Shown piece after piece: positions 1-64,000 of a stretch of DNA of 64,000 nucleotides. The notes under the pieces are model-generated. The model did no database searches. It saw only the letters and a list, made by a program, of their open reading frames with translations, and had not been told where the DNA came from. This DNA comes from Archivesica marissinica (Eukaryota; Mollusca; Bivalvia; Venerida; Vesicomyidae): assembly GCA_014843695.1 (NCBI GenBank), contig CM026386.1:16269489-16333488 (forward strand), in the 5' to 3' direction. Within the stretch, counting starts at the first letter, position 1. The number at the start of each line of letters is the position of its first letter. The translations under genes were made by a program, and so were the position numbers.

Positions 1-233
1 NNNNNNNNNNNNNNNNNNNNNNNNNNNNNNNNNNNNNNNNNNNNNNNNNNNNNNNNNNNNNNNNNNNNNNNNNNNNNNNNNNNNNNNNNNNNNNNNNNNN
101 NNNNNNNNNNNNNNNNNNNNNNNNNNNNNNNNNNNNNNNNNNNNNNNNNNNNNNNNNNNNNNNNNNNNNNNNNNNNNNNNNNNNNNNNNNNNNNNNNNNN
201 NNNNNNNNNNNNNNNNNNNNNNNNNNNNNNNNN
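1..233. other. Assembly gap (N run)
   Basis: Unresolved bases only. Nothing can be said about content. Confidence 0.99.
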
Positions 234-1155
234 TATGTCCTCTAGACTAGATTCTATACCATGCACACATGTTAATCCGTAACCTGCCAATCACGACTAA
301 CGGCGCTAATAAAGCTATTATTTTATGCTTTCCACTGAAATATAGAAATTTATCAGTAAAATTATTACAATGGTTGAAAGCTGTGGAATAATTCATTTTA
401 TTTCTAACTACCTTGCATGTGTGGTATCTAACTGCTGCATGTTTATATGTTGTCAACGTGAACATTTTTTCAGATTCCAGCTGTCAATGACGTCTATTAT
501 TGCGTCATATTTGAACGGCTAAACACGACGTTCTAGCGCCATTTAGCGCACATTTGCATTATTTTCTAATATAAAAACACTGTTGAGCCTCGTTTCAGTG
601 AATGGTCGAATAATGTATTTCATGGAAGAACATTGAAAGCATTATTATCACTAGTGGCTATTCACTGAAACAAACAAATATCCTCTTACGTTATTATTGT
701 GTATCTCCAAACTGCGACATAAAAGAGATGTAATGTTCAAAATACTCTGTATAACAAATCAATTAATTGATACCAATTATTAAATTACTATGTTTAAAAT
801 AATATTATAATAACACCGAGGCAAACACCAAATAGACAGAAAGAAGAACATTTGCTAACTAATTGCTTAAAAATATAATAAATATACACACAGATGAATA
901 TGATTATGAAAAATAAATGTTTGGGCCGTTACACGAAACATATAGTATGGGCTGTTTGTTCTATTTCCGCCTTTTCCGAGCTGTTTTGTACTTTGGCAGT
1001 TTTGACTGTAAAGCTGTAAAATTATATGTGGCTTATTATTGATATTTTCAACGTTTCTTGTAGGATCGTTGAAGTTGTGATGTCAATCATCACTAAGTTT
1101 GTCAACTCGTACTAATTAATATTTGACTCGTACACAATTCCTTCTCTCTCCCTCA
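234..1155. other. Non-coding, AT-rich stretch
   Basis: I see no convincing gene, RNA or repeat here. The only open frame (247-465, minus) is short, of low complexity and has no recognisable motif. Confidence 0.6.
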
Positions 1156-1222
1156 TGGTGGCCGTGGTCCAGTGGTAGACCGTCAGATTTGGAATTGATG
1201 GGGTACAATTTGACCGTGTGCA
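1156..1222 (+). repeat. tRNA-derived SINE fragment, family E
   Basis: A box-A-like stretch (TGGTCCAGTGGTAGA) followed by CGTCAGATTTGGAATTGA matches the heads of the copies at 25150 and 25640. The box B region is decayed (GTACAATTTGACC instead of GGTTCGA), so this is a remnant of the 5' part only. Confidence 0.5.
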
Positions 1223-1284
1223 TATAAATACATGTATGTCAGAGTTCCATGGGGCGTATCCATGCAATCGGCTGCCTATGCGTC

Positions 1285-2395
1285 TCTCGTATGCCTGGAT
1301 GTGCTGTATGGGCCTGTGACCACTTCTCTCACATACCTCTACACTTGGGTGTGCTGTACGGGTCTGTGACCACTTCTCTCATTTGCCTCTGTACTTGATT
1401 GTGCTGTAGAGGTCTGTGACCACTTCTCATATATGCCTCTGCACTCGGATGTGCTGTACGGAACATGTGACCACTTCTCTCATATATATACCTCTGCACC
1501 AGGATGTGCTGTATGGGCCTGTGACCACTCCTATCATATGCCTCTTCACTTGGATGTGCTGTATGGGCCTGTGACCACTCCTATAATATAATTATATGCC
1601 TCTTCACTTAGATGTGCTGTACGGGTCTGTGCCCACTCCTATGATATATGCCTCTTCACTTGGATGTGTTGTACGGGACATGGTACCACTTCTCTCATAT
1701 GCCTCTGCACCAGGATGTGCTGTATGGGCCTGCGACCACTCCTATCATATGCCTCTTCACTTGGATGTGCTGTACGGGCCTGTAACACTCCTCTCGTATA
1801 CCCATGCACTTGGTTGTGCTGTACGGGCCTGTGACCACTCCTATTATATGCCTCTGCACCAGGATGTGCTGTATGGGCCTGTGACCACTTCTCTCATATG
1901 CCTCTTCACTTGGATGTGCTGTACGGGTCTGTAACACTCCTCTCGTATACCCATGCACTTGGTTGTGCTGTACGGGCCTGTGACCACTCCTATTATATGC
2001 CTCTGCACCAGGATGTGCTGTATGGGCCTGTGACCACTTCTCTCATATGCCTCTTCACTTGGATGTGCTGTACGGGTCTGTAACACTCCTCTCGTATACC
2101 CATGCACTTGGTTGTGCTGTACGGGCCTGTGACCACTCCTATTATATGCCTCTGCACCAGGATGTGCTGTATGGGCCTGTGACCACTTCTCTCATATGCC
2201 TCTTCACTTGGATGTGCTGTACGGGCCTGTAACACTCCTCTCGTATACCCATGCACTTGGATGTGCTGTACGAGTGTGTGACAACTCCTCTCATATACCT
2301 ATGCACTTGGGTGTGCTGTACATGTCTGTGATCGACCACTCCTCTCGTATGACTCAGAACTTGGGTGTGCTGTACAGATCTATGGTAGCTGGTTC
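1285..2395. repeat. 50-bp minisatellite with 149-bp higher-order unit
   Basis: About 22 units of roughly 50 bp, each containing GTGCTGTA followed by GGGCCTGTGACCACT. From about 1690 to 2260 the units form trios that repeat almost exactly every 149 bp (compare 1844-1992 with 1993-2141). Open frames inside it simply reflect the repeat. The 5' units before 1690 are more diverged, so amplification was most recent in the 3' half. Confidence 0.92.
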
Positions 2396-2799
2396 AATAT
2401 GACATAAATACAAGCATACTTTTATAGCTCCAATACTGGAGAGCAGAAACAATATATACCGGACAAAAATACAATCACAAATAATGTTTCCGTAGAATGC
2501 AACGCCAATGAAGGTTAAAACACAGCAGTTTCATTTACTACCAAAACATACTGGTAGTGTATATAAACAGCACAATGAAGGTATAAGTGTACAAATACAA
2601 TGAAAATGGCGAGCCTGGAGGGGGATGCACGATAGTTCCCGATAGTTCAGATAGTTCCCGTATTAATGTGTACAAATAATTTAAATAAATCATTATATCA
2701 TTAAATCTAAAGTTAGGTAATAATTACCAAATTGCTGTAATAGTAACTACTGTAATTTCTACACATATAGCCCAACAGACAAATGACTGTTCTCTTAGA
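2396..2799. other. Non-coding stretch
   Basis: No gene seen. It holds only a short local duplication of GATAGTTCCC around 2630-2660. Confidence 0.55.
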
Positions 2800-2834
2800 G
2801 ATATAGTCGCAGAATGAGGTCAAGTGAGGAATAT
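2800..2834. repeat. 35-bp direct repeat, copy 1
   Basis: An exact 35-bp match (starting GATATAGTCGCAGAATG) to 3761-3795, 961 bp apart. Similarity continues for about 15 bp beyond. This copy lies just past the stop codon of the minus-strand ORF that ends at 2848, so the pair could be a duplicated 3' end or the ends of a small mobile unit. Confidence 0.8.
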
Positions 2835-2847
2835 ATCCTCCATTTTA

Positions 2848-3333
2848 TCACCCGGATCGTTTCTGACCAGTTTTGTCAATTACGCCACGTTGTTTCAGTA
2901 ACAGAATCTCAGCCTGTATGTTGGATAAAGTGTTCTTTAATGCAGGGATAGTTTGTTCGCAATGGCATGGTGAGGGAGATTTCGACTGAGACTGGCTTAC
3001 AATCGCTCTAGGTGTCCCCCTTGACGACGACCTTTTTCTAGTCGAGTTACTGAGCAGATCCTTCATTAACGAGAAGTCATCACCTTCTAGTACCGACATT
3101 AACACATGTATGTCATTAGCTAGTTTAATAAACGGGGATCCGGCCCCTTTCCTTTTTGAAACCCGTCGTTTAAGTTCAGCATGAAGGCCAAAAGGGAACT
3201 CATCGCATTCCCGAACAATGGAAAATAACATAGTTCTGGATTCTTCCAGTTGAACCTCACAAGAAGCATAGTCCTTTGGCACATATAAATCACAAGGGAG
3301 GTCATGATAAACGTGTGAGTCTGTTGTACTCCT
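2848..3333 (-). CDS. Gene or transposon ORF fragment with C-terminal coiled-coil-like end
   Basis: An open frame of about 161 codons on the minus strand runs without a stop from 3333 to the TGA at 2848. No ATG lies near the upstream end, so it is probably an exon or a 5'-truncated copy. Its composition is protein-like: an N-terminal stretch with ECDEFPFGLHAELKRRV, a Ser/Arg-rich linker (RKRSSSRGT), a CHC cysteine motif, then a leucine heptad-like tail (IPALKNTLSNIQAEILLLKQ). This organisation resembles ORF1-type proteins of retroelements, but I do not recognise the family. No poly(A) signal was identified. It could also be a host exon. Confidence 0.4.
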   Translation of the reverse strand, partial: RSTTDSHVYHDLPCDLYVPKDYASCEVQLEESRTMLFSIVRECDEFPFGLHAELKRRVSKRKGAGSPFIKLANDIHVLMSVLEGDDFSLMKDLLSNSTRKRSSSRGTPRAIVSQSQSKSPSPCHCEQTIPALKNTLSNIQAEILLLKQRGVIDKTGQKRSG

Positions 3334-4898
3334 CTAGCTCAGGTTCGGATGCACGTTGGGCGGGAGTCAAGACCTAGATGCCGCTAGAAATCGGTACCGT
3401 ACACTCTGTATTGTCTGATAACATAATTAGACACAATTCTGTTAACGTGGGATCGGCCATTGAGATGAACACATCAAGTTCAAGTTAGTCCATCTAATCG
3501 CAATATCTATTTCACCTACAGGCAAATGGGACATACATCCGTCAGGTGAGAGAATGAGCGATCGCTCACTCTACCTGTAAGTTTCTATTGTTTTCGAGTT
3601 TTTGGTCAATTACACAATTAGTACAAAGTATTTGTTTAAATAACATACATACTGTTCATCACTATAGATCCACACATCTTTAGATGTAATTTACATTGCA
3701 TAGAACTATCAATTAATCATTTTTAAATCCAATTTTGTCCAGACAAAAAGTATCGACTATGATATAGTCGCAGAATGAGGTCAAGTGAGGAATATCTCCA
3801 CCGTTTTATATGTGGTGTTCCTCAATTCTCCTCGGAATGACATTCTTATAGGAAAAGTAAACATAGGAAATCTGCGGAACTGAACGGGACCAAAACAGCA
3901 AAATTAATGATTTGCATAACATTAACTCAATTTCACCCGTAACAATCCGTAAAACAAATTTGATTTGAATGTTGATTTCATTATAACATCGATTTGTTAC
4001 AAATCTGCCGCTCGGTCAAGTGGAAAATTCAGTAAGCATGCATGCAAACTTGATAGAGGAACTCAGTAATGGCGGATAAGATTCACTGAAATAAGTACTT
4101 CACAATGGACGTTATGCTTAAATGGAATATGCTATAATCCTCTTAATCTTCCTTAGATGACAAATCCCTCGCGAGTATGTAGTAATATTCCTTCTATTTA
4201 TTATATGTACATTTCACTAATTGATTTTGATTTCATCCCTTTATTGGCTTTCCCCATTGATATGTATGTAGTGCCTATTTCAAATTAGTTTATAAATGAT
4301 TAAAATTATGATCATGATACCGTGCTGATCTAGAAAATAGCCATACCACAGACGGACGAAACTATATATTCTGAGTGGTTTGAAATACCATATTACATTG
4401 CCATTTACACTATATCTGTTAACATGCACAGAAAGAATGGCCCCATTGGGAGAAATATGTGTAGTATATGTTGTATGAAAATTAGCTTGAGCCCAAAAAT
4501 ATATTTTATTTAAAATATCGAATCTATCGTATTTGAAATAATTTTAATAAAATAAGGCCATTTCAACGATCTAACGTCAATGCCGTTTTGTATGACCTCA
4601 CAACATTAGCCAACAGTTGCTGCATTATTATCACACACTCTAATAATTATAATGTTATAATAGTTATTAATAATATGAATTGACAATGAATTAAACTACT
4701 CACACAGTCTTAATAATGTCATATACTGTAATAATATGGATTGATGATGATTTCATTTGAATTATTATTTTGAATTAATCCTCTTCACCCCGGTTGGGGT
4801 ATAGGGCCTTCACCACTGCTCTCCACTTCGACCGGATGATTTCATAGTCCCAATAAAATATTGCTGTATTGTGAGATTTGACCATATGCATAATCTCC
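3334..4898. other. Non-coding stretch with minor repeats
   Basis: No gene seen. It contains a 14-bp perfect palindrome TGAGCGATCGCTCA near 3553, the second 35-bp direct repeat, and at about 4786-4850 a GC-richer fragment (CACCCCGGTTGGGGTA, CTCTCCACTTCGACCGG) that looks like part of a dispersed repeat, although no second copy lies in this window. Confidence 0.5.
3761..3795. repeat. 35-bp direct repeat, copy 2
   Basis: Exact partner of 2800-2834, in the same orientation. Confidence 0.8.
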
Positions 4899-5346
4899 TA
4901 GAATAGAGAGGTTTTACTGTATATCGAATAAAATGGTTTTACTGTATATAGAATAGAGAGGTTTTACTATATAGAATAGAGAGGTGTACTGTATATATAA
5001 TAGAGAGGTTGTACTGTATATATAATAGAGAGGTTGTACTGTATATAGAATAGAGAGGTTGTACTGTATATAGAATAGAGAGGTTGTAATGTATATAGAA
5101 TAGAGATGTTGTACTGTATATAGAATAGAGAGGTTGTATACTGTATATAGAATAGAGAGGTTGTACTGTATATAGAATAGAGAGGTTGTACTGCATATAG
5201 AATAGAGAGGTTTTACTGTATATAGAATAGAGAGGTTTTACTGTATATAGAATAGAGAGGTTGTACTCTATATAGAATAGAGAGGTTGTACTGTATATAG
5301 AATAGAGAGGTTGTACTGTATATAGAATAGAGAGGTTGTACTGTAT
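4899..5346. repeat. 25-bp minisatellite
   Basis: About 18 copies of a 25-bp unit, GAATAGAGAGGTTGTACTGT plus ATATA, with small indels and T/G changes. The units contain no stop on the minus strand, which explains an 85-codon pseudo-ORF there. Confidence 0.93.
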
Positions 5347-6098
5347 AATTTATACATAATTAGATGATGATTGCAATATAACTATCTAGTACTATTATAG
5401 TAAATTCACTCCAACCTACATGTGCAAAAATGACTTATGAATTAGTAGTTGCCTTCATAAACACAAAACACTTTGAGGCGACCTTTTTATGTCTTCGATC
5501 AATCGGATTCTGAAGTTAAATCTGCGATGTTTGTTATTCTTAGTCATAGAGTAGGCCGTAATGCAAAATGACGTAATATGAAAAACTGAATTGAGTTAGT
5601 TCCAGTTACCGTAGCGCAAAGTGACGTTGTCATGAATGATCACCATTGAGGAACATAGCAATTTCACCCAAACAATATAAATTAAAAGTAATAAAATGTG
5701 CTTCCATAAATTTTTCTTCCAGTTATAAAGATAGAATATTACAGAGATTTATTTATATATTTACTGTACAAAATTGGTCCCACAAATAGGTGGAACATTC
5801 TCAGTATATGTGTACATGTTGTATCCATGGTAACCTCGGAGGGACACTCTCACTTACACTTAGTGTAAGCTTGCTGTGTGAAACTACTGTATGACTTGAT
5901 CCATGGAGACAATTACAGTTGATGTAAACAATCCCTTCAAACGTCTGCTATTTATTTATTATAATAGATTTACAATAATAAGTATATTATTATTATGTTT
6001 TTAGTAGACAAAATATTTATTAAATACTGACATATTTGTTATATTATCATCCGCTTACGTTCATCATTGTATTACTTTTGCATTCTGTTTAGTTTTAG
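5347..6098. other. Non-coding stretch, possible upstream intron
   Basis: No gene seen. The last 30 bases are pyrimidine-rich and lead to the acceptor-like TTTTAG at 6093-6098 of the candidate exon that follows. Confidence 0.5.
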
Positions 6099-6180
6099 GT
6101 GCTGTAGGCGGCAATCATCCCAAGAACAAGCTGCCGGGATATTGTGATAGATCCATCGGTTTTAATACAAGCGAGGGATG
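6099..6180 (+). CDS. Candidate internal exon before the 78-bp array
   Basis: An 82-bp segment is flanked by a good acceptor (a T-rich tract then TTTTAG) and a strong donor (ATG|GTAAGT). Only one frame is open through it. It enters with 2 nt and leaves with 2 nt of a codon, and encodes 26 codons containing GNHPKNKLPGYCDRSIG. I do not recognise the domain. The single Cys and the polar composition would suit an extracellular protein. The splice signals are the main support, and no neighbouring exon upstream was found, so this is a moderate to weak call. Confidence 0.4.
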
Positions 6181-8178
6181 GTAAGTAACAAACACTGTTA
6201 TACTGTTCATATTGTTTCAATGGTGGTCAGCGACTTTCATGTTACGGATGATGGACGGTAAGTTACAAACACTGTTATACTGTTCATATTGTTTCAATGG
6301 TGGTCAGTGACTTTCATGCTACGGATGATGGACGGTAAGTTACAAACACTGTTATACTGTTCATATTGTTTCAATGGTGGTCAGTGACTTTCATGTTACG
6401 GATGATGGACGGTAAGTTACAAACACTGTTATACTGTTCATATTGTTTCAATGGTGGTCAGTGACTTTCATGTTACGGATGATGGACGGTAAGTAACAAA
6501 CACTGTTATACTGTTCATATTGTTTCAATGGTGGTCAGTGACTTTCATGCTACGGATGATGGACAGTAAGTTACAAACACTGTTATACTGTTCATATTGT
6601 TTCAATGGTGGTCAGTGACTTTCATGCTACGGATGATGGACAGTAAGTTACAAACACTGTTATGCTGTTCATATTGTTTCAATGGTGGTCAGTGACTTTC
6701 ATGCTACGACGGATGATGGACGGTAAGTTACTGACACTGTTATACTGTTCATATTGTTTCAATGGTGGTCAGTGACTTTCATGTTACGGATGATGAACGG
6801 TAAGTTACAAACACTGTTATACTGTTCATATTGTTTCAATGGTGGTCAGTCACTTTCATGCTACGGATGATGGACGATAAGTTACTGACACTGTTATACT
6901 GTTCATATTGTTTCAATGGTGGTCAGTGACTTTCATGCTACGGATGATGGACGGTAAGTTACAAACACTGTTATACTGTTCATATTGTTTCAATGGTGGT
7001 CAGTGACTTTCATGTTACGGATGATGGACGGTAAGTAACAAACACTGTTATACTGTTCATATTGTTTCAATGGTGGTCAGTGACTTTCATGTTACGACGG
7101 GTGATGGACGGTAAGTTACAAACACTGTTATACTGTTCATATTGTTTCAATGGTGGTCAGTGACTTTCATGTTACGGATGATGGACGGTAAGTTACAAAC
7201 ACTGTTATACTGTTCATATTGTTTCAATGGTGGTCAGTGACTTTCATGCTACGACGGATGATGGACGGTAAGTTACAAACACTGTTATACTGTTCATATT
7301 GTTTCAAAGGTGGTCAGTGACTTTCATGTTACGACGGATGATGGACGGTAAGTAACAAACACTGTTATACTGTTCATATTGTTTCAATGGTGGTCAGTGA
7401 CTGTCATGTTACGGATGATGGACGGTAAGTTACAAACACTGTTATACTGTTCATATTGTTTCAATGGTGGTCAGTGACTTTCATGCTACGGATGATGGAC
7501 GGTAAGTAACAAACACTGTTATACTGTTCATATTGTTTCAATGGTGGTCAGTGACTTTCATGTTACGGATGATGGACGGTAAGTTACAAACACTGTTATA
7601 CTGTTCATATTGTTTCAATGGTGGTCAGTGACTTTCATGCTATGGATGATGGACAGTAAGTTACAAACACTGTTATACTGTTCATATTGTTTCAATGGTG
7701 GTCAGTGACTTTCATGCTACGGATGATGGACAGTAAGTTACAAACACTGTTATGCTGTTCATATTGTTTCAATGGTGGTCAGTGACTTTCATGCTACGAC
7801 GGATGATGGACGGTAAGTTACTGACACTGTTATACTGTTCATATTGTTTCAATGGTGGTCAGTGACTTTCATGTTACGACGGATGATGGACGGTAAGTTA
7901 CAAACACTGTTATACTGTTCATATTGTTTCAATGGTGGTCAGTGACTTTCATGCTACGGATGATGGACGGTAAGTTACAAACACTGTTATACTGTTCATA
8001 TTGTTTCAATGGTGGTCAGTGACTTTCATGCTACGGATGATGGACGGTAAGTTACAAACACTGTTATACTGTTCATATTGTTTCAATGGTGGTCAGTGAC
8101 TTTCATGTTACGGATGATGGACGGTAAGTTACAAACACTGTTATACTGTTCATATTGTTTCAATGGTGGTCAGTCACT
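6181..8178. repeat. 78-bp intronic minisatellite carrying a splice donor in each unit
   Basis: About 26 copies of a 78-bp unit (81 bp where an extra GAC is present). Each begins at GTAAGT and contains CACTGTTATACTGTTCAT and GGTGGTCAGTGACTTTCATG. The first unit starts exactly at the donor of the exon ending at 6180. Nearly every unit repeats GG-GTAAGT (one has GATAAGT) and also GGTCAG, an acceptor-like AG 27 nt upstream of the next donor. A block around 6540-6800 recurs at about 7631-7890, roughly 1091 bp or 14 units away. Confidence 0.93.
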
Positions 8179-8187
8179 TTCTTGCAG

Positions 8188-8215
8188 CAATATCATGCAT
8201 TGTGAGATTAGTTAA
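8188..8215 (+). CDS. Candidate terminal coding exon after the 78-bp array
   Basis: The last array unit changes into TCACTTTCTTGCAG, a good 3' splice site. Joined in the phase required by the exon ending at 6180, the frame gives a Cys codon plus eight codons (NIMHCEIS) and then TAA. The phase match and acceptor quality support it, but such a short tail could arise by chance. Confidence 0.28.
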
Positions 8216-9728
8216 TTAGTTCTTGATAATCTCTCCCTTGTTATTCTTGTCCAACTTACATTACATATTACATTAATATAATCATTAGTAACTAACGGAC
8301 TGTCGGACTGATCGTTTTATTATCAATCATGGTTATATTACATAACAACATGATTATAAACATGTTTAATATGAAGGAACAGATCGTTTTATTATCAATG
8401 TAATTATTACTAGCTAACAGACGTACAGAACGTTTTAGTATCAATCTGGGTTTATTACATAACAAAGCGATTATAAATATGTTTAATATGAACATCAACG
8501 TGGGTAAAGAGTAGAGATAGTCCATGTCGTGAAAATGGGAGGTACAACTTATACAGTGTTCCTACAGTGTAGCAGGGGTGGGGTTTGGTGTTCTATCAAT
8601 CATCAACAACTCCATGGGTCCAGATTAATATTTATTTATTCGCCATGTAGATAGCGTGGAGTAGGATTCATCAGAATAAATACAAAAATGTTCTGAAATG
8701 TACAAATATGCATATTACTAAAATTGCTATTACCTATAGATATCGTGCAATAGATATAGTCATACATGATATAAAACGGCATAACAATATGCCCAGTGCT
8801 TGGGTTCTTCTACAACATATGGGTAATCACCAATCGGTCTTATATATACGATATGTAATCAACAATCGATAAAGTAATTCTACATCTATGATATTATACA
8901 TTTGTTCTATCGGACTTGTCACTTACACGAAAATATGGTTTCCATAACACTTGCACCTCACGGCTCGTCTCTACTAACTGCGAATCTCGTAGCCAACACT
9001 GTCTCGAACTCTCGACCGGTGCTGTGAACTGCAAGTAATGTACATGCCTAGTTATATAGGTTACGTGAGTGAATGCTCTGATGTATAACCGACAGCCGGG
9101 AGATAGAAGGGACAGTTTAGTTAAAGGAAAGGGACAGTTTAGTTAAAGGAAAGGGACAACAGAACCGTTCCGGCAGTGTAACGACTTACGAGCGACGATA
9201 ATTCATTCTACAGTAACAATACGTCATTATAGCAAACTACAAGCGACAATTCATTCTACAGTAACAATACAACCAACAACAATACCTGTATAGTCATAGT
9301 GTAGATCCTCAAATAAACGTATATATAGAATATCTCTGTATATCATACAATGGATCTAAAATCAACCTTCTGCAATGTGTAATATCAACTGTCTCGAGGA
9401 AATGTGCGGGACCCGGTCTGGTTGATTAACACAGGTGAACGACATCTATGCTTGACTGCGTCTCAACTCACATTAGCTATTGTTATGATAAAAGTATAAA
9501 ATACGACACTATTACAACAGTATTGTAGAGATAGTCAATGTCGTGACATTGGGGACAGTGTATAGTGTAAAAATGGAACAAAAGGTATACAGTGTTCCTC
9601 AATCAACAGTGATATTTGGGATGAAACAAATGTAATCACAATATTCGAAGGGTGAATCAGTAATGGAGAATATACATGTGTACACACCATCTCAGAATAT
9701 GCCGCATAACACAAAATAGTTTCTAAAT
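8216..9728. other. Non-coding stretch with local duplications
   Basis: No convincing gene. An imperfect tandem duplication (8290-8374 and 8411-8490) shares CGTTTTATTATCAAT, TTACATAACAA and ATGTTTAATATGAA. A 21-bp unit is doubled near 9110-9152. A segment around 8508-8565 (GTAGAGATAGTCCATGTCG) recurs in diverged form at 9525-9600. The 77-codon frame at 8292-8525 is a by-product of the first duplication. Confidence 0.55.
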
Positions 9729-9730
9729 TA

Positions 9731-10375
9731 CAGTTAAGCCTGTGAACAAAGACCGACCTTGGGAAGTAGGCAAGGTGGTCTTTGTTCACAGGTGATCATT
9801 TTTTACGCGATTTCTACGGTCATTCAAAGTTCACTGTTTCTGTTGAGGTAAGTCTATGATTTCGATTTCCGAAAGATCATCAGAATTAAGCCAAGAAAAG
9901 TCACCGTCGTCACTATCTGATCGAAACAATTCATCGATGTTCATATTTTCATCGGAATTGGCAGCCATTGTAACAAAAATCTAAACATTCTCTTCGTTTT
10001 CAATGCTATTTTACTCATTTGAGTTTTGACAGAATGTTTGAAAACTTGTCTGGATGTTAAATTATTCATTTATAGGCGCGTTTTTCATTCGTTTATTTTG
10101 AAAATTATGCATACCGGTACTCCTAAGATTAGAACATGTAGCGAACAAACATGTAATTTAGTGCTCTAATCAAACAGGCTGGGGAAATACGAACCATTGT
10201 TCAGGGTTAATTTTGGCTTGCAGGGAATTATTTTGACTGACTGACTGCTGTCGTGGTTGGCAGGTGGTCGCTATTCACAGCCTTTTAAAGAACTACTATG
10301 GATGGGGAGAATTGAACTGGCCATTGTTGACAGGTGGTCACTATTAACAGGTGGTCGTTAGCACAGGTTTGACTG
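9731..10375. mobile_element. TA-flanked DNA transposon, pogo/Tigger-like ends, 645 bp
   Basis: The left end CAGTTAAGCCTGTG and the reverse complement of the right end, CAGTCAAACCTGTG, form terminal inverted repeats. Both are bounded by TA (9729-9730 and 10376-10377), the target duplication used by the IS630-Tc1-mariner group. The CAGT start suggests a pogo/Tigger or jerky-type element. It is too short for a whole transposase and is probably internally deleted. Near the left end, 9739-9792 folds into a hairpin with arms of about 22 bp. The same end sequence gave rise to the 56-bp array at 61091. Confidence 0.68.
9831..9968 (-). CDS. 45-codon acidic ORF inside the TA-flanked element
   Basis: ATG at 9968 to TGA at 9831, minus strand. 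The peptide is strongly acidic and serine-rich (ELFRSDSDDGDFSW, SDDLSEIEIIDLP). Short acidic tails or leaders are common at the ends of pogo/Tigger-type and piggyBac-type transposases, so this may be the surviving end of a deleted transposase gene. The coding potential rests on composition only. It could also be a chance frame. Confidence 0.33.
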   Translation of the reverse strand: MAANSDENMNIDELFRSDSDDGDFSWLNSDDLSEIEIIDLPQQKQ

Positions 10376-10571
10376 TATGAATCAAATCTGCTGAATATAT
10401 TAGTATGTTATTTTCGTAGCTAAATAAATGTAGCACTCAAAGGTGGAAATAATTCATCAACATTGATTGCTGTAAAGCATAGTTTAATTGAACACATAGT
10501 AATATAAAGGGTTTGTTTGAGTTCACATGACGCAATATCATGAATATGTTGATTGTTCACTTGTTTTACTC

Positions 10572-13500
10572 AATGATGTGTAATGCTGCTCGGTGGGTGT
10601 ACAGAATGTTGTCGGAGGCTCATGTACTCGGGGATGTGTAATGCTGCTAGGTGGGTGTACAGAATGTTGTCGGAGGCTCATGTACTCGGGGATGTGTAAT
10701 GCTGCTCGGTGGGTGTACAGAATGTTGTCGGAGGCTCATGTACTCGGGGATGTGTAATGCTGCTAGGTGGGTGTACAGAGTGTTGTCGGAGGCTCATGTA
10801 CTCGGGGATGTGTAATGCTGCTAGGTGGGTGTACAGAGTGTTGTCGGAGGCTCATGTACTCGGGGATGTGTAATGCTGCTCGGTGGGTGTACAGAATGTT
10901 GTCGGAGGCTCATGTACTCGGGGATGTGTAATGCTGCTAGGTGGGTGTACAGAGTGTTGTCGGAGGCTCATGTACTCGGGGATGTGTAATGCTGCTAGGT
11001 GGGTGTACAGAGTGTTGTCGGAGGCTCATGTACTCGGGGATGTGTAATGCTGCTAGGTGGGTGTACAGAATGTTGTCGGAGGCTCATGTACTCGGGGGAT
11101 GTGTAATGCTGCTAGGTGGGTGTACAGAGTGTTGTCGGAGGCTCATGTACTCGGGGATGTGTAATGCTGCTAGGTGGGTGTACAGAGTGTTGTCGGAGGC
11201 TCATGTACTCGGGGATGTGTAATGCTGCTAGGTGGGTGTACAGAGTGTTTGTTGTGGGATGTGTAATGCTGCTAGGTGGGTGTACAGAGTGTTGTCGGAG
11301 GCTCATGTAAACGGGGGATGTGTAATGCTGTTAGGTGGGTGTACAGAATGTTGTCGGAGGCTCATGTACTCGTGGGATGTGTAATGCTGCTAGGTGGGTG
11401 TACAGAGTGTTGTCGGAGGCTCATGTAAACGGGGATGTGTAATGCTGCTAGGTGGGTGTACAGAGTGTTGTCGGAGGCTCATGTACTCGGGGGATGTGTA
11501 ATGCTGCTTGGTGGGTGTACCGGATGTTGTCGGAGGCTCATGTACTCGGGTATGTGTAATGCTGCTAGGTTGGTGTACAGAGTGTTGTTGGACGTTCATG
11601 TACTCGGAGGATGTGTAATACTGCTCTGTGGGTGTACAGACTGTTGTTGGATGCTCATGTACTCTGGGGGATGTGTAATGCTGCTCGGTGGGTGTACAGA
11701 ATGTTATTGAAGGCTCATGTACTCGGGGGATGTGTAATGCTGCTTTGTGGGTGGACAGAGTGTTGTCGGAGGCTCATGCACTTGGGGATGTGTAATGCTG
11801 CTCAGTGGGTGTACAGTGTTGTCAGAGGCTCATGTACTCGGGGATGTGTAATGCTGCTAGGTGGGTGTACAGAGTGTTGTCGGAGGCTCATGTACTGGGG
11901 ATGTGTAATGCTGCTAGGTGGGTGTACAGAATGTTGTCGGAGGCTCATGTACTCTGGGGGATGTGTAATGCTGCTAGGTGGGTGTACAGAGTGTTGTCGG
12001 AGGCTCATGTACTTGGGGATGTGTAATGCTGCTAGGTGGGTGTACAGAGTGTTGTCAGAGGCTCATGTACTTGGGGATGTGTAATGCTGCTAGGTGGGTG
12101 TACAGAGTGTTGTTGGAGCTCATGTACTCGGGGATGTGTAATGCTGCTAGGTGGGTGTACAGATGTTGTTGGATGCTCATGTACTCGGGGATGTGTAATG
12201 CTGCTCGTGGGTGTACAGAATGTTATTGGAGGCTCATGTACTCGGGGATGTGTAATGCTGCTCAGTGGGTGTACAGAGTGTTGTCAGAGGCTCATGTACT
12301 GGGGATGTGTAATGCTGCTCGGTGGGTGTACAGAGTGTTGTCAGAGGCTCATGTACTCGGGGATGTGTAATGCTGCTAGGTGGGTGTACAGAGTGTTGTC
12401 GGAGGCTCATGTACTCGGGGGATGTGTAATGCTGCTTGGTGGGTGGACAGAGTGTTGTCGGAGGCTCATGTACTCGGAGGATGTGTAATGCTGCTAGGTG
12501 GGTGGACAGAGTGTTGTCGAGGGCTCGTGTAAATGGGGGATGTGTAATGCTGCTCTGTGGGTGTACAGACTGTTGTTGGATGCTTATGTACTCTGGGGGA
12601 TGTGTAATGCTGCTAGGTGGGTGTACAGACTGTTGTTGGATGCTCATGTACTCTGGGGGATGTGTAATGCTGCTCGGTGGGTGTTCAGAATGTTATTGGA
12701 GGCTCATGTACTCGGGGGATGGTAATGCTGCTCAGTGGGTGTACAGAGGTTGTCAGAGGCTCATGTACTGGGATGGTTGGCTGTGGGTGAGAGTGTTGTC
12801 GAGGGCTGTGTATGGGGGATGTGTAATGCTGCTCTGTGGGTGTACAGAGTGTTGTCGGAGGCTCATGTACTCGGGGATGTGTAATGCTGCTTGGTGGGTG
12901 GACAGAGTGTTGTCGGAGGCTCATGTACTCGGGGATGTGTAATGCTGCTAGGTGGGTGGACAGAGTGTTGTCGAGGGCTCGTGTAAATGGGGGATGTGTA
13001 ATGCTGCTCGGTGGGTGTACAGACTGTTGTCGGAGGCTCATGTACTCGGGGATGTGTAATGCTGCTAGGTGGGTGTACAGACTGTTGTCGGAGGCTCATG
13101 TACTGGGGATGTGTAATGCTGCTCGGTGGGTGTACAGAGTGTTGTCGGAGGCTCATGTACTCGGGGGATGTGTAATGCTGCTTGGTGGGTGTACAGAGTG
13201 TTGTCGGAGGCTCATGTACTCGTGGGATGTGTAATGCTGCTAGGTGGGTGGACAGAGTGTTGTCGAGGGCTCGTGTACATGGGGGATGTGTAATGCTGCT
13301 CGGTGGGTGTACAGACTGTTGTCGGAGGCTCATGTACACGGGATGTGTAATGCTGCTAGGTGGGTGGACAGAGTGTTGTCGGAGGCTCATGTACACGGGG
13401 ATGTGTAATGCTGCTCAGTGGGTGTACAGAGTGTTGTCGGGGCTCATGTAAACGGGGATGTGTAATGCTGCTCGGTGGGTGTACAGAATGTTGTCGGAGG

Positions 13501-14010
13501 TGATGTACTCGGGGTGTGTTGTGTGGTGGTGGTGTTGTGGGTTGTGGGATGTGTAATGCTGCTAGGTGGGTGGACAGACTGTTGTCGGAGGTTCATGTAC
13601 ACGGGGGATGTGTAATGCTGCTAGGTGGGTGTACAGACTGTTGTCGGAGGCTCATGTACTCGTGGGATGTGTAATGCTGCTCTGTGGGTGTACAGACTGT
13701 TGTCGGAGGTTCATGTACTCGTGGGATGTGTAATGCTGCTCTGTGGGTGTACAGAGTGTTGTCGGAGGCTCATGTACTCGTGGGATGTGTAATGCTGCTA
13801 GGTGGGTGTACAGAGTGTTGTCGGGGGCTCATGTACTCGGGGGGATGTGTAATACTGCTTGGTGGGTGTACAGAATGTTGTCGGAGGCTCATGTACACGG
13901 GGGATGTGTAATACTGCTTGGTGGGTGTACAGAGTGTTGTCGGAGGCTCATGTACACGGGGGATGGGTATTGATGTTTTGTGTATTGTCGGAGATTCATG
14001 TATGCAGCGA
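10572..14010. repeat. 58-bp minisatellite, about 58 copies
   Basis: The unit has the pieces GATGTGTAATGCTGCT, GGTGGGTGTACAGA, GTTGTCGGAGGCTC and ATGTACTCGG. The first kilobase is nearly uniform. From 11.3 kb onward, units vary in the spacer (CTCGG, CTCGTGG, AACGG, CTCTGGGG) and in TCGGAGG versus TTGGATG. Units around 12720-12830 and 13500-13550 are damaged by deletions. Because 58 is not a multiple of 3, open frames drift and no real protein is implied. Confidence 0.96.
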
Positions 14011-14396
14011 TGTGCTCGAGTTGTTATAATGTTGTGACACATTAGTTGAATGCAAGAAACTGATACGGACAATAATTTCTATGCTGCTGGGTACAGAATA
14101 TTGACTTAGTCATACAAATTGTGGATGTGCTTAAATTCAGGCCACATATACTTTCTAGCGTTACTAGCTTCACGCGTCTAGTCACTTGTGGAAAGTCCAT
14201 AATCAGTGTATCTTTCAACATCATCACTATGCATAAGCATATCTATCTTTTAGTATTGTATGAATTATCTCCCCTGACAAATACTCCCTCTCCATCATTA
14301 CAGAAGTGGGGAAAAAACTTGAACTAGAGCTATATAACACACATAATTTATTTGGTCATGTTAATATTAATTCATATGATATTTATATTTGTCTAT
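14011..14396. other. Non-coding stretch
   Basis: No gene or clear repeat seen between the 58-bp array and the piggyBac element. Confidence 0.5.
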
Positions 14397-14782
14397 TTAA
14401 CTCTTTCGGCGCCAAATATATAGTGAAAAGTTTCCCTCAGCGCCAGATATACTTTTGGCATTTCTAATAAATCAATAGTGACTATAATAAAATATCCATA
14501 TTTTTTTTAAGATATCACCATGATATTTTGGCAGTGTGCTAAACTGCAATTTATTGTTGGGTATGATCTATAAAAATTGTTAGTTCATTTCCAATATAGT
14601 AATTTGGAAAAAAAGAAAATTGTCCAATATATGACATAAGTCTCTAAAATAGATATATATTAATGCAGGTCAACAGTTTCTCATTATGTTCACTAATATG
14701 TGCAACCACATGCCGATACTGTGCAGTCAATCTGAGCTGTCGATGCACATACATTTATCAATTTTGTAATTTATGCACAATC

Positions 14783-14977
14783 CTATACCAGCTTGCTGGT
14801 GAAAGTTTTTGTGAGTATGAAATATCTCATGACATGGAACAGGACACATTGGAATGTTACATTGTTTCCTCTTCCAACCAGGTTACGGGAACTACAGACA
14901 GCACAATCAGGCCAGCCTGTATGACCAACTCTGGGAAAGTTTTGGTCCTCACACAATCCAGCCATCAAAATCATCAC
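14783..14977 (-). pseudogene. piggyBac transposase C-terminal cysteine-rich domain, frameshifted
   Basis: The minus strand reads NFPRVGHTGWPDCAVCSSRN and continues to FQC. In the neighbouring frame it continues MCPVPCHEIFHTHKNF. Together these follow the C-terminal zinc-finger pattern of piggyBac transposases (CxxC, then C, then CxxxC followed by YH/FH and KNF). The switch of frame within the domain shows decay. The catalytic core upstream is missing, so no active enzyme can be made from this copy. Position just inside the left end of the element agrees with transcription from right to left. Confidence 0.72.
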
Positions 14978-15366
14978 CTGAAAAAAAATGCATATGCATG
15001 AATAGTACAGATAAATTAACTAATAAACATGATTGTCTGTATAAAGGTAGCTTCAAATATAAGCCTTGACACAAATAGAATCAACTTAGAAGATGTAAAT
15101 ACTATAAAATGCTGATTATCTATATAACACTCAATATGTCACAGTATTGGTGCACCAAAATTCGGATATACAAAATTCGGATACATACTGAAAACAGGTG
15201 TGTCACTTACTTCAGTAGGGAAATACTTTGTTTGATATACAATTTATGTTGTAAACAACATCATAACTATTCATTGCTACCAACACAACTCTACAATCTC
15301 GTCTTGAACAATGATAGACTATGTTTAGGCCAGAGAACACAATTTACCTATTTCGGATGTAGTACT

Positions 15367-15512
15367 TCATCCTGAGGACTGTTCAGAAACAGTTTCTTCT
15401 GACAAGACATCGCTGGAATCATTAGAGGAGGAATCTGAATCCAGCTGTCGCTATCAACCATTTCGGCCGCTTCTGTACACGTATACCTCCGTCGGCCGTT
15501 TGGGGTCGCCAT
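15367..15512 (-). pseudogene. piggyBac transposase N-terminal leader, frameshifted
   Basis: ATG at 15512 on the minus strand begins a peptide with RRRYTCTEAAEMVDSDS, a typical piggyBac N-terminus (basic start, YT-E-A motif, then acidic serine-rich run). After about 23 codons the natural continuation, SDSSSNDSSDVLSEE, lies in the next frame and ends at TGA 15367-15369. It is followed by the C-terminal remnant only about 400 bp away, so the catalytic domain has been deleted. Confidence 0.65.
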
Positions 15513-16013
15513 ATTGGATTGTACTAAGCAATCAGCAATTATCTAGTGTCTTTATCGAGTCGTATTTTGATCAATTTTACGTTTTTTTCACTTTTTGTTC
15601 CGCTTTTATTTCAACTAGATGTGTTTTGAACCTCCGGCTGAAGAGTTTGTGTTCCGTGATAAAATTATGTTGTGATAATAGCTCTATAAAATGATACGGT
15701 AAGAATGTCGCAATTATGCGACTGTGGCGGTTTACCAAGTAGTCGCAATTATGCGACTGTGACGCCAAAAGAGTTAAGCTAATTTACTGTTTTTCAAATT
15801 ATTCTTATACTTATAATTAGTATTTTGTGATGGTAGATGTCATATTTTAATACTTAAAAATATATATCTTTAGTGACATAGTATATACTTGCATATAGTA
15901 TATGACATACATTCATGGTTTTAGAGAATAGTCAAAATGAATGTTTATATATACAATGACTACATAATGCATATAATTAGCACAATATGGTAACGATGTT
16001 CACTGTGACAAGA

Positions 16014-18210
16014 CAGGTGCGTAGCTGGGCGTACGCACGTACGCATGTGCGTACGTAAATTTTGACAGGTCGGAAACATGAAAATGCGAAAAATGCAATA
16101 AAAAATGAAGCCTAAGGGGGGTGAGGGGTCAAATGTTTATTATCTTCAACAGTTATAACATATATCTACAATTATGTGACACGACTGTTCGATATCTAGA
16201 GCCGTCCAAAGCATGCTTACGAAGAGAGATAACCCGGACTTGACTTCACGTTTATGTTTGATAAGATCAGATATTGTCCCTTCTATTCGTCATTTTCTCT
16301 AAGAGTAGACTCCCTTAGTTTAGCGTTCATTCATCTATTGTAAAAAAGTGTAACAGTGCCCCATTCTTTGGCTTCATAGCAGACGAGGCCACCGACTCTT
16401 CCACAATTGAGCAGATGGCTCTATGTTTGCGATATTTCGACTACGATACACTAGCCGTACGTGAAGATGTCATTACGTTCGCCGAATGCGACGCCACGAC
16501 TGGTGAATCACTTTCCGATGCATTTCTGAAGAACTTGAGACTTGCAGGCGTAGACGTAGATAAAATGAGGGGCCAGGGATATGATGGCGCTTCGAACATG
16601 TCCGGGAAGTTCCGTGGGGTACAAGCACGAATTAGACAGTCGCTGCCCAAAGCAGTGTACACTCATTGCAAAGCGCATTGCTTAAATTTAGCTATAGTAC
16701 ATGCGTCGGAAGAGCCGTTGGCCAGGAATATGATGAACACAGTTCAAGAAATTGCGTTTTCCTTTAATTATTCCGCGAAGCGACTATTGCAATACAAGGA
16801 AACGCTAGCGAATGATGCCGGAAGTAAAATTGCCATGGAGCATAGAACAAAATTACAATCCCTGTGCGAAACAAGATGGGCAGCAAGAGCGGACACGCTG
16901 AACACCTTCCAGTCTTCATACATAACGGTCGTGGAGGCACTGGATGACCTCTGTCTACACTATGGCGATAGCAAGGCCGGTGCATACAGAATAGCCATCA
17001 TGCAGTTCGGGTTCATCGTGTGTCTTGTAGCTATAGAACATGTGCTCTCGGGATTAATGCCACTGTCCAAAATGTTACAAAACAAGTCATGTGACCTTAT
17101 TGAAGCTGTCAAAGAAGCTAACGTCATCACTCGCCAAGTTACGGATGAGCGAAATGATCCAGCTGTGTGGGATGTCCTGTACGCGAAGGCTGTTGAAATG
17201 GCAGAGGCTGTTGATGTGCAACCATCACGACCTAGAGCCCCGAATAATCGGCGTCAGTAACATCGTCAAAATGCTCCGGCAGATACCGTTTCTGACTACT
17301 GGAAGGGAAACATGTACTTACCTTTCGTCGATCATTTGGTAACAGAACTATCTGATCGTCTTATTGAGGATGGCGACAGATTCAATGCCCAATTCCTGAT
17401 ACCAGGCGATATAGGTAATCTTACCGAGGATATAATTGCGTCCATATATAAAACATTTGAGGAGGATCTCCCCGCGGTTGATTTTGAAGACTTCAAACGG
17501 GAAGTGTCTCGCTGGAAAGTTAGGTGCGCTGGTGACACTGAAGTTCACGCCACCATAGGTGACACGCTGGCACACACGCCTAGGGAGCTGTACCCCAACG
17601 TTTCAACATGTCTGCATATTTTGCTGGCGATGCCTGTTTCAACTGCCACCGCAGAAAGATCGTTCAGCAGCATGCGCCGCTTGAAAATGTACCTTCGGTC
17701 AACCATGACAACAGGCAGATTGTCGTGCCTAGGACTGATGAACATTCACAGGGACAAAGAGATAAACACTGACATGGTTATCGATGTCTTCGCTAGATGG
17801 AAGGAGCGGCGCCTTGCCTTTGTGTTTCGTGTCTAAGTAATAGTTTAGAGCGCTGTACGTCAGTCTGTACGAAGAGATAATTCCCGAGATTTAGCGAGAG
17901 GATTATCGATCGTACAGGCTGAAAACAGTGCTCTAACTATTTTGTGTCACCCCCATGCCCGTACCATGTCTCTACTTGTAATAACACATCTTGGTTAAAG
18001 TCACTTGGTGTTCGTTTTCATTGTAAAAAAATCTCGTAAAACCCATTAATTTAAACTATTTGCAGCAGTATTTTGTGTACATATAAGTTGTGAAATAAAC
18101 TCTAAAACTCACCTACGGCTGTATAGCAAAAACAAAATTCCGGGGGAGCATGCCCCCGCACCCCCCTAGCGCCGGTGCGTATCCACATTTTAGTCCCAGC
18201 TATGCGCCGG
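16014..18210 (+). mobile_element. hAT transposon, 5'-deleted
   Basis: The ends CAGGTGCGTAGCTGGG and (reverse complement) CCGGCGCATAGCTGGG are imperfect inverted repeats of hAT type. CAAGA occurs just outside both ends and may be part of the target duplication. The right subterminal region carries GGGGGAGCATGCCCCCG and ACCCCCCTAG, a feature I associate with many animal hAT elements. The interior contains a transposase reading frame missing its N-terminus and interrupted by one stop. TIR boundaries are approximate. Confidence 0.78.
16319..17836 (+). pseudogene. hAT transposase of the P52rIPK/ZMYM-like type (DUF4371 + hAT C-terminal), one nonsense codon
   Basis: One frame is open from 16319 to 17836 except for a TAA at 17258-17260. 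It starts abruptly in the catalytic domain (FFGFIADEATDSSTIEQM), then has GYDGASNMSGKFRGVQ, the hAT insertion motif CKAHCLNLA, and TRWAARADTL. After the stop come NAPADTV, PFVDHLVTEL and the dimerisation region YPNVSTCLHILLAMPVS followed by TATAERSFSSMRRLK. The likely acidic residues are the Asp of IADEATD, the Asp of GYDGA and the Glu of AERSFS. The stop falls in a conserved RRQ-HR stretch, so a single nonsense change is the simplest explanation. The BED/TTF zinc finger and most of the N-terminal half are absent. It is therefore non-functional, although quite well preserved downstream. Confidence 0.88.
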
Positions 18211-18902
18211 CAAGATGATATCACTTTAATGTTATGCTTTCTAATTGCCTAAATTGTAATCTTAAAACATGTTTAGACATACCAACTATATAATGATATA
18301 CATATCTGTCATAAAGCAGAACTCCATTTTCTATATACTGAAAGCCATAGATACGTATGGCCAGAAGTTGTGATGGATAGTTTTGCTATTTTTTGACATT
18401 TTGGTAATATTTCATAAAAGTATCATTTTATGTCTTCAACCCTGTTTTTATACATAACCAAAAATATAGATAGATAAAACAGGTCCTGATTGAACATATT
18501 AAGTTTAGAATTTGCTTGAAATATTTGTCTGGTGTCGGAAAATACAGTGAAACTAGTCGTGCTATACCAGTAGTACACTAAAATAATATCCTTTTAGTGA
18601 CATTTAGCTAGTAAATAATGCTGATGAATGGTAAAGTGTACACAGTGCATATAAATGTTGTTGTATACAGAGTGTGAACGAGAAAATACCGTCATTTATT
18701 CCTATATAACGTCAATGCATCTATCCATTCCCTTACCTTATGGCACATCTGTCCAGTCCCCTTTGTAAACATTTTCTGACGCATTCAATTTTTAAACAAA
18801 TTCCCATCACATAAATATCAACGCCCCCAGAAATTAGCATTAAAATTCAACTTGTGAATTGGCCATGAGTAATCATCGTGTTACAGTTTAATATATTTAT
18901 TA
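18211..18902. other. Non-coding stretch
   Basis: AT-rich. No gene or repeat seen. Confidence 0.5.
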
Positions 18903-19100
18903 CAATTTCCATACACATCCACTATGTCTAATTCCATCGGACCAAACAAAATACTTTGATATAACCGAAGTTTGACTTAACGAAATTGGATATAAATGAA
19001 GGTTATGTAAAATTATAATGTCTGAAACGGGACTTTGATCCGACTTTGAGATAACCGGATAATTCGACATAACCGACTTTGACATAACGGATGTAGACTG
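18903..19100. mobile_element. Tigger/pogo-like MITE, copy 1
   Basis: About 200 bp. The right end GACATAACGGATGTAGACTG followed by TA is intact. The left end is worn but still shows ACATCCACTATGTC. The interior shares GTCTGAAACGGGACTT, AACAAAATACTT and CGACATAACCG with the copy at 58082-58274. TA on both sides fits IS630-Tc1-mariner insertion. It has no coding capacity. Confidence 0.75.
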
Positions 19101-19169
19101 TAGTGTCCTCACGCATGTAAATCAAGCCTGATAATTATATGAATTCATAGTTTAACTTTTACATTTGTT

Positions 19170-19275
19170 GTAATTATTCGAGCGTTGGAATTAGATTCGA
19201 ATGGTCCCGGGTTCGATATTCGGTAGGGGCACTTATGTAGTGTCCTTGAGGAAGGCACCCCACACAGATTGCTTA
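19170..19275 (+). repeat. tRNA-derived SINE, family E
   Basis: A box B (GGGTTCGATATTCGG) followed by a CACTTATGTAGTGTCCTTGAG body matches the minus-strand copy at 25640-25802 (reverse complement CACTTACGTGGTGTCATTGAG). The head is diverged. The hairpin just downstream may belong to the same element. Confidence 0.5.
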
Positions 19276-19325
19276 ATACTGGTTAATTGCTTAACCCATT
19301 TCATTCTGGATACCGTTCAAACAGT

Positions 19326-19400
19326 ATTTGCAAAGAACATAGAGTCAGATCAATCGCCACGGAACGTGCCGTCTGATCAGGCTCTATGCTGTTTGCAATA
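19326..19400. repeat. Fold-back sequence, 26-bp imperfect arms
   Basis: The left arm TTTGCAAAGAACATAGAGTC pairs with the right arm GCTCTATGCTGTTTGCAA, with a GATCA/TGATC continuation. The loop itself contains GCCACGGAACGTGCCG. Such hairpins recur as dispersed repeats in some bivalve genomes, but only one copy is present here. Confidence 0.6.
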
Positions 19401-20026
19401 GACTTTAATAGAGTAATAGACATCATCATTTCACAAGCCTCCAGACAACACGTATCTCTAAATACTATCCTCCGACAAGTACATCAAATACTGCATTACA
19501 AATCTGGCGTTTTAAGCTTAGAAAACAATGGTTAGTCATTTATTACATATGATATAGATAATTAGATATGGAAATGAATTGTATGTAAACATTTAAAAAA
19601 TATTATTTATTTCTAAAGATAAAAATGCTAGCAAGTTGATGAAGATAATGCGGCAAAGGTTAACGATATTCATGCTTGTTGCCCAAACATAGCCTGGGTT
19701 CCAAGTCTGTTGATGACACAAGATGATCCTAGTGGCAATCACTCACTATGAACGAAGACAGTAACACCACATACAATATGTACAACAATTTAATTATACA
19801 ACAATTCGATAAACTATTTATATATACAATGACTAAAATAATGCAACAGTTGACTCTATCACGTGCACTGCGTTAATTGCCGGGTCGGCTGAATCCATGT
19901 TCATTATAAGTCTCTGCTGACTGTATCTAAATAAACAAGTGCTTGAAGTTTGGTAGGTAGATTAATAGTTTTATACTCATGTCCTAGTCTATAGGTACAC
20001 TATCATGCTTCCCCATTCATTATGGG
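19401..20026. other. Non-coding stretch
   Basis: No gene seen. Confidence 0.5.
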
Positions 20027-20136
20027 TATGTGGTGACTCCGTGTCTAGCTCCGGTCTGCAGCCCCACTTAATTACGTTCTGTGACGTTCGTTCTTCAATT
20101 CCTCCGGTTGAGTTCCGGGTATGTGGCGACTCCGTG

Positions 20137-20211
20137 CTAGTTCCAGTATACAGTCCCACTTATCCACGTGCTCATTGCCGTTGGTGATGTGTCGTCGCCC
20201 ATCTAGCGAGT
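20137..20211. repeat. 75-bp direct repeat, copy 1
   Basis: Begins CTAGTTCCAGTATACAGTCC. It is identical to 20381-20455 except for one C/T difference. A more diverged relative (GGTATGTGGTGACTCCGTG and CTAGCTCCGGTCTGCAG) lies at about 20026-20080. Confidence 0.85.
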
Positions 20212-20380
20212 ATGTGGTGACTCCATCCTTTGAAAGTTGCCCCACTCATTGGCATGTCTACCTGGCTAGCAGTGGTATGTCAACCTCCCAGGTTGCGAGC
20301 GGCTACAATATACGTATGCCAAATTAAGTGATAGTTCACCTTATACATGTTATATTGCATGTTCCTACCATTGACTTCCT

Positions 20381-20455
20381 CTAGTTCCAGTATACAGTCC
20401 CACTTATCCACGTGCTCATTGCCGTTGGTGATGTGTCGTCGCCCATCTAGTGAGT
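20381..20455. repeat. 75-bp direct repeat, copy 2, flanked by a short duplication
   Basis: Near-identical to copy 1, 244 bp away. It is bordered on both sides by ATTGACTTCCTC, which looks like a target-site duplication of a short inserted copy. Confidence 0.75.
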
Positions 20456-20872
20456 TCATCATTGACTTCCTCAGTCTATTCCACAAGTTGTAGCACCAGT
20501 TGATACCTCTGATTAACATTCAAATATCCAATATATAAAATGATTTGTTAAATGTATCAATGGTATAAATGTATCGTTGAGTAGTGATCATTAGCATTGA
20601 TCATTAACAAATACGTTACTGGATCAAAACAGTTCCATCATAGGTTATATCCTGTAAGCATTAACAGGCATCATAAACCACCATTCCGGTTAGTGGCCTG
20701 GTACATTTACAGCTAACGGACGGATGTCGTATCATACAACCGACGGATGCCGTAATTATACCCTATACATTCATGACAGCATCAAGTCAATAACAGTTTA
20801 ACCAACAACATCGATTCATTCAAAGTACACAACATTGTCACATGACGTAGACTCCTATCTTCACAATTAACT

Positions 20873-21108
20873 TGTTTCACAATCGAGTGAACTAAACCTC
20901 GATACTAAACAACAATGTCAATAATTTAATCAGACTGTAACCTAGGTAATACCAGTTTTACCAAAGAACCATGTTTCGCAATCGAGTGAACTAAACCTCG
21001 ATACTAAACAACAATGTCAATGATTTAATCTGACTGTAACCTAGTCAATACCAGTTTTACCAAAGAACCATGTTTCGCAATCGAGTGAACTAAACCTCGA
21101 TACTTGTA
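20873..21108. repeat. 99-bp tandem repeat, 2.4 copies
   Basis: TGTTTCGCAATCGAGTGAAC starts at 20972 and 21071, with the variant TGTTTCACAATCGAG at 20873, giving a period of exactly 99 bp. The opening words resemble the 3' tail of SINE families C and D (GTTTCGCAATCGAG), so the unit may have been seeded by a SINE tail. Confidence 0.85.
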
Positions 21109-21300
21109 TAAACACAGTTTAGTATTTAAATAAAATACCGTAGAACGACAATGTGATAACATAATCCACTTACTTTTAAACCGCTGGTTTTATATTTCTG
21201 ACCAAGACGTTTGCTACCCTTCGCTATATTCTGTCTATGTTGTCTGGTACAATATCTCAGTCATGTGGAGTTTTTATCAGTCGTCGTCACGCCATAACAC

Positions 21301-21336
21301 ATATGTGACCCACCATGGCATAATCAGTCACATGTC
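21301..21336 (+). repeat. Left terminal inverted repeat of the 6.16-kb element
   Basis: Starts ATATGTGACCCACCATGGCA and ends GTCACATGTC. Its reverse complement occurs at 27424-27459 with three mismatches. Weaker similarity (TTTTGAGT) continues inward. Confidence 0.8.
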
Positions 21337-22204
21337 ACTAAAAACAAGTTTTGAGTTAGTTACATATTCTGAATCTGTATAGTTTCAGCTTTACTGTGCT
21401 CCAATTCTTTTTGAAATACCTTGATTTTTGGCCGAGTTAGAGCAAAAAGTGTCTTGCCAAACATGGATACATTGTTTTGAGAAAATGGCCGTCAAAGATC
21501 GGATAATGTATTTTGAATACAGTAATCAGATCTCCCTAGCAACAACACCCTTAACTTCAAGATACAGATCTCATATTTTGCACACATTCAGCTTAGATGA
21601 TATACTAATAAAACAAATATGGTTGGTATGTTTAGGGTGGTTGAATTTCATGAAATTAATCAAATTAATTTGATGAAATTTAAATAACAAGACAGAAATT
21701 CGTGAAAAAACGTTAAAAAAAGTTTTTTTTATTAAAGATAATATTATTACTATAGATACATATGTACATTTGTATAACAGAAAATATTGATTTAAATAAT
21801 ATTAAAAGTCAAATTAACCCCTATGGTAGGGTCGGGCGACTAGAACCATACATATATACTTTATTTGGCCAGGTCTTCGGGGCTCATTCTAGGTCAGAGA
21901 TATTTTGGGTGAAGTGAGAAAGCGTGCGTGCTTGCGTCCTAAAATGATGTTCTAAATTTCTGCAAAATACAGTTAAAATGCACAGTATGACCATTAAATA
22001 CAACATTTGAATAGGAGGATTGCTTTATAATGAGCCAGTGTATCTTACTAGACAAAATCTTGTAAATGAAATGTAAAAATAAGAAAAAACATTTTTTAGG
22101 GAGAAGTAGGGCCCCTAGGGGCAAAGTCAGGGTCCCTAGGGCGACTATTTCACCAAAGTGGCCCTCTAGAATGAGTCCTGGTATTGCTGCCAAAGTGAAA
22201 AACA

Positions 22205-22210
22205 TTTATT
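22205..22210 (-). terminator. Candidate poly(A) signal of the DUF7869-like gene
   Basis: AATAAA on the minus strand, about 145 bp past the TGA of the gene and well inside the left inverted repeat. A plausible cleavage signal by position only. Confidence 0.4.
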
Positions 22211-22352
22211 AAAAAATTACCCAATGATGGAACAAAGTCTGATAGAAAATATAATTTTTTATAACACTGAAATGTTTGACATGAGTGTAACACCACTACA
22301 TGTAATTTGATGATGTAAGCCTGGAAAGAGTCTGATTTAAAAAATAATTTGT

Positions 22353-25300
22353 TCAATTCCGCTTCTGTCTCTTTGGTTGTGGCTGTACCTCTGATGCCCG
22401 CGGTTTGGGACAGGAGATATCCTTCGACTCGTCATCACAAAAGTCACGTATGTGATCGAAAAGATATGTCTGCCGTTTTATATCAAGTCCTGGCGGTGGC
22501 ACTACAGGAGGCAAATCAGCTGGAGGGAGACAGGCAGGATTCTTTAACAACTGGAATACAGTTGTGTCTGCCGAGTCAGCGTATTCCTTGGCAATCACTT
22601 GCCCTGGTGTTGAGGAATCAAAGCTGAAAAAATAAGGTCAAACATTAGTTGAGGCTCAACACTGGCGGCGGAGTAATGGAATATTCTTGACTGTTGAAAT
22701 GAAAATGATTTATAAGACTATGTCTGGTGGTTTATTCCTTGTATTCTAAGAGCGTCTGTAATTGCTAATAGAAAGCAATGTAGCGGTTTAATAAATAATC
22801 ATTATATTTTCATTACATCCAGGCTTATAGGGAAATACTACACAAGATCAAGGTTGGGGTTCACTCCAGCCTACTCCAGTATATTCTTATCCGATCATTA
22901 AAATATCATCGCTTCAGGTGCGAAAGGTCCGGAGTTCGAGCCCTGCTGGAGCCGTTACGATTGTGCCCTTAGGCAAGGTATTTAAATTCCACGTTGCCTC
23001 TTCTCTCTCCCTCATGTCGAGAGTGATTAATTAAAGTTGAAAGAACCTGTTTCGCAATCAAGCTAAAATAAATTTGTATAAACTAAAAATATCATCACTT
23101 GTTAGCACGGTCCAATGAGAATGATTCATATAAGTTGTTAAATCTTGTTTCGCTATCCTTGTAAACTATATAAAGTTTAAATTGTATCCGATCACTAAAA
23201 ATAGCATGTGAAACGCACCTGAAATGTTGGAAGCTCTTGATTCCAGGTAATGGTCGAAAGTATGGTTCCAGGAATGTCTGCCAATTGTAGGAGTTCACAT
23301 AGCTTGTCCCATCCTCGAGTCCAACCAACTGGGCTATATTGACTCCTGTCACCGTGCTCATGCGAACAACATCTGCAATATCCTCAAGTTTGCACACACG
23401 GGTCCTTCTAAAATACTGTTTAACCAGACCAAAGCACCAGTCTGGTGCAAACTGTGTGTGTCCAGCTATGAGAAAGTTCAGTGTTATATCCAGGTGCAGT
23501 TTGTGCATCACTCTCCAAGCCATGTACCAGAGAACAAAACGATTTTTGTTCTGACCCGAACAATTATCACAGTGAAGATCCACAGAAGTTTCACCAACAC
23601 CATAATTATCAAAGAAATTGTGCAGGTAGCTGATCACACTACTTGATCCTTTACTGGATGACATGCCTTCATCTATCAGATAGTTAACTTGCTGTGGCAT
23701 CCCTTCACAACAAATTCCAAACAGGCCACACTTCCGCGGAGTTAGGAAGTACATTGGTCCAGGTTGAAGAGGGTCGCATGGAAAATGAACCTGAAAAATA
23801 AGAACAAAATAATATATAAAAGTGAATGAATAAAACATTAAGTGAATATAATTCACTTTTTATTAAGTCTATACAAATTTATGTTAGCTCGATTGCGAAA
23901 CAAGTTTTTACAACATTAGTTTAATTGCTTTCGAGACTTCATTCATGATGGAAGCCTTCGCCACGAGGGAGAGTATACAGATAATATACTATTATGTGTC
24001 TTGCCTAAGGAAATCACCACCTTGTTTCCAGCAGGGATTAAACTCGCAACCTTTGATTACGAGGTGAACATACATGTACCATAATAATCACTACCATGCC
24101 TCCACTGTTTCACTTAGTTGTTTACATTATTAATCTGGTTTCACTACAGGCACAGTACATGTATACAGGCACAGTACATGTATACAGGCACAGTACATGT
24201 ATACAGGCACAGTACATGTATGTATACAGGCACAGTACATGTATACAGGCACAGTACATGTATACAGGCACAGTACATGTATACAGGCACAGTACATGTA
24301 TACAGGCACAGTACATGTATATTGATTGCACAATGCATACTGACAAGTATTCCAGGTCGCAAAACAATAGAAAATGGAAATAAAATTTCATCTGTGAAAA
24401 TTAAGCTTGTGGAGATTGAATGATGAACAATATTTTTTTAATCAGGGACTGGTCAAGTATTAAATGAGCAGTTAGGGATAGTGTGGTCTAGTCTAATCCA
24501 TACGCCTGTACATGTTTGTGTACATTGATGTGTAAAATTGCTGTATGAGGTGTAAAAATGAAATACACACCTGCTGAGCAAAGTGGAAACTGTCGTGCAT
24601 TCTCGATGGGCGACTAGCAGGTGCTGATAGCTGTAGTTTCAAATTGAAATCCTGGCAAACGGATTTGCAATTGTTCACCATCTCTTGATACAACGACCGT
24701 TCCTTGGAGACGAGGGAAAGATGTTCTTCCTGCTTTCGTAGCTTTGCAGATTTAACCACCTCTGGCAGATTTGCACTCCTGAACACTTGGTAATTGTTTT
24801 TCTGGCAGACCCAGCACAAATCAGACATGGGCTTGGTCCTTACTACATGTGGCATCAGTGTTTTCCATAGGTGTCTGAATGCGCTTAGCTGCACAGCCCG
24901 ATATTCTGAAAAAAGAAGGCGATATTTTGAATTGATGTGCAAGTGATGAAAAACTATAATGTAGCAACTCCAACAATTCTTCTGAAAGTATTAATATTAC
25001 AATTGTGCAGACATGGGTATCTTCCACTGATTTGTACATCAACATTTTTAATAGATCTAATACATGTGCATAGATTAATAAAAACCTAGCAGCACCTGCA
25101 ATGTGCTGCAAGAATTTTAAAAATAGAATTCTTTATTCTGGCGTCATTGTAACCTCGTGCGTTGCCTGTCGTCCTGCGGTAGAGCGGCGGATTTGGAATT
25201 GTATGGTCTTGGGTTCGATACTCGGTCAGGCCATGTATGTATTGAGCAAGGCAAACAGACTTACCAAGTGATTCCATAGATGTCTTGTATAAACGCCACA

Positions 25301-26817
25301 CCATGGACTTCGTGACATTTGATGGGAGAAGTTTGATGTCGTATCTCTTTTGCCCTGGGTGACGTCCTGGCAAAATTACGGCATGTTCTTCGGCATAATT
25401 TGTGATGAACGTGACAACCCGTAGAATATCATCATGCTTTAAATAATGTCGATTCCGCTCCTGGCGGCCACCACTCATTTTCTTACGAGGCACCAAACCA
25501 TGTTCTTTGTACCACTGAAACAAGGCTGTGAGTTTATCCTGGCTGATGCTGGAAAGATAAATAATGAAATTCAATAATAATTTAAGTCGAGAAATAAAAC
25601 ACTGGCGTGTATGTATGTATGTATGTTCCATTAATGTTAAGCCCTTGTGGTGACCTAGACATGCTTTCCTTGGACAGGCTTAGTCGACATAAGCGGTGTG
25701 CAAGATGCCTTGCTCAATGACACCACGTAAGTGCCCTGACCGAGTACCGAACCTGGGGACCTTCAATTTCAAATCTGACACTCTACCACTGGACGCCACA
25801 TGATTAGATACAGAAACCCGACAAGGTAGCAATGGGGGTATTCCTGTGTATACCCATCTACTTTTGTTGTGGTCTTATGATTCGGCTAACCTGGTACATG
25901 TATGTATTGCGATGAATCCTCACCGTTGCATGTATTTTGCTGAACAACACTGACAGTGCAATACTAAATGTATGTGCAGGTTTGGTTAACTCTCTTTTTT
26001 AATAATATGTATACGGTAGCACTTTAAATTTTATGTAGACATGAGATGATAAGGAAACAATAAAATATACTTACTCATGTATGAATCGGAAGGCGCTACG
26101 ACATACGTTCACTCCTTCTATCATGTATTGAGTTTTCTGGTGAGACCGTTCTTTCTGCACACGTTGTTTCTTTCGTTGTGTCATTACACTTCTGTTGGTC
26201 ATGCAGCTTATTTTGCCAAGTAATACGAGATCCTTCTCGTAACTTGTGAGTTCACTCATCTCGAGACGACATCGATAAATGAACTCGGTATCAATATTGG
26301 CAGAGCACGACTTCATTAAATCATCCATTTTCTTCCGCCTTTTCAAACAATCACACTTGAAATTATTTATTTTTAAAATTTCCTGGTCCGTATCATCCAT
26401 GATGCCACAGACATTTTTCATAGCATCGTCTATTTCCTCTGTAACCATAACATCTAACACAGGACCATCATCACGTGGACAACAATTGTCTATAATATAA
26501 GCTTGTTGTATGTCCTCTAGGCCTACTCCAGCCTGCAGCAGCTTAGCACAAGCATCATCATGTACATCTTGTACAACTGGGGTAGGACCACTGGCGGCAC
26601 ACTCTAGTGGAGAAGTTGTGATATCAATATCGGGTATAACTGTCTCAGTCTCAGAATCGGAATCAGAATCAGAAGACCTGACATCATCATCATCTTCATC
26701 ATTCAAGAAATAATCTTTGATCAAGCCAGTCCACTCACTAACCGAGTTTGCTGCCGTCAAATTTAACATATCCAGCTCATTGAGTGCCTTTGCAACAAGG
26801 ATATCCTTTCTATTCAT
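22353..26817 (-). CDS. Five-exon DUF7869-like, RNase-H-fold transposase-like protein, 734 aa
   Basis: The exons on the minus strand are 26817-26075, 25548-25265, 24905-24571, 23790-23219 and 22623-22353. All four introns have GT-AG ends, the phases (2, 1, 0, 2) match, and the total of 2205 nt is exactly 735 codons including TGA. In order the protein has an acidic N-terminus (about 30-130), a basic and Cys-containing region (CDCLKRRKKMDDLM, about 170-245), a conserved helical block (VTFITNYAEEHAVILPGR), a CxxC element (MSDLCWVCQ), then a core with LQPGPMYFLTPRKCGLFG, VDLHCDNCSGQNKNR (Asp529) and GHTQFAPDWCFGL (Asp571), and a C-terminus with LPPVVPPPGL. I recall this layout from many unnamed invertebrate proteins, which I believe are grouped as DUF7869. 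The DNC-GQNKN and GHT motifs suggest an RNase-H-like nuclease fold. Residue 450 is His in SFHFAQQ where I recall Asp in relatives, so activity is uncertain. A transposase role is inference from the flanking inverted repeats. Confidence 0.82.
22911..23085 (+). repeat. SINE family C, 5'-truncated, with target duplication
   Basis: Body and tail of family C (GGTGCGAAAGGTCCGGAGTT, then CAATCAAGCTAAAATAAATT). It is flanked by perfect 11-bp duplications AAAATATCATC at 22900-22910 and 23086-23096. It sits in the last intron of the DUF7869-like gene, antisense to it, and lacks the start of the tRNA head. Confidence 0.88.
23869..24075 (-). repeat. SINE family C, old copy
   Basis: The tail TATACAAATTTATGTTAGCTC, ATTGCGAAACAAG and CGCCACGAGGGAGAG are recognisable, but the body is diverged and carries an insertion. 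It lies in intron 3 of the DUF7869-like gene, sense orientation. Confidence 0.75.
24147..24325. repeat. 19-bp minisatellite in intron 3
   Basis: About 9.5 nearly perfect copies of CAGGCACAGTACATGTATA. One unit carries a 4-bp insertion. Each unit contains the palindrome TACATGTA. The open frames on both strands are repeat artefacts. Confidence 0.94.
25150..25254 (+). repeat. SINE family E in intron 2, abutting a splice donor
   Basis: The head GTCCTGCGGTAGAGCGGCGG and box B GGGTTCGATACTCGG mark a tRNA-derived SINE. Its 3' truncated end lies only about 10 bp from the donor of exon 2 at 25264-25263 (minus strand), yet the donor GTAAGT is intact. Confidence 0.72.
25640..25802 (-). repeat. SINE family E in intron 1
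   Basis: The reverse complement reads TGGCGTCCAGTGGTAGAGTG, then GGTTCGGTACTCGGTCAGG (box B) and a CACTTACGTGGTGTCATTGAG body. This is the best-preserved E copy in the window. Confidence 0.78.
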
Positions 26818-27423
26818 TTTGTAGATATTAATTCACTGTGTAGTTGTACAATTATATTATTTAATCTGCTTTAAATCATGAACAAATGCGAGCAAGATTA
26901 CATAAACAACGTTAGAACATAGGCGCAGCCATCTTGAATTACCCAGAATCCTTAGCGTGAAACGCTACTATGACACATGTGACCTGCAGCGGGCCAATCA
27001 GCGACTGAATATTAATTAGTTAAGCTGATGTATAGCAACACACGTGGTTTGTTGATGGTTAGTTCTCGATTCCTATTGGCCAACGATGAAGTCATACTAA
27101 TGTAGCAGTCAAATGACGTCATAGGGGATTCCTTTCCGCGTATTTTGATACCAAATAGTAGGGTAATCCCTAGAGCTTTCATGTACTTTCCGATTGTTGA
27201 AAATGTAGGAAAAACAGCCCAATAATGCCCTTTGTTTCAATCCTGTGGATCAGTATGCTTCACTAATCAACAAAATTAGGAAAGTGTGTGTGCCATTGAT
27301 TCGAATTAGAATGATCCTAGGTGTTAATTAGGTCATTAATAGATCGTTTTCCTTCGAAACTCAATTTTTACCAGATAGTGCATTTTTCACTTGATAGCTT
27401 GTTTACTCAAAAAGTGCATGTGC

Positions 27424-27459
27424 GACATGCGACTGATTATGCCGTGGTGAGTCACATAT
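27424..27459 (-). repeat. Right terminal inverted repeat of the 6.16-kb element
   Basis: The reverse complement starts ATATGTGACTCACCACGGCA and differs from the left repeat at three positions. Confidence 0.8.
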
Positions 27460-28522
27460 ATACATTTAACACGGGCTTTACATGGAACTGAAATCAGCTA
27501 ATTATTTGGTGGCTAACTGTACGGCCCTGGCATGTGGTTTTGTAGCAATCATTTGCACACAAATTGGGTCAACTAATTTTACCCTGGCTGTTATGAGCCG
27601 TGAAACGTTTTAACAGATTTCCCTGTTATATACCGTCCATACTCGCCTATAAGACGGGGATATTTCCCGCTGATTTAAGGCTCAAAGTCAGGGTCCCGTC
27701 TAAAAAGCGGGTCACAAAACATGACCTAAAAGTTTTCAGTCATTATCAGTTGGTTTGGCATTTTCTAAATGTCAGCCAGCTATATTATATTTGGCCAATT
27801 TGATCCATTTTTATACTTTTTTCACCGACTTTTTGACGGGTATTAAATGTAATAATAACTGACATTAAATATATACATATTTGTTAATTCATATATTCAT
27901 GCAATATTAATATTATTTTCATTAAATGAACAAAACACTAAAGTGTAAATTAATTCGAAATATGTGGAAAAGTTAGCAATGACACCAGTTGGTCACAGTT
28001 TTCAAAAAGTCAGTCATACAGAAGTGTTTATCTGGGTTTATTGTTTGGCAACATTAAACTGAGACAAATTAATCTCCGTCAACGCCTTCATAACTTTTCG
28101 TGCAAATCACAATAATTACCGAACCGTTTATAATCGCCGGGTGCACCAAATACAAAATTTGTATATGTGTATATAATTTGTTTTGACCAATTTGATCCCT
28201 TTTTATACATTTTTTCACCGACTTTGGGTATTAAATGAACACATTGGTAAATTAAAAACTGCGAAAGATTCTAGCCCTGGACAATTCTTATTTCAATAAT
28301 TAATATATACCCCCGTTTAAACAAATTATATGCAAAGTATATCTGGGACTCCTTTAAACGCCCCCCTTTTTTCATACCTCTTGAAACAGTCCCTATTATC
28401 CACTAGTATAGCGTATCCATAGCAACGAACCAACACGTGTGTAGAGAGCAGTTTAACCTTACATCGATTTCCATATTTGGACATGGGCTGAAGCAGGGAA
28501 AAACTTCAAAGTCATTCACCAA

Positions 28523-28573
28523 CGGGCAATGCGGGCAATGGGCAATGCGGGCAACGGGCAATGCGGGCAATGC
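28523..28573. repeat. Short tandem repeat GGGCAATGC
   Basis: About six alternating copies of GGGCAATGC and CGGGCAATG-type units (one GGGCAACG). Confidence 0.8.
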
Positions 28574-29015
28574 ATCATAAAAATGGAAGCTTCATAAAAA
28601 TGGAAGGAGGGAACTAATTATCTTTGGTGTAACTTACATATGTCTTTGATCTGTGCCGGCAGCTCTGATACTGTGGGAACTAATGACATTTTGACATGTG
28701 CAGGCCAAGTAAATTTTAATTTTTTCTGAATTATGTACCAAACCTATACGGAATACAGGTTGAAAATATATTTTCCCTCGCTTTGATAACCCTACCATAA
28801 CTATAAAATATTTCAATTCGCCGACGTCAGTTTGCAATATTTGTTTTAAAACTCACTTTGAATATATGTGTCACTTTCAAAAAAAACTACCCGACGCAGT
28901 AACCAAAAGTAATCATATCAATTATCCCGGCCTAACTGGACAAAACATCATATTTTGTTGATAATTTCACAAGTTTGTGTGACATTTCTAATTGTTTTTG
29001 TTTTTTTAATTTATG

Positions 29016-29082
29016 TTTATTTACTGTCGCGACCGGATTCCCATTTGAGCGATGGGCAGTTTACCTAACAACACCTGTGTAT
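29016..29082 (-). repeat. SINE family A, 3' fragment
   Basis: TTTATTTACTGTCGCGACCGG, CATTTGAGCGATGGGCAG and TTTACCTAACA are the reverse complement of the A tail seen at 53400-53450. It is inserted inside the TA-flanked element. Confidence 0.7.
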
Positions 29083-29540
29083 TGTCCCATGCCACTACTC
29101 AATTATAAATGTGGCATGCATGGGACAATATGCAAATTGGTCGTGTCTAAGGTGATCTTATGCGGGCTAACCGTTTAATGATCGATCTGATTGGCTGTGT
29201 CTGTAAGAAAGGTTGTCCTTGTATAATTATGCCGTATATTAATTTACATATGTCGGATTTTTTGAGTAATTAGCAATAAAACATTATGTTATTGTTCACA
29301 AAAATCTTATGAATCAATTATTGAAAAATTTCTTCAACTCCTGATGTCAATTTTATCAACCCGTCTTATATGCGAGTTCATGCCAAAATCCACAGATTTC
29401 AGGACCAAAGTAGGGGGGTCGTCTTATAGGCGAGGTCGCCTTATAGTCGAGTATGTACGGTACATGACGTTTGGTGTATAGTACAATTAAACTTACCCTA
29501 TAAACTTAAACCGTGTATCGCTGACCAATATTCTATATTG

Positions 29541-29828
29541 TGTGTTTTACGTTTATTTATCGTCGCTACCGGTTGCCCATATGAGCGACGCCTCCTGAAG
29601 AGATTAGTTATTTTAGATTTTGGGAGATAGTGCATGATACAGACAGAGAGACCCATTCCAGAATCTCCTCTGGTTCTTTTACGTGCACGGTGTAAAGCAC
29701 CGACACGAGACCTCGGTTTAACGTCCCATCTGAAAGACTGTTAATTTTATTAGGGTCAGACGGCGGATCGAACCTGCGATCCCTGGATTACCAGTCTAGC
29801 GTGTTACCACTGGACTACATATCCGTCT
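29541..29828 (-). repeat. SINE family B, full length, with 13-bp target duplication
   Basis: The tRNA-like head (reverse complement TAGTCCAGTGGTAACACGCT and GGTTCGATCC), the body GGGTCTCTCTGTCTG and the shared A/B tail (GGCAACCGGTAGCGACGATA) are all present. ATATTCTATATTG flanks it at 29528-29540 and 29829-29841, a perfect target duplication. Confidence 0.92.
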
Positions 29829-30058
29829 ATATTCTATATTGGCAATAAAACCTTGTTATATATAATGGGCCATTGAGGCCCCGACATAGGGTTAAATACT
29901 AAGTTATTAAATAGTCATTTTGTGACAGTTGATTTTTCACTAATTTACTTCTGGCAAAATGACAAGTTGATATTATCAGAAACTCGATATGGCCCAATTA
30001 ATTGATCTTGGTGTGCCTGTTCTCAGGCTAACCCAAACATAGAAATATTTATTTCACT

Positions 30059-31058
30059 NNNNNNNNNNNNNNNNNNNNNNNNNNNNNNNNNNNNNNNNNN
30101 NNNNNNNNNNNNNNNNNNNNNNNNNNNNNNNNNNNNNNNNNNNNNNNNNNNNNNNNNNNNNNNNNNNNNNNNNNNNNNNNNNNNNNNNNNNNNNNNNNNN
30201 NNNNNNNNNNNNNNNNNNNNNNNNNNNNNNNNNNNNNNNNNNNNNNNNNNNNNNNNNNNNNNNNNNNNNNNNNNNNNNNNNNNNNNNNNNNNNNNNNNNN
30301 NNNNNNNNNNNNNNNNNNNNNNNNNNNNNNNNNNNNNNNNNNNNNNNNNNNNNNNNNNNNNNNNNNNNNNNNNNNNNNNNNNNNNNNNNNNNNNNNNNNN
30401 NNNNNNNNNNNNNNNNNNNNNNNNNNNNNNNNNNNNNNNNNNNNNNNNNNNNNNNNNNNNNNNNNNNNNNNNNNNNNNNNNNNNNNNNNNNNNNNNNNNN
30501 NNNNNNNNNNNNNNNNNNNNNNNNNNNNNNNNNNNNNNNNNNNNNNNNNNNNNNNNNNNNNNNNNNNNNNNNNNNNNNNNNNNNNNNNNNNNNNNNNNNN
30601 NNNNNNNNNNNNNNNNNNNNNNNNNNNNNNNNNNNNNNNNNNNNNNNNNNNNNNNNNNNNNNNNNNNNNNNNNNNNNNNNNNNNNNNNNNNNNNNNNNNN
30701 NNNNNNNNNNNNNNNNNNNNNNNNNNNNNNNNNNNNNNNNNNNNNNNNNNNNNNNNNNNNNNNNNNNNNNNNNNNNNNNNNNNNNNNNNNNNNNNNNNNN
30801 NNNNNNNNNNNNNNNNNNNNNNNNNNNNNNNNNNNNNNNNNNNNNNNNNNNNNNNNNNNNNNNNNNNNNNNNNNNNNNNNNNNNNNNNNNNNNNNNNNNN
30901 NNNNNNNNNNNNNNNNNNNNNNNNNNNNNNNNNNNNNNNNNNNNNNNNNNNNNNNNNNNNNNNNNNNNNNNNNNNNNNNNNNNNNNNNNNNNNNNNNNNN
31001 NNNNNNNNNNNNNNNNNNNNNNNNNNNNNNNNNNNNNNNNNNNNNNNNNNNNNNNNNN
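30059..31058. other. Assembly gap of exactly 1000 N
   Basis: The round number suggests a placeholder. The right side is satellite and the left side is not, so the satellite's left edge is hidden in the gap and the real length is unknown. Confidence 0.97.
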
Positions 31059-34000
31059 TACGACACAACAAGTACAAGGCACGTAGCGTATGTACAGAGC
31101 ACATACCGTATGACACGACAAGTACAATGCACGTAGAGTGTGTACAGAACACATATCGTATGACACAACAAGTACAAGGCACGTATCGTATGTACAGAGC
31201 ACATATCGTACGACACAACAAGTACAAGGCACGTCACGTAGGTACAGAGCACATACCGTACGACACAACAAGTACAAGGCACGTAGCGTATGTACAGAGC
31301 ACATATCGTACGACACAACAAGTACAAGGCACGTCGCGTAGGTACAGGGCACATACCGTAAGACACAACAAGTACAAGGCACGTCGCGTATGTACAGGGC
31401 ACATATCGTACGACACAAGAAGTACAAGGCACGTAGCGTGTGTACATAACACATATCGTACGACACAACAAGTACAAGGCACGTAGCGTAGGTACAGAGC
31501 ACATACCGTACGACACAACAAGTACAAGGCACGTCACGTATGTACAGGGCACATATCGTACGACACAAGAAGTACAAGGCACGTAGCGTGTGTACAGAGC
31601 ACATATCATACGACACAACAAGTACAAGGCATGTCGCGTAGGTACAGGGCACATATCGTACGACACAACAAGTACAAGGCACGTAGCGTATGTACAGGGC
31701 ACATATCGTACGACACAACAAGTACAAGGCACGTAGCGTGGTACAGAGCACATATCGTACGACACAACAAGTACAAGGCACGTCGCGTATGTACAGGGCA
31801 CATATCGTACGACACAACAAGTACAAGGCACGTAGCGTATGTACAGGGCACATATCGTACGACACAACAAGTACAAGGCACGTAGCGTGTGTACAGGGCA
31901 CATATCGTACGACACAACAAGTACAAGGCACGTAGCGTAGGTACAGAGCACATATCGTACGACACAACAAGTACAAGGCACGTCGCGTATGTACAGAGCA
32001 CATATCGTACGACACAACAAGTACAAGGCACGTAGCGTAGGTACAGGGCACATATCGTACGACACAACAAGTACAAGGCACGTAGCGTAGGTACAGGGCA
32101 CATATCGTACGACACAACAAGTACAAGGCACGTAGCTTATGTACAGGGCACATATCGTACGACACAACAAGTACAAGGCATGTAGCGTAGGTACAGGGCA
32201 CATATCGTACAAAACAACAAGTTCAAGGCACGTAGCGTATGTACAGGGCACATATCGTACGACACAACAAGTACAAGGCACGTCGCGTGTGTATAGGGCA
32301 CATATCGTACGACACAACAAGTACAAGGCACGTAGCGTAGGTACAGAGCACATATCGTACGACACAACAAGTACAAGGCACGTCGCGTGTGTACAGAGCA
32401 CATATCGTACGACACAACAAGTACAAGGCACGTCGCGTAGGTACAGAGCACATATCGTACGACACAACAAGTACAAGGCACGTAGCGTATGTACAGAGCA
32501 CATATCGTACGACACAACAAGTACAAGGCACGTAGCGTGTGTACAGAACACATATCGTACGACACAACAAGTACAAGGCACGTAGCGTGTGTACAGAGCA
32601 CATATCGTACGACACAACAAGTACAAGGCACGTAGCGTATGTACAGAGCACATATCGTACGACACAACAAGTACAAGGCACGTAGCGTGTGTACAGACAC
32701 ATATTGACACAACAAGTACAAGGCACGTACGTATGTACAGAGCACATATCGTACGACACAACAAGTACAAGGCACGTCGCGTAGGTACAGAGCACATACC
32801 GTACGACACAACAAGTACAAGGCACGTAGCGTATGTACAGAGCACATATCGTACGACACAACAAGTACAAGGCACGTCGCGTAGGTACAGGGCACATACC
32901 GTACGACACAACAAGTACAAGGCACGTCGCGTAGTACAGGGCACATCGTACGACACAACAAGTACAAGGCACGTAGTGTGTACAGACACATCGTACGACA
33001 CAACAAGTACAAGGCACGTAGCGTAGGTACAGAGCACATACCGTACGACACAACAAGTACAAGGCACGTCACGTATGTACAGGGCACATATCGTACGACA
33101 CAACAAGTACAAGGCACGTAGCGTGTGTACAGAGCACATATCGTACGACACAACAAGTACAAGGCACGTCGCGTAGGTACAGGGCACATATCGTACGACA
33201 CAACAAGTACAAGGCACGTAGCGTATGTACAGGGCACATATCGTACGACACAACAAGTACAAGGCACGTAGCGTGTGTACAGGGCACATATCGTACGACA
33301 CAACAAGTACAAGGCACGTAGCGTAGGTACAGAGCACATATCGTACGACACAACAAGTACAAGGCACGTAGCGTATGTACAGGGCACATATCGTACGACA
33401 CAACAAGTACAAGGCACGTAGCGTAGGTACAGGGCACATATCGTACGACACAACAAGTACAAGGCACGTAGCGTAGGTACAGGGCACATATCGTACGACA
33501 CAACAAGTACAAGGCACGTAGCGTATGTACAGGGCACATATCGTACGACACAACAAGTACAAGGCACGTAGCGTATGTACAGGGCACATATCGTACGACA
33601 CAACAAGTACAAGGCACGTCGCGTATGTACAGGGCACATACCGTACGACACAACAAGTACAAGGCACGTCGCGTAGGTACAGGGCACATATCGTACGACA
33701 CAACAAGTACAAGGCACGTAGCGTATGTACAGGGCACATATCGTACGACACAACAAGTACAAGGCACGTAGCGTATGTACAGAGCACATATCGTACGACA
33801 CAACAAGTACAAGGCACGTAGCGTATGTACAGAGCACATATCGTACGACACAACAAGTACAAGGCACGTCGCGTATGTACAGGGCACATATCGTACGACA
33901 CAACAAGTACAAGGCACGTAGCGTGTGTACAGAGCACATATCGTACGACACAACAAGTACAAGGCACGTAGCGTATGTACAGAGCACATATCGTACGACA

Positions 34001-37000
34001 CAACAAGTACAAGGCACGTCGCGTAGGTACAGGGCACATATCGTACGACACAACAAGTACAAGGCACGTAGCGTAGGTACAGAGCACATATCGTACGACA
34101 CAACAAGTACAAGGCACGTAGCGTGTGTACAGAGCACATATCGTACGACACAACAAGTACAAGGCACGTAGCGTGTGTACAGAGCACATATCGTACGACA
34201 CAACAAGTACAAGGCACGTAGCGTAGGTACAGGGCACATACCGTACGACACAACAAGTACAAGGCACGTAGCGTATGTACAGGGCACATATCGTACGACA
34301 CAACAAGTACAAGGCACGTCGCGTGTGTACAGGGCACATATCGTACGACACAACAAGTACAAGGCACGTAGCGTAGGTACAGAGCACATATCGTACGACA
34401 CAACAAGTACAAGGCACGTAGCGTGTGTACAGAACACATATCGTACGACACAACAAGTACAAGGCACGTAGCGTATGTACAGAGCACATACCGTACGACA
34501 CAACAAGTACAAGGCACGTAGCGTGTGTACAGAACACATATCGTACGACACAACAAGTACAAGGCACGTCACGTAGGTACAGGGCACATACCGTACGACA
34601 CAACAAGTACAAGGCACGTAGCGTATGTACAGAGCACATACCGTACGACACAACAAGTACAAGGCACGTAGCGTGTGTACAGAACACATATCGTACGACA
34701 CAACAAGTACAAGGCACGTCACGTAGGTACAGGGCACATACCGTACGACACAACAAGTACAAGGCACGTAGCGTATGTACAGAGCACATATCGTACGACA
34801 CAACAAGTACAAGGCACGTCGCGTAGGTACAGGGCACATACCGTACGACACAACAAGTACAAGGCACGTCGCGTATGTACAGGGCACATATCGTACGACA
34901 CAACAAGTACAAGGCACGTAGCGTGTGTACAGAACACATATCGTACGACACAACAAGTACAAGGCACGTCACGTATGTACAGGGCACATACCGTACGACA
35001 CAACAAGTACAAGGCACGTAGCGTGTGTACAGGGCACATATCGTACGACACAACAAGTACAAGGCACGTAGCGTAGGTACAGAGCACATACCGTACGACA
35101 CAACAAGTACAAGGCACGTAGCGTAGGTACAGAGCACATAACGTACGACACAACAAGTACAAGGCACGTCGTGTAGGTACAGGGCACATATCGTACGACA
35201 CAACAAGTACAAGGCACGTAGCGTATGTACAGGGCACATATCGTACGACACAACAAGTACAAGGCACGTCGCGTGTGTACAGGGCACATATCGTACGACA
35301 CAACAAGTACAAGGCACGTAGCGTATGTACAGAGCACATACCGTACGACACAACAAGTACAAGGCACGTCACGTATGTACAGGGCACATATCGTACGACA
35401 CAACAAGTACAAGGCACGTAGCGTGTGTACAGAGCACATATCGTACGACACAACAAGTACAAGGCACGTAGCGTAGGTACAGAGCACATATCGTACGACA
35501 CAACAAGTACAAGGCACGTAGCGTATGTACAGGGCACATATCGTACGACACAACAAGTACAAGGCACGTCGCGTGTGTACAGGGCACATATCGTACGACA
35601 CAACAAGTACAAGGCACGTAGCGTAGGTACAGAGCACATATCGTACGACACAACAAGTACAAGGCACGTAGCGTATGTACAGAGCACATATCGTACGACA
35701 CAACAAGTACAAGGCACGTAGCGTATGTACAGGGCACATACCGTACGACACAACAAGTACAAGGCACGTAGCGTATGTACAGGGCACATATCGTACGACA
35801 CAACAAGTACAAGGCACGTAGCGTAGGTACAGGGCACATATCGTACGACACAACAAGTACAAGGCACGTAGCGTATGTACAGAGCACATACCGTACGACA
35901 CAACAAGTACAAGGCACGTAGCGTGTGTACAGAGCACATATCGTACGACACAACAAGTACAAGGCACGTCACGTAGGTACAGGGCACATACCGTACGACA
36001 CAACAAGTACAAGGCACGTAGCGTATGTACAGAGCACATATCGTACGACACAACAAGTACAAGGCACGTCGCGTAGGTACAGGGCACATACCGTACGACA
36101 CAACAAGTACAAGGCACGTCGCGTATGTACAGGGCACATATCGTACGACACAACAAGTACAAGGCACGTAGCGTGTGTACAGAGCACATATCGTACGACA
36201 CAACAAGTACAAGGCACGTCGCGTATGTACAGGGCACATATCGTACGACACAACAAGTACAAGGCACGTAGCGTGTGTACAGAGCACATATCGTACGACA
36301 CAACAAGTACAAGGCACGTCGCGTAGGTACAGGGCACATATCGTACGACACAACAAGTACAAGGCACGTAGCGTATGTACAGGGCACATATCGTACGACA
36401 CAACAAGTACAAGGCACGTAGCGTATGTACAGGGCACATATCGTACGACACAACAAGTACAAGGCACGTAGCGTGTGTACAGAACACATATCGTACGACA
36501 CAACAAGTACAAGGCACGTCACGTATGTACAGGGCACATACCGTACGACACAACAAGTACAAGGCACATAGCGTGTGTACAGGGCACATATCGTACGACA
36601 CAACAAGTACAAGGAACGTAGCGTAGGTACAGAGCACATACCGTACGACACAACAAGTACAAGGCACGTAGCGTAGGTACAGAGCACATATCGTACGACA
36701 CAACAAGTACAAGGCACGTCGTGTAGGTACAGGGCACATATCGTACGACACAACAAGTACAAGGCACGTAGCGTATGTACAGGGCACATATCGTACGACA
36801 CAACAAGTACAAGGCACGTCGCGTGTGTACAGGGCACATATCGTACGACACAACATGTACAAGGCACGTAGCGTATGTACAGAGCACATACCGTACGACA
36901 CAACAAGTACAAGGCACGTCACGTATGTACAGGGCACATATCGTACGACACAACAAGTACAAGGCACGTAGCGTGTGTACAGAGCACATATCATACGACA

Positions 37001-40000
37001 CAACAAGTACAAGGCATGTCGCGTAGGTACAGGGCACATATCGTACGACACAACAAGTACAAGGCACGTAGCGTAGGTACAGAGCACATAACGTACGACA
37101 CAACAAGTACAAGGCACGTAGCGTGTGTACAGAGCACATATCGTACGACACAAGAAGTACAAGGCACGTAGCGTGTGTACAGAGCACATATCGTACGACA
37201 CAACAAGTACAAGGAACGTAGCGTACGTACAGAGCACATACCGTACGACACAACAAGTACAAGGCACGTAGCGTATGTACAGGGCACATATCGTACGACA
37301 CAACAAGTACAAGGCACGTCGCGTGTGTACAGGGCACATATCGTACGACACAACAAGTACAAGGCACGTAGCGTAGGTACAGAGCACATATCGTACGACA
37401 CAACAAGTACAAGGCACGTAGCGTGTGTACAGAACACATATCGTACGACACAACAAGTACAAGGCACGTAGCGTATGTACAGAGCACATACCGTACGACA
37501 CAACAAGTACAAGGCACGTAGCGTGTGTACAGAACACATATCGTACGACACAACAAGTACAAGGCACGTCACGTAGGTACAGGGCACATACCGTACGACA
37601 CAACAAGTACAAGGCACGTAGCGTATGTACAGAGCACATACCGTACGACACAACAAGTACAAGGCACGTAGCGTGTGTACAGAACACATATCGTACGACA
37701 CAACAAGTACAAGGCACGTCACGTAGGTACAGGGCACATACCGTACGACACAACAAGTACAAGGCACGTAGCGTATGTACAGAGCACATATCGTACGACA
37801 CAACAAGTACAAGGCACGTCGCGTAGGTACAGGGCACATACCGTACGACACAACAAGTACAAGGCACGTAGCGTATGTACAGGGCACATATCGTACGACA
37901 CAACAAGTACAAGGCACGTAGCGTGTGTACAGAACACATATCGTACGACACAACAAGTACAAGGCACGTCACGTATGTACAGGGCACATATCGTACGACA
38001 CAAGAAGTACAAGGCACGTAGCGTGTGTACAGAGCACATATCATACGACACAACAAGTACAAGGCATGTCGCGTAGGTACAGGGCACATATCGTACGACA
38101 CAACAAGTACAAGGCACGTAGCGTATGTACAGGGCACATATCGTACGACACAACAAGTACAAGGCACGTCGCGTGTGTACAGGGCACAAATCGTACGACA
38201 CAACAAGTACAAGGCACGTAGCGTAGGTACAGAGCACATATCGTACGACACAACAAGTACAAGGCACGTCACGTGTGTACAGAGCACATATCGTACGACA
38301 CAACAAGTACAAGGCACGTAGAGTAGGTACAGGGCACATATCGTACGACACAACAAGTACAAGGCACGTAGCGTAGGTACAGGGCACATATCGTACAATA
38401 CAACAAGTACAAGGCACGTAGCTTATGTACAGGGCACATATCGTACGACACAACAAGTACAAGGCATGTAGCGTAGGTACAGGGCACATATCGTACAAAA
38501 CAACAAGTTCAAGGCACGTAGCGTATGTACAGGGCACATATCGTACGACACAACAAGTACAAGGCACGTCGCGTGTGTATAGGGCACATATCGTACGACA
38601 CAACAAGTACAAGGCACGTAGCGTAGGTACAGAGCACATATCGTACGACACAACAAGTACAAGGCACGTCGCGTGTGTACAGAGCACATATCGTACGACA
38701 CAACAAGTACAAGGCACGTAGCGTGTGTACAGAACACATATCGTACGACACAACAAGTACAAGGCACGTAGCGTATGTACAGAGCACATATCGTACGACA
38801 CAACAAGTACAAGGCACGTAGCGTGTGTACAGAGCACATATCGTACGACACAACAAGTACAAGGCACGTCACGTAGGTACAGGGCACATACCGTACGACA
38901 CAACAAGTACAAGGCACGTAGCGTATGTACAGAGCACATATCGTACGACACAACAAGTACAAGGCACGTCGCGTAGGTACAGGGCACATACCGTAAGACA
39001 CAACAAGTACAAGGCACGTCGCGTATGTACAGGGCACATATCGTACGACACAAGAAGTACAAGGCACGTATCGTGTGTACATAACACATATCGTACGACA
39101 CAACAAGTACAAGGCACGTAGCGTAGGTACAGAGCACATACCGTACGACACAACAAGTACAAGGCATGTCACGTATGTACAGGGCACATATCGTACGACA
39201 CAAGAAGTACAAGGCACGTAGCGTGTGTACAAAGCACATATCATACGACACAACAAGTACAAGGCATGTCGCGTAGGTACAGGGCACATATCGTACGACA
39301 CAACAAGTACAAGGCACGTAACGTATGTACAGGGCACATATCGTACGACACAACATGTACAAGGCACGTAGCGTAGGTACAGAGCACATATCGTACGACA
39401 CAACAAGTACAAGGCACGTCACCTGTGTACAGAGCACATATCGTACGACACAACAAGTACAAGGCACGTAGCGTAGGTACAGGGCACATATCGTACGACA
39501 CAACAAGTACAAGGCACGTAGCGTAGGTACAGGGCACATATCGTACAATACAACATGTACAATGCACGTAGCGTAGGTACAGAGCACATACCGTACGATA
39601 CAACAAGTACAAGGCACGTCACGTATGTACAGGGCACATATCGTACGACACAACAAGTACAAGGCACGTCGCGTGTGTACAGGGCACATATCGTACGACA
39701 CAACAAGTACAAGGCACGTAGCGTAGGTACAGAGCACATATCGTACAATACAACAGGTACAAGGCACGTAGCGTATGTACAGGGCACATATCGTACGACA
39801 CAACAAGTACAAGGCACGTCGCGTATGTACAGGGCACATACCGTAAGACACAACAAGTACAAGGCACGTCACATAGGTACAGAGCACATATCGTACGACA
39901 CAACAAGTACAAGGCACGTAGCGTATTTACAGAGCACATATCATACCACACAACAAGTACAAGGCACGTAGCATAGGTACAGAGCACATACCGTACGACA

Positions 40001-40680
40001 CAACAAGTACAAGGCACGTAGCGTAGGTACAGAGCACATACCGTACGACACAACAAGTACAAGGCACGTCACGTATGTACAGGGCACATACCGTACGACA
40101 CAACAAGTACAAGGCACGTCGCGTAGGTACAGAGCACATATCGTACGACACAACAAGTACAAGGCACGTAGCGTATGTACAGCACATATCGTACGACACA
40201 ACAAGTACAAGGCACGTAGCGTGTGTACAGCACATATCGTACGACACAACAAGTACAAGGCACGTAGCGTATGTACAGAGCACATATCGTACGACACAAC
40301 AAGTACAAGGCACGTCGCGTAGGTACAGGGCACATATCGTACGACACAACAAGTACAAGGCACGTCACGTAGGTACAGGGCACATACCGTACGACACAAC
40401 AAGTACAAGGCACGTAGCGTATGTACAGAGCACATATCGTACAACACAACAAGTACAAGGCACATCGCGTTGGTACAGGGCACATACCGTACGACACAAC
40501 AAGTACAAGGCACGTCACGTAGGTACAGAGCACATATCGTACGACACAACAAGTACAAGGCACGTAGCGTAGGTACAGGGCACATATCGTACGACACAAC
40601 AAGTACAAAGGCATGTCGCGTAGGTACAGGGCACATACCGTCAATACCACAAGAATAAAGTCACGTCGCATAAGTACAGA
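31059..40680. repeat. 50-bp satellite array, about 190 resolved copies
   Basis: The unit joins TACGACACAACAAGTACAAG, GCACGTAGCGTATGTACAGA and GCACATATCG. Variation concentrates at a few positions (GTAGC/GTCGC/GTCAC, TAT/TAG/TGT before GTACAG, AGAGC/AGGGC/AGAAC, ATATC/ATACC). Larger copies of these patterns recur: 34201-34980 matches 37201-37980 (offset 3000, 60 units), 34921-35200 matches 36471-36750 (offset 1550), and a rare variant with GTACAAAACAACAAGTTC at 32207 recurs at 38493. Shortened units occur at about 32690-32735, 32930-32995 and 40180-40235. No unit has a stop in any minus-strand frame, giving very long spurious frames. Confidence 0.97.
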
Positions 40681-40682
40681 AC

Positions 40683-41023
40683 AAAGTGGTCGAGTGGTTA
40701 CGGTCGCTAACTTGTATACCACTGTAGCCAATCATCACCGAGGCCGTGTCGCATTTATATGAAACGGTTAACAGTTTCTTACGGATTTTGGTGCACCAAG
40801 TACTGGTTAACCGCTTGAGCCCTAATAAAATTACGAGTCATTCGGATGTGACTTTAAACCGAGGTTAGTGTCTGTGCTTTCCACCATGCACGTAAAAGAA
40901 CCAGAAGAGCTTCTGGAATGGGTCTCTGTCTGTATCACTGCACTATCCATTAATCTAAATAAACTAATCTCTTCAGGAGGCGTCGCTCATATGGGCAACC
41001 GGTAGCGACGATAAATAAAACAC
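40683..41023 (+). repeat. Chimeric SINE: family A head joined to family B body and tail
   Basis: It begins with the A head and body (GTGGTCGAGTGGTTACGGTC, CACCAAGTACTGGTTAACCG) and at about 40820 switches to B sequence (CTAATAAAATTACGAG, GTAAAAGAACCAGAAGAG) ending in the shared tail GGCAACCGGTAGCGACGATA. It sits directly at the right edge of the 50-bp satellite. Confidence 0.82.
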
Positions 41024-41037
41024 ACGTACACGTACAG

Positions 41038-41725
41038 AGTCAGGAGTGGCCTCCATAGAAGAGTTGTTAAAGCTTAAATTTTATTTATTTTACAACCATT
41101 GGGAAACAAGTTTTAACATCTTATATTAATCACTCTCGTTTGCGCAGATGAATGCGTTGTTATTAGTGTGGGAGGAAACCGGAGAAAACCCACCTCTCCG
41201 AGCTGGTGATCACCGTACCATCTCACATACTTCCCGGTCGGAGAATCGAACCCGGGATGCATTGATGAGAAGCGAGCGCACTAATCGGATAGAGTGGTTA
41301 TTTTAGTTGACTTGAAATAGATTGGACAGACACGTGCTTGTCTATTTTGTTCTTGAGGAAGACAGCGTTGTCAGGAGTGGCCTCCCTGGAAGAGTGGTTT
41401 GGTTAATTGACTTGAAATAGATTGGACGGACACGTGCTTGTCTATTTTGTTCTTGAAGAGGACAGCGTCGTCAGGAGTGGCCTCCGTGGAAGAGTGGTTA
41501 TGTTAGTTAACTTGAAATAGATTGGACGGACACGTGCTTGTCTATTTTGTTCTTGAAGAGGACAGCGTCGTCAGGAGTGGCCTCCGTGGAAGAGTGGTTA
41601 TGTTAGTTGACTTGAAATAGATTGGACGGACACGTGCTTGTCTATTTTGTTCTTGAGGAAGACAGCGTTGTCAGGAATGGCCTCCCTGGAAGAGTGGTTT
41701 GGTTAGTTGACTTGAAATAGATTCG
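41038..41725. repeat. 100-bp tandem repeat, interrupted by a SINE
   Basis: CTTGAAATAGATTGGAC starts at 41311, 41411, 41511 and 41611, with a last partial copy at 41711: a period of exactly 100 bp. The unit also has GTCAGGAGTGGCCTCCGTGG and ACACGTGCTTGTCTATTTTG. The piece GTCAGGAGTGGCCTCCATAG at 41038 is the same array cut off by the SINE D inserted at 41079-41289. Confidence 0.92.
41079..41289 (-). repeat. SINE family D inside the 100-bp array
   Basis: The reverse complement has the head GGTTCGATTCTCCGACCGGG, the central GTTTTCTCCGGTTTCCTCCC and the tail CAATGGTTGTAAAATAAATA. The central stretch resembles a conserved core found in many animal SINEs. AGAGTTGTTA and AGAGTGGTTA on the two sides may be an old target duplication. 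Confidence 0.85.
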
Positions 41726-41814
41726 ACCTCACCACTGCCTGCGTGTCGACTTCTTTCAATTGACGAAGCTATAAGGACTGGAAGGCAGAATAGTGGCAGC
41801 GCTGTCCAAGGGGC

Positions 41815-41885
41815 CAAGCGTTCGAGCCAGATATAGCCGTTAACTGTTTCGCGACAGAGATAAACTAAATGTGTACAAACTATGC
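41815..41885 (+). repeat. SINE family C remnant, internally deleted
   Basis: GCGTTCGAGCC and AGCCGTTA are followed directly by TGTTTCGCGACAGAGATAAA and TGTACAAACT, that is, the head and tail of family C with the body lost. Confidence 0.5.
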
Positions 41886-42034
41886 ATGTACATCTGACTC
41901 GTGGAAGGTCGATCGTTCGTAAACCCGGATGCCCGTCCGTGCATGTGCCACCAATAAGAGCTGCAGATTAGTCATTAGTCATTAGTCCTAAGCTGTTAGT
42001 GCGACTCTAAAAACCCCAAAACAAGCAAACAAGT

Positions 42035-42130
42035 CAACGAGAGGATGTTGCAACGAGAGGATGTTGCAACGCGAGGAAGTTGCAACGAGAGGATGTTGCA
42101 ACAAGAGGATGTTGCAACGAGAGGATGTTG
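42035..42130. repeat. 16-bp tandem repeat, six copies
   Basis: CAACGAGAGGATGTTG repeated six times with single-base variants. The CAAC...GTTG ends make each unit a short potential hairpin. Confidence 0.95.
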
Positions 42131-42387
42131 CTACTGTTGGATATATATGTGTAGTAATTAAGTACAGTGTGTGCTGACGAAGCTTGTACACCGATTCTTT
42201 ATAGGCGATTAATGACGTTTCTTTCGTTGATATGTTAATTCTCTCACCGAACAAATATATAAGTATGAAATCAAGATGAGAATTTATTCGAAAATGCTTC
42301 ATTTGGAATTGACGTCGCCGTGCGCTAATAACACTTCTGTGTATGTATACGCGTGTTGTATTCTTGAATATATTATTATTTACATAC

Positions 42388-42538
42388 CCAAATCCAAGTG
42401 TGTTGCAGAGTACCTTGGACGTCGTCTCACTGAATGATATCCACCGTTCGCTTATCAACTTCCAGTTACCGTTATTGGATATTTCGACTAATCCCTCATT
42501 CAGATTCTCAGAAATAGGGTATAGCCGGAATGTGTACT
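42388..42538 (-). CDS. SRCR 3, N-terminal half exon
   Basis: The acceptor CTCCAACAG precedes it and the donor GG|GTATGT follows; 151 nt, phase 1 in and 2 out. It encodes YTFRLYPISENLNEGLVEIS, then NWKLISERW and SKVLCNTLGFG, the usual first half of an SRCR domain. The Cys normally found in WGTVC is replaced (WKLIS). The matching second-half exon was not found between here and the satellite. Confidence 0.72.
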
Positions 42539-45500
42539 CTGTTGGAGATTCAAACGTATACTAACTTTAATCGTTCTTTATTTTACAACGATTGCGAAAC
42601 AAGTTCTAACAACTTATATTAAACACTCTCGTTGGCGCGGATGAAAGCGTAAATGTGGTCATTCGTGTGGTAGGAAACCGGAGTACCCGGAGAAACCCAC
42701 CTGTCCGATATGGCGACCACCGTACCATATCACATACTTCCCGGTCCGAGGATCGAACCCGGGTTGCATTGGTGAGAAGTGACCGCGCTAACCACTGCCC
42801 TAATCGGACATGCACCAAAAGTAGAATAATAATAACAATAATAATAAAGACTTTATTTTACGAGAGAACTCATTTAAGCACAAGTTAATCTACCATGAGG
42901 CTCTCAATATACATGTATATACAAATCAAAAGATAGGACTATAAGTGAAAACTGCACGTTGGAATTATATAGTAATGCTAAAGCTGAAAAGTAGAGAAAC
43001 TATTTATAATATGTAATACAATATGATGATATATGGAATTGTCTAGTAGAGTAGAAAATGGGAATGAGACAATTGATGACAATAAATTTATATAACAATG
43101 TGCAGATATGACTTAAATATGAACTCATCTTAGTTTATACAAATTTATTTTAGCTCGATTGTGAAACAAGTTCTTATAACTTATATTAATCACTCTCGAG
43201 ACCTCATTCCTGGTGGAATCCATCGCCATGAGGGAGAGAGAAAAGGAAACGTGGAATTTAAATGCCTTGCCTAAGGGCACAATCGTAACTGCTCCAGTGG
43301 GGCGCGAAATCCGGACCTTTCGCACCTGAAGTGAACACACATCCACTGTGCTATCACGACTTCCACTTGAAATCAGCCCTAAGACAGCCATTCACAGAAT
43401 CTAGTAAATATAGCAATGTTAATGTGTGTATACATGCATACAAATTACACTGTAATAATGTGTGCATACATGCATACAAATTACACTGTAACAATGTGTG
43501 CATACGTGCATACCAATTACACTGTAACCATGTGTGCATACATGCATACAAATTACACTGTAACAATGTGTGCATACATGCATACAAATTACACTGTAAC
43601 AATGTGTGCATACATGCATACAAATGTGCATACAAATTACACTGTAATAATGTGTGTGTATACATGCATACAAATTACACTGTAATAATGTGTGTGTATA
43701 CATGCATACAAATTACACTGTAATAATGTGTGTGTATGCATGCATACAAATTACACTGTAATAATGTGTGTGTATACATGCATACAAATTACACTGTAAT
43801 AATGTGTGTGTATACATGCATACAAATTACACTGTAATAATGTGTGTGATACATGTATACAAATTACACTGTAATAATGTGTGTGTATACATGCATACAA
43901 ATTACACTGTAATAATGTGTGTGTGTGTGTGTGTATACATGCATACAAATTACACTGTAATAATATTAGTGTATACATGCATACAAATTACACTGTAATA
44001 ATGTGTGTGTGTATACATGCATACAAATTACACTGTAATAATGTGTGTGTATACATGCATACAAATTACACTGTAATAATGTGTGTGTATACATGCATAC
44101 AAATTACACTGTAATAATATCTGCATACATGCATACAAATTACACTGTAATAATGTGTGCATACATGCATACAAATTACACTGTAATAATGTGTGCATAC
44201 ATGCATACAAATTACACTGTAATAATGTGTGCATACATGCATACAAATTATACTGTAATAATGTGTGCATACATGCATACACATTACACTGTAATAATGT
44301 GTGCATACATGCATACAAATTACACTGTAATAATGGGTACATACATACATACAAATTACACTGTAATAATGTGTGCATACATGCATACAAATTACACTGT
44401 AATAATGTGTGCATACATGCATACAAATTACACTGTAATAATGTGTGCATACATGCATACAACTTACACTGTAATAATGTGTGCATACATGCATACAAAT
44501 TACACTGTAATAATGTGTGCATACATGCATACAAATTACACTGTAATAATGTGTGCATACATGCATACAAATTACACTGTAATAATGTGTGCATACATGC
44601 ATACAAATTACACTGTAATAATGTGTGTATACATGCATACAAATTACACTGTAATAATGTGTGCATACATGCATACAAATTACACTGTAATAATGTGTGT
44701 GCATACATGCATACAAATTACACTATAATAATGTGTGTGTATACATGCATACAAATTACACTGTAATAATGTGTGCATACATGCATACAAATTACACTGT
44801 AATAATGTGTGCATACATGCATACAAATTACACTGTAATAATGTGTGCATACATGCATACAAATTACACTGTAATAATGTGTGCATACTTGCATACAAAT
44901 TACACTGTAATAATGTTTGCATACATGCATACAAATTACACTGTAATAATGTGTGCATACATGCATACAAATTACACTGTAATAATGTGTGCATACATGC
45001 ATACAAATTACACTGTAATAATGTGTGCATACATGCATACAAATTACACTGTAATAATGTGTGCATACATGCATACAAATTACACTGTAATAATGTGTGC
45101 ATACATGCATACACATTACACTGTAATAATGTGTGTATACATGCATACAAATTACACTGTAATAATGTGTGCAATTTAAAAACATATAAACATGGTGGAG
45201 AAGGAGTAGGTCGAGTGGTTGGTGTTGCTGATTTCAAATCACTTGCCGCTCACCGCTGTTCATTCGAATCCCATTCGAGGAAGCTACCCAGCTGGCACGA
45301 AGTTAATTCAGCAACTAAAAATAGGAATGCAAAATAAGAACACCTAAGTATGCTCTCCGAAGCTGTTCAAAATAATATGAGTCAAGTCGGCCCAGGGGTC
45401 AATTCTGCCAGATTATCCGGGCTTATGTTCCTGTTTATACAAATTTAGTTTAGCTCGATTGTAAAACAAACTCTTATAACTAATATTAATCACTATGGAG

Positions 45501-48500
45501 ACCTCATTCCTGATGGAATCCATCGCCACGAGGGAGAGAGAGGAGGCAATGTGGAATTTAATTGCCTTGCCTAAGGGCACACTCGTAACGGCTCCATCGG
45601 GGCTTGAACTCCACGCCTTTCGCACCAGAAGCAAACGAGCTACCACTGCACAATCACGACTATTTTCCTGTGCTACCTTACCTGAACAGGTGAATTCTCC
45701 AATGGGCCCATAACCTCTTTTACATACACATATGTTGTCTTTGCAGATCGCGTTGGGGACGCTTGCACATATATCATCGGACGAGCAGTATTCTGATAAT
45801 GGTGCTAAACAAGAACAATAAAACACACTAATATTTGGATGCAAAATCGTTTCATAGTTAAACGAATGCACATAATAAAACTCGCGATGTATACTAGAGG
45901 ACATAGAAAACGCACACTTCGAATAAGTGTGTTTTACATGAAACACAATAACTATATAAATACATAGTTTTAATCATTTTGAAATATGTTTAGTTGTTCA
46001 GTTTGTATTTTGTAATAAAGATGTGATATATCTTTGATGGAATCCTTCGTATTTCGTTTTCATGTAATAATAATCATGTACTGTATGTGTGCGTTTTCTA
46101 TGTCCTCTAGTATATAATGTAGGTGTGCGTTTTCTATGTCCTCTATACTATATTCAAGCAAGAACATCTAAATATTGTAGAATGACAAATGTAAAAATAA
46201 AGTTAATTGAAGCATAGTAATGCTTACACGTCAAGTTTTTTTATACAAATTTATTTTAGCTCGATTGCGAAACAAGTTATTTCAACTTATATAAATCACT
46301 CTCGAGACCTCATTCCTGATGGAATCCATCGCCACGAGGGAGAGAGAAGAGGCAATGTGGAATTTAAATGCCTTGCCTAAGGGCACACTCGTAACGGCTC
46401 CAGTGGGGCTCGAACTCCGGACCGTTCGCACCTGGAGCGAACGCCTATCCACTGCGCTATCACTACTTCCACTTCCACGACGTCAAGTTTTAAAAGTTGT
46501 TCATTGCATAATCCTAGTTATCTATTTGAATGGGACGGTTGAGTGTTTTACGTTTATTTATCGTCGCTACCGGTTGCCCATATGAGCGACGCCTCCTGAA
46601 GAGATTAGTCATTTTAGATTTTTGGAGGATAGTGCAATGATACCGACAGAGACCCATTCCAGAGTCTCCTCTGGTTCTTATACATGCACGGTGTAAAGCA
46701 CCGAAACGAGACCTCGGTTTAAAGTCCCATCTGAATGACTGTTAATTTATTATGGTCAGACGGGGGATCGAACCTGCGATCCCTGGAGTACAAGTCCAGC
46801 GTGTTACCACTGGACTACAGATCCGTCTGTATTCAGACTGTTGAACTTGCGATGTCTATATATGTAACGTAGATTACACGGTGGAATTTACCATAGGGTA
46901 TATATTATATAATAGTTTTATGAAATCTTGAAGATTGAGTTAACGTTGTATCAGGCATAGATCAAAGTGAAATATAAAAGGTAGTTGATAGATATGTTTC
47001 GGCACTCCATGTTTACGCCTCATTATGAGAATCAGAGACTGTCAGATTTGATGTACAACCAAAGGGGGGTGTATTTAATGTTGTAGTCCAACCCATATGT
47101 GTACTCTATTTGCAGGAGTGTGATACATGTGCTTAAATTGTGGATACTTCGGACCACAGACACAAGACACAATTGTGTTTGGTCATATAGTAAGTAATGT
47201 TTACTGAAGGCAACCAACAGAAATAAAACAAGTATGCAGAAACATCGACGAGAAACTAGGTAAAATCGACCAGATCACTGGCATGTCCTTGTGGTCCCGA
47301 CATGAAGACCGTATCCTATCAACAAATACTTTTTATTTGAAGGAGATCGGTCAAATAACACCAGCATGACACATTGTTTCATCGTGAACAGCAGGAAATG
47401 CAATGTTGTTGATGTCGCTGGGCGTTATGGCAAGGTTATGGTAATGTGATAAAATGGATCTTACACGCGTGATGATTTCATAACATATTATATATATACA
47501 TGTATATATGAGTGCGTACTTACTGCTGCAATCTAAAACTAGTTTTGAGTAACATCTAGGTTGATACTGCGTTACATCTTGGAACGTGCACTGGTTGAAC
47601 TGTGTCTCTGACCCAGTGCAGGAGAATTTCTGAATATCCAGCCAGCTTAGTATTACTCCGTCATCCGTATATCCTCCTAAACTTTGCGATATGTTATATG
47701 TCCTGGAAGTGATGCAGAACACGTTCTCTTTATTATAGCAGGCTTCATACAGCGGTTGGATTAACACATGACCTACCAATCGCAACAATAGTAGCATAGA
47801 TCCAGATCAGAAGGTGCAATCTAAGGCTCTCTGCTATCTGCTATCGTATAGTGGAGCTAAAACACTTTGCTTAACAGCAAACAACATAGATCTTGATCAG
47901 ACCCGTTTATGAGTTAATATAAAGAGAAATGTGTATAGGATAAAATGAACAATATATCTTACAATTCTTATGTAGACCGCCACCGTGGTCGAGTGGTTAC
48001 GGTCGCTGACTTGTAATACAACTGTAACCTATCATCACTGATGGTCACGGGTTCAAGCCCCGCTCAGACCGTGTCTCTTTATATGAAACTGTTGGCAGTA
48101 CTTGTACTTGTTAACCGCTTGAGCCTGCCCATAAAAGGTGATGTTAGGTACCCGTTGCTCAAAATGGCAACCGGTAGCGACGTTAAATAAACATCAATAA
48201 ACAAAATTCTTATAAGAGGATCTGTATCGATGTTGTTTCCACATTCATTCCAATTTAGTTGGCTTGTTACGGACTTTAGTGTATTTAGCTCGATTGCGTA
48301 ACAAGTTCTTACAACTTATATTAATCACTCTCGATGCCTCATTCCTGATGGAATCCATAACCATGAAGGAGAGAGAAGGGGGAAGGTGGAATTTAAATGC
48401 ATTGCCTACTGGCACAATCGTAACGGCTCCAGCGGGGCTCCAATTCCGGGCATTTCGCACCTGAAGCGCGCACGCGAGAGAGAGAACCGTATTTTAGAAG

Positions 48501-51500
48501 TTGGCGTATAGCATAGTTACATAGGCGACGGCACAGGCACAATACACAACTTGTTTTGCCCTATGGTCATATAGTAAGTAATGTTTACTGAAGGCAACCA
48601 ACGGAAATAAAACATGCATGCAGAAACATCGACGAGAAACTAGGTAAAATCGACCAGATTACTGATTTGTCCTTGTGGTCCCAACAGGAAGACGTTATGC
48701 TATTAACAAATACTTTTTATGTGATGGAGATCGGTCAAATAACACCAGAAGTGCACATTGTTTCATCGTGAACAGCAGGAGATGCCATGTTGTCGATTTC
48801 GCTGGGCGTTCGATTGTTGACAACATCAGCTGTGAATGTAAGCTGTTGCCTCATTGGTCAAAAGTGAAATCCACATGAAACCGGCAGCCAATGAAAGACC
48901 ACTGTATATTCACCGCGGATCATTTCCTGTTATCTTGGACTTGTTTTCTGTATTGTTCAGTGGGATATGCATGCTGAGGGAAAGATTGCCTTTAACGAAG
49001 TAGGTGGCAGTTCTAGATGTTATGAGCTATACACGGGGTAAACACACTAGAAAACATAACGCCAAAAGTAAAATCGAACGCCCAGCGATATCGACATCAT
49101 TGCATTTCTTAGCTCACTGACAGCTTCAGTACGAAAGCCTAGGCTTTGACACATGCACGGACTAGGTACTACGCCTGCAAGCCAGTGGAAATAAAATGTG
49201 TTATTCCACCGCTTTCATTGGAAAGCATAGCACACAGACATTTCTTCGGACGTCATTCCGAATTATAATTGGGGGAGACAATAAATAAACAAGTATATGT
49301 AGCATAGTACTTACTTATATCCCAAAGATCTGCAAATGGCTGTGGATACCATTGCAGGTGGCATCATAACTGCCTGATCATAACTACACACAAGTCCCCA
49401 TCTTCCATCCATCTTAACTTGGACAACCCCTTTGTTAGGCGTTGCACCACCAGAGAGACGAACATCTTTGAACACGTGATCTGTCGAATAAATTACATGT
49501 TTCGTTATTAGTGATGCATGTGGTAAGTTGTTCTGTGAAAATTACGGTTGTGTAAATTGAAATCATGCATATAAGACCCCATGTATATAAGACGTGCACT
49601 TAATGACTTTACCCCTGTCTGCCTGCGCTACATTCTCAAATATCTTCTCTTCTGCTTTCTTACCGGTATTATATTTCTGTCATTTCTAAGCAATATACAC
49701 ATTTGGTATACATGTATTAGCTCCACACCATCCAAAATAGTACTGTGTATTTTGAACTGCAAGGAGAGAAACTATATAAGCTCTGCTTCCGTTTTGATCC
49801 TTTTCTATTCTTTGATTGTGTGTGCATGTATTGTTTTGTGAATGTATATAGTGGAATAAATATGTTTAAACCAAATTGAAATCATTCAAATGCAAGCTGT
49901 TTGTACTTCAATAATATGTCCATATTGTGATTTTAGACAAATGCAGATGACATCTTGTAGTTTATTTTTTATCAATATCATATTGCACCGTTGATGTAAA
50001 CGGCATATATGCATATCTATTTAGTATTTGCATGGATCCAAGCACTTTAGATGCAGACGAAATTATTCATTAGTGTTATATGTACATGCCAAGAACCTGA
50101 AGATGTTTTTGATTATCAACAAAACAGAGTTCTGTATTTTCAAACAGTAATTTCGGAAGTTCTATTTCTGAAGGAAAGAAAGGGTTACATTTAACCAACC
50201 ATTGCTTTGACCAATCAGAAACTTTTTGGAGATCTGAATTGATCTGTGTTTTATATGTGGAGGACACTGCCATTGAACAGTCATCTGCAAATAAAGTTCA
50301 AGCCCCGCTGGAGCCGTTACGATTGTGCCCTTATATGCTAGGCATTTAAATTCCACATTGCCGATTCTCTCTCCCTCGTGGCGATGGATTCCATCAGGAA
50401 TGAGGTCTCGAGAATGATTAATATAAATTATAAGAACTTGTTTCGCAATCGAGCTAAAATAAATTTGTATAAACTAATTCCACGCAAGTCCATTTTCCTT
50501 TATAACTTTTACATATGGCGTACACGTGATTAAGTAATAAATTAATAAAGTGACAAAGACAATCCAATCCCGAAGTGGATACAGTGACATTATTTTAACA
50601 CACATTATATATTTCAGTCCTACTTGTGCAATTCCATGCAAGTCCATTTCCCCTTATGACTCTCACAGATGGCGTACACATCCGACTATCGTACATAACA
50701 ACATTTACCGACTATCGCACATAACACCATATACTGATTTGAACATAAATAAAACACCTGTCTAGTACATAGATTATTATTGGCCATTTGCATTTGAGGT
50801 TTTGACCTCTCTACGTATGACATTGACCTATGAAGCATACACCCGAGTATTGCACCCAGTTATATGGTACTGATAACTTGTTATTTCCTTTAACTTCACT
50901 CTTATTACTTTCATATCGAGTTATTGCTGAACCACAGTTGACATTTGAACCTTGAATGCTGAACTGCAGAAATACTGTTTGGACGGACACCCGGGTGAAT
51001 GCTGAACTGCAGAAATACTGTTTGGAAGGACACCCGGGTGAATGCTGAACTGCAGAAATACTGTTTGGACGGACACCCGGGTCTTCCTCCACCAATGGAG
51101 AGACGCCGTTAGTTTATACAAATTTATTTTAGCTCGATTGCGAAACAAGTTATTTCAACTTATATAAATCACTCTCGAGACCTCATTCCTGATGGAATCC
51201 ATCGCCACGAGGGAGAGAGAAGAGGCAATGTGGAATTTAAATGCCTTGCCTAAGGGCACAATCGTAACGGCTCCAGTGGGGCTCGAATTCGGGACCTTTC
51301 GCACCTGAAGCGAACGCGCTTCCACTGCGCTATCACGACTTCCACAAGAGACGCCGTTAGCTGTTGGGCCCACATTAACCCCAAAAGACAAGCAAACAAT
51401 AAAGTGAACAGTTACCAAAGCAATGTACGCCTGAAGAATCTATCCCATTCCCAAATGACCCTGGTTCTTGCACACATTCCGATATGGAGGTTTCGTTACC

Positions 51501-52580
51501 ACTACATGTCAGTCGGCTAAACTTGTACACACCGGTGTAGGAAAATCTTTCTACGAGAAATCCGACAAATCTGTAATAGCAAAATATACAAACTTATGAC
51601 TGCAGAAACGTATGTGAGAAAGATAGAATCATTGTAATTGAACACAGAACTAGGGAATAAGATTTGTCTCAAATATCCGTGAAAATGTCATTGATTTTTT
51701 AACAGCGCTCGATTGAATATATTTGATAAAAATATAATGTCAAACTTAAAACCAAAGAAGCAAAATGATTAGTAGATTTGAAAACAGAATGTTGCTGGCG
51801 TGTAGCAAGCACGTGTTTGTTGGGCTTCGTATAAACATATAGTGTTTGCAAATGTTAGCTTACAATATACTACAACAACAATATGTCTACAGTAGGCTAA
51901 AAACTGGAAACTTATGACAATGTTTTCATACAGAAATAAATAGATGAAAACAGGAATAAGTCGTATTAGGAAAGTGCATCACTTTTTACACGCATATATA
52001 AGTAGGCCTACTCTTGGACTCTGTAGTCCAGTGGTTAACACGTTGGACTGGTAATCCAGTGTCGAGGGATCGCAGGTTCGATCCCTCGTCTGACCCTAAT
52101 ACAATTAACAGTCTTTCAGATGGAACTTTAGACCGTGGTCTCATGTCGTAGCTTTACACCATGCACGTAAAAGAACAATAGTAGACTCTGGAATGGGTCT
52201 CTGTCTGTCGAATGGGTCTGTGTGAGACGTCGTTCAAATGGGGAACCTTTGTTTATTCAAAAAATAAATACTGTTTAAACTAAAAGTAGGTTTCCAAGGC
52301 CATGCTGGATGAACTGTTATAGCTTAACTTTGCACATTCCATAGTTACTATATCTATGCTGCAGCTCGAGGGTTCAGATCTCGTTAAATATGAAGCTCTC
52401 ACCCATATCCCAGTATTTTGCAGATCGTTTTTGCTGTGACTTCATTCACAGCGTGTCGCGGTAGTAGCCCCCATTCACCATCCTCGAACACTTGGATTGC
52501 CCCCTCGTACGGCTTCAAGTCCAAATAGTCCAACTCGGTTATATTGTTTACGAGTCTAACGTCTGTAGCTATACCGTTCA
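42388..52580 (-). CDS. Modular SRCR/EGF-type gene, partial (SRCR-SRCR-EGF-SRCR)
   Basis: Six exons on the minus strand can be placed: 52580-52403 and 51570-51416 (SRCR 1), 49480-49315 and 47702-47524 (SRCR 2), 45804-45682 (EGF-like), and 42538-42388 (first half of SRCR 3). Every exon has acceptor AG and donor GT. Phases follow one rule: each SRCR is entered in phase 1, split in phase 2 and left in phase 1, and the EGF exon is 1-1, so modules can be shuffled. Products of this kind are extracellular or cell-surface proteins used in recognition and immunity. No signal peptide, membrane segment, start or stop was found, and the second half of SRCR 3 is not seen. Introns carry SINEs, LINE pieces and the 36-bp array. 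The exon calls are strong; that all belong to one transcript is inferred from order, strand and phase. Confidence 0.75.
42574..42809 (-). repeat. SINE family D, near full length
   Basis: The reverse complement has GTCCGATTAGGGCAGTGGTT, GGGTTCGATCCTCGG (box B), the central core CCGGGTACTCCGGTTTCCTA, and the tail TTTCGCAATCGTTGTAAAAT. It lies in the intron upstream of SRCR 3. Confidence 0.9.
42828..43127 (-). repeat. LINE 3' end (untranslated region with AAT tail)
   Basis: The reverse complement ends TAAAATAAAGTCTTTATTAT followed by an ATT-type tail. The same region (CACTTATAGTCCTATCTTTT, CATATCTGCACATTGTTATA) is found on the plus strand at 59795-60300. No coding part is left. Confidence 0.7.
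43131..43371 (-). repeat. SINE family C
   Basis: The tail GTTTATACAAATTTATTTTA and body ATGCCTTGCCTAAGGGCACA are followed by the tRNA-like head read in reverse (CACTGTGCTATCACGACTTCC). It directly abuts the LINE 3' end. Confidence 0.88.
43420..45176. repeat. 36-bp minisatellite with alternating purine-pyrimidine runs
   Basis: About 48 copies. The unit is TGTGTGCATACATGCATACA plus AATTACACTGTAATAA. In the left third, units are 38 to 46 bp because the TG run is longer (TGTGTGTGTATACATG). The first 20 bases of each unit alternate pyrimidine and purine, which favours Z-DNA. Since 36 is divisible by 3, several frames stay open for over 200 codons on both strands, but no gene is implied. It lies in an intron of the SRCR gene. 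Confidence 0.96.
45205..45415 (+). repeat. tRNA-derived SINE, family F (single copy here)
   Basis: The head GGTCGAGTGGTTGGTGTTGC, an anticodon-arm-like CTGATTTCAAATCA and the box B TTCGAATCCCAT resemble a serine- or leucine-type tRNA with a variable loop. The rest of the body matches none of the other families. Confidence 0.5.
45433..45661 (-). repeat. SINE family C
   Basis: Complete tail, body (TAATTGCCTTGCCTAAGGGC) and most of the head (CACTGCACAATCACGAC). It sits just downstream of the donor of the EGF exon, about 20 bp away. Confidence 0.88.
45682..45804 (-). CDS. EGF-like module exon
   Basis: 123 nt, acceptor TTGTTTAG, donor TCAG|GTAAGG, phase 1 in and 1 out. It encodes EYCSSDDICASVPNAICKDN, then ICVCKRGYGPIGEFTC. 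The six cysteines are spaced C-x5-C-x7-C-x4-C-x-C-x11-C, which is an EGF/EB-type pattern. It lies between SRCR 2 and SRCR 3 of the same gene. Confidence 0.8.
45892..46150. repeat. Inverted repeat, 27-bp arms, one arm duplicated
   Basis: TATACTAGAGGACATAGAAA continuing ACGCACAC (45892-45919) faces GTGTGCGTTTTCTATGTCCT at about 46088 and again at about 46123. The three-arm arrangement could form alternative hairpins. Its origin is unknown. It lies in the SRCR gene intron just upstream of the EGF exon. Confidence 0.75.
46240..46479 (-). repeat. SINE family C, full length, with 12-bp target duplication
   Basis: ACGTCAAGTTTT flanks it at 46228-46239 and 46480-46491. Tail, body and head are intact, so this is a good reference copy of the family. 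Confidence 0.93.
46541..46832 (-). repeat. SINE family B, full length
   Basis: From GTTTTACGTTTATTTATCGT to the head in reverse (TACCACTGGACTACAGATCC). Very similar to the copy at 29541. No clear target duplication was found. Confidence 0.9.
46833..47180. other. Intronic, nothing recognised
   Basis: AT-rich intron sequence. No feature seen. Confidence 0.5.
47181..47426. repeat. 245-bp dispersed repeat, copy 1
   Basis: About 90 percent identical by eye to 48562-48808 (shared words CATCGACGAGAAACTAGGTA and GGTCAAATAACACCAG). Both copies lie in introns of the SRCR gene. Confidence 0.8.
47524..47702 (-). CDS. SRCR 2, C-terminal half exon
   Basis: 179 nt, acceptor ATCACTTCCAG, donor GCA|GTAAGT, phase 2 in and 1 out. 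It encodes YTDDGVILSWLDIQKFSCTG, then ETQFNQCTF and RCYSKLVLDCS: the second half of an SRCR domain with all four expected Cys. With the upstream half (two Cys) the domain has the six of a group A SRCR. Confidence 0.85.
47982..48196 (+). repeat. SINE family A
   Basis: The head ACCGTGGTCGAGTGGTTACG, box B GGGTTCAAGCCCCGC and tail GGCAACCGGTAGCGACGTTA. It lies in the intron that splits SRCR 2. Confidence 0.88.
48279..48472 (-). repeat. SINE family C, truncated at both ends
   Basis: TTTAGCTCGATTGCGTAACA to GGCATTTCGCACCTGAAGC. The tail end is shortened and the head is missing beyond this point. Confidence 0.82.
48562..48808. repeat. 245-bp dispersed repeat, copy 2
   Basis: Partner of 47181-47426. 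Its end (TTTCGCTGGGCGTTCGATTG, about 48795) is also found inverted at about 49071-49100 (AATCGAACGCCCAGCGATAT), which suggests the terminus of an inverted-repeat element. Confidence 0.75.
49315..49480 (-). CDS. SRCR 2, N-terminal half exon
   Basis: 166 nt, acceptor ATTCGACAG, donor TAA|GTAAGT, phase 1 in and 2 out. It encodes VRLSGGATPNKGVVQVKMDG, then RWGLVCSYDQ and AICRSLGYK: the typical start of an SRCR domain, both Cys present. Confidence 0.87.
50076..50295 (-). pseudogene. Non-LTR retrotransposon reverse transcriptase fragment
   Basis: The minus strand reads LFADDCSMAVSS, then INSDLQKVSDWSKQWLVKCN and LCFVDNQKHLQVLGM before a stop. FADD is the reverse transcriptase active-site box (usually YADD/FADD), and the spacing to the W-KWLV-N motif fits CR1/jockey-like LINEs. 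Only about 73 codons remain. It is cut exactly where a SINE C fragment begins on the other strand. Confidence 0.8.
50296..50475 (+). repeat. SINE family C, 5'-truncated
   Basis: Starts at TTCAAGCCCCGCTGG (box B) and runs to the tail AAATAAATTTGTATAAACT. It abuts the reverse transcriptase fragment head to head. Confidence 0.87.
50953..51084. repeat. 43-bp tandem repeat, three copies
   Basis: GAATGCTGAACTGCAGAAAT followed by ACTGTTTGGACGGACACCCG, three times with one or two differences. It contains the near-palindromic CACCCGGGTG. Confidence 0.93.
51113..51346 (-). repeat. SINE family C, full length, with 14-bp target duplication
   Basis: AGAGACGCCGTTAG at 51099-51112 and 51347-51360 flanks it exactly. 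The sequence is close to the copy at 46240, so both are probably recent. Confidence 0.94.
51416..51570 (-). CDS. SRCR 1, C-terminal half exon
   Basis: 155 nt, acceptor CTATTACAG, donor TTTG|GTAACT, phase 2 in and 1 out. It encodes YTGVYKFSRLTCSGNETSIS, then ECVQEPGSFGNG and GVHCF. It has three Cys; the one that should lie near the end (RC in SRCR 2) is missing. Confidence 0.83.
51585..52012. other. Intronic, nothing recognised
   Basis: Intron between the two halves of SRCR 1. No feature seen before the SINE B copy. Confidence 0.5.
52016..52262 (+). repeat. SINE family B
   Basis: The head CTGTAGTCCAGTGGTTAACA, box B CAGGTTCGATCCCTCG and body CAGTCTTTCAGATGGAACTT. The 3' tail is diverged and shortened (GACGTCGTTCAAATGG). 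Confidence 0.88.
52403..52580 (-). CDS. SRCR 1, N-terminal half exon
   Basis: 178 nt, acceptor TATAGAAACAG, donor TGG|GTGAGA, phase 1 in and 2 out. It encodes ATDVRLVNNITELDYLDLKP, then EGAIQVFEDGEWGLLPRHAV and TICKILGYG. The WGxxC cysteine is absent (WGLLP). This is the most upstream exon I can place. Confidence 0.83.
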
Positions 52581-52589
52581 CTGTTTCTA

Positions 52590-53000
52590 TATGTATAATT
52601 ATATATATTAAGCAGGTTTTAATGAGTAATCAGTTATTCCCCCTGAATACTCCTAAAAATAGATATGTCCTCTTAATTGGTTTCCTCTGTTTGTATCGTT
52701 GTTTCCTTTGCACCACGTGTTATCAAATAGCATCCGTTTTCTCAACTTATGATTAGTAAATTATTAAATCTCTATAGATATTCTACAATCTATCTATATT
52801 TACTGTAGAAAATTGTTACAGTGCAGTTAACAAGATTTTGATCAAAATCACATTTTATCATACCGCAACATCTGGTTAGAGAACAACGGTAAAAACAAAG
52901 GATTCAAACTAAACGGAAAACGACAAACATACATTTCGGGATATATCGGACTTTATCTGCCAATGTAGGTAATAGAATAACCAGTTATGTCGCTCAGTGT
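52590..53000. other. Non-coding stretch upstream of SRCR 1
   Basis: No exon or repeat recognised. Confidence 0.5.
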
Positions 53001-53011
53001 GGAAATATGTT

Positions 53012-53205
53012 AAGAACAGAGCAATGCTCTTGTATTTAGAATACAGCAATACTCTTGTATTTAGAACAGAGCAATGCTCTTGTATTTGGAACACAGCAAT
53101 GCTCTTGTACTTAGAACACAGCAATGCTCTTGTATTTAGAACACAGCAATGCTCTTGTACTTGGAACAAAGCAATGCACTTGTATTTAGAACACAGCAAT
53201 GCTCA
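53012..53205. repeat. 25-bp minisatellite, about eight copies
   Basis: The unit AATGCTCTTGTATTTAGAACACAGC, written here as AATGCTCTTGTATTTAGAAC plus ACAGC, with T/C and A/G variants. Confidence 0.93.
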
Positions 53206-53220
53206 CGCAAACAATGGTCA

Positions 53221-53456
53221 TCCTCCGTGGTCGAGTGGTTAAGGTCTCTGACTTGTATACCACTGTAGCCTATCACCATTGATGGTCACGTGTTCGAGCC
53301 CCGCTCAGGCCGTGTCTGTATATGAAACAGTTGGCAGTTTCTTACTGAGGTTGGTGCACCAAGTACTGGTTAACCGCCGGAGCCTGTCCAGGAAAGGTGT
53401 TATTAGGTAAATTGCCCGTCGCTCAAATGGACAACCGGTAGCGACGATAAATACAC
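53221..53456 (+). repeat. SINE family A, full length
   Basis: CCTCCGTGGTCGAGTGGTTA to the tail CAACCGGTAGCGACGATAAA. It is followed 27 bp later by a second A copy. Confidence 0.92.
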
Positions 53457-53483
53457 TTTTAAAAAAGTCCACCCAGTAAGACT

Positions 53484-53708
53484 GCCTCCGTGGTCGAGTG
53501 GTTACGGTCGCTGACTTGCATACCACTGTAACCTTATCATCACTGATGGCCACGGCTTCGAGCCCCTCTCAGACCGTGTCTCTTTAGATAAAAAAGTAGG
53601 CAGTTTCCCTACGGAGGTTCGTGCACCAAGTACTGGTTAACCGTGGGAGCCTGCCCAGGTAAACTGCCCGTCGAACATATGGGCTACCGGTAGCGACGAT
53701 AAATAAAT
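53484..53708 (+). repeat. SINE family A, full length
   Basis: Same organisation as the copy before it, with the tail CTACCGGTAGCGACGATAAA. The 30-bp array begins about 20 bp downstream. Confidence 0.92.
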
Positions 53709-53727
53709 GTAATACAAAGCCATTGAG

Positions 53728-56700
53728 GTATAATGTGCTGCATGACATGTTATGGAGAAACAATGTGCTGTATGCCATGTTACGGAGAAACAATGTGCTG
53801 CATGACATGTTACGGAGAAACAATGTGCTGCATGACATGCTACGGAGAAACAATGTGCTGTATGACATGTTACGGATAAACAATGTACTGCATGACATGT
53901 TACGGAGAAACAATGTGCTGTATGACATGTTACGGATAAACAATGTGCTGCATGACATGTTACGGAGAAACAATGTGCTGTATGACATGTTACGGATAAA
54001 CAATGTGCTGCATGACATGTTACGGAGAAACAATGTGCTGCATGACATGTTACGGAGAAACAATATGCTGCATGACATGTTACGGGGAAACAATGTGCTG
54101 TATGACATGTTACGGAGAAACAATGTGCTGCATGACATGTTACGGATAAACAATGTGCTGTATGACATGTTACGGAGAAACAATGTGCTGTATGACATGT
54201 TACGGGGAAACAATGTGCTGCATGACATGTTACGGAGAAACAATGTGCTGCATGACATGTTACGGATAAACAATGTGCTGTATGCCATGTTATGGAGAAA
54301 CAATGTGCTGTATGACATGTTACGGAGAAACAATGTGCTACATGACATTTACGGAGAAACAATGTGCTGTATGACATGTTACGGAGAAACAATGTGCTGC
54401 ATGACATGTTACGGAGAAACAATGTGCTGCATGACATGTTACGGAGAAACAATGTGCTGCATGACATGCTACGGATAAACAATGTGCTGTATGCCATGTT
54501 ATGGAGAAACAATATGCTGCATGACATGTTACGGAGAAACAATGTGCTGCATGACATGTTACGGAGAAACAATGTGCTGTATGCCATGTTACGGAGAAAC
54601 AATGTGTTGTATGACATGTTACGGAGAAACAATGTGCTGTATGACATGTTACGGAGAAACAATGTGCTGTATGACATGTTACGGAGAAACAATGTGCTGC
54701 ATGACATGTTACGGAGAAACAATGTGCTGTATGACATGTTACGGAGAAACAATGTGCTGCATGACATGTTACGGAGAAACAATGTGCTGTATGACATGTT
54801 ACGGGAAACAATGTGCTGCATGACATGTTACGGAGAAACAATGTGCTGTATGACATGTTACGGAGAAACAATGTGCTGCATGACATGTTACGGAGAAACA
54901 ATGTGCTGCATGACATGTTACGGAGAAACAATGTGCTGCATGACATGTTACGGAGAAACAATGTGCTGTATGACATGTTACGGAGAAACAATGTGCTGCA
55001 TGACATGTTACGGAGAAACAATGTGCTGCATGACATGTTACGGAGAAACAATGTGCTGCATGACATGTTACGGGGAAACAATGTGCTGCATGACATGTTA
55101 CGGAGAAACAATGTGCTGCATGACATGTTACGGAGAAACAATGTGCTGCATGACATGTTACGGAGAAACAATGTGCTGCATGACATGTTACGGAGAAACA
55201 ATGTGCTGCATGACATGTTACGGAGAAACAATGTGCTGCATGACATGTTACGGAGAAACAATGTGCTGCATGACATGTTACGGAGAAACAATGTGCTGCA
55301 TGACATGTTACGAGGAAACAATGTGCTGCATGACATGTTACGGAGAAACAATGTGCTGTATGACATGTTACGGAGAAACAATATGCTGCATGACATGTTA
55401 CGGAGAAACAATGTGCTGCATGACATGTTACGGAGAAACAATGTGCTGCATGACATGTTACGGAGAAACAATGTGCTGTATGACATGTTACGGAGAAACA
55501 ATGTGCTGTATGACATGTTACGGAGAAACAATGTGCTGCATGACATGTTACGGAGAAACAATGTGCTGCATGACATGTTACGGAGAAACAATGTGCTGCA
55601 TGACATGTTACGGAGAAACAATGTGCTGCATGACATGTTACGGAGAAACAATGTGCTGCATGACATGTTACGGAGAAACAATGTGCTGCATGACATGTTA
55701 CGGAGAAACAATGTGCTGTATGACATGTTACGGAGAAACAATGTGCTGCATGACATGTTACGGAGAAACAATGTGCTGCATGACATGTTACGGAGAAACA
55801 ATGTGCTGCATGACATGTTACGGAGAAACAATGTGCTGTATGACATGTTACGGAGAAACAATGTGCTGCATGACATGTTACGGAGAAACAATGTGCTACA
55901 TGACATGTTACGGAGAAACAATGTGCTGTATGACATGTTACGAGGAAACAATGTGCTACATGACATGTTACGAGGAAACAATGTGCTGCATGACATGTTA
56001 CGAGGAAACAATGTGCTATATGACATGTTACGGAGAAACAATGTGCTGCATGACATGTTACGGAGAAACAATGTGCTGTATGACATGTTACGGAGAAACA
56101 ATGTGCTGTATGACATGTTACGGAGAAACAATGTGCTGCATGACATGTTACGGAGAAACAATGTGCTGCATGACATGTTACGGAGAAACAATGTGCTGCA
56201 TGACATGTTACGGAGAAACAATGTGCTGCATGACATGTTACGGGGAAACAATGTGCTGCATGACATGCTACGGAGAAACAATGTGCTGCATGACATGTTA
56301 CGGAGAAACAATGTGCTGCATGACATGTTACGGAGAAACAATGTGCTGCATGACATGTTACGGAGAAACAATGTGCTGCATGACATGTTACGGAGAAACA
56401 ATGTGCTGTATGACATGTTACGAGGAAACAATGTGCTGCATGACATGTTACGGAGAAACAATGTGCTGCATGACATGTTACGGAGAAACAATGTGCTGCA
56501 TGACATGTTACGGAGAAACAATGTGCTGCATGACATGTTACGGAGAAACAATGTGCTGCATGACATGCTACGGAGAAACAATATGCTGTATGACATGTTA
56601 CGGAGAAACAATGTGCTGCATGACATGTTACGGAGAAACAATGTGCTGCATGAAATGTTACGGAGAAACAATGTGCTGCATGACATGCTACGGAGAAACA

Positions 56701-56762
56701 ATGTGCTGCATGACATGTTACGAGGAAACAATGTTCTACATGACATGTTACGGAGAAACAAC
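53728..56762. repeat. 30-bp minisatellite, about 100 copies
   Basis: The unit joins ACGGAGAAACAATGTGCTGC and ATGACATGTT. The left part mixes ACGGATAAAC, ACGGGGAAAC and TGCCATG variants; the centre is nearly uniform. Two one-base deletions (near 54347 and 54804) shift the register. The unit has no stop in several frames on both strands, so frames of 600 to 820 codons appear, in both directions and in competing registers. This fits homogenised non-coding DNA rather than genes. Confidence 0.97.
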
Positions 56763-56765
56763 AGT

Positions 56766-57186
56766 GAGAGCACAGGTCCGTGATTGACATCGATTGAAAT
56801 CAATAGGATAGAAATAGTACATAATGTAGACTATGTCACCATGCAAATTGCAATAATCGCATTATGTGTAATATATGTCTTCCATTATGTATAGGATATA
56901 AGCAGAAAACGATCCAATATGTAACATAATGGACTGTGTGGCACCGAACACAGTGACAATAGATTCCATATTGGATCTGTTTGAGGTTTATATCATATTT
57001 AAAACACACAATTATATAACACGATCTTACTAATTAAAATCGTTAATTTCGTACATTTACGCATAGGATTTCATATAATGCACTGGACTTTTGACGGCAG
57101 TCCAATATTAATAATAATGGACTGCAGTACATAGGTATGACGTCACGATAGTGTTTAAGTCAAATAAACAGTACATAACGTAGACT
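56766..57186. other. Non-coding stretch
   Basis: A segment around 56820-56900 (GTAGACTATGTCACC, AATCGCATTATGTGTAATAT) recurs in diverged form around 57410-57470 after an inserted SINE B. No gene seen. Confidence 0.5.
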
Positions 57187-57410
57187 AGGTTCGATCATCC
57201 GTCTGGGTCTAATAAATTAACATTCTTTCAGATGGGCCTTTAAACCGAGGTCTCGTATCGGTGCTTTGGGTAAAAGAACCAGAGGATATTCTGGAATGGG
57301 TCTCTGTCTGTATCATTGTACTATCCTCCAAAAATATAAAATGACTAATCTCTTCAGGAAGCGTCGCTCATATGGGCAACCGGTAGCGACGATAAATAAA
57401 CGTAAAACAC
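57187..57410 (+). repeat. SINE family B, 5'-truncated
   Basis: From GGTTCGATCATCCGTCTGGG to GGCAACCGGTAGCGACGATA. Part of the body between the AAACCGAGGTCTCG and GTAAAAGAACC words is deleted. Confidence 0.85.
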
Positions 57411-57627
57411 ACTCTCTGTCACCACCCAAATTACACTAATCGCGTAGGTTGTAATATATTTCTTCGAGTTAAATCCAAACAATGAAGTATTGGAAATTAC
57501 CATTGGATCTCTAGTCATGCTCGTATTGTTACTACAACGCAGGCACATAATTGATATAGACAGACACATTTAGGGCCAACTTCCTGATTCGAGTTAACAA
57601 ATTGAATATAGTTATTACTGATAATGA

Positions 57628-57800
57628 AACAGAGATTTCGTATGGGTGCTGTACACAGTACACTTTATAAAAACCAGAGGAACATTTGGAATGCGGGGCT
57701 CTGTCTGTTCCGTATCATTGCACTATCATGTCTCCAACTCATAAAATGACAGATCTATTCTAGTGACGTCGCCCATGTTATGTGGGCAACAGAACGCAAA
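57628..57800 (+). repeat. SINE family B, old copy
   Basis: ATTTCGTATGGGTGCTGTAC, TCTGTCTGTTCCGTATCATT and a tail reduced to TGTGGGCAACAGAACGCAAA. Strongly diverged. Confidence 0.65.
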
Positions 57801-57849
57801 TAATAATAATTCATGTAATAACGACTTTATTTAACTAGATCATTTGTTT
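57801..57849 (-). repeat. LINE 3' end fragment
   Basis: AATAATAATTCATG and GACTTTATTTAACTAGATCA match the reverse complement of the LINE 3' tail at 59300 and 42828. Confidence 0.55.
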
Positions 57850-58058
57850 CAGCTGCGAAAGGTCCGGTGTTCGAGCCCCACTGGAGCCGTTACGATTGTG
57901 CCCTTAGGCAAGGCATTTAAATTCCACATTGCCTCTTCTCTCTCCCTCGTGGCGATGGATTCCATCAGGAATGAGGTCTCGAGAGTGATTTATATAAGTT
58001 GAAATAACTTGTTTCGCAATCTAGCTAAAATAAATTTGTATAAATAAAAAAAAAAAAT
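57850..58058 (+). repeat. SINE family C, 5'-truncated, A-rich end
   Basis: GCTGCGAAAGGTCCGGTGTT to AAATAAATTTGTATAAATA and a run of A. It directly follows the LINE fragment. Confidence 0.88.
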
Positions 58059-58081
58059 AGGCACACAAAACAAAACAATTA

Positions 58082-58274
58082 CAGTCTACATCCGTTATGT
58101 CGAATTCCGTCGAACCGAACAAAATACTTCGACATAACCGAAATTTTACTTAACGAAATTCGATATAAACAGATACAGGTATATGTAAAATGATAGTGTC
58201 TGAAACGGGACTTGATCCGACTTGATAACAGGAGAATTCGACATAACCGACCTTGACATAACGGATGTAGACTA
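58082..58274. mobile_element. Tigger/pogo-like MITE, copy 2
   Basis: The left end CAGTCTACATCCGTTATGTC after TA, and the right end GACATAACGGATGTAGACT. Better preserved than copy 1 at 18903, in the opposite sense at the left end but with the same interior. Non-coding, 193 bp. Confidence 0.82.
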
Positions 58275-58459
58275 ATATACAGCACATTTAAATGCATTAA
58301 ACACACTACATGCTATTATTGGAATTTTAGTCATAGAAGAGTTAGCGAAAGCTGCAAGTAAATATATATTTCTGATTTGAGTTCACGAATTAAAAGAAAA
58401 TTATGTTCTCTTGCGTGAAAATGAAATATAGGTGGAGCTCGTGAAACAGGTTTGCACAT

Positions 58460-58562
58460 TCCTCCGTGGTCGAGTGGTTACGGTTGACGCTGACTTGAAT
58501 ACCACTGTATACCCACCCGCTCAGACCGTGTCTCTTTATATGAAAATGTTGGCAAGCGTTCT
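58460..58562 (+). repeat. SINE family A, 5' part only
   Basis: CCTCCGTGGTCGAGTGGTTA and CCCGCTCAGACCGTGTCTC with a deletion in between. The rest of the element is missing. Confidence 0.75.
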
Positions 58563-58708
58563 CAGATAACAATCGGAAATGTTATTTGCGTTTTGAGCTA
58601 TTCTTTATAATGATTTAGGCTATAATGGATGTATAGTCAGTTTGAACAAGGTGATGAAGTAGCCATGGAAGATACTTAAAGATTATTTAATGATAAATAG
58701 TATACACG

Positions 58709-58756
58709 CAGGTTCGATCCCCTGTCTGACCCTAATACAATTTACAGTCGTTCAGC
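58709..58756 (+). repeat. SINE family B fragment
   Basis: GCAGGTTCGATCCCCTGTCT and ACAATTTACAGTCGTTCAG, the middle of family B only. Confidence 0.7.
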
Positions 58757-58875
58757 GACCAGTTTCAATAGCAAGACTTGAGCGGGGTATTATACATGTG
58801 ACCTGCTCCAAAATTGAGTGAAATGACTTAAATTGACTGACTGATGAGGCATTTTAAATATTATTTGGTAAAGCA

Positions 58876-59258
58876 TTCGAGATAATAGTGCTTGAGTAAA
58901 CACATCGCTTATAACAATACAAACTAATCACATATTTCTACTAGTATTACTTCAGATGATAGTGCTTGGATAAACACATCGCTTATAACAATACAAACTA
59001 ATCACATAGTTCTACTAGTATTACTTCAGATAATAGTGCTTGAGTAAACACATCGCTTATAACAATACAAACTAATCACATATTTCTACTAGTATTACTT
59101 CAGATAATAGTGCTTGAGTAAACACATCGCTTATAACAATACAAACTAACATATTTCTACTAGTATTACTTCAGATGATAGTGCTTGAGTAAACACCTCG
59201 CTTATAACAATACAAAATAATCACATATTTCTACTAGTATTACTTCAGATGATATTGT
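58876..59258. repeat. 74-bp tandem repeat, about five copies
   Basis: The unit has TTCAGATAATAGTGCTTGAG, TAAACACATCGCTTATAACA, ATACAAACTAATCACATA and TTTCTACTAGTATTAC. One unit lacks four bases (ACTAACATA). Confidence 0.93.
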
Positions 59259-59299
59259 ACAGTCTTTAGCACATTAATGATTTGTGCATTACCATGATT

Positions 59300-59773
59300 G
59301 CAATAATAATAATAATAATAATAAAGACTTTATTTAACGAGATAACTCATTTGAACAATCCACCATGAGGCCCTCAACAAATTAAAACATGAAATAGAAT
59401 GATGAAACATGTAAACAGTAAACCATTAAAACGTTCATAGGAAATAAGATATAAGCTGCAAGAACTAATACTTATATTCATGTATAATTGTAAATTATCA
59501 GTTTATTAGGTTATTGGTCTGTTCTTTGCCCCACCTGATATATAAAGCTTTGAAGTGTGGAACAGAGTGTACTGTTTTGATGTGATAAGGGAGGGAATTC
59601 CACAAGTGTGACCCTGAATATAAGAAAGATTTCCTAAAATCTTCAGTAGTTGGCTTAGGAGTGTAAAGTTGGAGATTGATGGATGCTCGCAAGTTTTGAG
59701 TTCGAACATCGGAAGTAAATCTGAATGACTCTTGCAGATAGACATGTGCTAGGTTATTGAGTGTTTTAAACAT
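59300..59773 (-). pseudogene. LINE 3' end with reverse-transcriptase protein C-terminus
   Basis: The minus strand encodes about 90 codons ending at 59498: FKTLNNLAHVYLQESFRFTS, then YTPKPTTEDFRKSFLYSGSH and LWNSLPYHIKTVHS. The SG-LWNSLP motif is typical of the C-terminal end of CR1/jockey-like LINE proteins. It is followed by a 3' untranslated region and an ATT-repeat tail (AAT on the plus strand at 59300-59325). Upstream domains are missing, as expected for 5' truncation. Confidence 0.82.
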
Positions 59774-59794
59774 TAAGACTAGTTACGCGAATGG

Positions 59795-60299
59795 CTGTCT
59801 TTAAGATGAGTTCATACTTATTTTCAAGATACACGTATATGTCATATCTGCACATTGTTATATAGATTGAATGTAATTAATTGCCTCATTCCCCATTGCT
59901 CCTCTACTAGACAATTCCATATACATGTATCAACATATTCCATTACATATTATATATACTTTCTCTACTTTTCAGCTTTGATATTACTATATTTTCTTAA
60001 ACTTTATTTATTTTACAACTATTGCGAAGCAAGTTTTAACAACTTATATTAATCACTCTCGTTGGCGCGGATGAAAGTATATATGTGGTCATTAGTGTGG
60101 GAGGAAACCAGAAGTACCCAGAGAAAACCCACCTGTCCGAGCTGGCGACCACCGTACCATCTCACATACTTCCCGGTCCGAGGATCGAACCCGGTTTGCA
60201 TTGACATCACTATATAATTCCAATGTGCCGTTTTCACTTATAGTCCTATCTTTTAATTAGTAGATAAATGAGAAAATCTCGTAAAATAACGTCTTTATC

Positions 60300-60300
<1 letters not shown>
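59795..60300 (+). repeat. LINE 3' untranslated region, split by a SINE
   Basis: Matches the reverse complement of 42828-43127 on both sides of an inserted SINE D (59994-60206). It lies head to head with the LINE copy at 59300-59773. Its tail runs into the ATC microsatellite. Confidence 0.72.
59994..60206 (-). repeat. SINE family D inside a LINE 3' region
   Basis: ATTTATTTTACAACTATTGC, the central CCAGAAGTACCCAGAGAAAA and GGTCCGAGGATCGAACCCGG. GATATTACTAT and GACATCACTAT on the two sides look like an aged target duplication. Confidence 0.85.
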
Positions 60301-60892
<592 letters not shown>

Positions 60893-61090
60893 GCACACAC
60901 TATGTCAATGGAGGGAAGGATGGAGTTATCTTTCACTTACCCGACGATAGTACTGTAACAAGTACACAGAAGAACAAATCACGACGGAACATTGCCCTGG
61001 AAACAGATGTGTAGAAAGGGTGGCTAGAAAGCTCAATTATATTTCATGTGATCAGTTAGTATTTAGAAAACTCAACAAAGCACCGATATA

Positions 61091-61590
61091 CAGTCAAACC
61101 TGTGTTAGTGGTCACCTCCATTAGCAGCCAACTTGTATTATATATACAGTCAAACTTGTGTTAGTGGTCACCTCCATTAGCAGCCAACTTGTATTATATA
61201 TACAGTCAAACCTGTGTTAGTGGTCACCTCCATTAGCAGCCAACTTGTATTATATATACAGTCAAACCTGTGTTAGTGGTCACCTCCATTAGCAGCCAAC
61301 TTGTATTATATATACAGTTAAACCTGTGTTAGTGGTCACCTCCATTAGCAGCCAACTTGTATTATATATACAGTCAAACCTGTGTTAGTGGTCACCTCCA
61401 TTAGCAGCCAACTTGTATTATATATACAGTCAAACCTGTGTTAGTGGTCACCTCCATTAGCAGCCAACTTGTATTATATATACAGTCAAACCTGTGTTAG
61501 TGGTCACCTCCATAAGCAGCCAACGTGTATTATATATACAGTCAAACCTGTGTTAGTGGTCACCTCCATTAGCAGCCAATTTGTATTAAG
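61091..61590. repeat. 56-bp minisatellite made from a transposon end
   Basis: About nine near-identical copies. The unit joins TATACAGTCAAACCTGTGTT, AGTGGTCACCTCCATTAGCA and GCCAACTTGTATTATA. CAGTCAAACCTGTG is the terminal repeat of the element at 9731-10375. The last copy runs on into AAGCAGCCACTTTCTGTGAT, further element-like sequence. Confidence 0.95.
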
Positions 61591-61611
61591 CAGCCACTTT
61601 CTGTGATTCCC

Positions 61612-61737
61612 TTGTTTATACACATTTATGTTACCTCGATTGCGAAACAAGTTCCTACAACTCCTAATAACTCTCGATACCTCATTCCTGATGGAATCCA
61701 TCGCCACGAGGGAGAGAGAAGAGGCAATATCCAATAT
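61612..61737 (-). repeat. SINE family C, truncated
   Basis: GTTTATACACATTTATGTTA to GAGAGAAGAGGCAAT. The head half is absent. Confidence 0.8.
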
Positions 61738-61796
61738 TATTCTCTTGCCTATTGTATATCAACCAATTGATAGGGAGAAGAACTATATGAGTTTTC

Positions 61797-62009
61797 TTTA
61801 TTTTAGCTCGATTGCGAAACACGTTCTTACAACGTATATTAATCGCTCTCGATACCTCATTCCTGATGGCATCCATGAATCCATCGCCACGAGGGAGAGA
61901 GAAGAAGCAACGTGGAATTTAAATGCCTTCCATAAGGGCACAATCACAACGGCTCCAGTGGGGCTCGAACTCCGGACATTTCGCACATGAAGCTATCACG
62001 ACTTCCACA
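61797..62009 (-). repeat. SINE family C
   Basis: TATTTTAGCTCGATTGCGAA to the head CTATCACGACTTCCAC, with a small internal duplication (GGCATCCATGAATCCATCG) and a gap in the head. Confidence 0.85.
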
Positions 62010-62452
62010 AATCCCTTTCTATCTACTGCTGTTGCACAATATGTAAAATGTTCATTTCTTGATTATACGTAAAATACTGAAATAAATAATGCTTAATATA
62101 ATACATTACCCCAGTTTATTCAAAATGGTGCACTATTTGTATATATAAGAAATGTTGAACCATTTTGAATATTATTAAATGGCTCACTGGACCTGAATAA
62201 ATAGCTATATTATGTTAATGTAAGGTTTCGGACGATGGTAATCAATAGCAACCATAAGTATGCGGATTTCATGAAATAACGAGTATTACAGCATTGCATT
62301 GCGTGGGGGTAAAAATATATAATGTTGTATATCGATGAATTTAAATAACTATTATGTTGTACCTTTTTATTTTAAAAATTTAAAACGAATAAAGATATGC
62401 AAGTTTATATTATAAGCAACAATTCTAAACCGAAATAGTTATTGAATCCAAG
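62010..62452. other. Non-coding stretch
   Basis: AT-rich. No gene or repeat seen. Confidence 0.5.
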
Positions 62453-62732
62453 CCCGTAGCCACACTTGAGGCACACCGACGCAGTTGCCTCGCTTAAAAT
62501 GTCCAAAGCAAAAACAAAATTAATTAAAAATTAAATAAATAAAATGCAAAAAAATATCCCTTTGCTGTGTAAAATGTTGACTGCTAGAGAGCTGAACGGT
62601 CAGTACATAATTATACGTCTAAACTCATTAAAACGTAGCAAATTGATTCTATATCCCAACAATTTTAAGGGGGAACATGCCCCAGGATCCCCGGACACCC
62701 CATACCCCCCTATAGATTGCCTTGTGTGCCAC
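62453..62732 (+). mobile_element. hAT-like remnant, internally deleted, right end lost
   Basis: The left part AAGCCCGTAGCCACACTTGA and the right subterminal GGGGGAACATGCCCC, CCCCGGACACCCC and CCCCCCTATAGATTG resemble the subterminal regions of hAT elements such as that at 16014-18210 (GGGGGAGCATGCCCCCG). The 49-bp array begins where the right terminus should be. Confidence 0.5.
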
Positions 62733-64000
62733 TATAAACCGTGCTATACGTATCGTGTATCGGTGCTTTTCACAGGGCAGATGGGACTATAAACCAAGGT
62801 ATCATGTATCAGTGCTATACACCGGGCAGATAGGACTATAAACCATGCTATACGCCTCGTGTATCGGTGCTATACACCGGGCAGATACGACTATTAACCG
62901 AGGTATCGTGTATCGGTGCTATACACCGGGCAGATAGGACTATAAACCGTGCTATACGCCTCGTGTATCAGTGCTATACACCGGGCATATAGGACTATTA
63001 ACCGAGGTATCGTGTATCGGTGCTATACACCGGGCAGATAGGACTATTAACCGAGGTATCGTGTATCGGTGCTATACACCGGGCAGATGTGACAATAAAC
63101 CGATGTATCATATATCGGTGCTATACACCGGGCAGATAGGACTATAAACCGAGGTCTCATGTATCGGTGCTATACACAGAGCAGATAGGACTATAAACCG
63201 AGGTATCTTGTATCGGTGCTATACACCGGGCAGATGGGACTATAAACCGAGGTATCATGTATCGGTGCTGTACACCGGGCAGATAGGACTATAAACCGAG
63301 GTACCATGTATCGGTGCTATACACCGGGCAGATAGAACTATAAACCGAGGTATCATGTATCGGTGCTATACACCGGGCAGATGGGACTATAAACCGAGGT
63401 ATCATGTATCGGTGCTGTACACCGGGCAGATGGGACTATAAACCGAGGTATCATGTATCGGTGCTATACACCGGGCAGATAGGACTATAAACCGAGGTAT
63501 CATACATAGGTGCTGTACACCGGGCAGATGGGACTATAAACCGCGGTATCGTGTATCGGTGTTATACACCGGGCAGATGGAACTATAAACCGATGTATCA
63601 TGTATCGGTGCTATACACAGGCAGATATGACTATAAACCGAGGTATCATACATAGGTGCTGTACACCGGGCAGATGGGACTATAAACCGAGGTATCATGT
63701 ATCGGTGCTATACACCGGGCAGATGGGAAAATAAACCGAGTTCTCGTGTATCGGTGCTGTACACCGGGCAGATGGGAAAATAAACCTGAGTTCTCGTGTA
63801 TCGGTGCTATACACCGGGCAGATGGGACTATAAACTGAGGTCTCATATATCGGTGCTATACACCGGGCAGATGGGACTATAAACCAAGGTAGTATGTATC
63901 GGTGCTATACACCAGGCAGATAGGACTATAAACTGAGGTATCATGTATCGGTGCTATACACCGGGCAGATGGGACTATAAACCGAGGTAGCATGTATCGG
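62733..64000. repeat. 49-bp minisatellite made from the interior of SINE B
   Basis: About 26 copies, continuing past the window edge. The unit joins CAGATGGGACTATAAACCGA, GGTATCATGTATCGGTGCTA and TACACCGGG. SINE B contains CAGATGGGACTTTAAACCGA, GGTCTCGTGTCGGTGCTT and TACACCGTGCA (see the reverse complement at 29680-29740 and 46690-46740), so the array is a tandem amplification of that segment. Confidence 0.94.

Follow-up and report, generated by a model that had tools for sequence, protein, structure and literature searches.

A DUF7869 DNA transposon in the bivalve Archivesica marissinica, probably of the Sola2 branch of the Sola superfamily

Introduction

The Sola superfamily of DNA transposons was reportedly first described by Bao et al. 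in 2009 and is said to be represented in Repbase. One published description gives Sola elements a DDD transposase, 4-bp target duplications, terminal inverted repeats (TIRs) of 11-1124 bp, a length of mostly 2-9 kb and a distribution over bacteria and metazoans (PMC10741241), and the target duplications of the Sola2 branch have been described as AT-rich 4-bp sequences of the form AWWT, e.g. ATAT, AAAT and ATTT (PMC3627910). A survey of molluscs counts 105 Sola2 elements (PMC10294476). Kolobok and KolobokP elements, of the DDD/E kind, are described as rich in bivalves, and their solo terminal repeats are said to lie between duplications of 3-4 or 4-5 bp (PMC9587614).

In this study, we analysed a stretch of 64,000 nucleotides of Archivesica marissinica (contig CM026386.1; hereafter the window), in which a first-pass annotation, made from the letters alone, had marked a gene enclosed by 36-bp inverted repeats as a candidate new transposon family. 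The gene product carries DUF7869 (PF25273), a domain to which Pfam assigns no function and which we propose here as the catalytic core of a transposase.

Results

Boundaries of the element

The element and its ends are as follows (window positions):

21305..27455, minus strand (that of the gene): whole element, 6,151 bp
21301..21304, strandless: target-site duplication ATAT, left
27456..27459, strandless: target-site duplication ATAT, right
21305..21336, plus strand: 32-bp terminal inverted repeat, the 3' end in gene orientation, starts GTGACCCACCATGGC
27424..27455, minus strand: 32-bp terminal inverted repeat, the 5' end in gene orientation, starts GTGACTCACCACGGC

The inverted arms (21301-21336 and 27424-27459) are 36 nt each and 92% complementary, and the arm sequence with up to 3 mismatches matched twice in the window and not at all in shuffles. 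The outermost 4 bases of both arms read ATAT, which is palindromic, and represent the target duplication, thus the TIR proper is 32 bp (GTGACYCACCAYGGCATAATCAGTCRCATGTC; 29/32 identical between the ends) and the element runs from 21305 to 27455. The repeat pair of the first-pass annotation therefore exists and is unique in the window, but it is shorter by the 4 outer bases, and TAACAC, its first guess for the duplication, was ruled out by the ATAT in flanks and empty sites.

Elsewhere, the window holds the remains of a hAT-type transposase with DUF4371 and Dimer_Tnp_hAT, in two pieces split by a stop (16319-17257 and 17261-17833, plus strand), a large tandem array with 58-base spacing at about 10559-13962, and large tandem arrays visible as long repetitive open frames at about 31487-40731, 43289-45334 and 53587-56830. 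A tRNA-like match on the minus strand (46753-46824; 30.9 bits, gathering threshold 29) is possibly the head of a SINE.

Other copies in the genome

The search of the 1.54-Gb assembly (2,808 contigs) with ends and protein, which had been proposed as a check, recovered other full copies with the same ends. When up to 3 mismatches were allowed, the complete 32-bp end occurred 12 times (reversed control 0), yielding further end pairs on C3 (two, 6.13 and 5.99 kb) and on C13 (one, 10.1 kb, whose alignment jumps about 4.2 kb of extra sequence), together with four single ends elsewhere. The protein search gave at least 66 exon matches, which merged to at least 56 gene loci of 99% to 50% identity, both counts being lower bounds with 61 of 446 candidates scored. 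A 25-base TIR core with up to 2 mismatches gave 473 matches (reversed control 0); in a raw count, 19 of the 56 gene loci had one of the 58 exact core matches, correctly oriented and no more than 13 kb upstream or 6 kb downstream, and the number rises to 22 of 56 with four one-mismatch cores that were chosen by eye, three of them for nearness to genes. Many other copies and subfamilies are present, including a second subfamily (56% protein identity; 32-bp ends GTGACCCGCCATACCAAAATCAGTCTTAAGTC) with copies on C16, C7 and C19.

Repeats without the gene and at unrelated spacing, which the first-pass annotation would have held against its proposal, do occur: end pairs 1.5-3.9 kb apart had no match among the listed protein matches. 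However, 4 of the 5 that were read are flanked by exact 4-bp duplications, thus we take these short pairs, known from their ends and duplications, as putative non-autonomous relatives.

Target duplications and empty sites

Among independent two-ended host insertions, 8 of 9 have an exact 4-bp duplication. The window copy and its two C3 sisters (ATAT/ATAT) have 500 bp of flank in common at either end and enter this number as one insertion. The C13 copy has ATTT/ATTT, and the second subfamily has ATAT (C16) and ATTT (C7), with one end recovered on C19. Five short pairs, drawn from the listed core matches with a 12-kb C2 pair left out, gave exact ATTT, AACT, ATTT and ATAT and, on C2, the inexact ATAT/AATT. 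The exact host duplications are thus ATAT (three), ATTT (four) and AACT (one).

Empty sites, also sought, were found for two insertions, whose joined flanks match uninterrupted host repeats. The joined flanks of the C13 copy gave 68 matches, 38 of which cross the insertion point, and all 10 aligned empty repeats are gap-free there; the four site bases in these ten read AATT (8), TATT (1) and ATTT (1), a variation that leaves the duplication length supported, not its letters. For the window copy, the joined flanks matched at least 40 places, all across the junction as judged by length and identity; 12 of these span exactly 300/300 bases, and the identity is 98% in the best eight. The window and C13 results, together with the same ends in further copies and exact duplications, confirm the repeat-bounded mobile element of the first-pass annotation: the window element is real and mobile. 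The host repeat at its insertion site (flanks 21155-21304 and 27460-27609) occurs at 40 or more other places with 91-98% identity, and at C3:23292771 it lies without insertion between two filled copies.

Gene model and protein

The predicted gene has the following parts:

26075..26817, minus strand: exon 1, with the ATG at 26817
25265..25548, minus strand: exon 2
24571..24905, minus strand: exon 3, with a catalytic-strand motif near its end (MHDSFHFAQ in the window copy)
23219..23790, minus strand: exon 4, with DNCSGQNKN and GHTQFAPDWCFG, the bulk of DUF7869
22353..22623, minus strand: exon 5, stop codon included
24583..24585, minus strand: codon of residue 450 from the exon map, His in the window copy (Asp, the first D of the DDD, in 118 of 120 relatives)
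23566..23568, minus strand: codon of Asp529 from the exon map, second D of the DDD
23440..23442, minus strand: codon of Asp571 from the exon map, third D of the DDD

Its five minus-strand exons, with GT-AG introns throughout and 734 amino acids plus stop (735 codons), reproduce the gene of the first-pass annotation, by predicted splicing that homologues support. A total of 5148 splice combinations stay open; among those listed at 734 amino acids or more, 23 have exactly 734, and the chosen model is the one that agrees across junctions with homologues aligned end to end. The suggested DUF7869 assignment held, with 62.1 bits for PF25273 against a gathering cut-off of 26. The protein had 384 homologues at E <= 0.001; among the best 120 of these 384, the first is from Salvelinus alpinus (64% identity over 100% of residues 230-690), followed by sequences from a priapulid, a limpet, other fish, a nemertean, an annelid, an echinoderm, a coral and a sponge, and many unnamed ones. 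Conserved Cys motifs lie N-terminal to the predicted RNase H-fold catalytic domain.

A distant DUF7869 protein of unnamed source (P0280; 67.7 bits) has a different N-terminal part, and its length of 874 aa is near the 888 aa that one account gives for an amoebozoan Sola2 transposase (PMC3627910). The introns hold two inverted pairs, 25167-25240 / 25725-25798 (74 nt, 74%) and 23029-23087 / 23863-23921 (59 nt, 85%), which by eye resemble host short repeats in opposite orientations, perhaps tRNA-derived SINEs. In intron 3 there is a 19-bp minisatellite (24145-24320, plus strand), at which the element alignment breaks in the copies at C3:23.31M, C6 and C13.

Fold and catalytic triad

The RNase-H-fold nuclease that had been surmised from motifs is borne out by the predicted structure of the Patella homologue, which shows an RNase H fold of the integrase/Mos1 kind; the conserved D-D-D is at positions 450, 529 and 571 in window numbering. 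As in retroviral integrase and the Tc1/mariner transposase Mos1, the acidic residues close strand 1, follow strand 4 and begin a later helix, but the third residue here is D, at a spacing of 41 residues from the second. Foldseek with the Patella model returned no match at E <= 0.001, the best sub-threshold ones being a chain of the TnsABCD transpososome (2.4e-3) and the Mu transpososome (1.0e-2), and a sequence search of the PDB found no solved structure at E <= 1. On this structural model, the DUF7869 protein is most likely a DDD transposase, with the domain as its predicted catalytic core. Tc1/mariner itself, which uses a TA target with a 2-bp duplication, in contrast to the AT-rich 4-bp duplication here, was rejected on those 4-bp duplications and on joined flanks that, with a single 4-bp copy, match empty repeats gap-free.

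Bacterial relatives

When one genome of each species was scanned, 30 pattern stretches yielded 12 loci in bacterial records, mostly from MAGs, with L003 coming from the isolate Desulfocicer vacuolatum DSM 3385; two loci from a sponge-symbiont MAG (L009 and L012) may be host DNA. In 6 of the 12, inverted arms of 39-45 nt surround the gene (L003, 43 nt, 100%; a Legionellales MAG, 40 nt, 98%), giving elements of 2.1-2.3 kb with boundaries placed by eye; the longest frame of one of the six, L011, is 310 aa. The duplications are exact in 3 of the 6 (AAAT, AATT and ATTT) and inexact in L001, L003 and L007, which share only AT. A 2-bp AT duplication, which the latter suggest, was rejected for the host, where flanks joined with a single 4-bp copy match empty repeats over their full length. 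When host and bacterial exact duplications are taken together, 10 of 11 read AWWT, the exception being AACT.

Two bacterial proteins scored 57.5 and 66.7 bits for DUF7869 (cut-off 26), and NCBIfam gave nothing above cut-off for either. The L003 protein had 551 matches at E <= 0.001; for 70 of the best 120 of these, the longest contig is 2,000-2,600 bases, near the element length, as would be expected of repeated elements that break assemblies. Among 395 genomes of the L003 phylum only the L003 genome itself matched, thus the bacterial element is rare in that phylum. No match to the L003 protein was found in the plasmids and phages searched, and for IMG/VR the pattern search gave 0 relatives and the alignment search 70 pattern stretches, none of them confirmed. 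In a tree of 56 rows, midpoint-rooted for drawing only, a branch with an SH-aLRT of 99 separates the bacterial-type rows from all others. The window protein clusters with five fish proteins (98) and away from those of limpet and periwinkle, with two other fish proteins placed elsewhere.

The Desulfocicer element adjoins a truncated frame (L003:9244-9774) that by eye resembles a transposase of the IS3 type. The two flanks of the element do not pair with each other, thus a rearrangement is likely.

A changed active site in the window copy

The copy had been called intact, which applies to its open reading frame but not to its active site, where His stands in place of the first catalytic Asp. Of 120 relatives, 118 have Asp at position 450, 116 have Tyr at position 447 and all 120 have Lys at position 567; the window protein has His, Asp and Gln there, respectively. 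All 22 bacterial-type rows (8 loci, and 14 mostly unnamed proteins retrieved with L003, one of which is identical to L001) have Asp450, as do 32 of the 33 other rows, of which 10 are unnamed. The two C3 copies with shared flanks also read MHDSFHFAQ, and those on C11, C6 and C13 read MHYSFDFAQ; Gln567 is also found on C11 and C6, with Lys on C13, so this change is not confined to the window lineage. As His450 is limited, among the copies compared, to the flank-sharing ones, it would have arisen in one insertion and been amplified with host sequence. No stop lies within the exons of the three His450 copies. Among six family copies (15 pairs), dN/dS was 0.67 to 2.28 where defined, at dS <= 0.014, and one pair had 6 nonsynonymous and 0 synonymous changes. 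By these sequence comparisons, the six copies appear young, unconstrained and drifting, and the window copy is probably catalytically dead, multiplied along with the host repeat.

Discussion

For Sola (Sola2), a DDD triad, AWWT duplications and an occurrence in both bacteria and animals are on record, thus the family is most likely Sola and not a new superfamily. Like Sola elements, the window element's family has a putative DDD transposase with an RNase H fold and a 4-bp target duplication (exact in 8/9 host and 3/6 bacterial cases); its dimensions (TIR 32 bp and 6.15 kb in the window, about 40 bp and 2.1-2.3 kb in bacteria) fall within the Sola ranges of 11-1124 bp and 2-9 kb, DUF7869 elements occur in 12 loci of bacterial records and in animals of many phyla, and the AWWT preference of Sola2 recurs in 10 of the 11 exact duplications. 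The one AACT and some inexact duplications are the only differences from Sola2 among the features examined. We therefore regard the window element, with its DUF7869 DDD transposase, as very probably one of the Sola DNA transposons, with Sola2 as the most likely branch, an assignment that is probable on published feature descriptions; a third protein search (50 matches) held no dictyostelid or algal Sola2 protein recognisable by name, and the link of DUF7869 to Sola was found in no paper searched. The new family of the first-pass annotation is hence probably not new at the superfamily level, every Sola or Sola2 feature examined having been found. Kolobok and KolobokP were rejected for want of long terminal direct repeats: KolobokP is described as having these and a His-Me nuclease (PMC9587614), and no long terminal direct repeat was seen in the window element, nor any His-Me nuclease, next to DUF7869, in the Pfam matches of its gene product.

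There is some chance, though a small one, that DUF7869 elements form a superfamily of their own common to bacteria and animals, Sola2-like by convergence in duplication length and triad, with a bacterial IS counterpart of about 2.1 kb that has ends mostly beginning GGGG and an AWWT target. The name DUF7869 and six variants of its motif (DNC-GQNKN/GQNRN) were absent from the literature searched, NCBIfam names neither bacterial protein, and the main text of a 2023 paper that in its introduction enumerates links between bacterial IS families and eukaryotic superfamilies, so far as it was available, does not contain the word Sola. Against it, every published Sola feature examined was found, the AWWT duplication is of the form published for Sola2, and Sola has already been described from bacteria; to our knowledge, DDD together with 4-bp duplications is an uncommon combination. 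If it were true, the family would be a sister of Sola2 and a further link between bacterial and eukaryotic transposons. Much less probable still is a host gene domesticated from a transposase, in which His450 and the open frame were kept for a host role: the exons are indeed stop-free in the three His450 copies, but dN/dS scatters around 1, which rules against such a role, TIRs and target duplication are still present, and many other copies and subfamilies exist, so the window copy is without sign of domestication. That an ordinary gene happens to lie between inverted repeats paired by chance or unrelated to it is scarcely credible. Matches to the TIR core without a listed gene match do occur in the genome, but window shuffles and the reversed-pattern control in the genome gave 0, an independent full copy on C13 has the same ends, and the empty sites refute this explanation.

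The analysis shows the ends, the 4-bp duplication, the empty sites, the dispersed copies, the conserved triad and, as a prediction for a homologue, the fold; a cut-and-paste chemistry with end binding is what we infer. The transposase would bind the 32-bp inverted ends, excise the element and insert it at an AT-rich target of 4 bp, in most cases AWWT, whose bases would then be duplicated by gap repair. The window copy would have inserted into a host repeat and lost the first catalytic Asp (D450H, with Y447D), and its present occurrence at three places with the same flanks would reflect amplification of host sequence and not the activity of its own transposase.

These results suggest a function for a Pfam domain of unknown function: the proteins carrying DUF7869, now uncharacterised proteins of fish, molluscs, annelids, echinoderms, corals and sponges, would be, at least in origin, transposases. 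The single-gene elements of bacteria share the triad and the target preference and, being small, lend themselves to direct biochemical tests of how this group of transposons acts, and the window copy itself is probably a dead transposon that still multiplies by riding on a host repeat.
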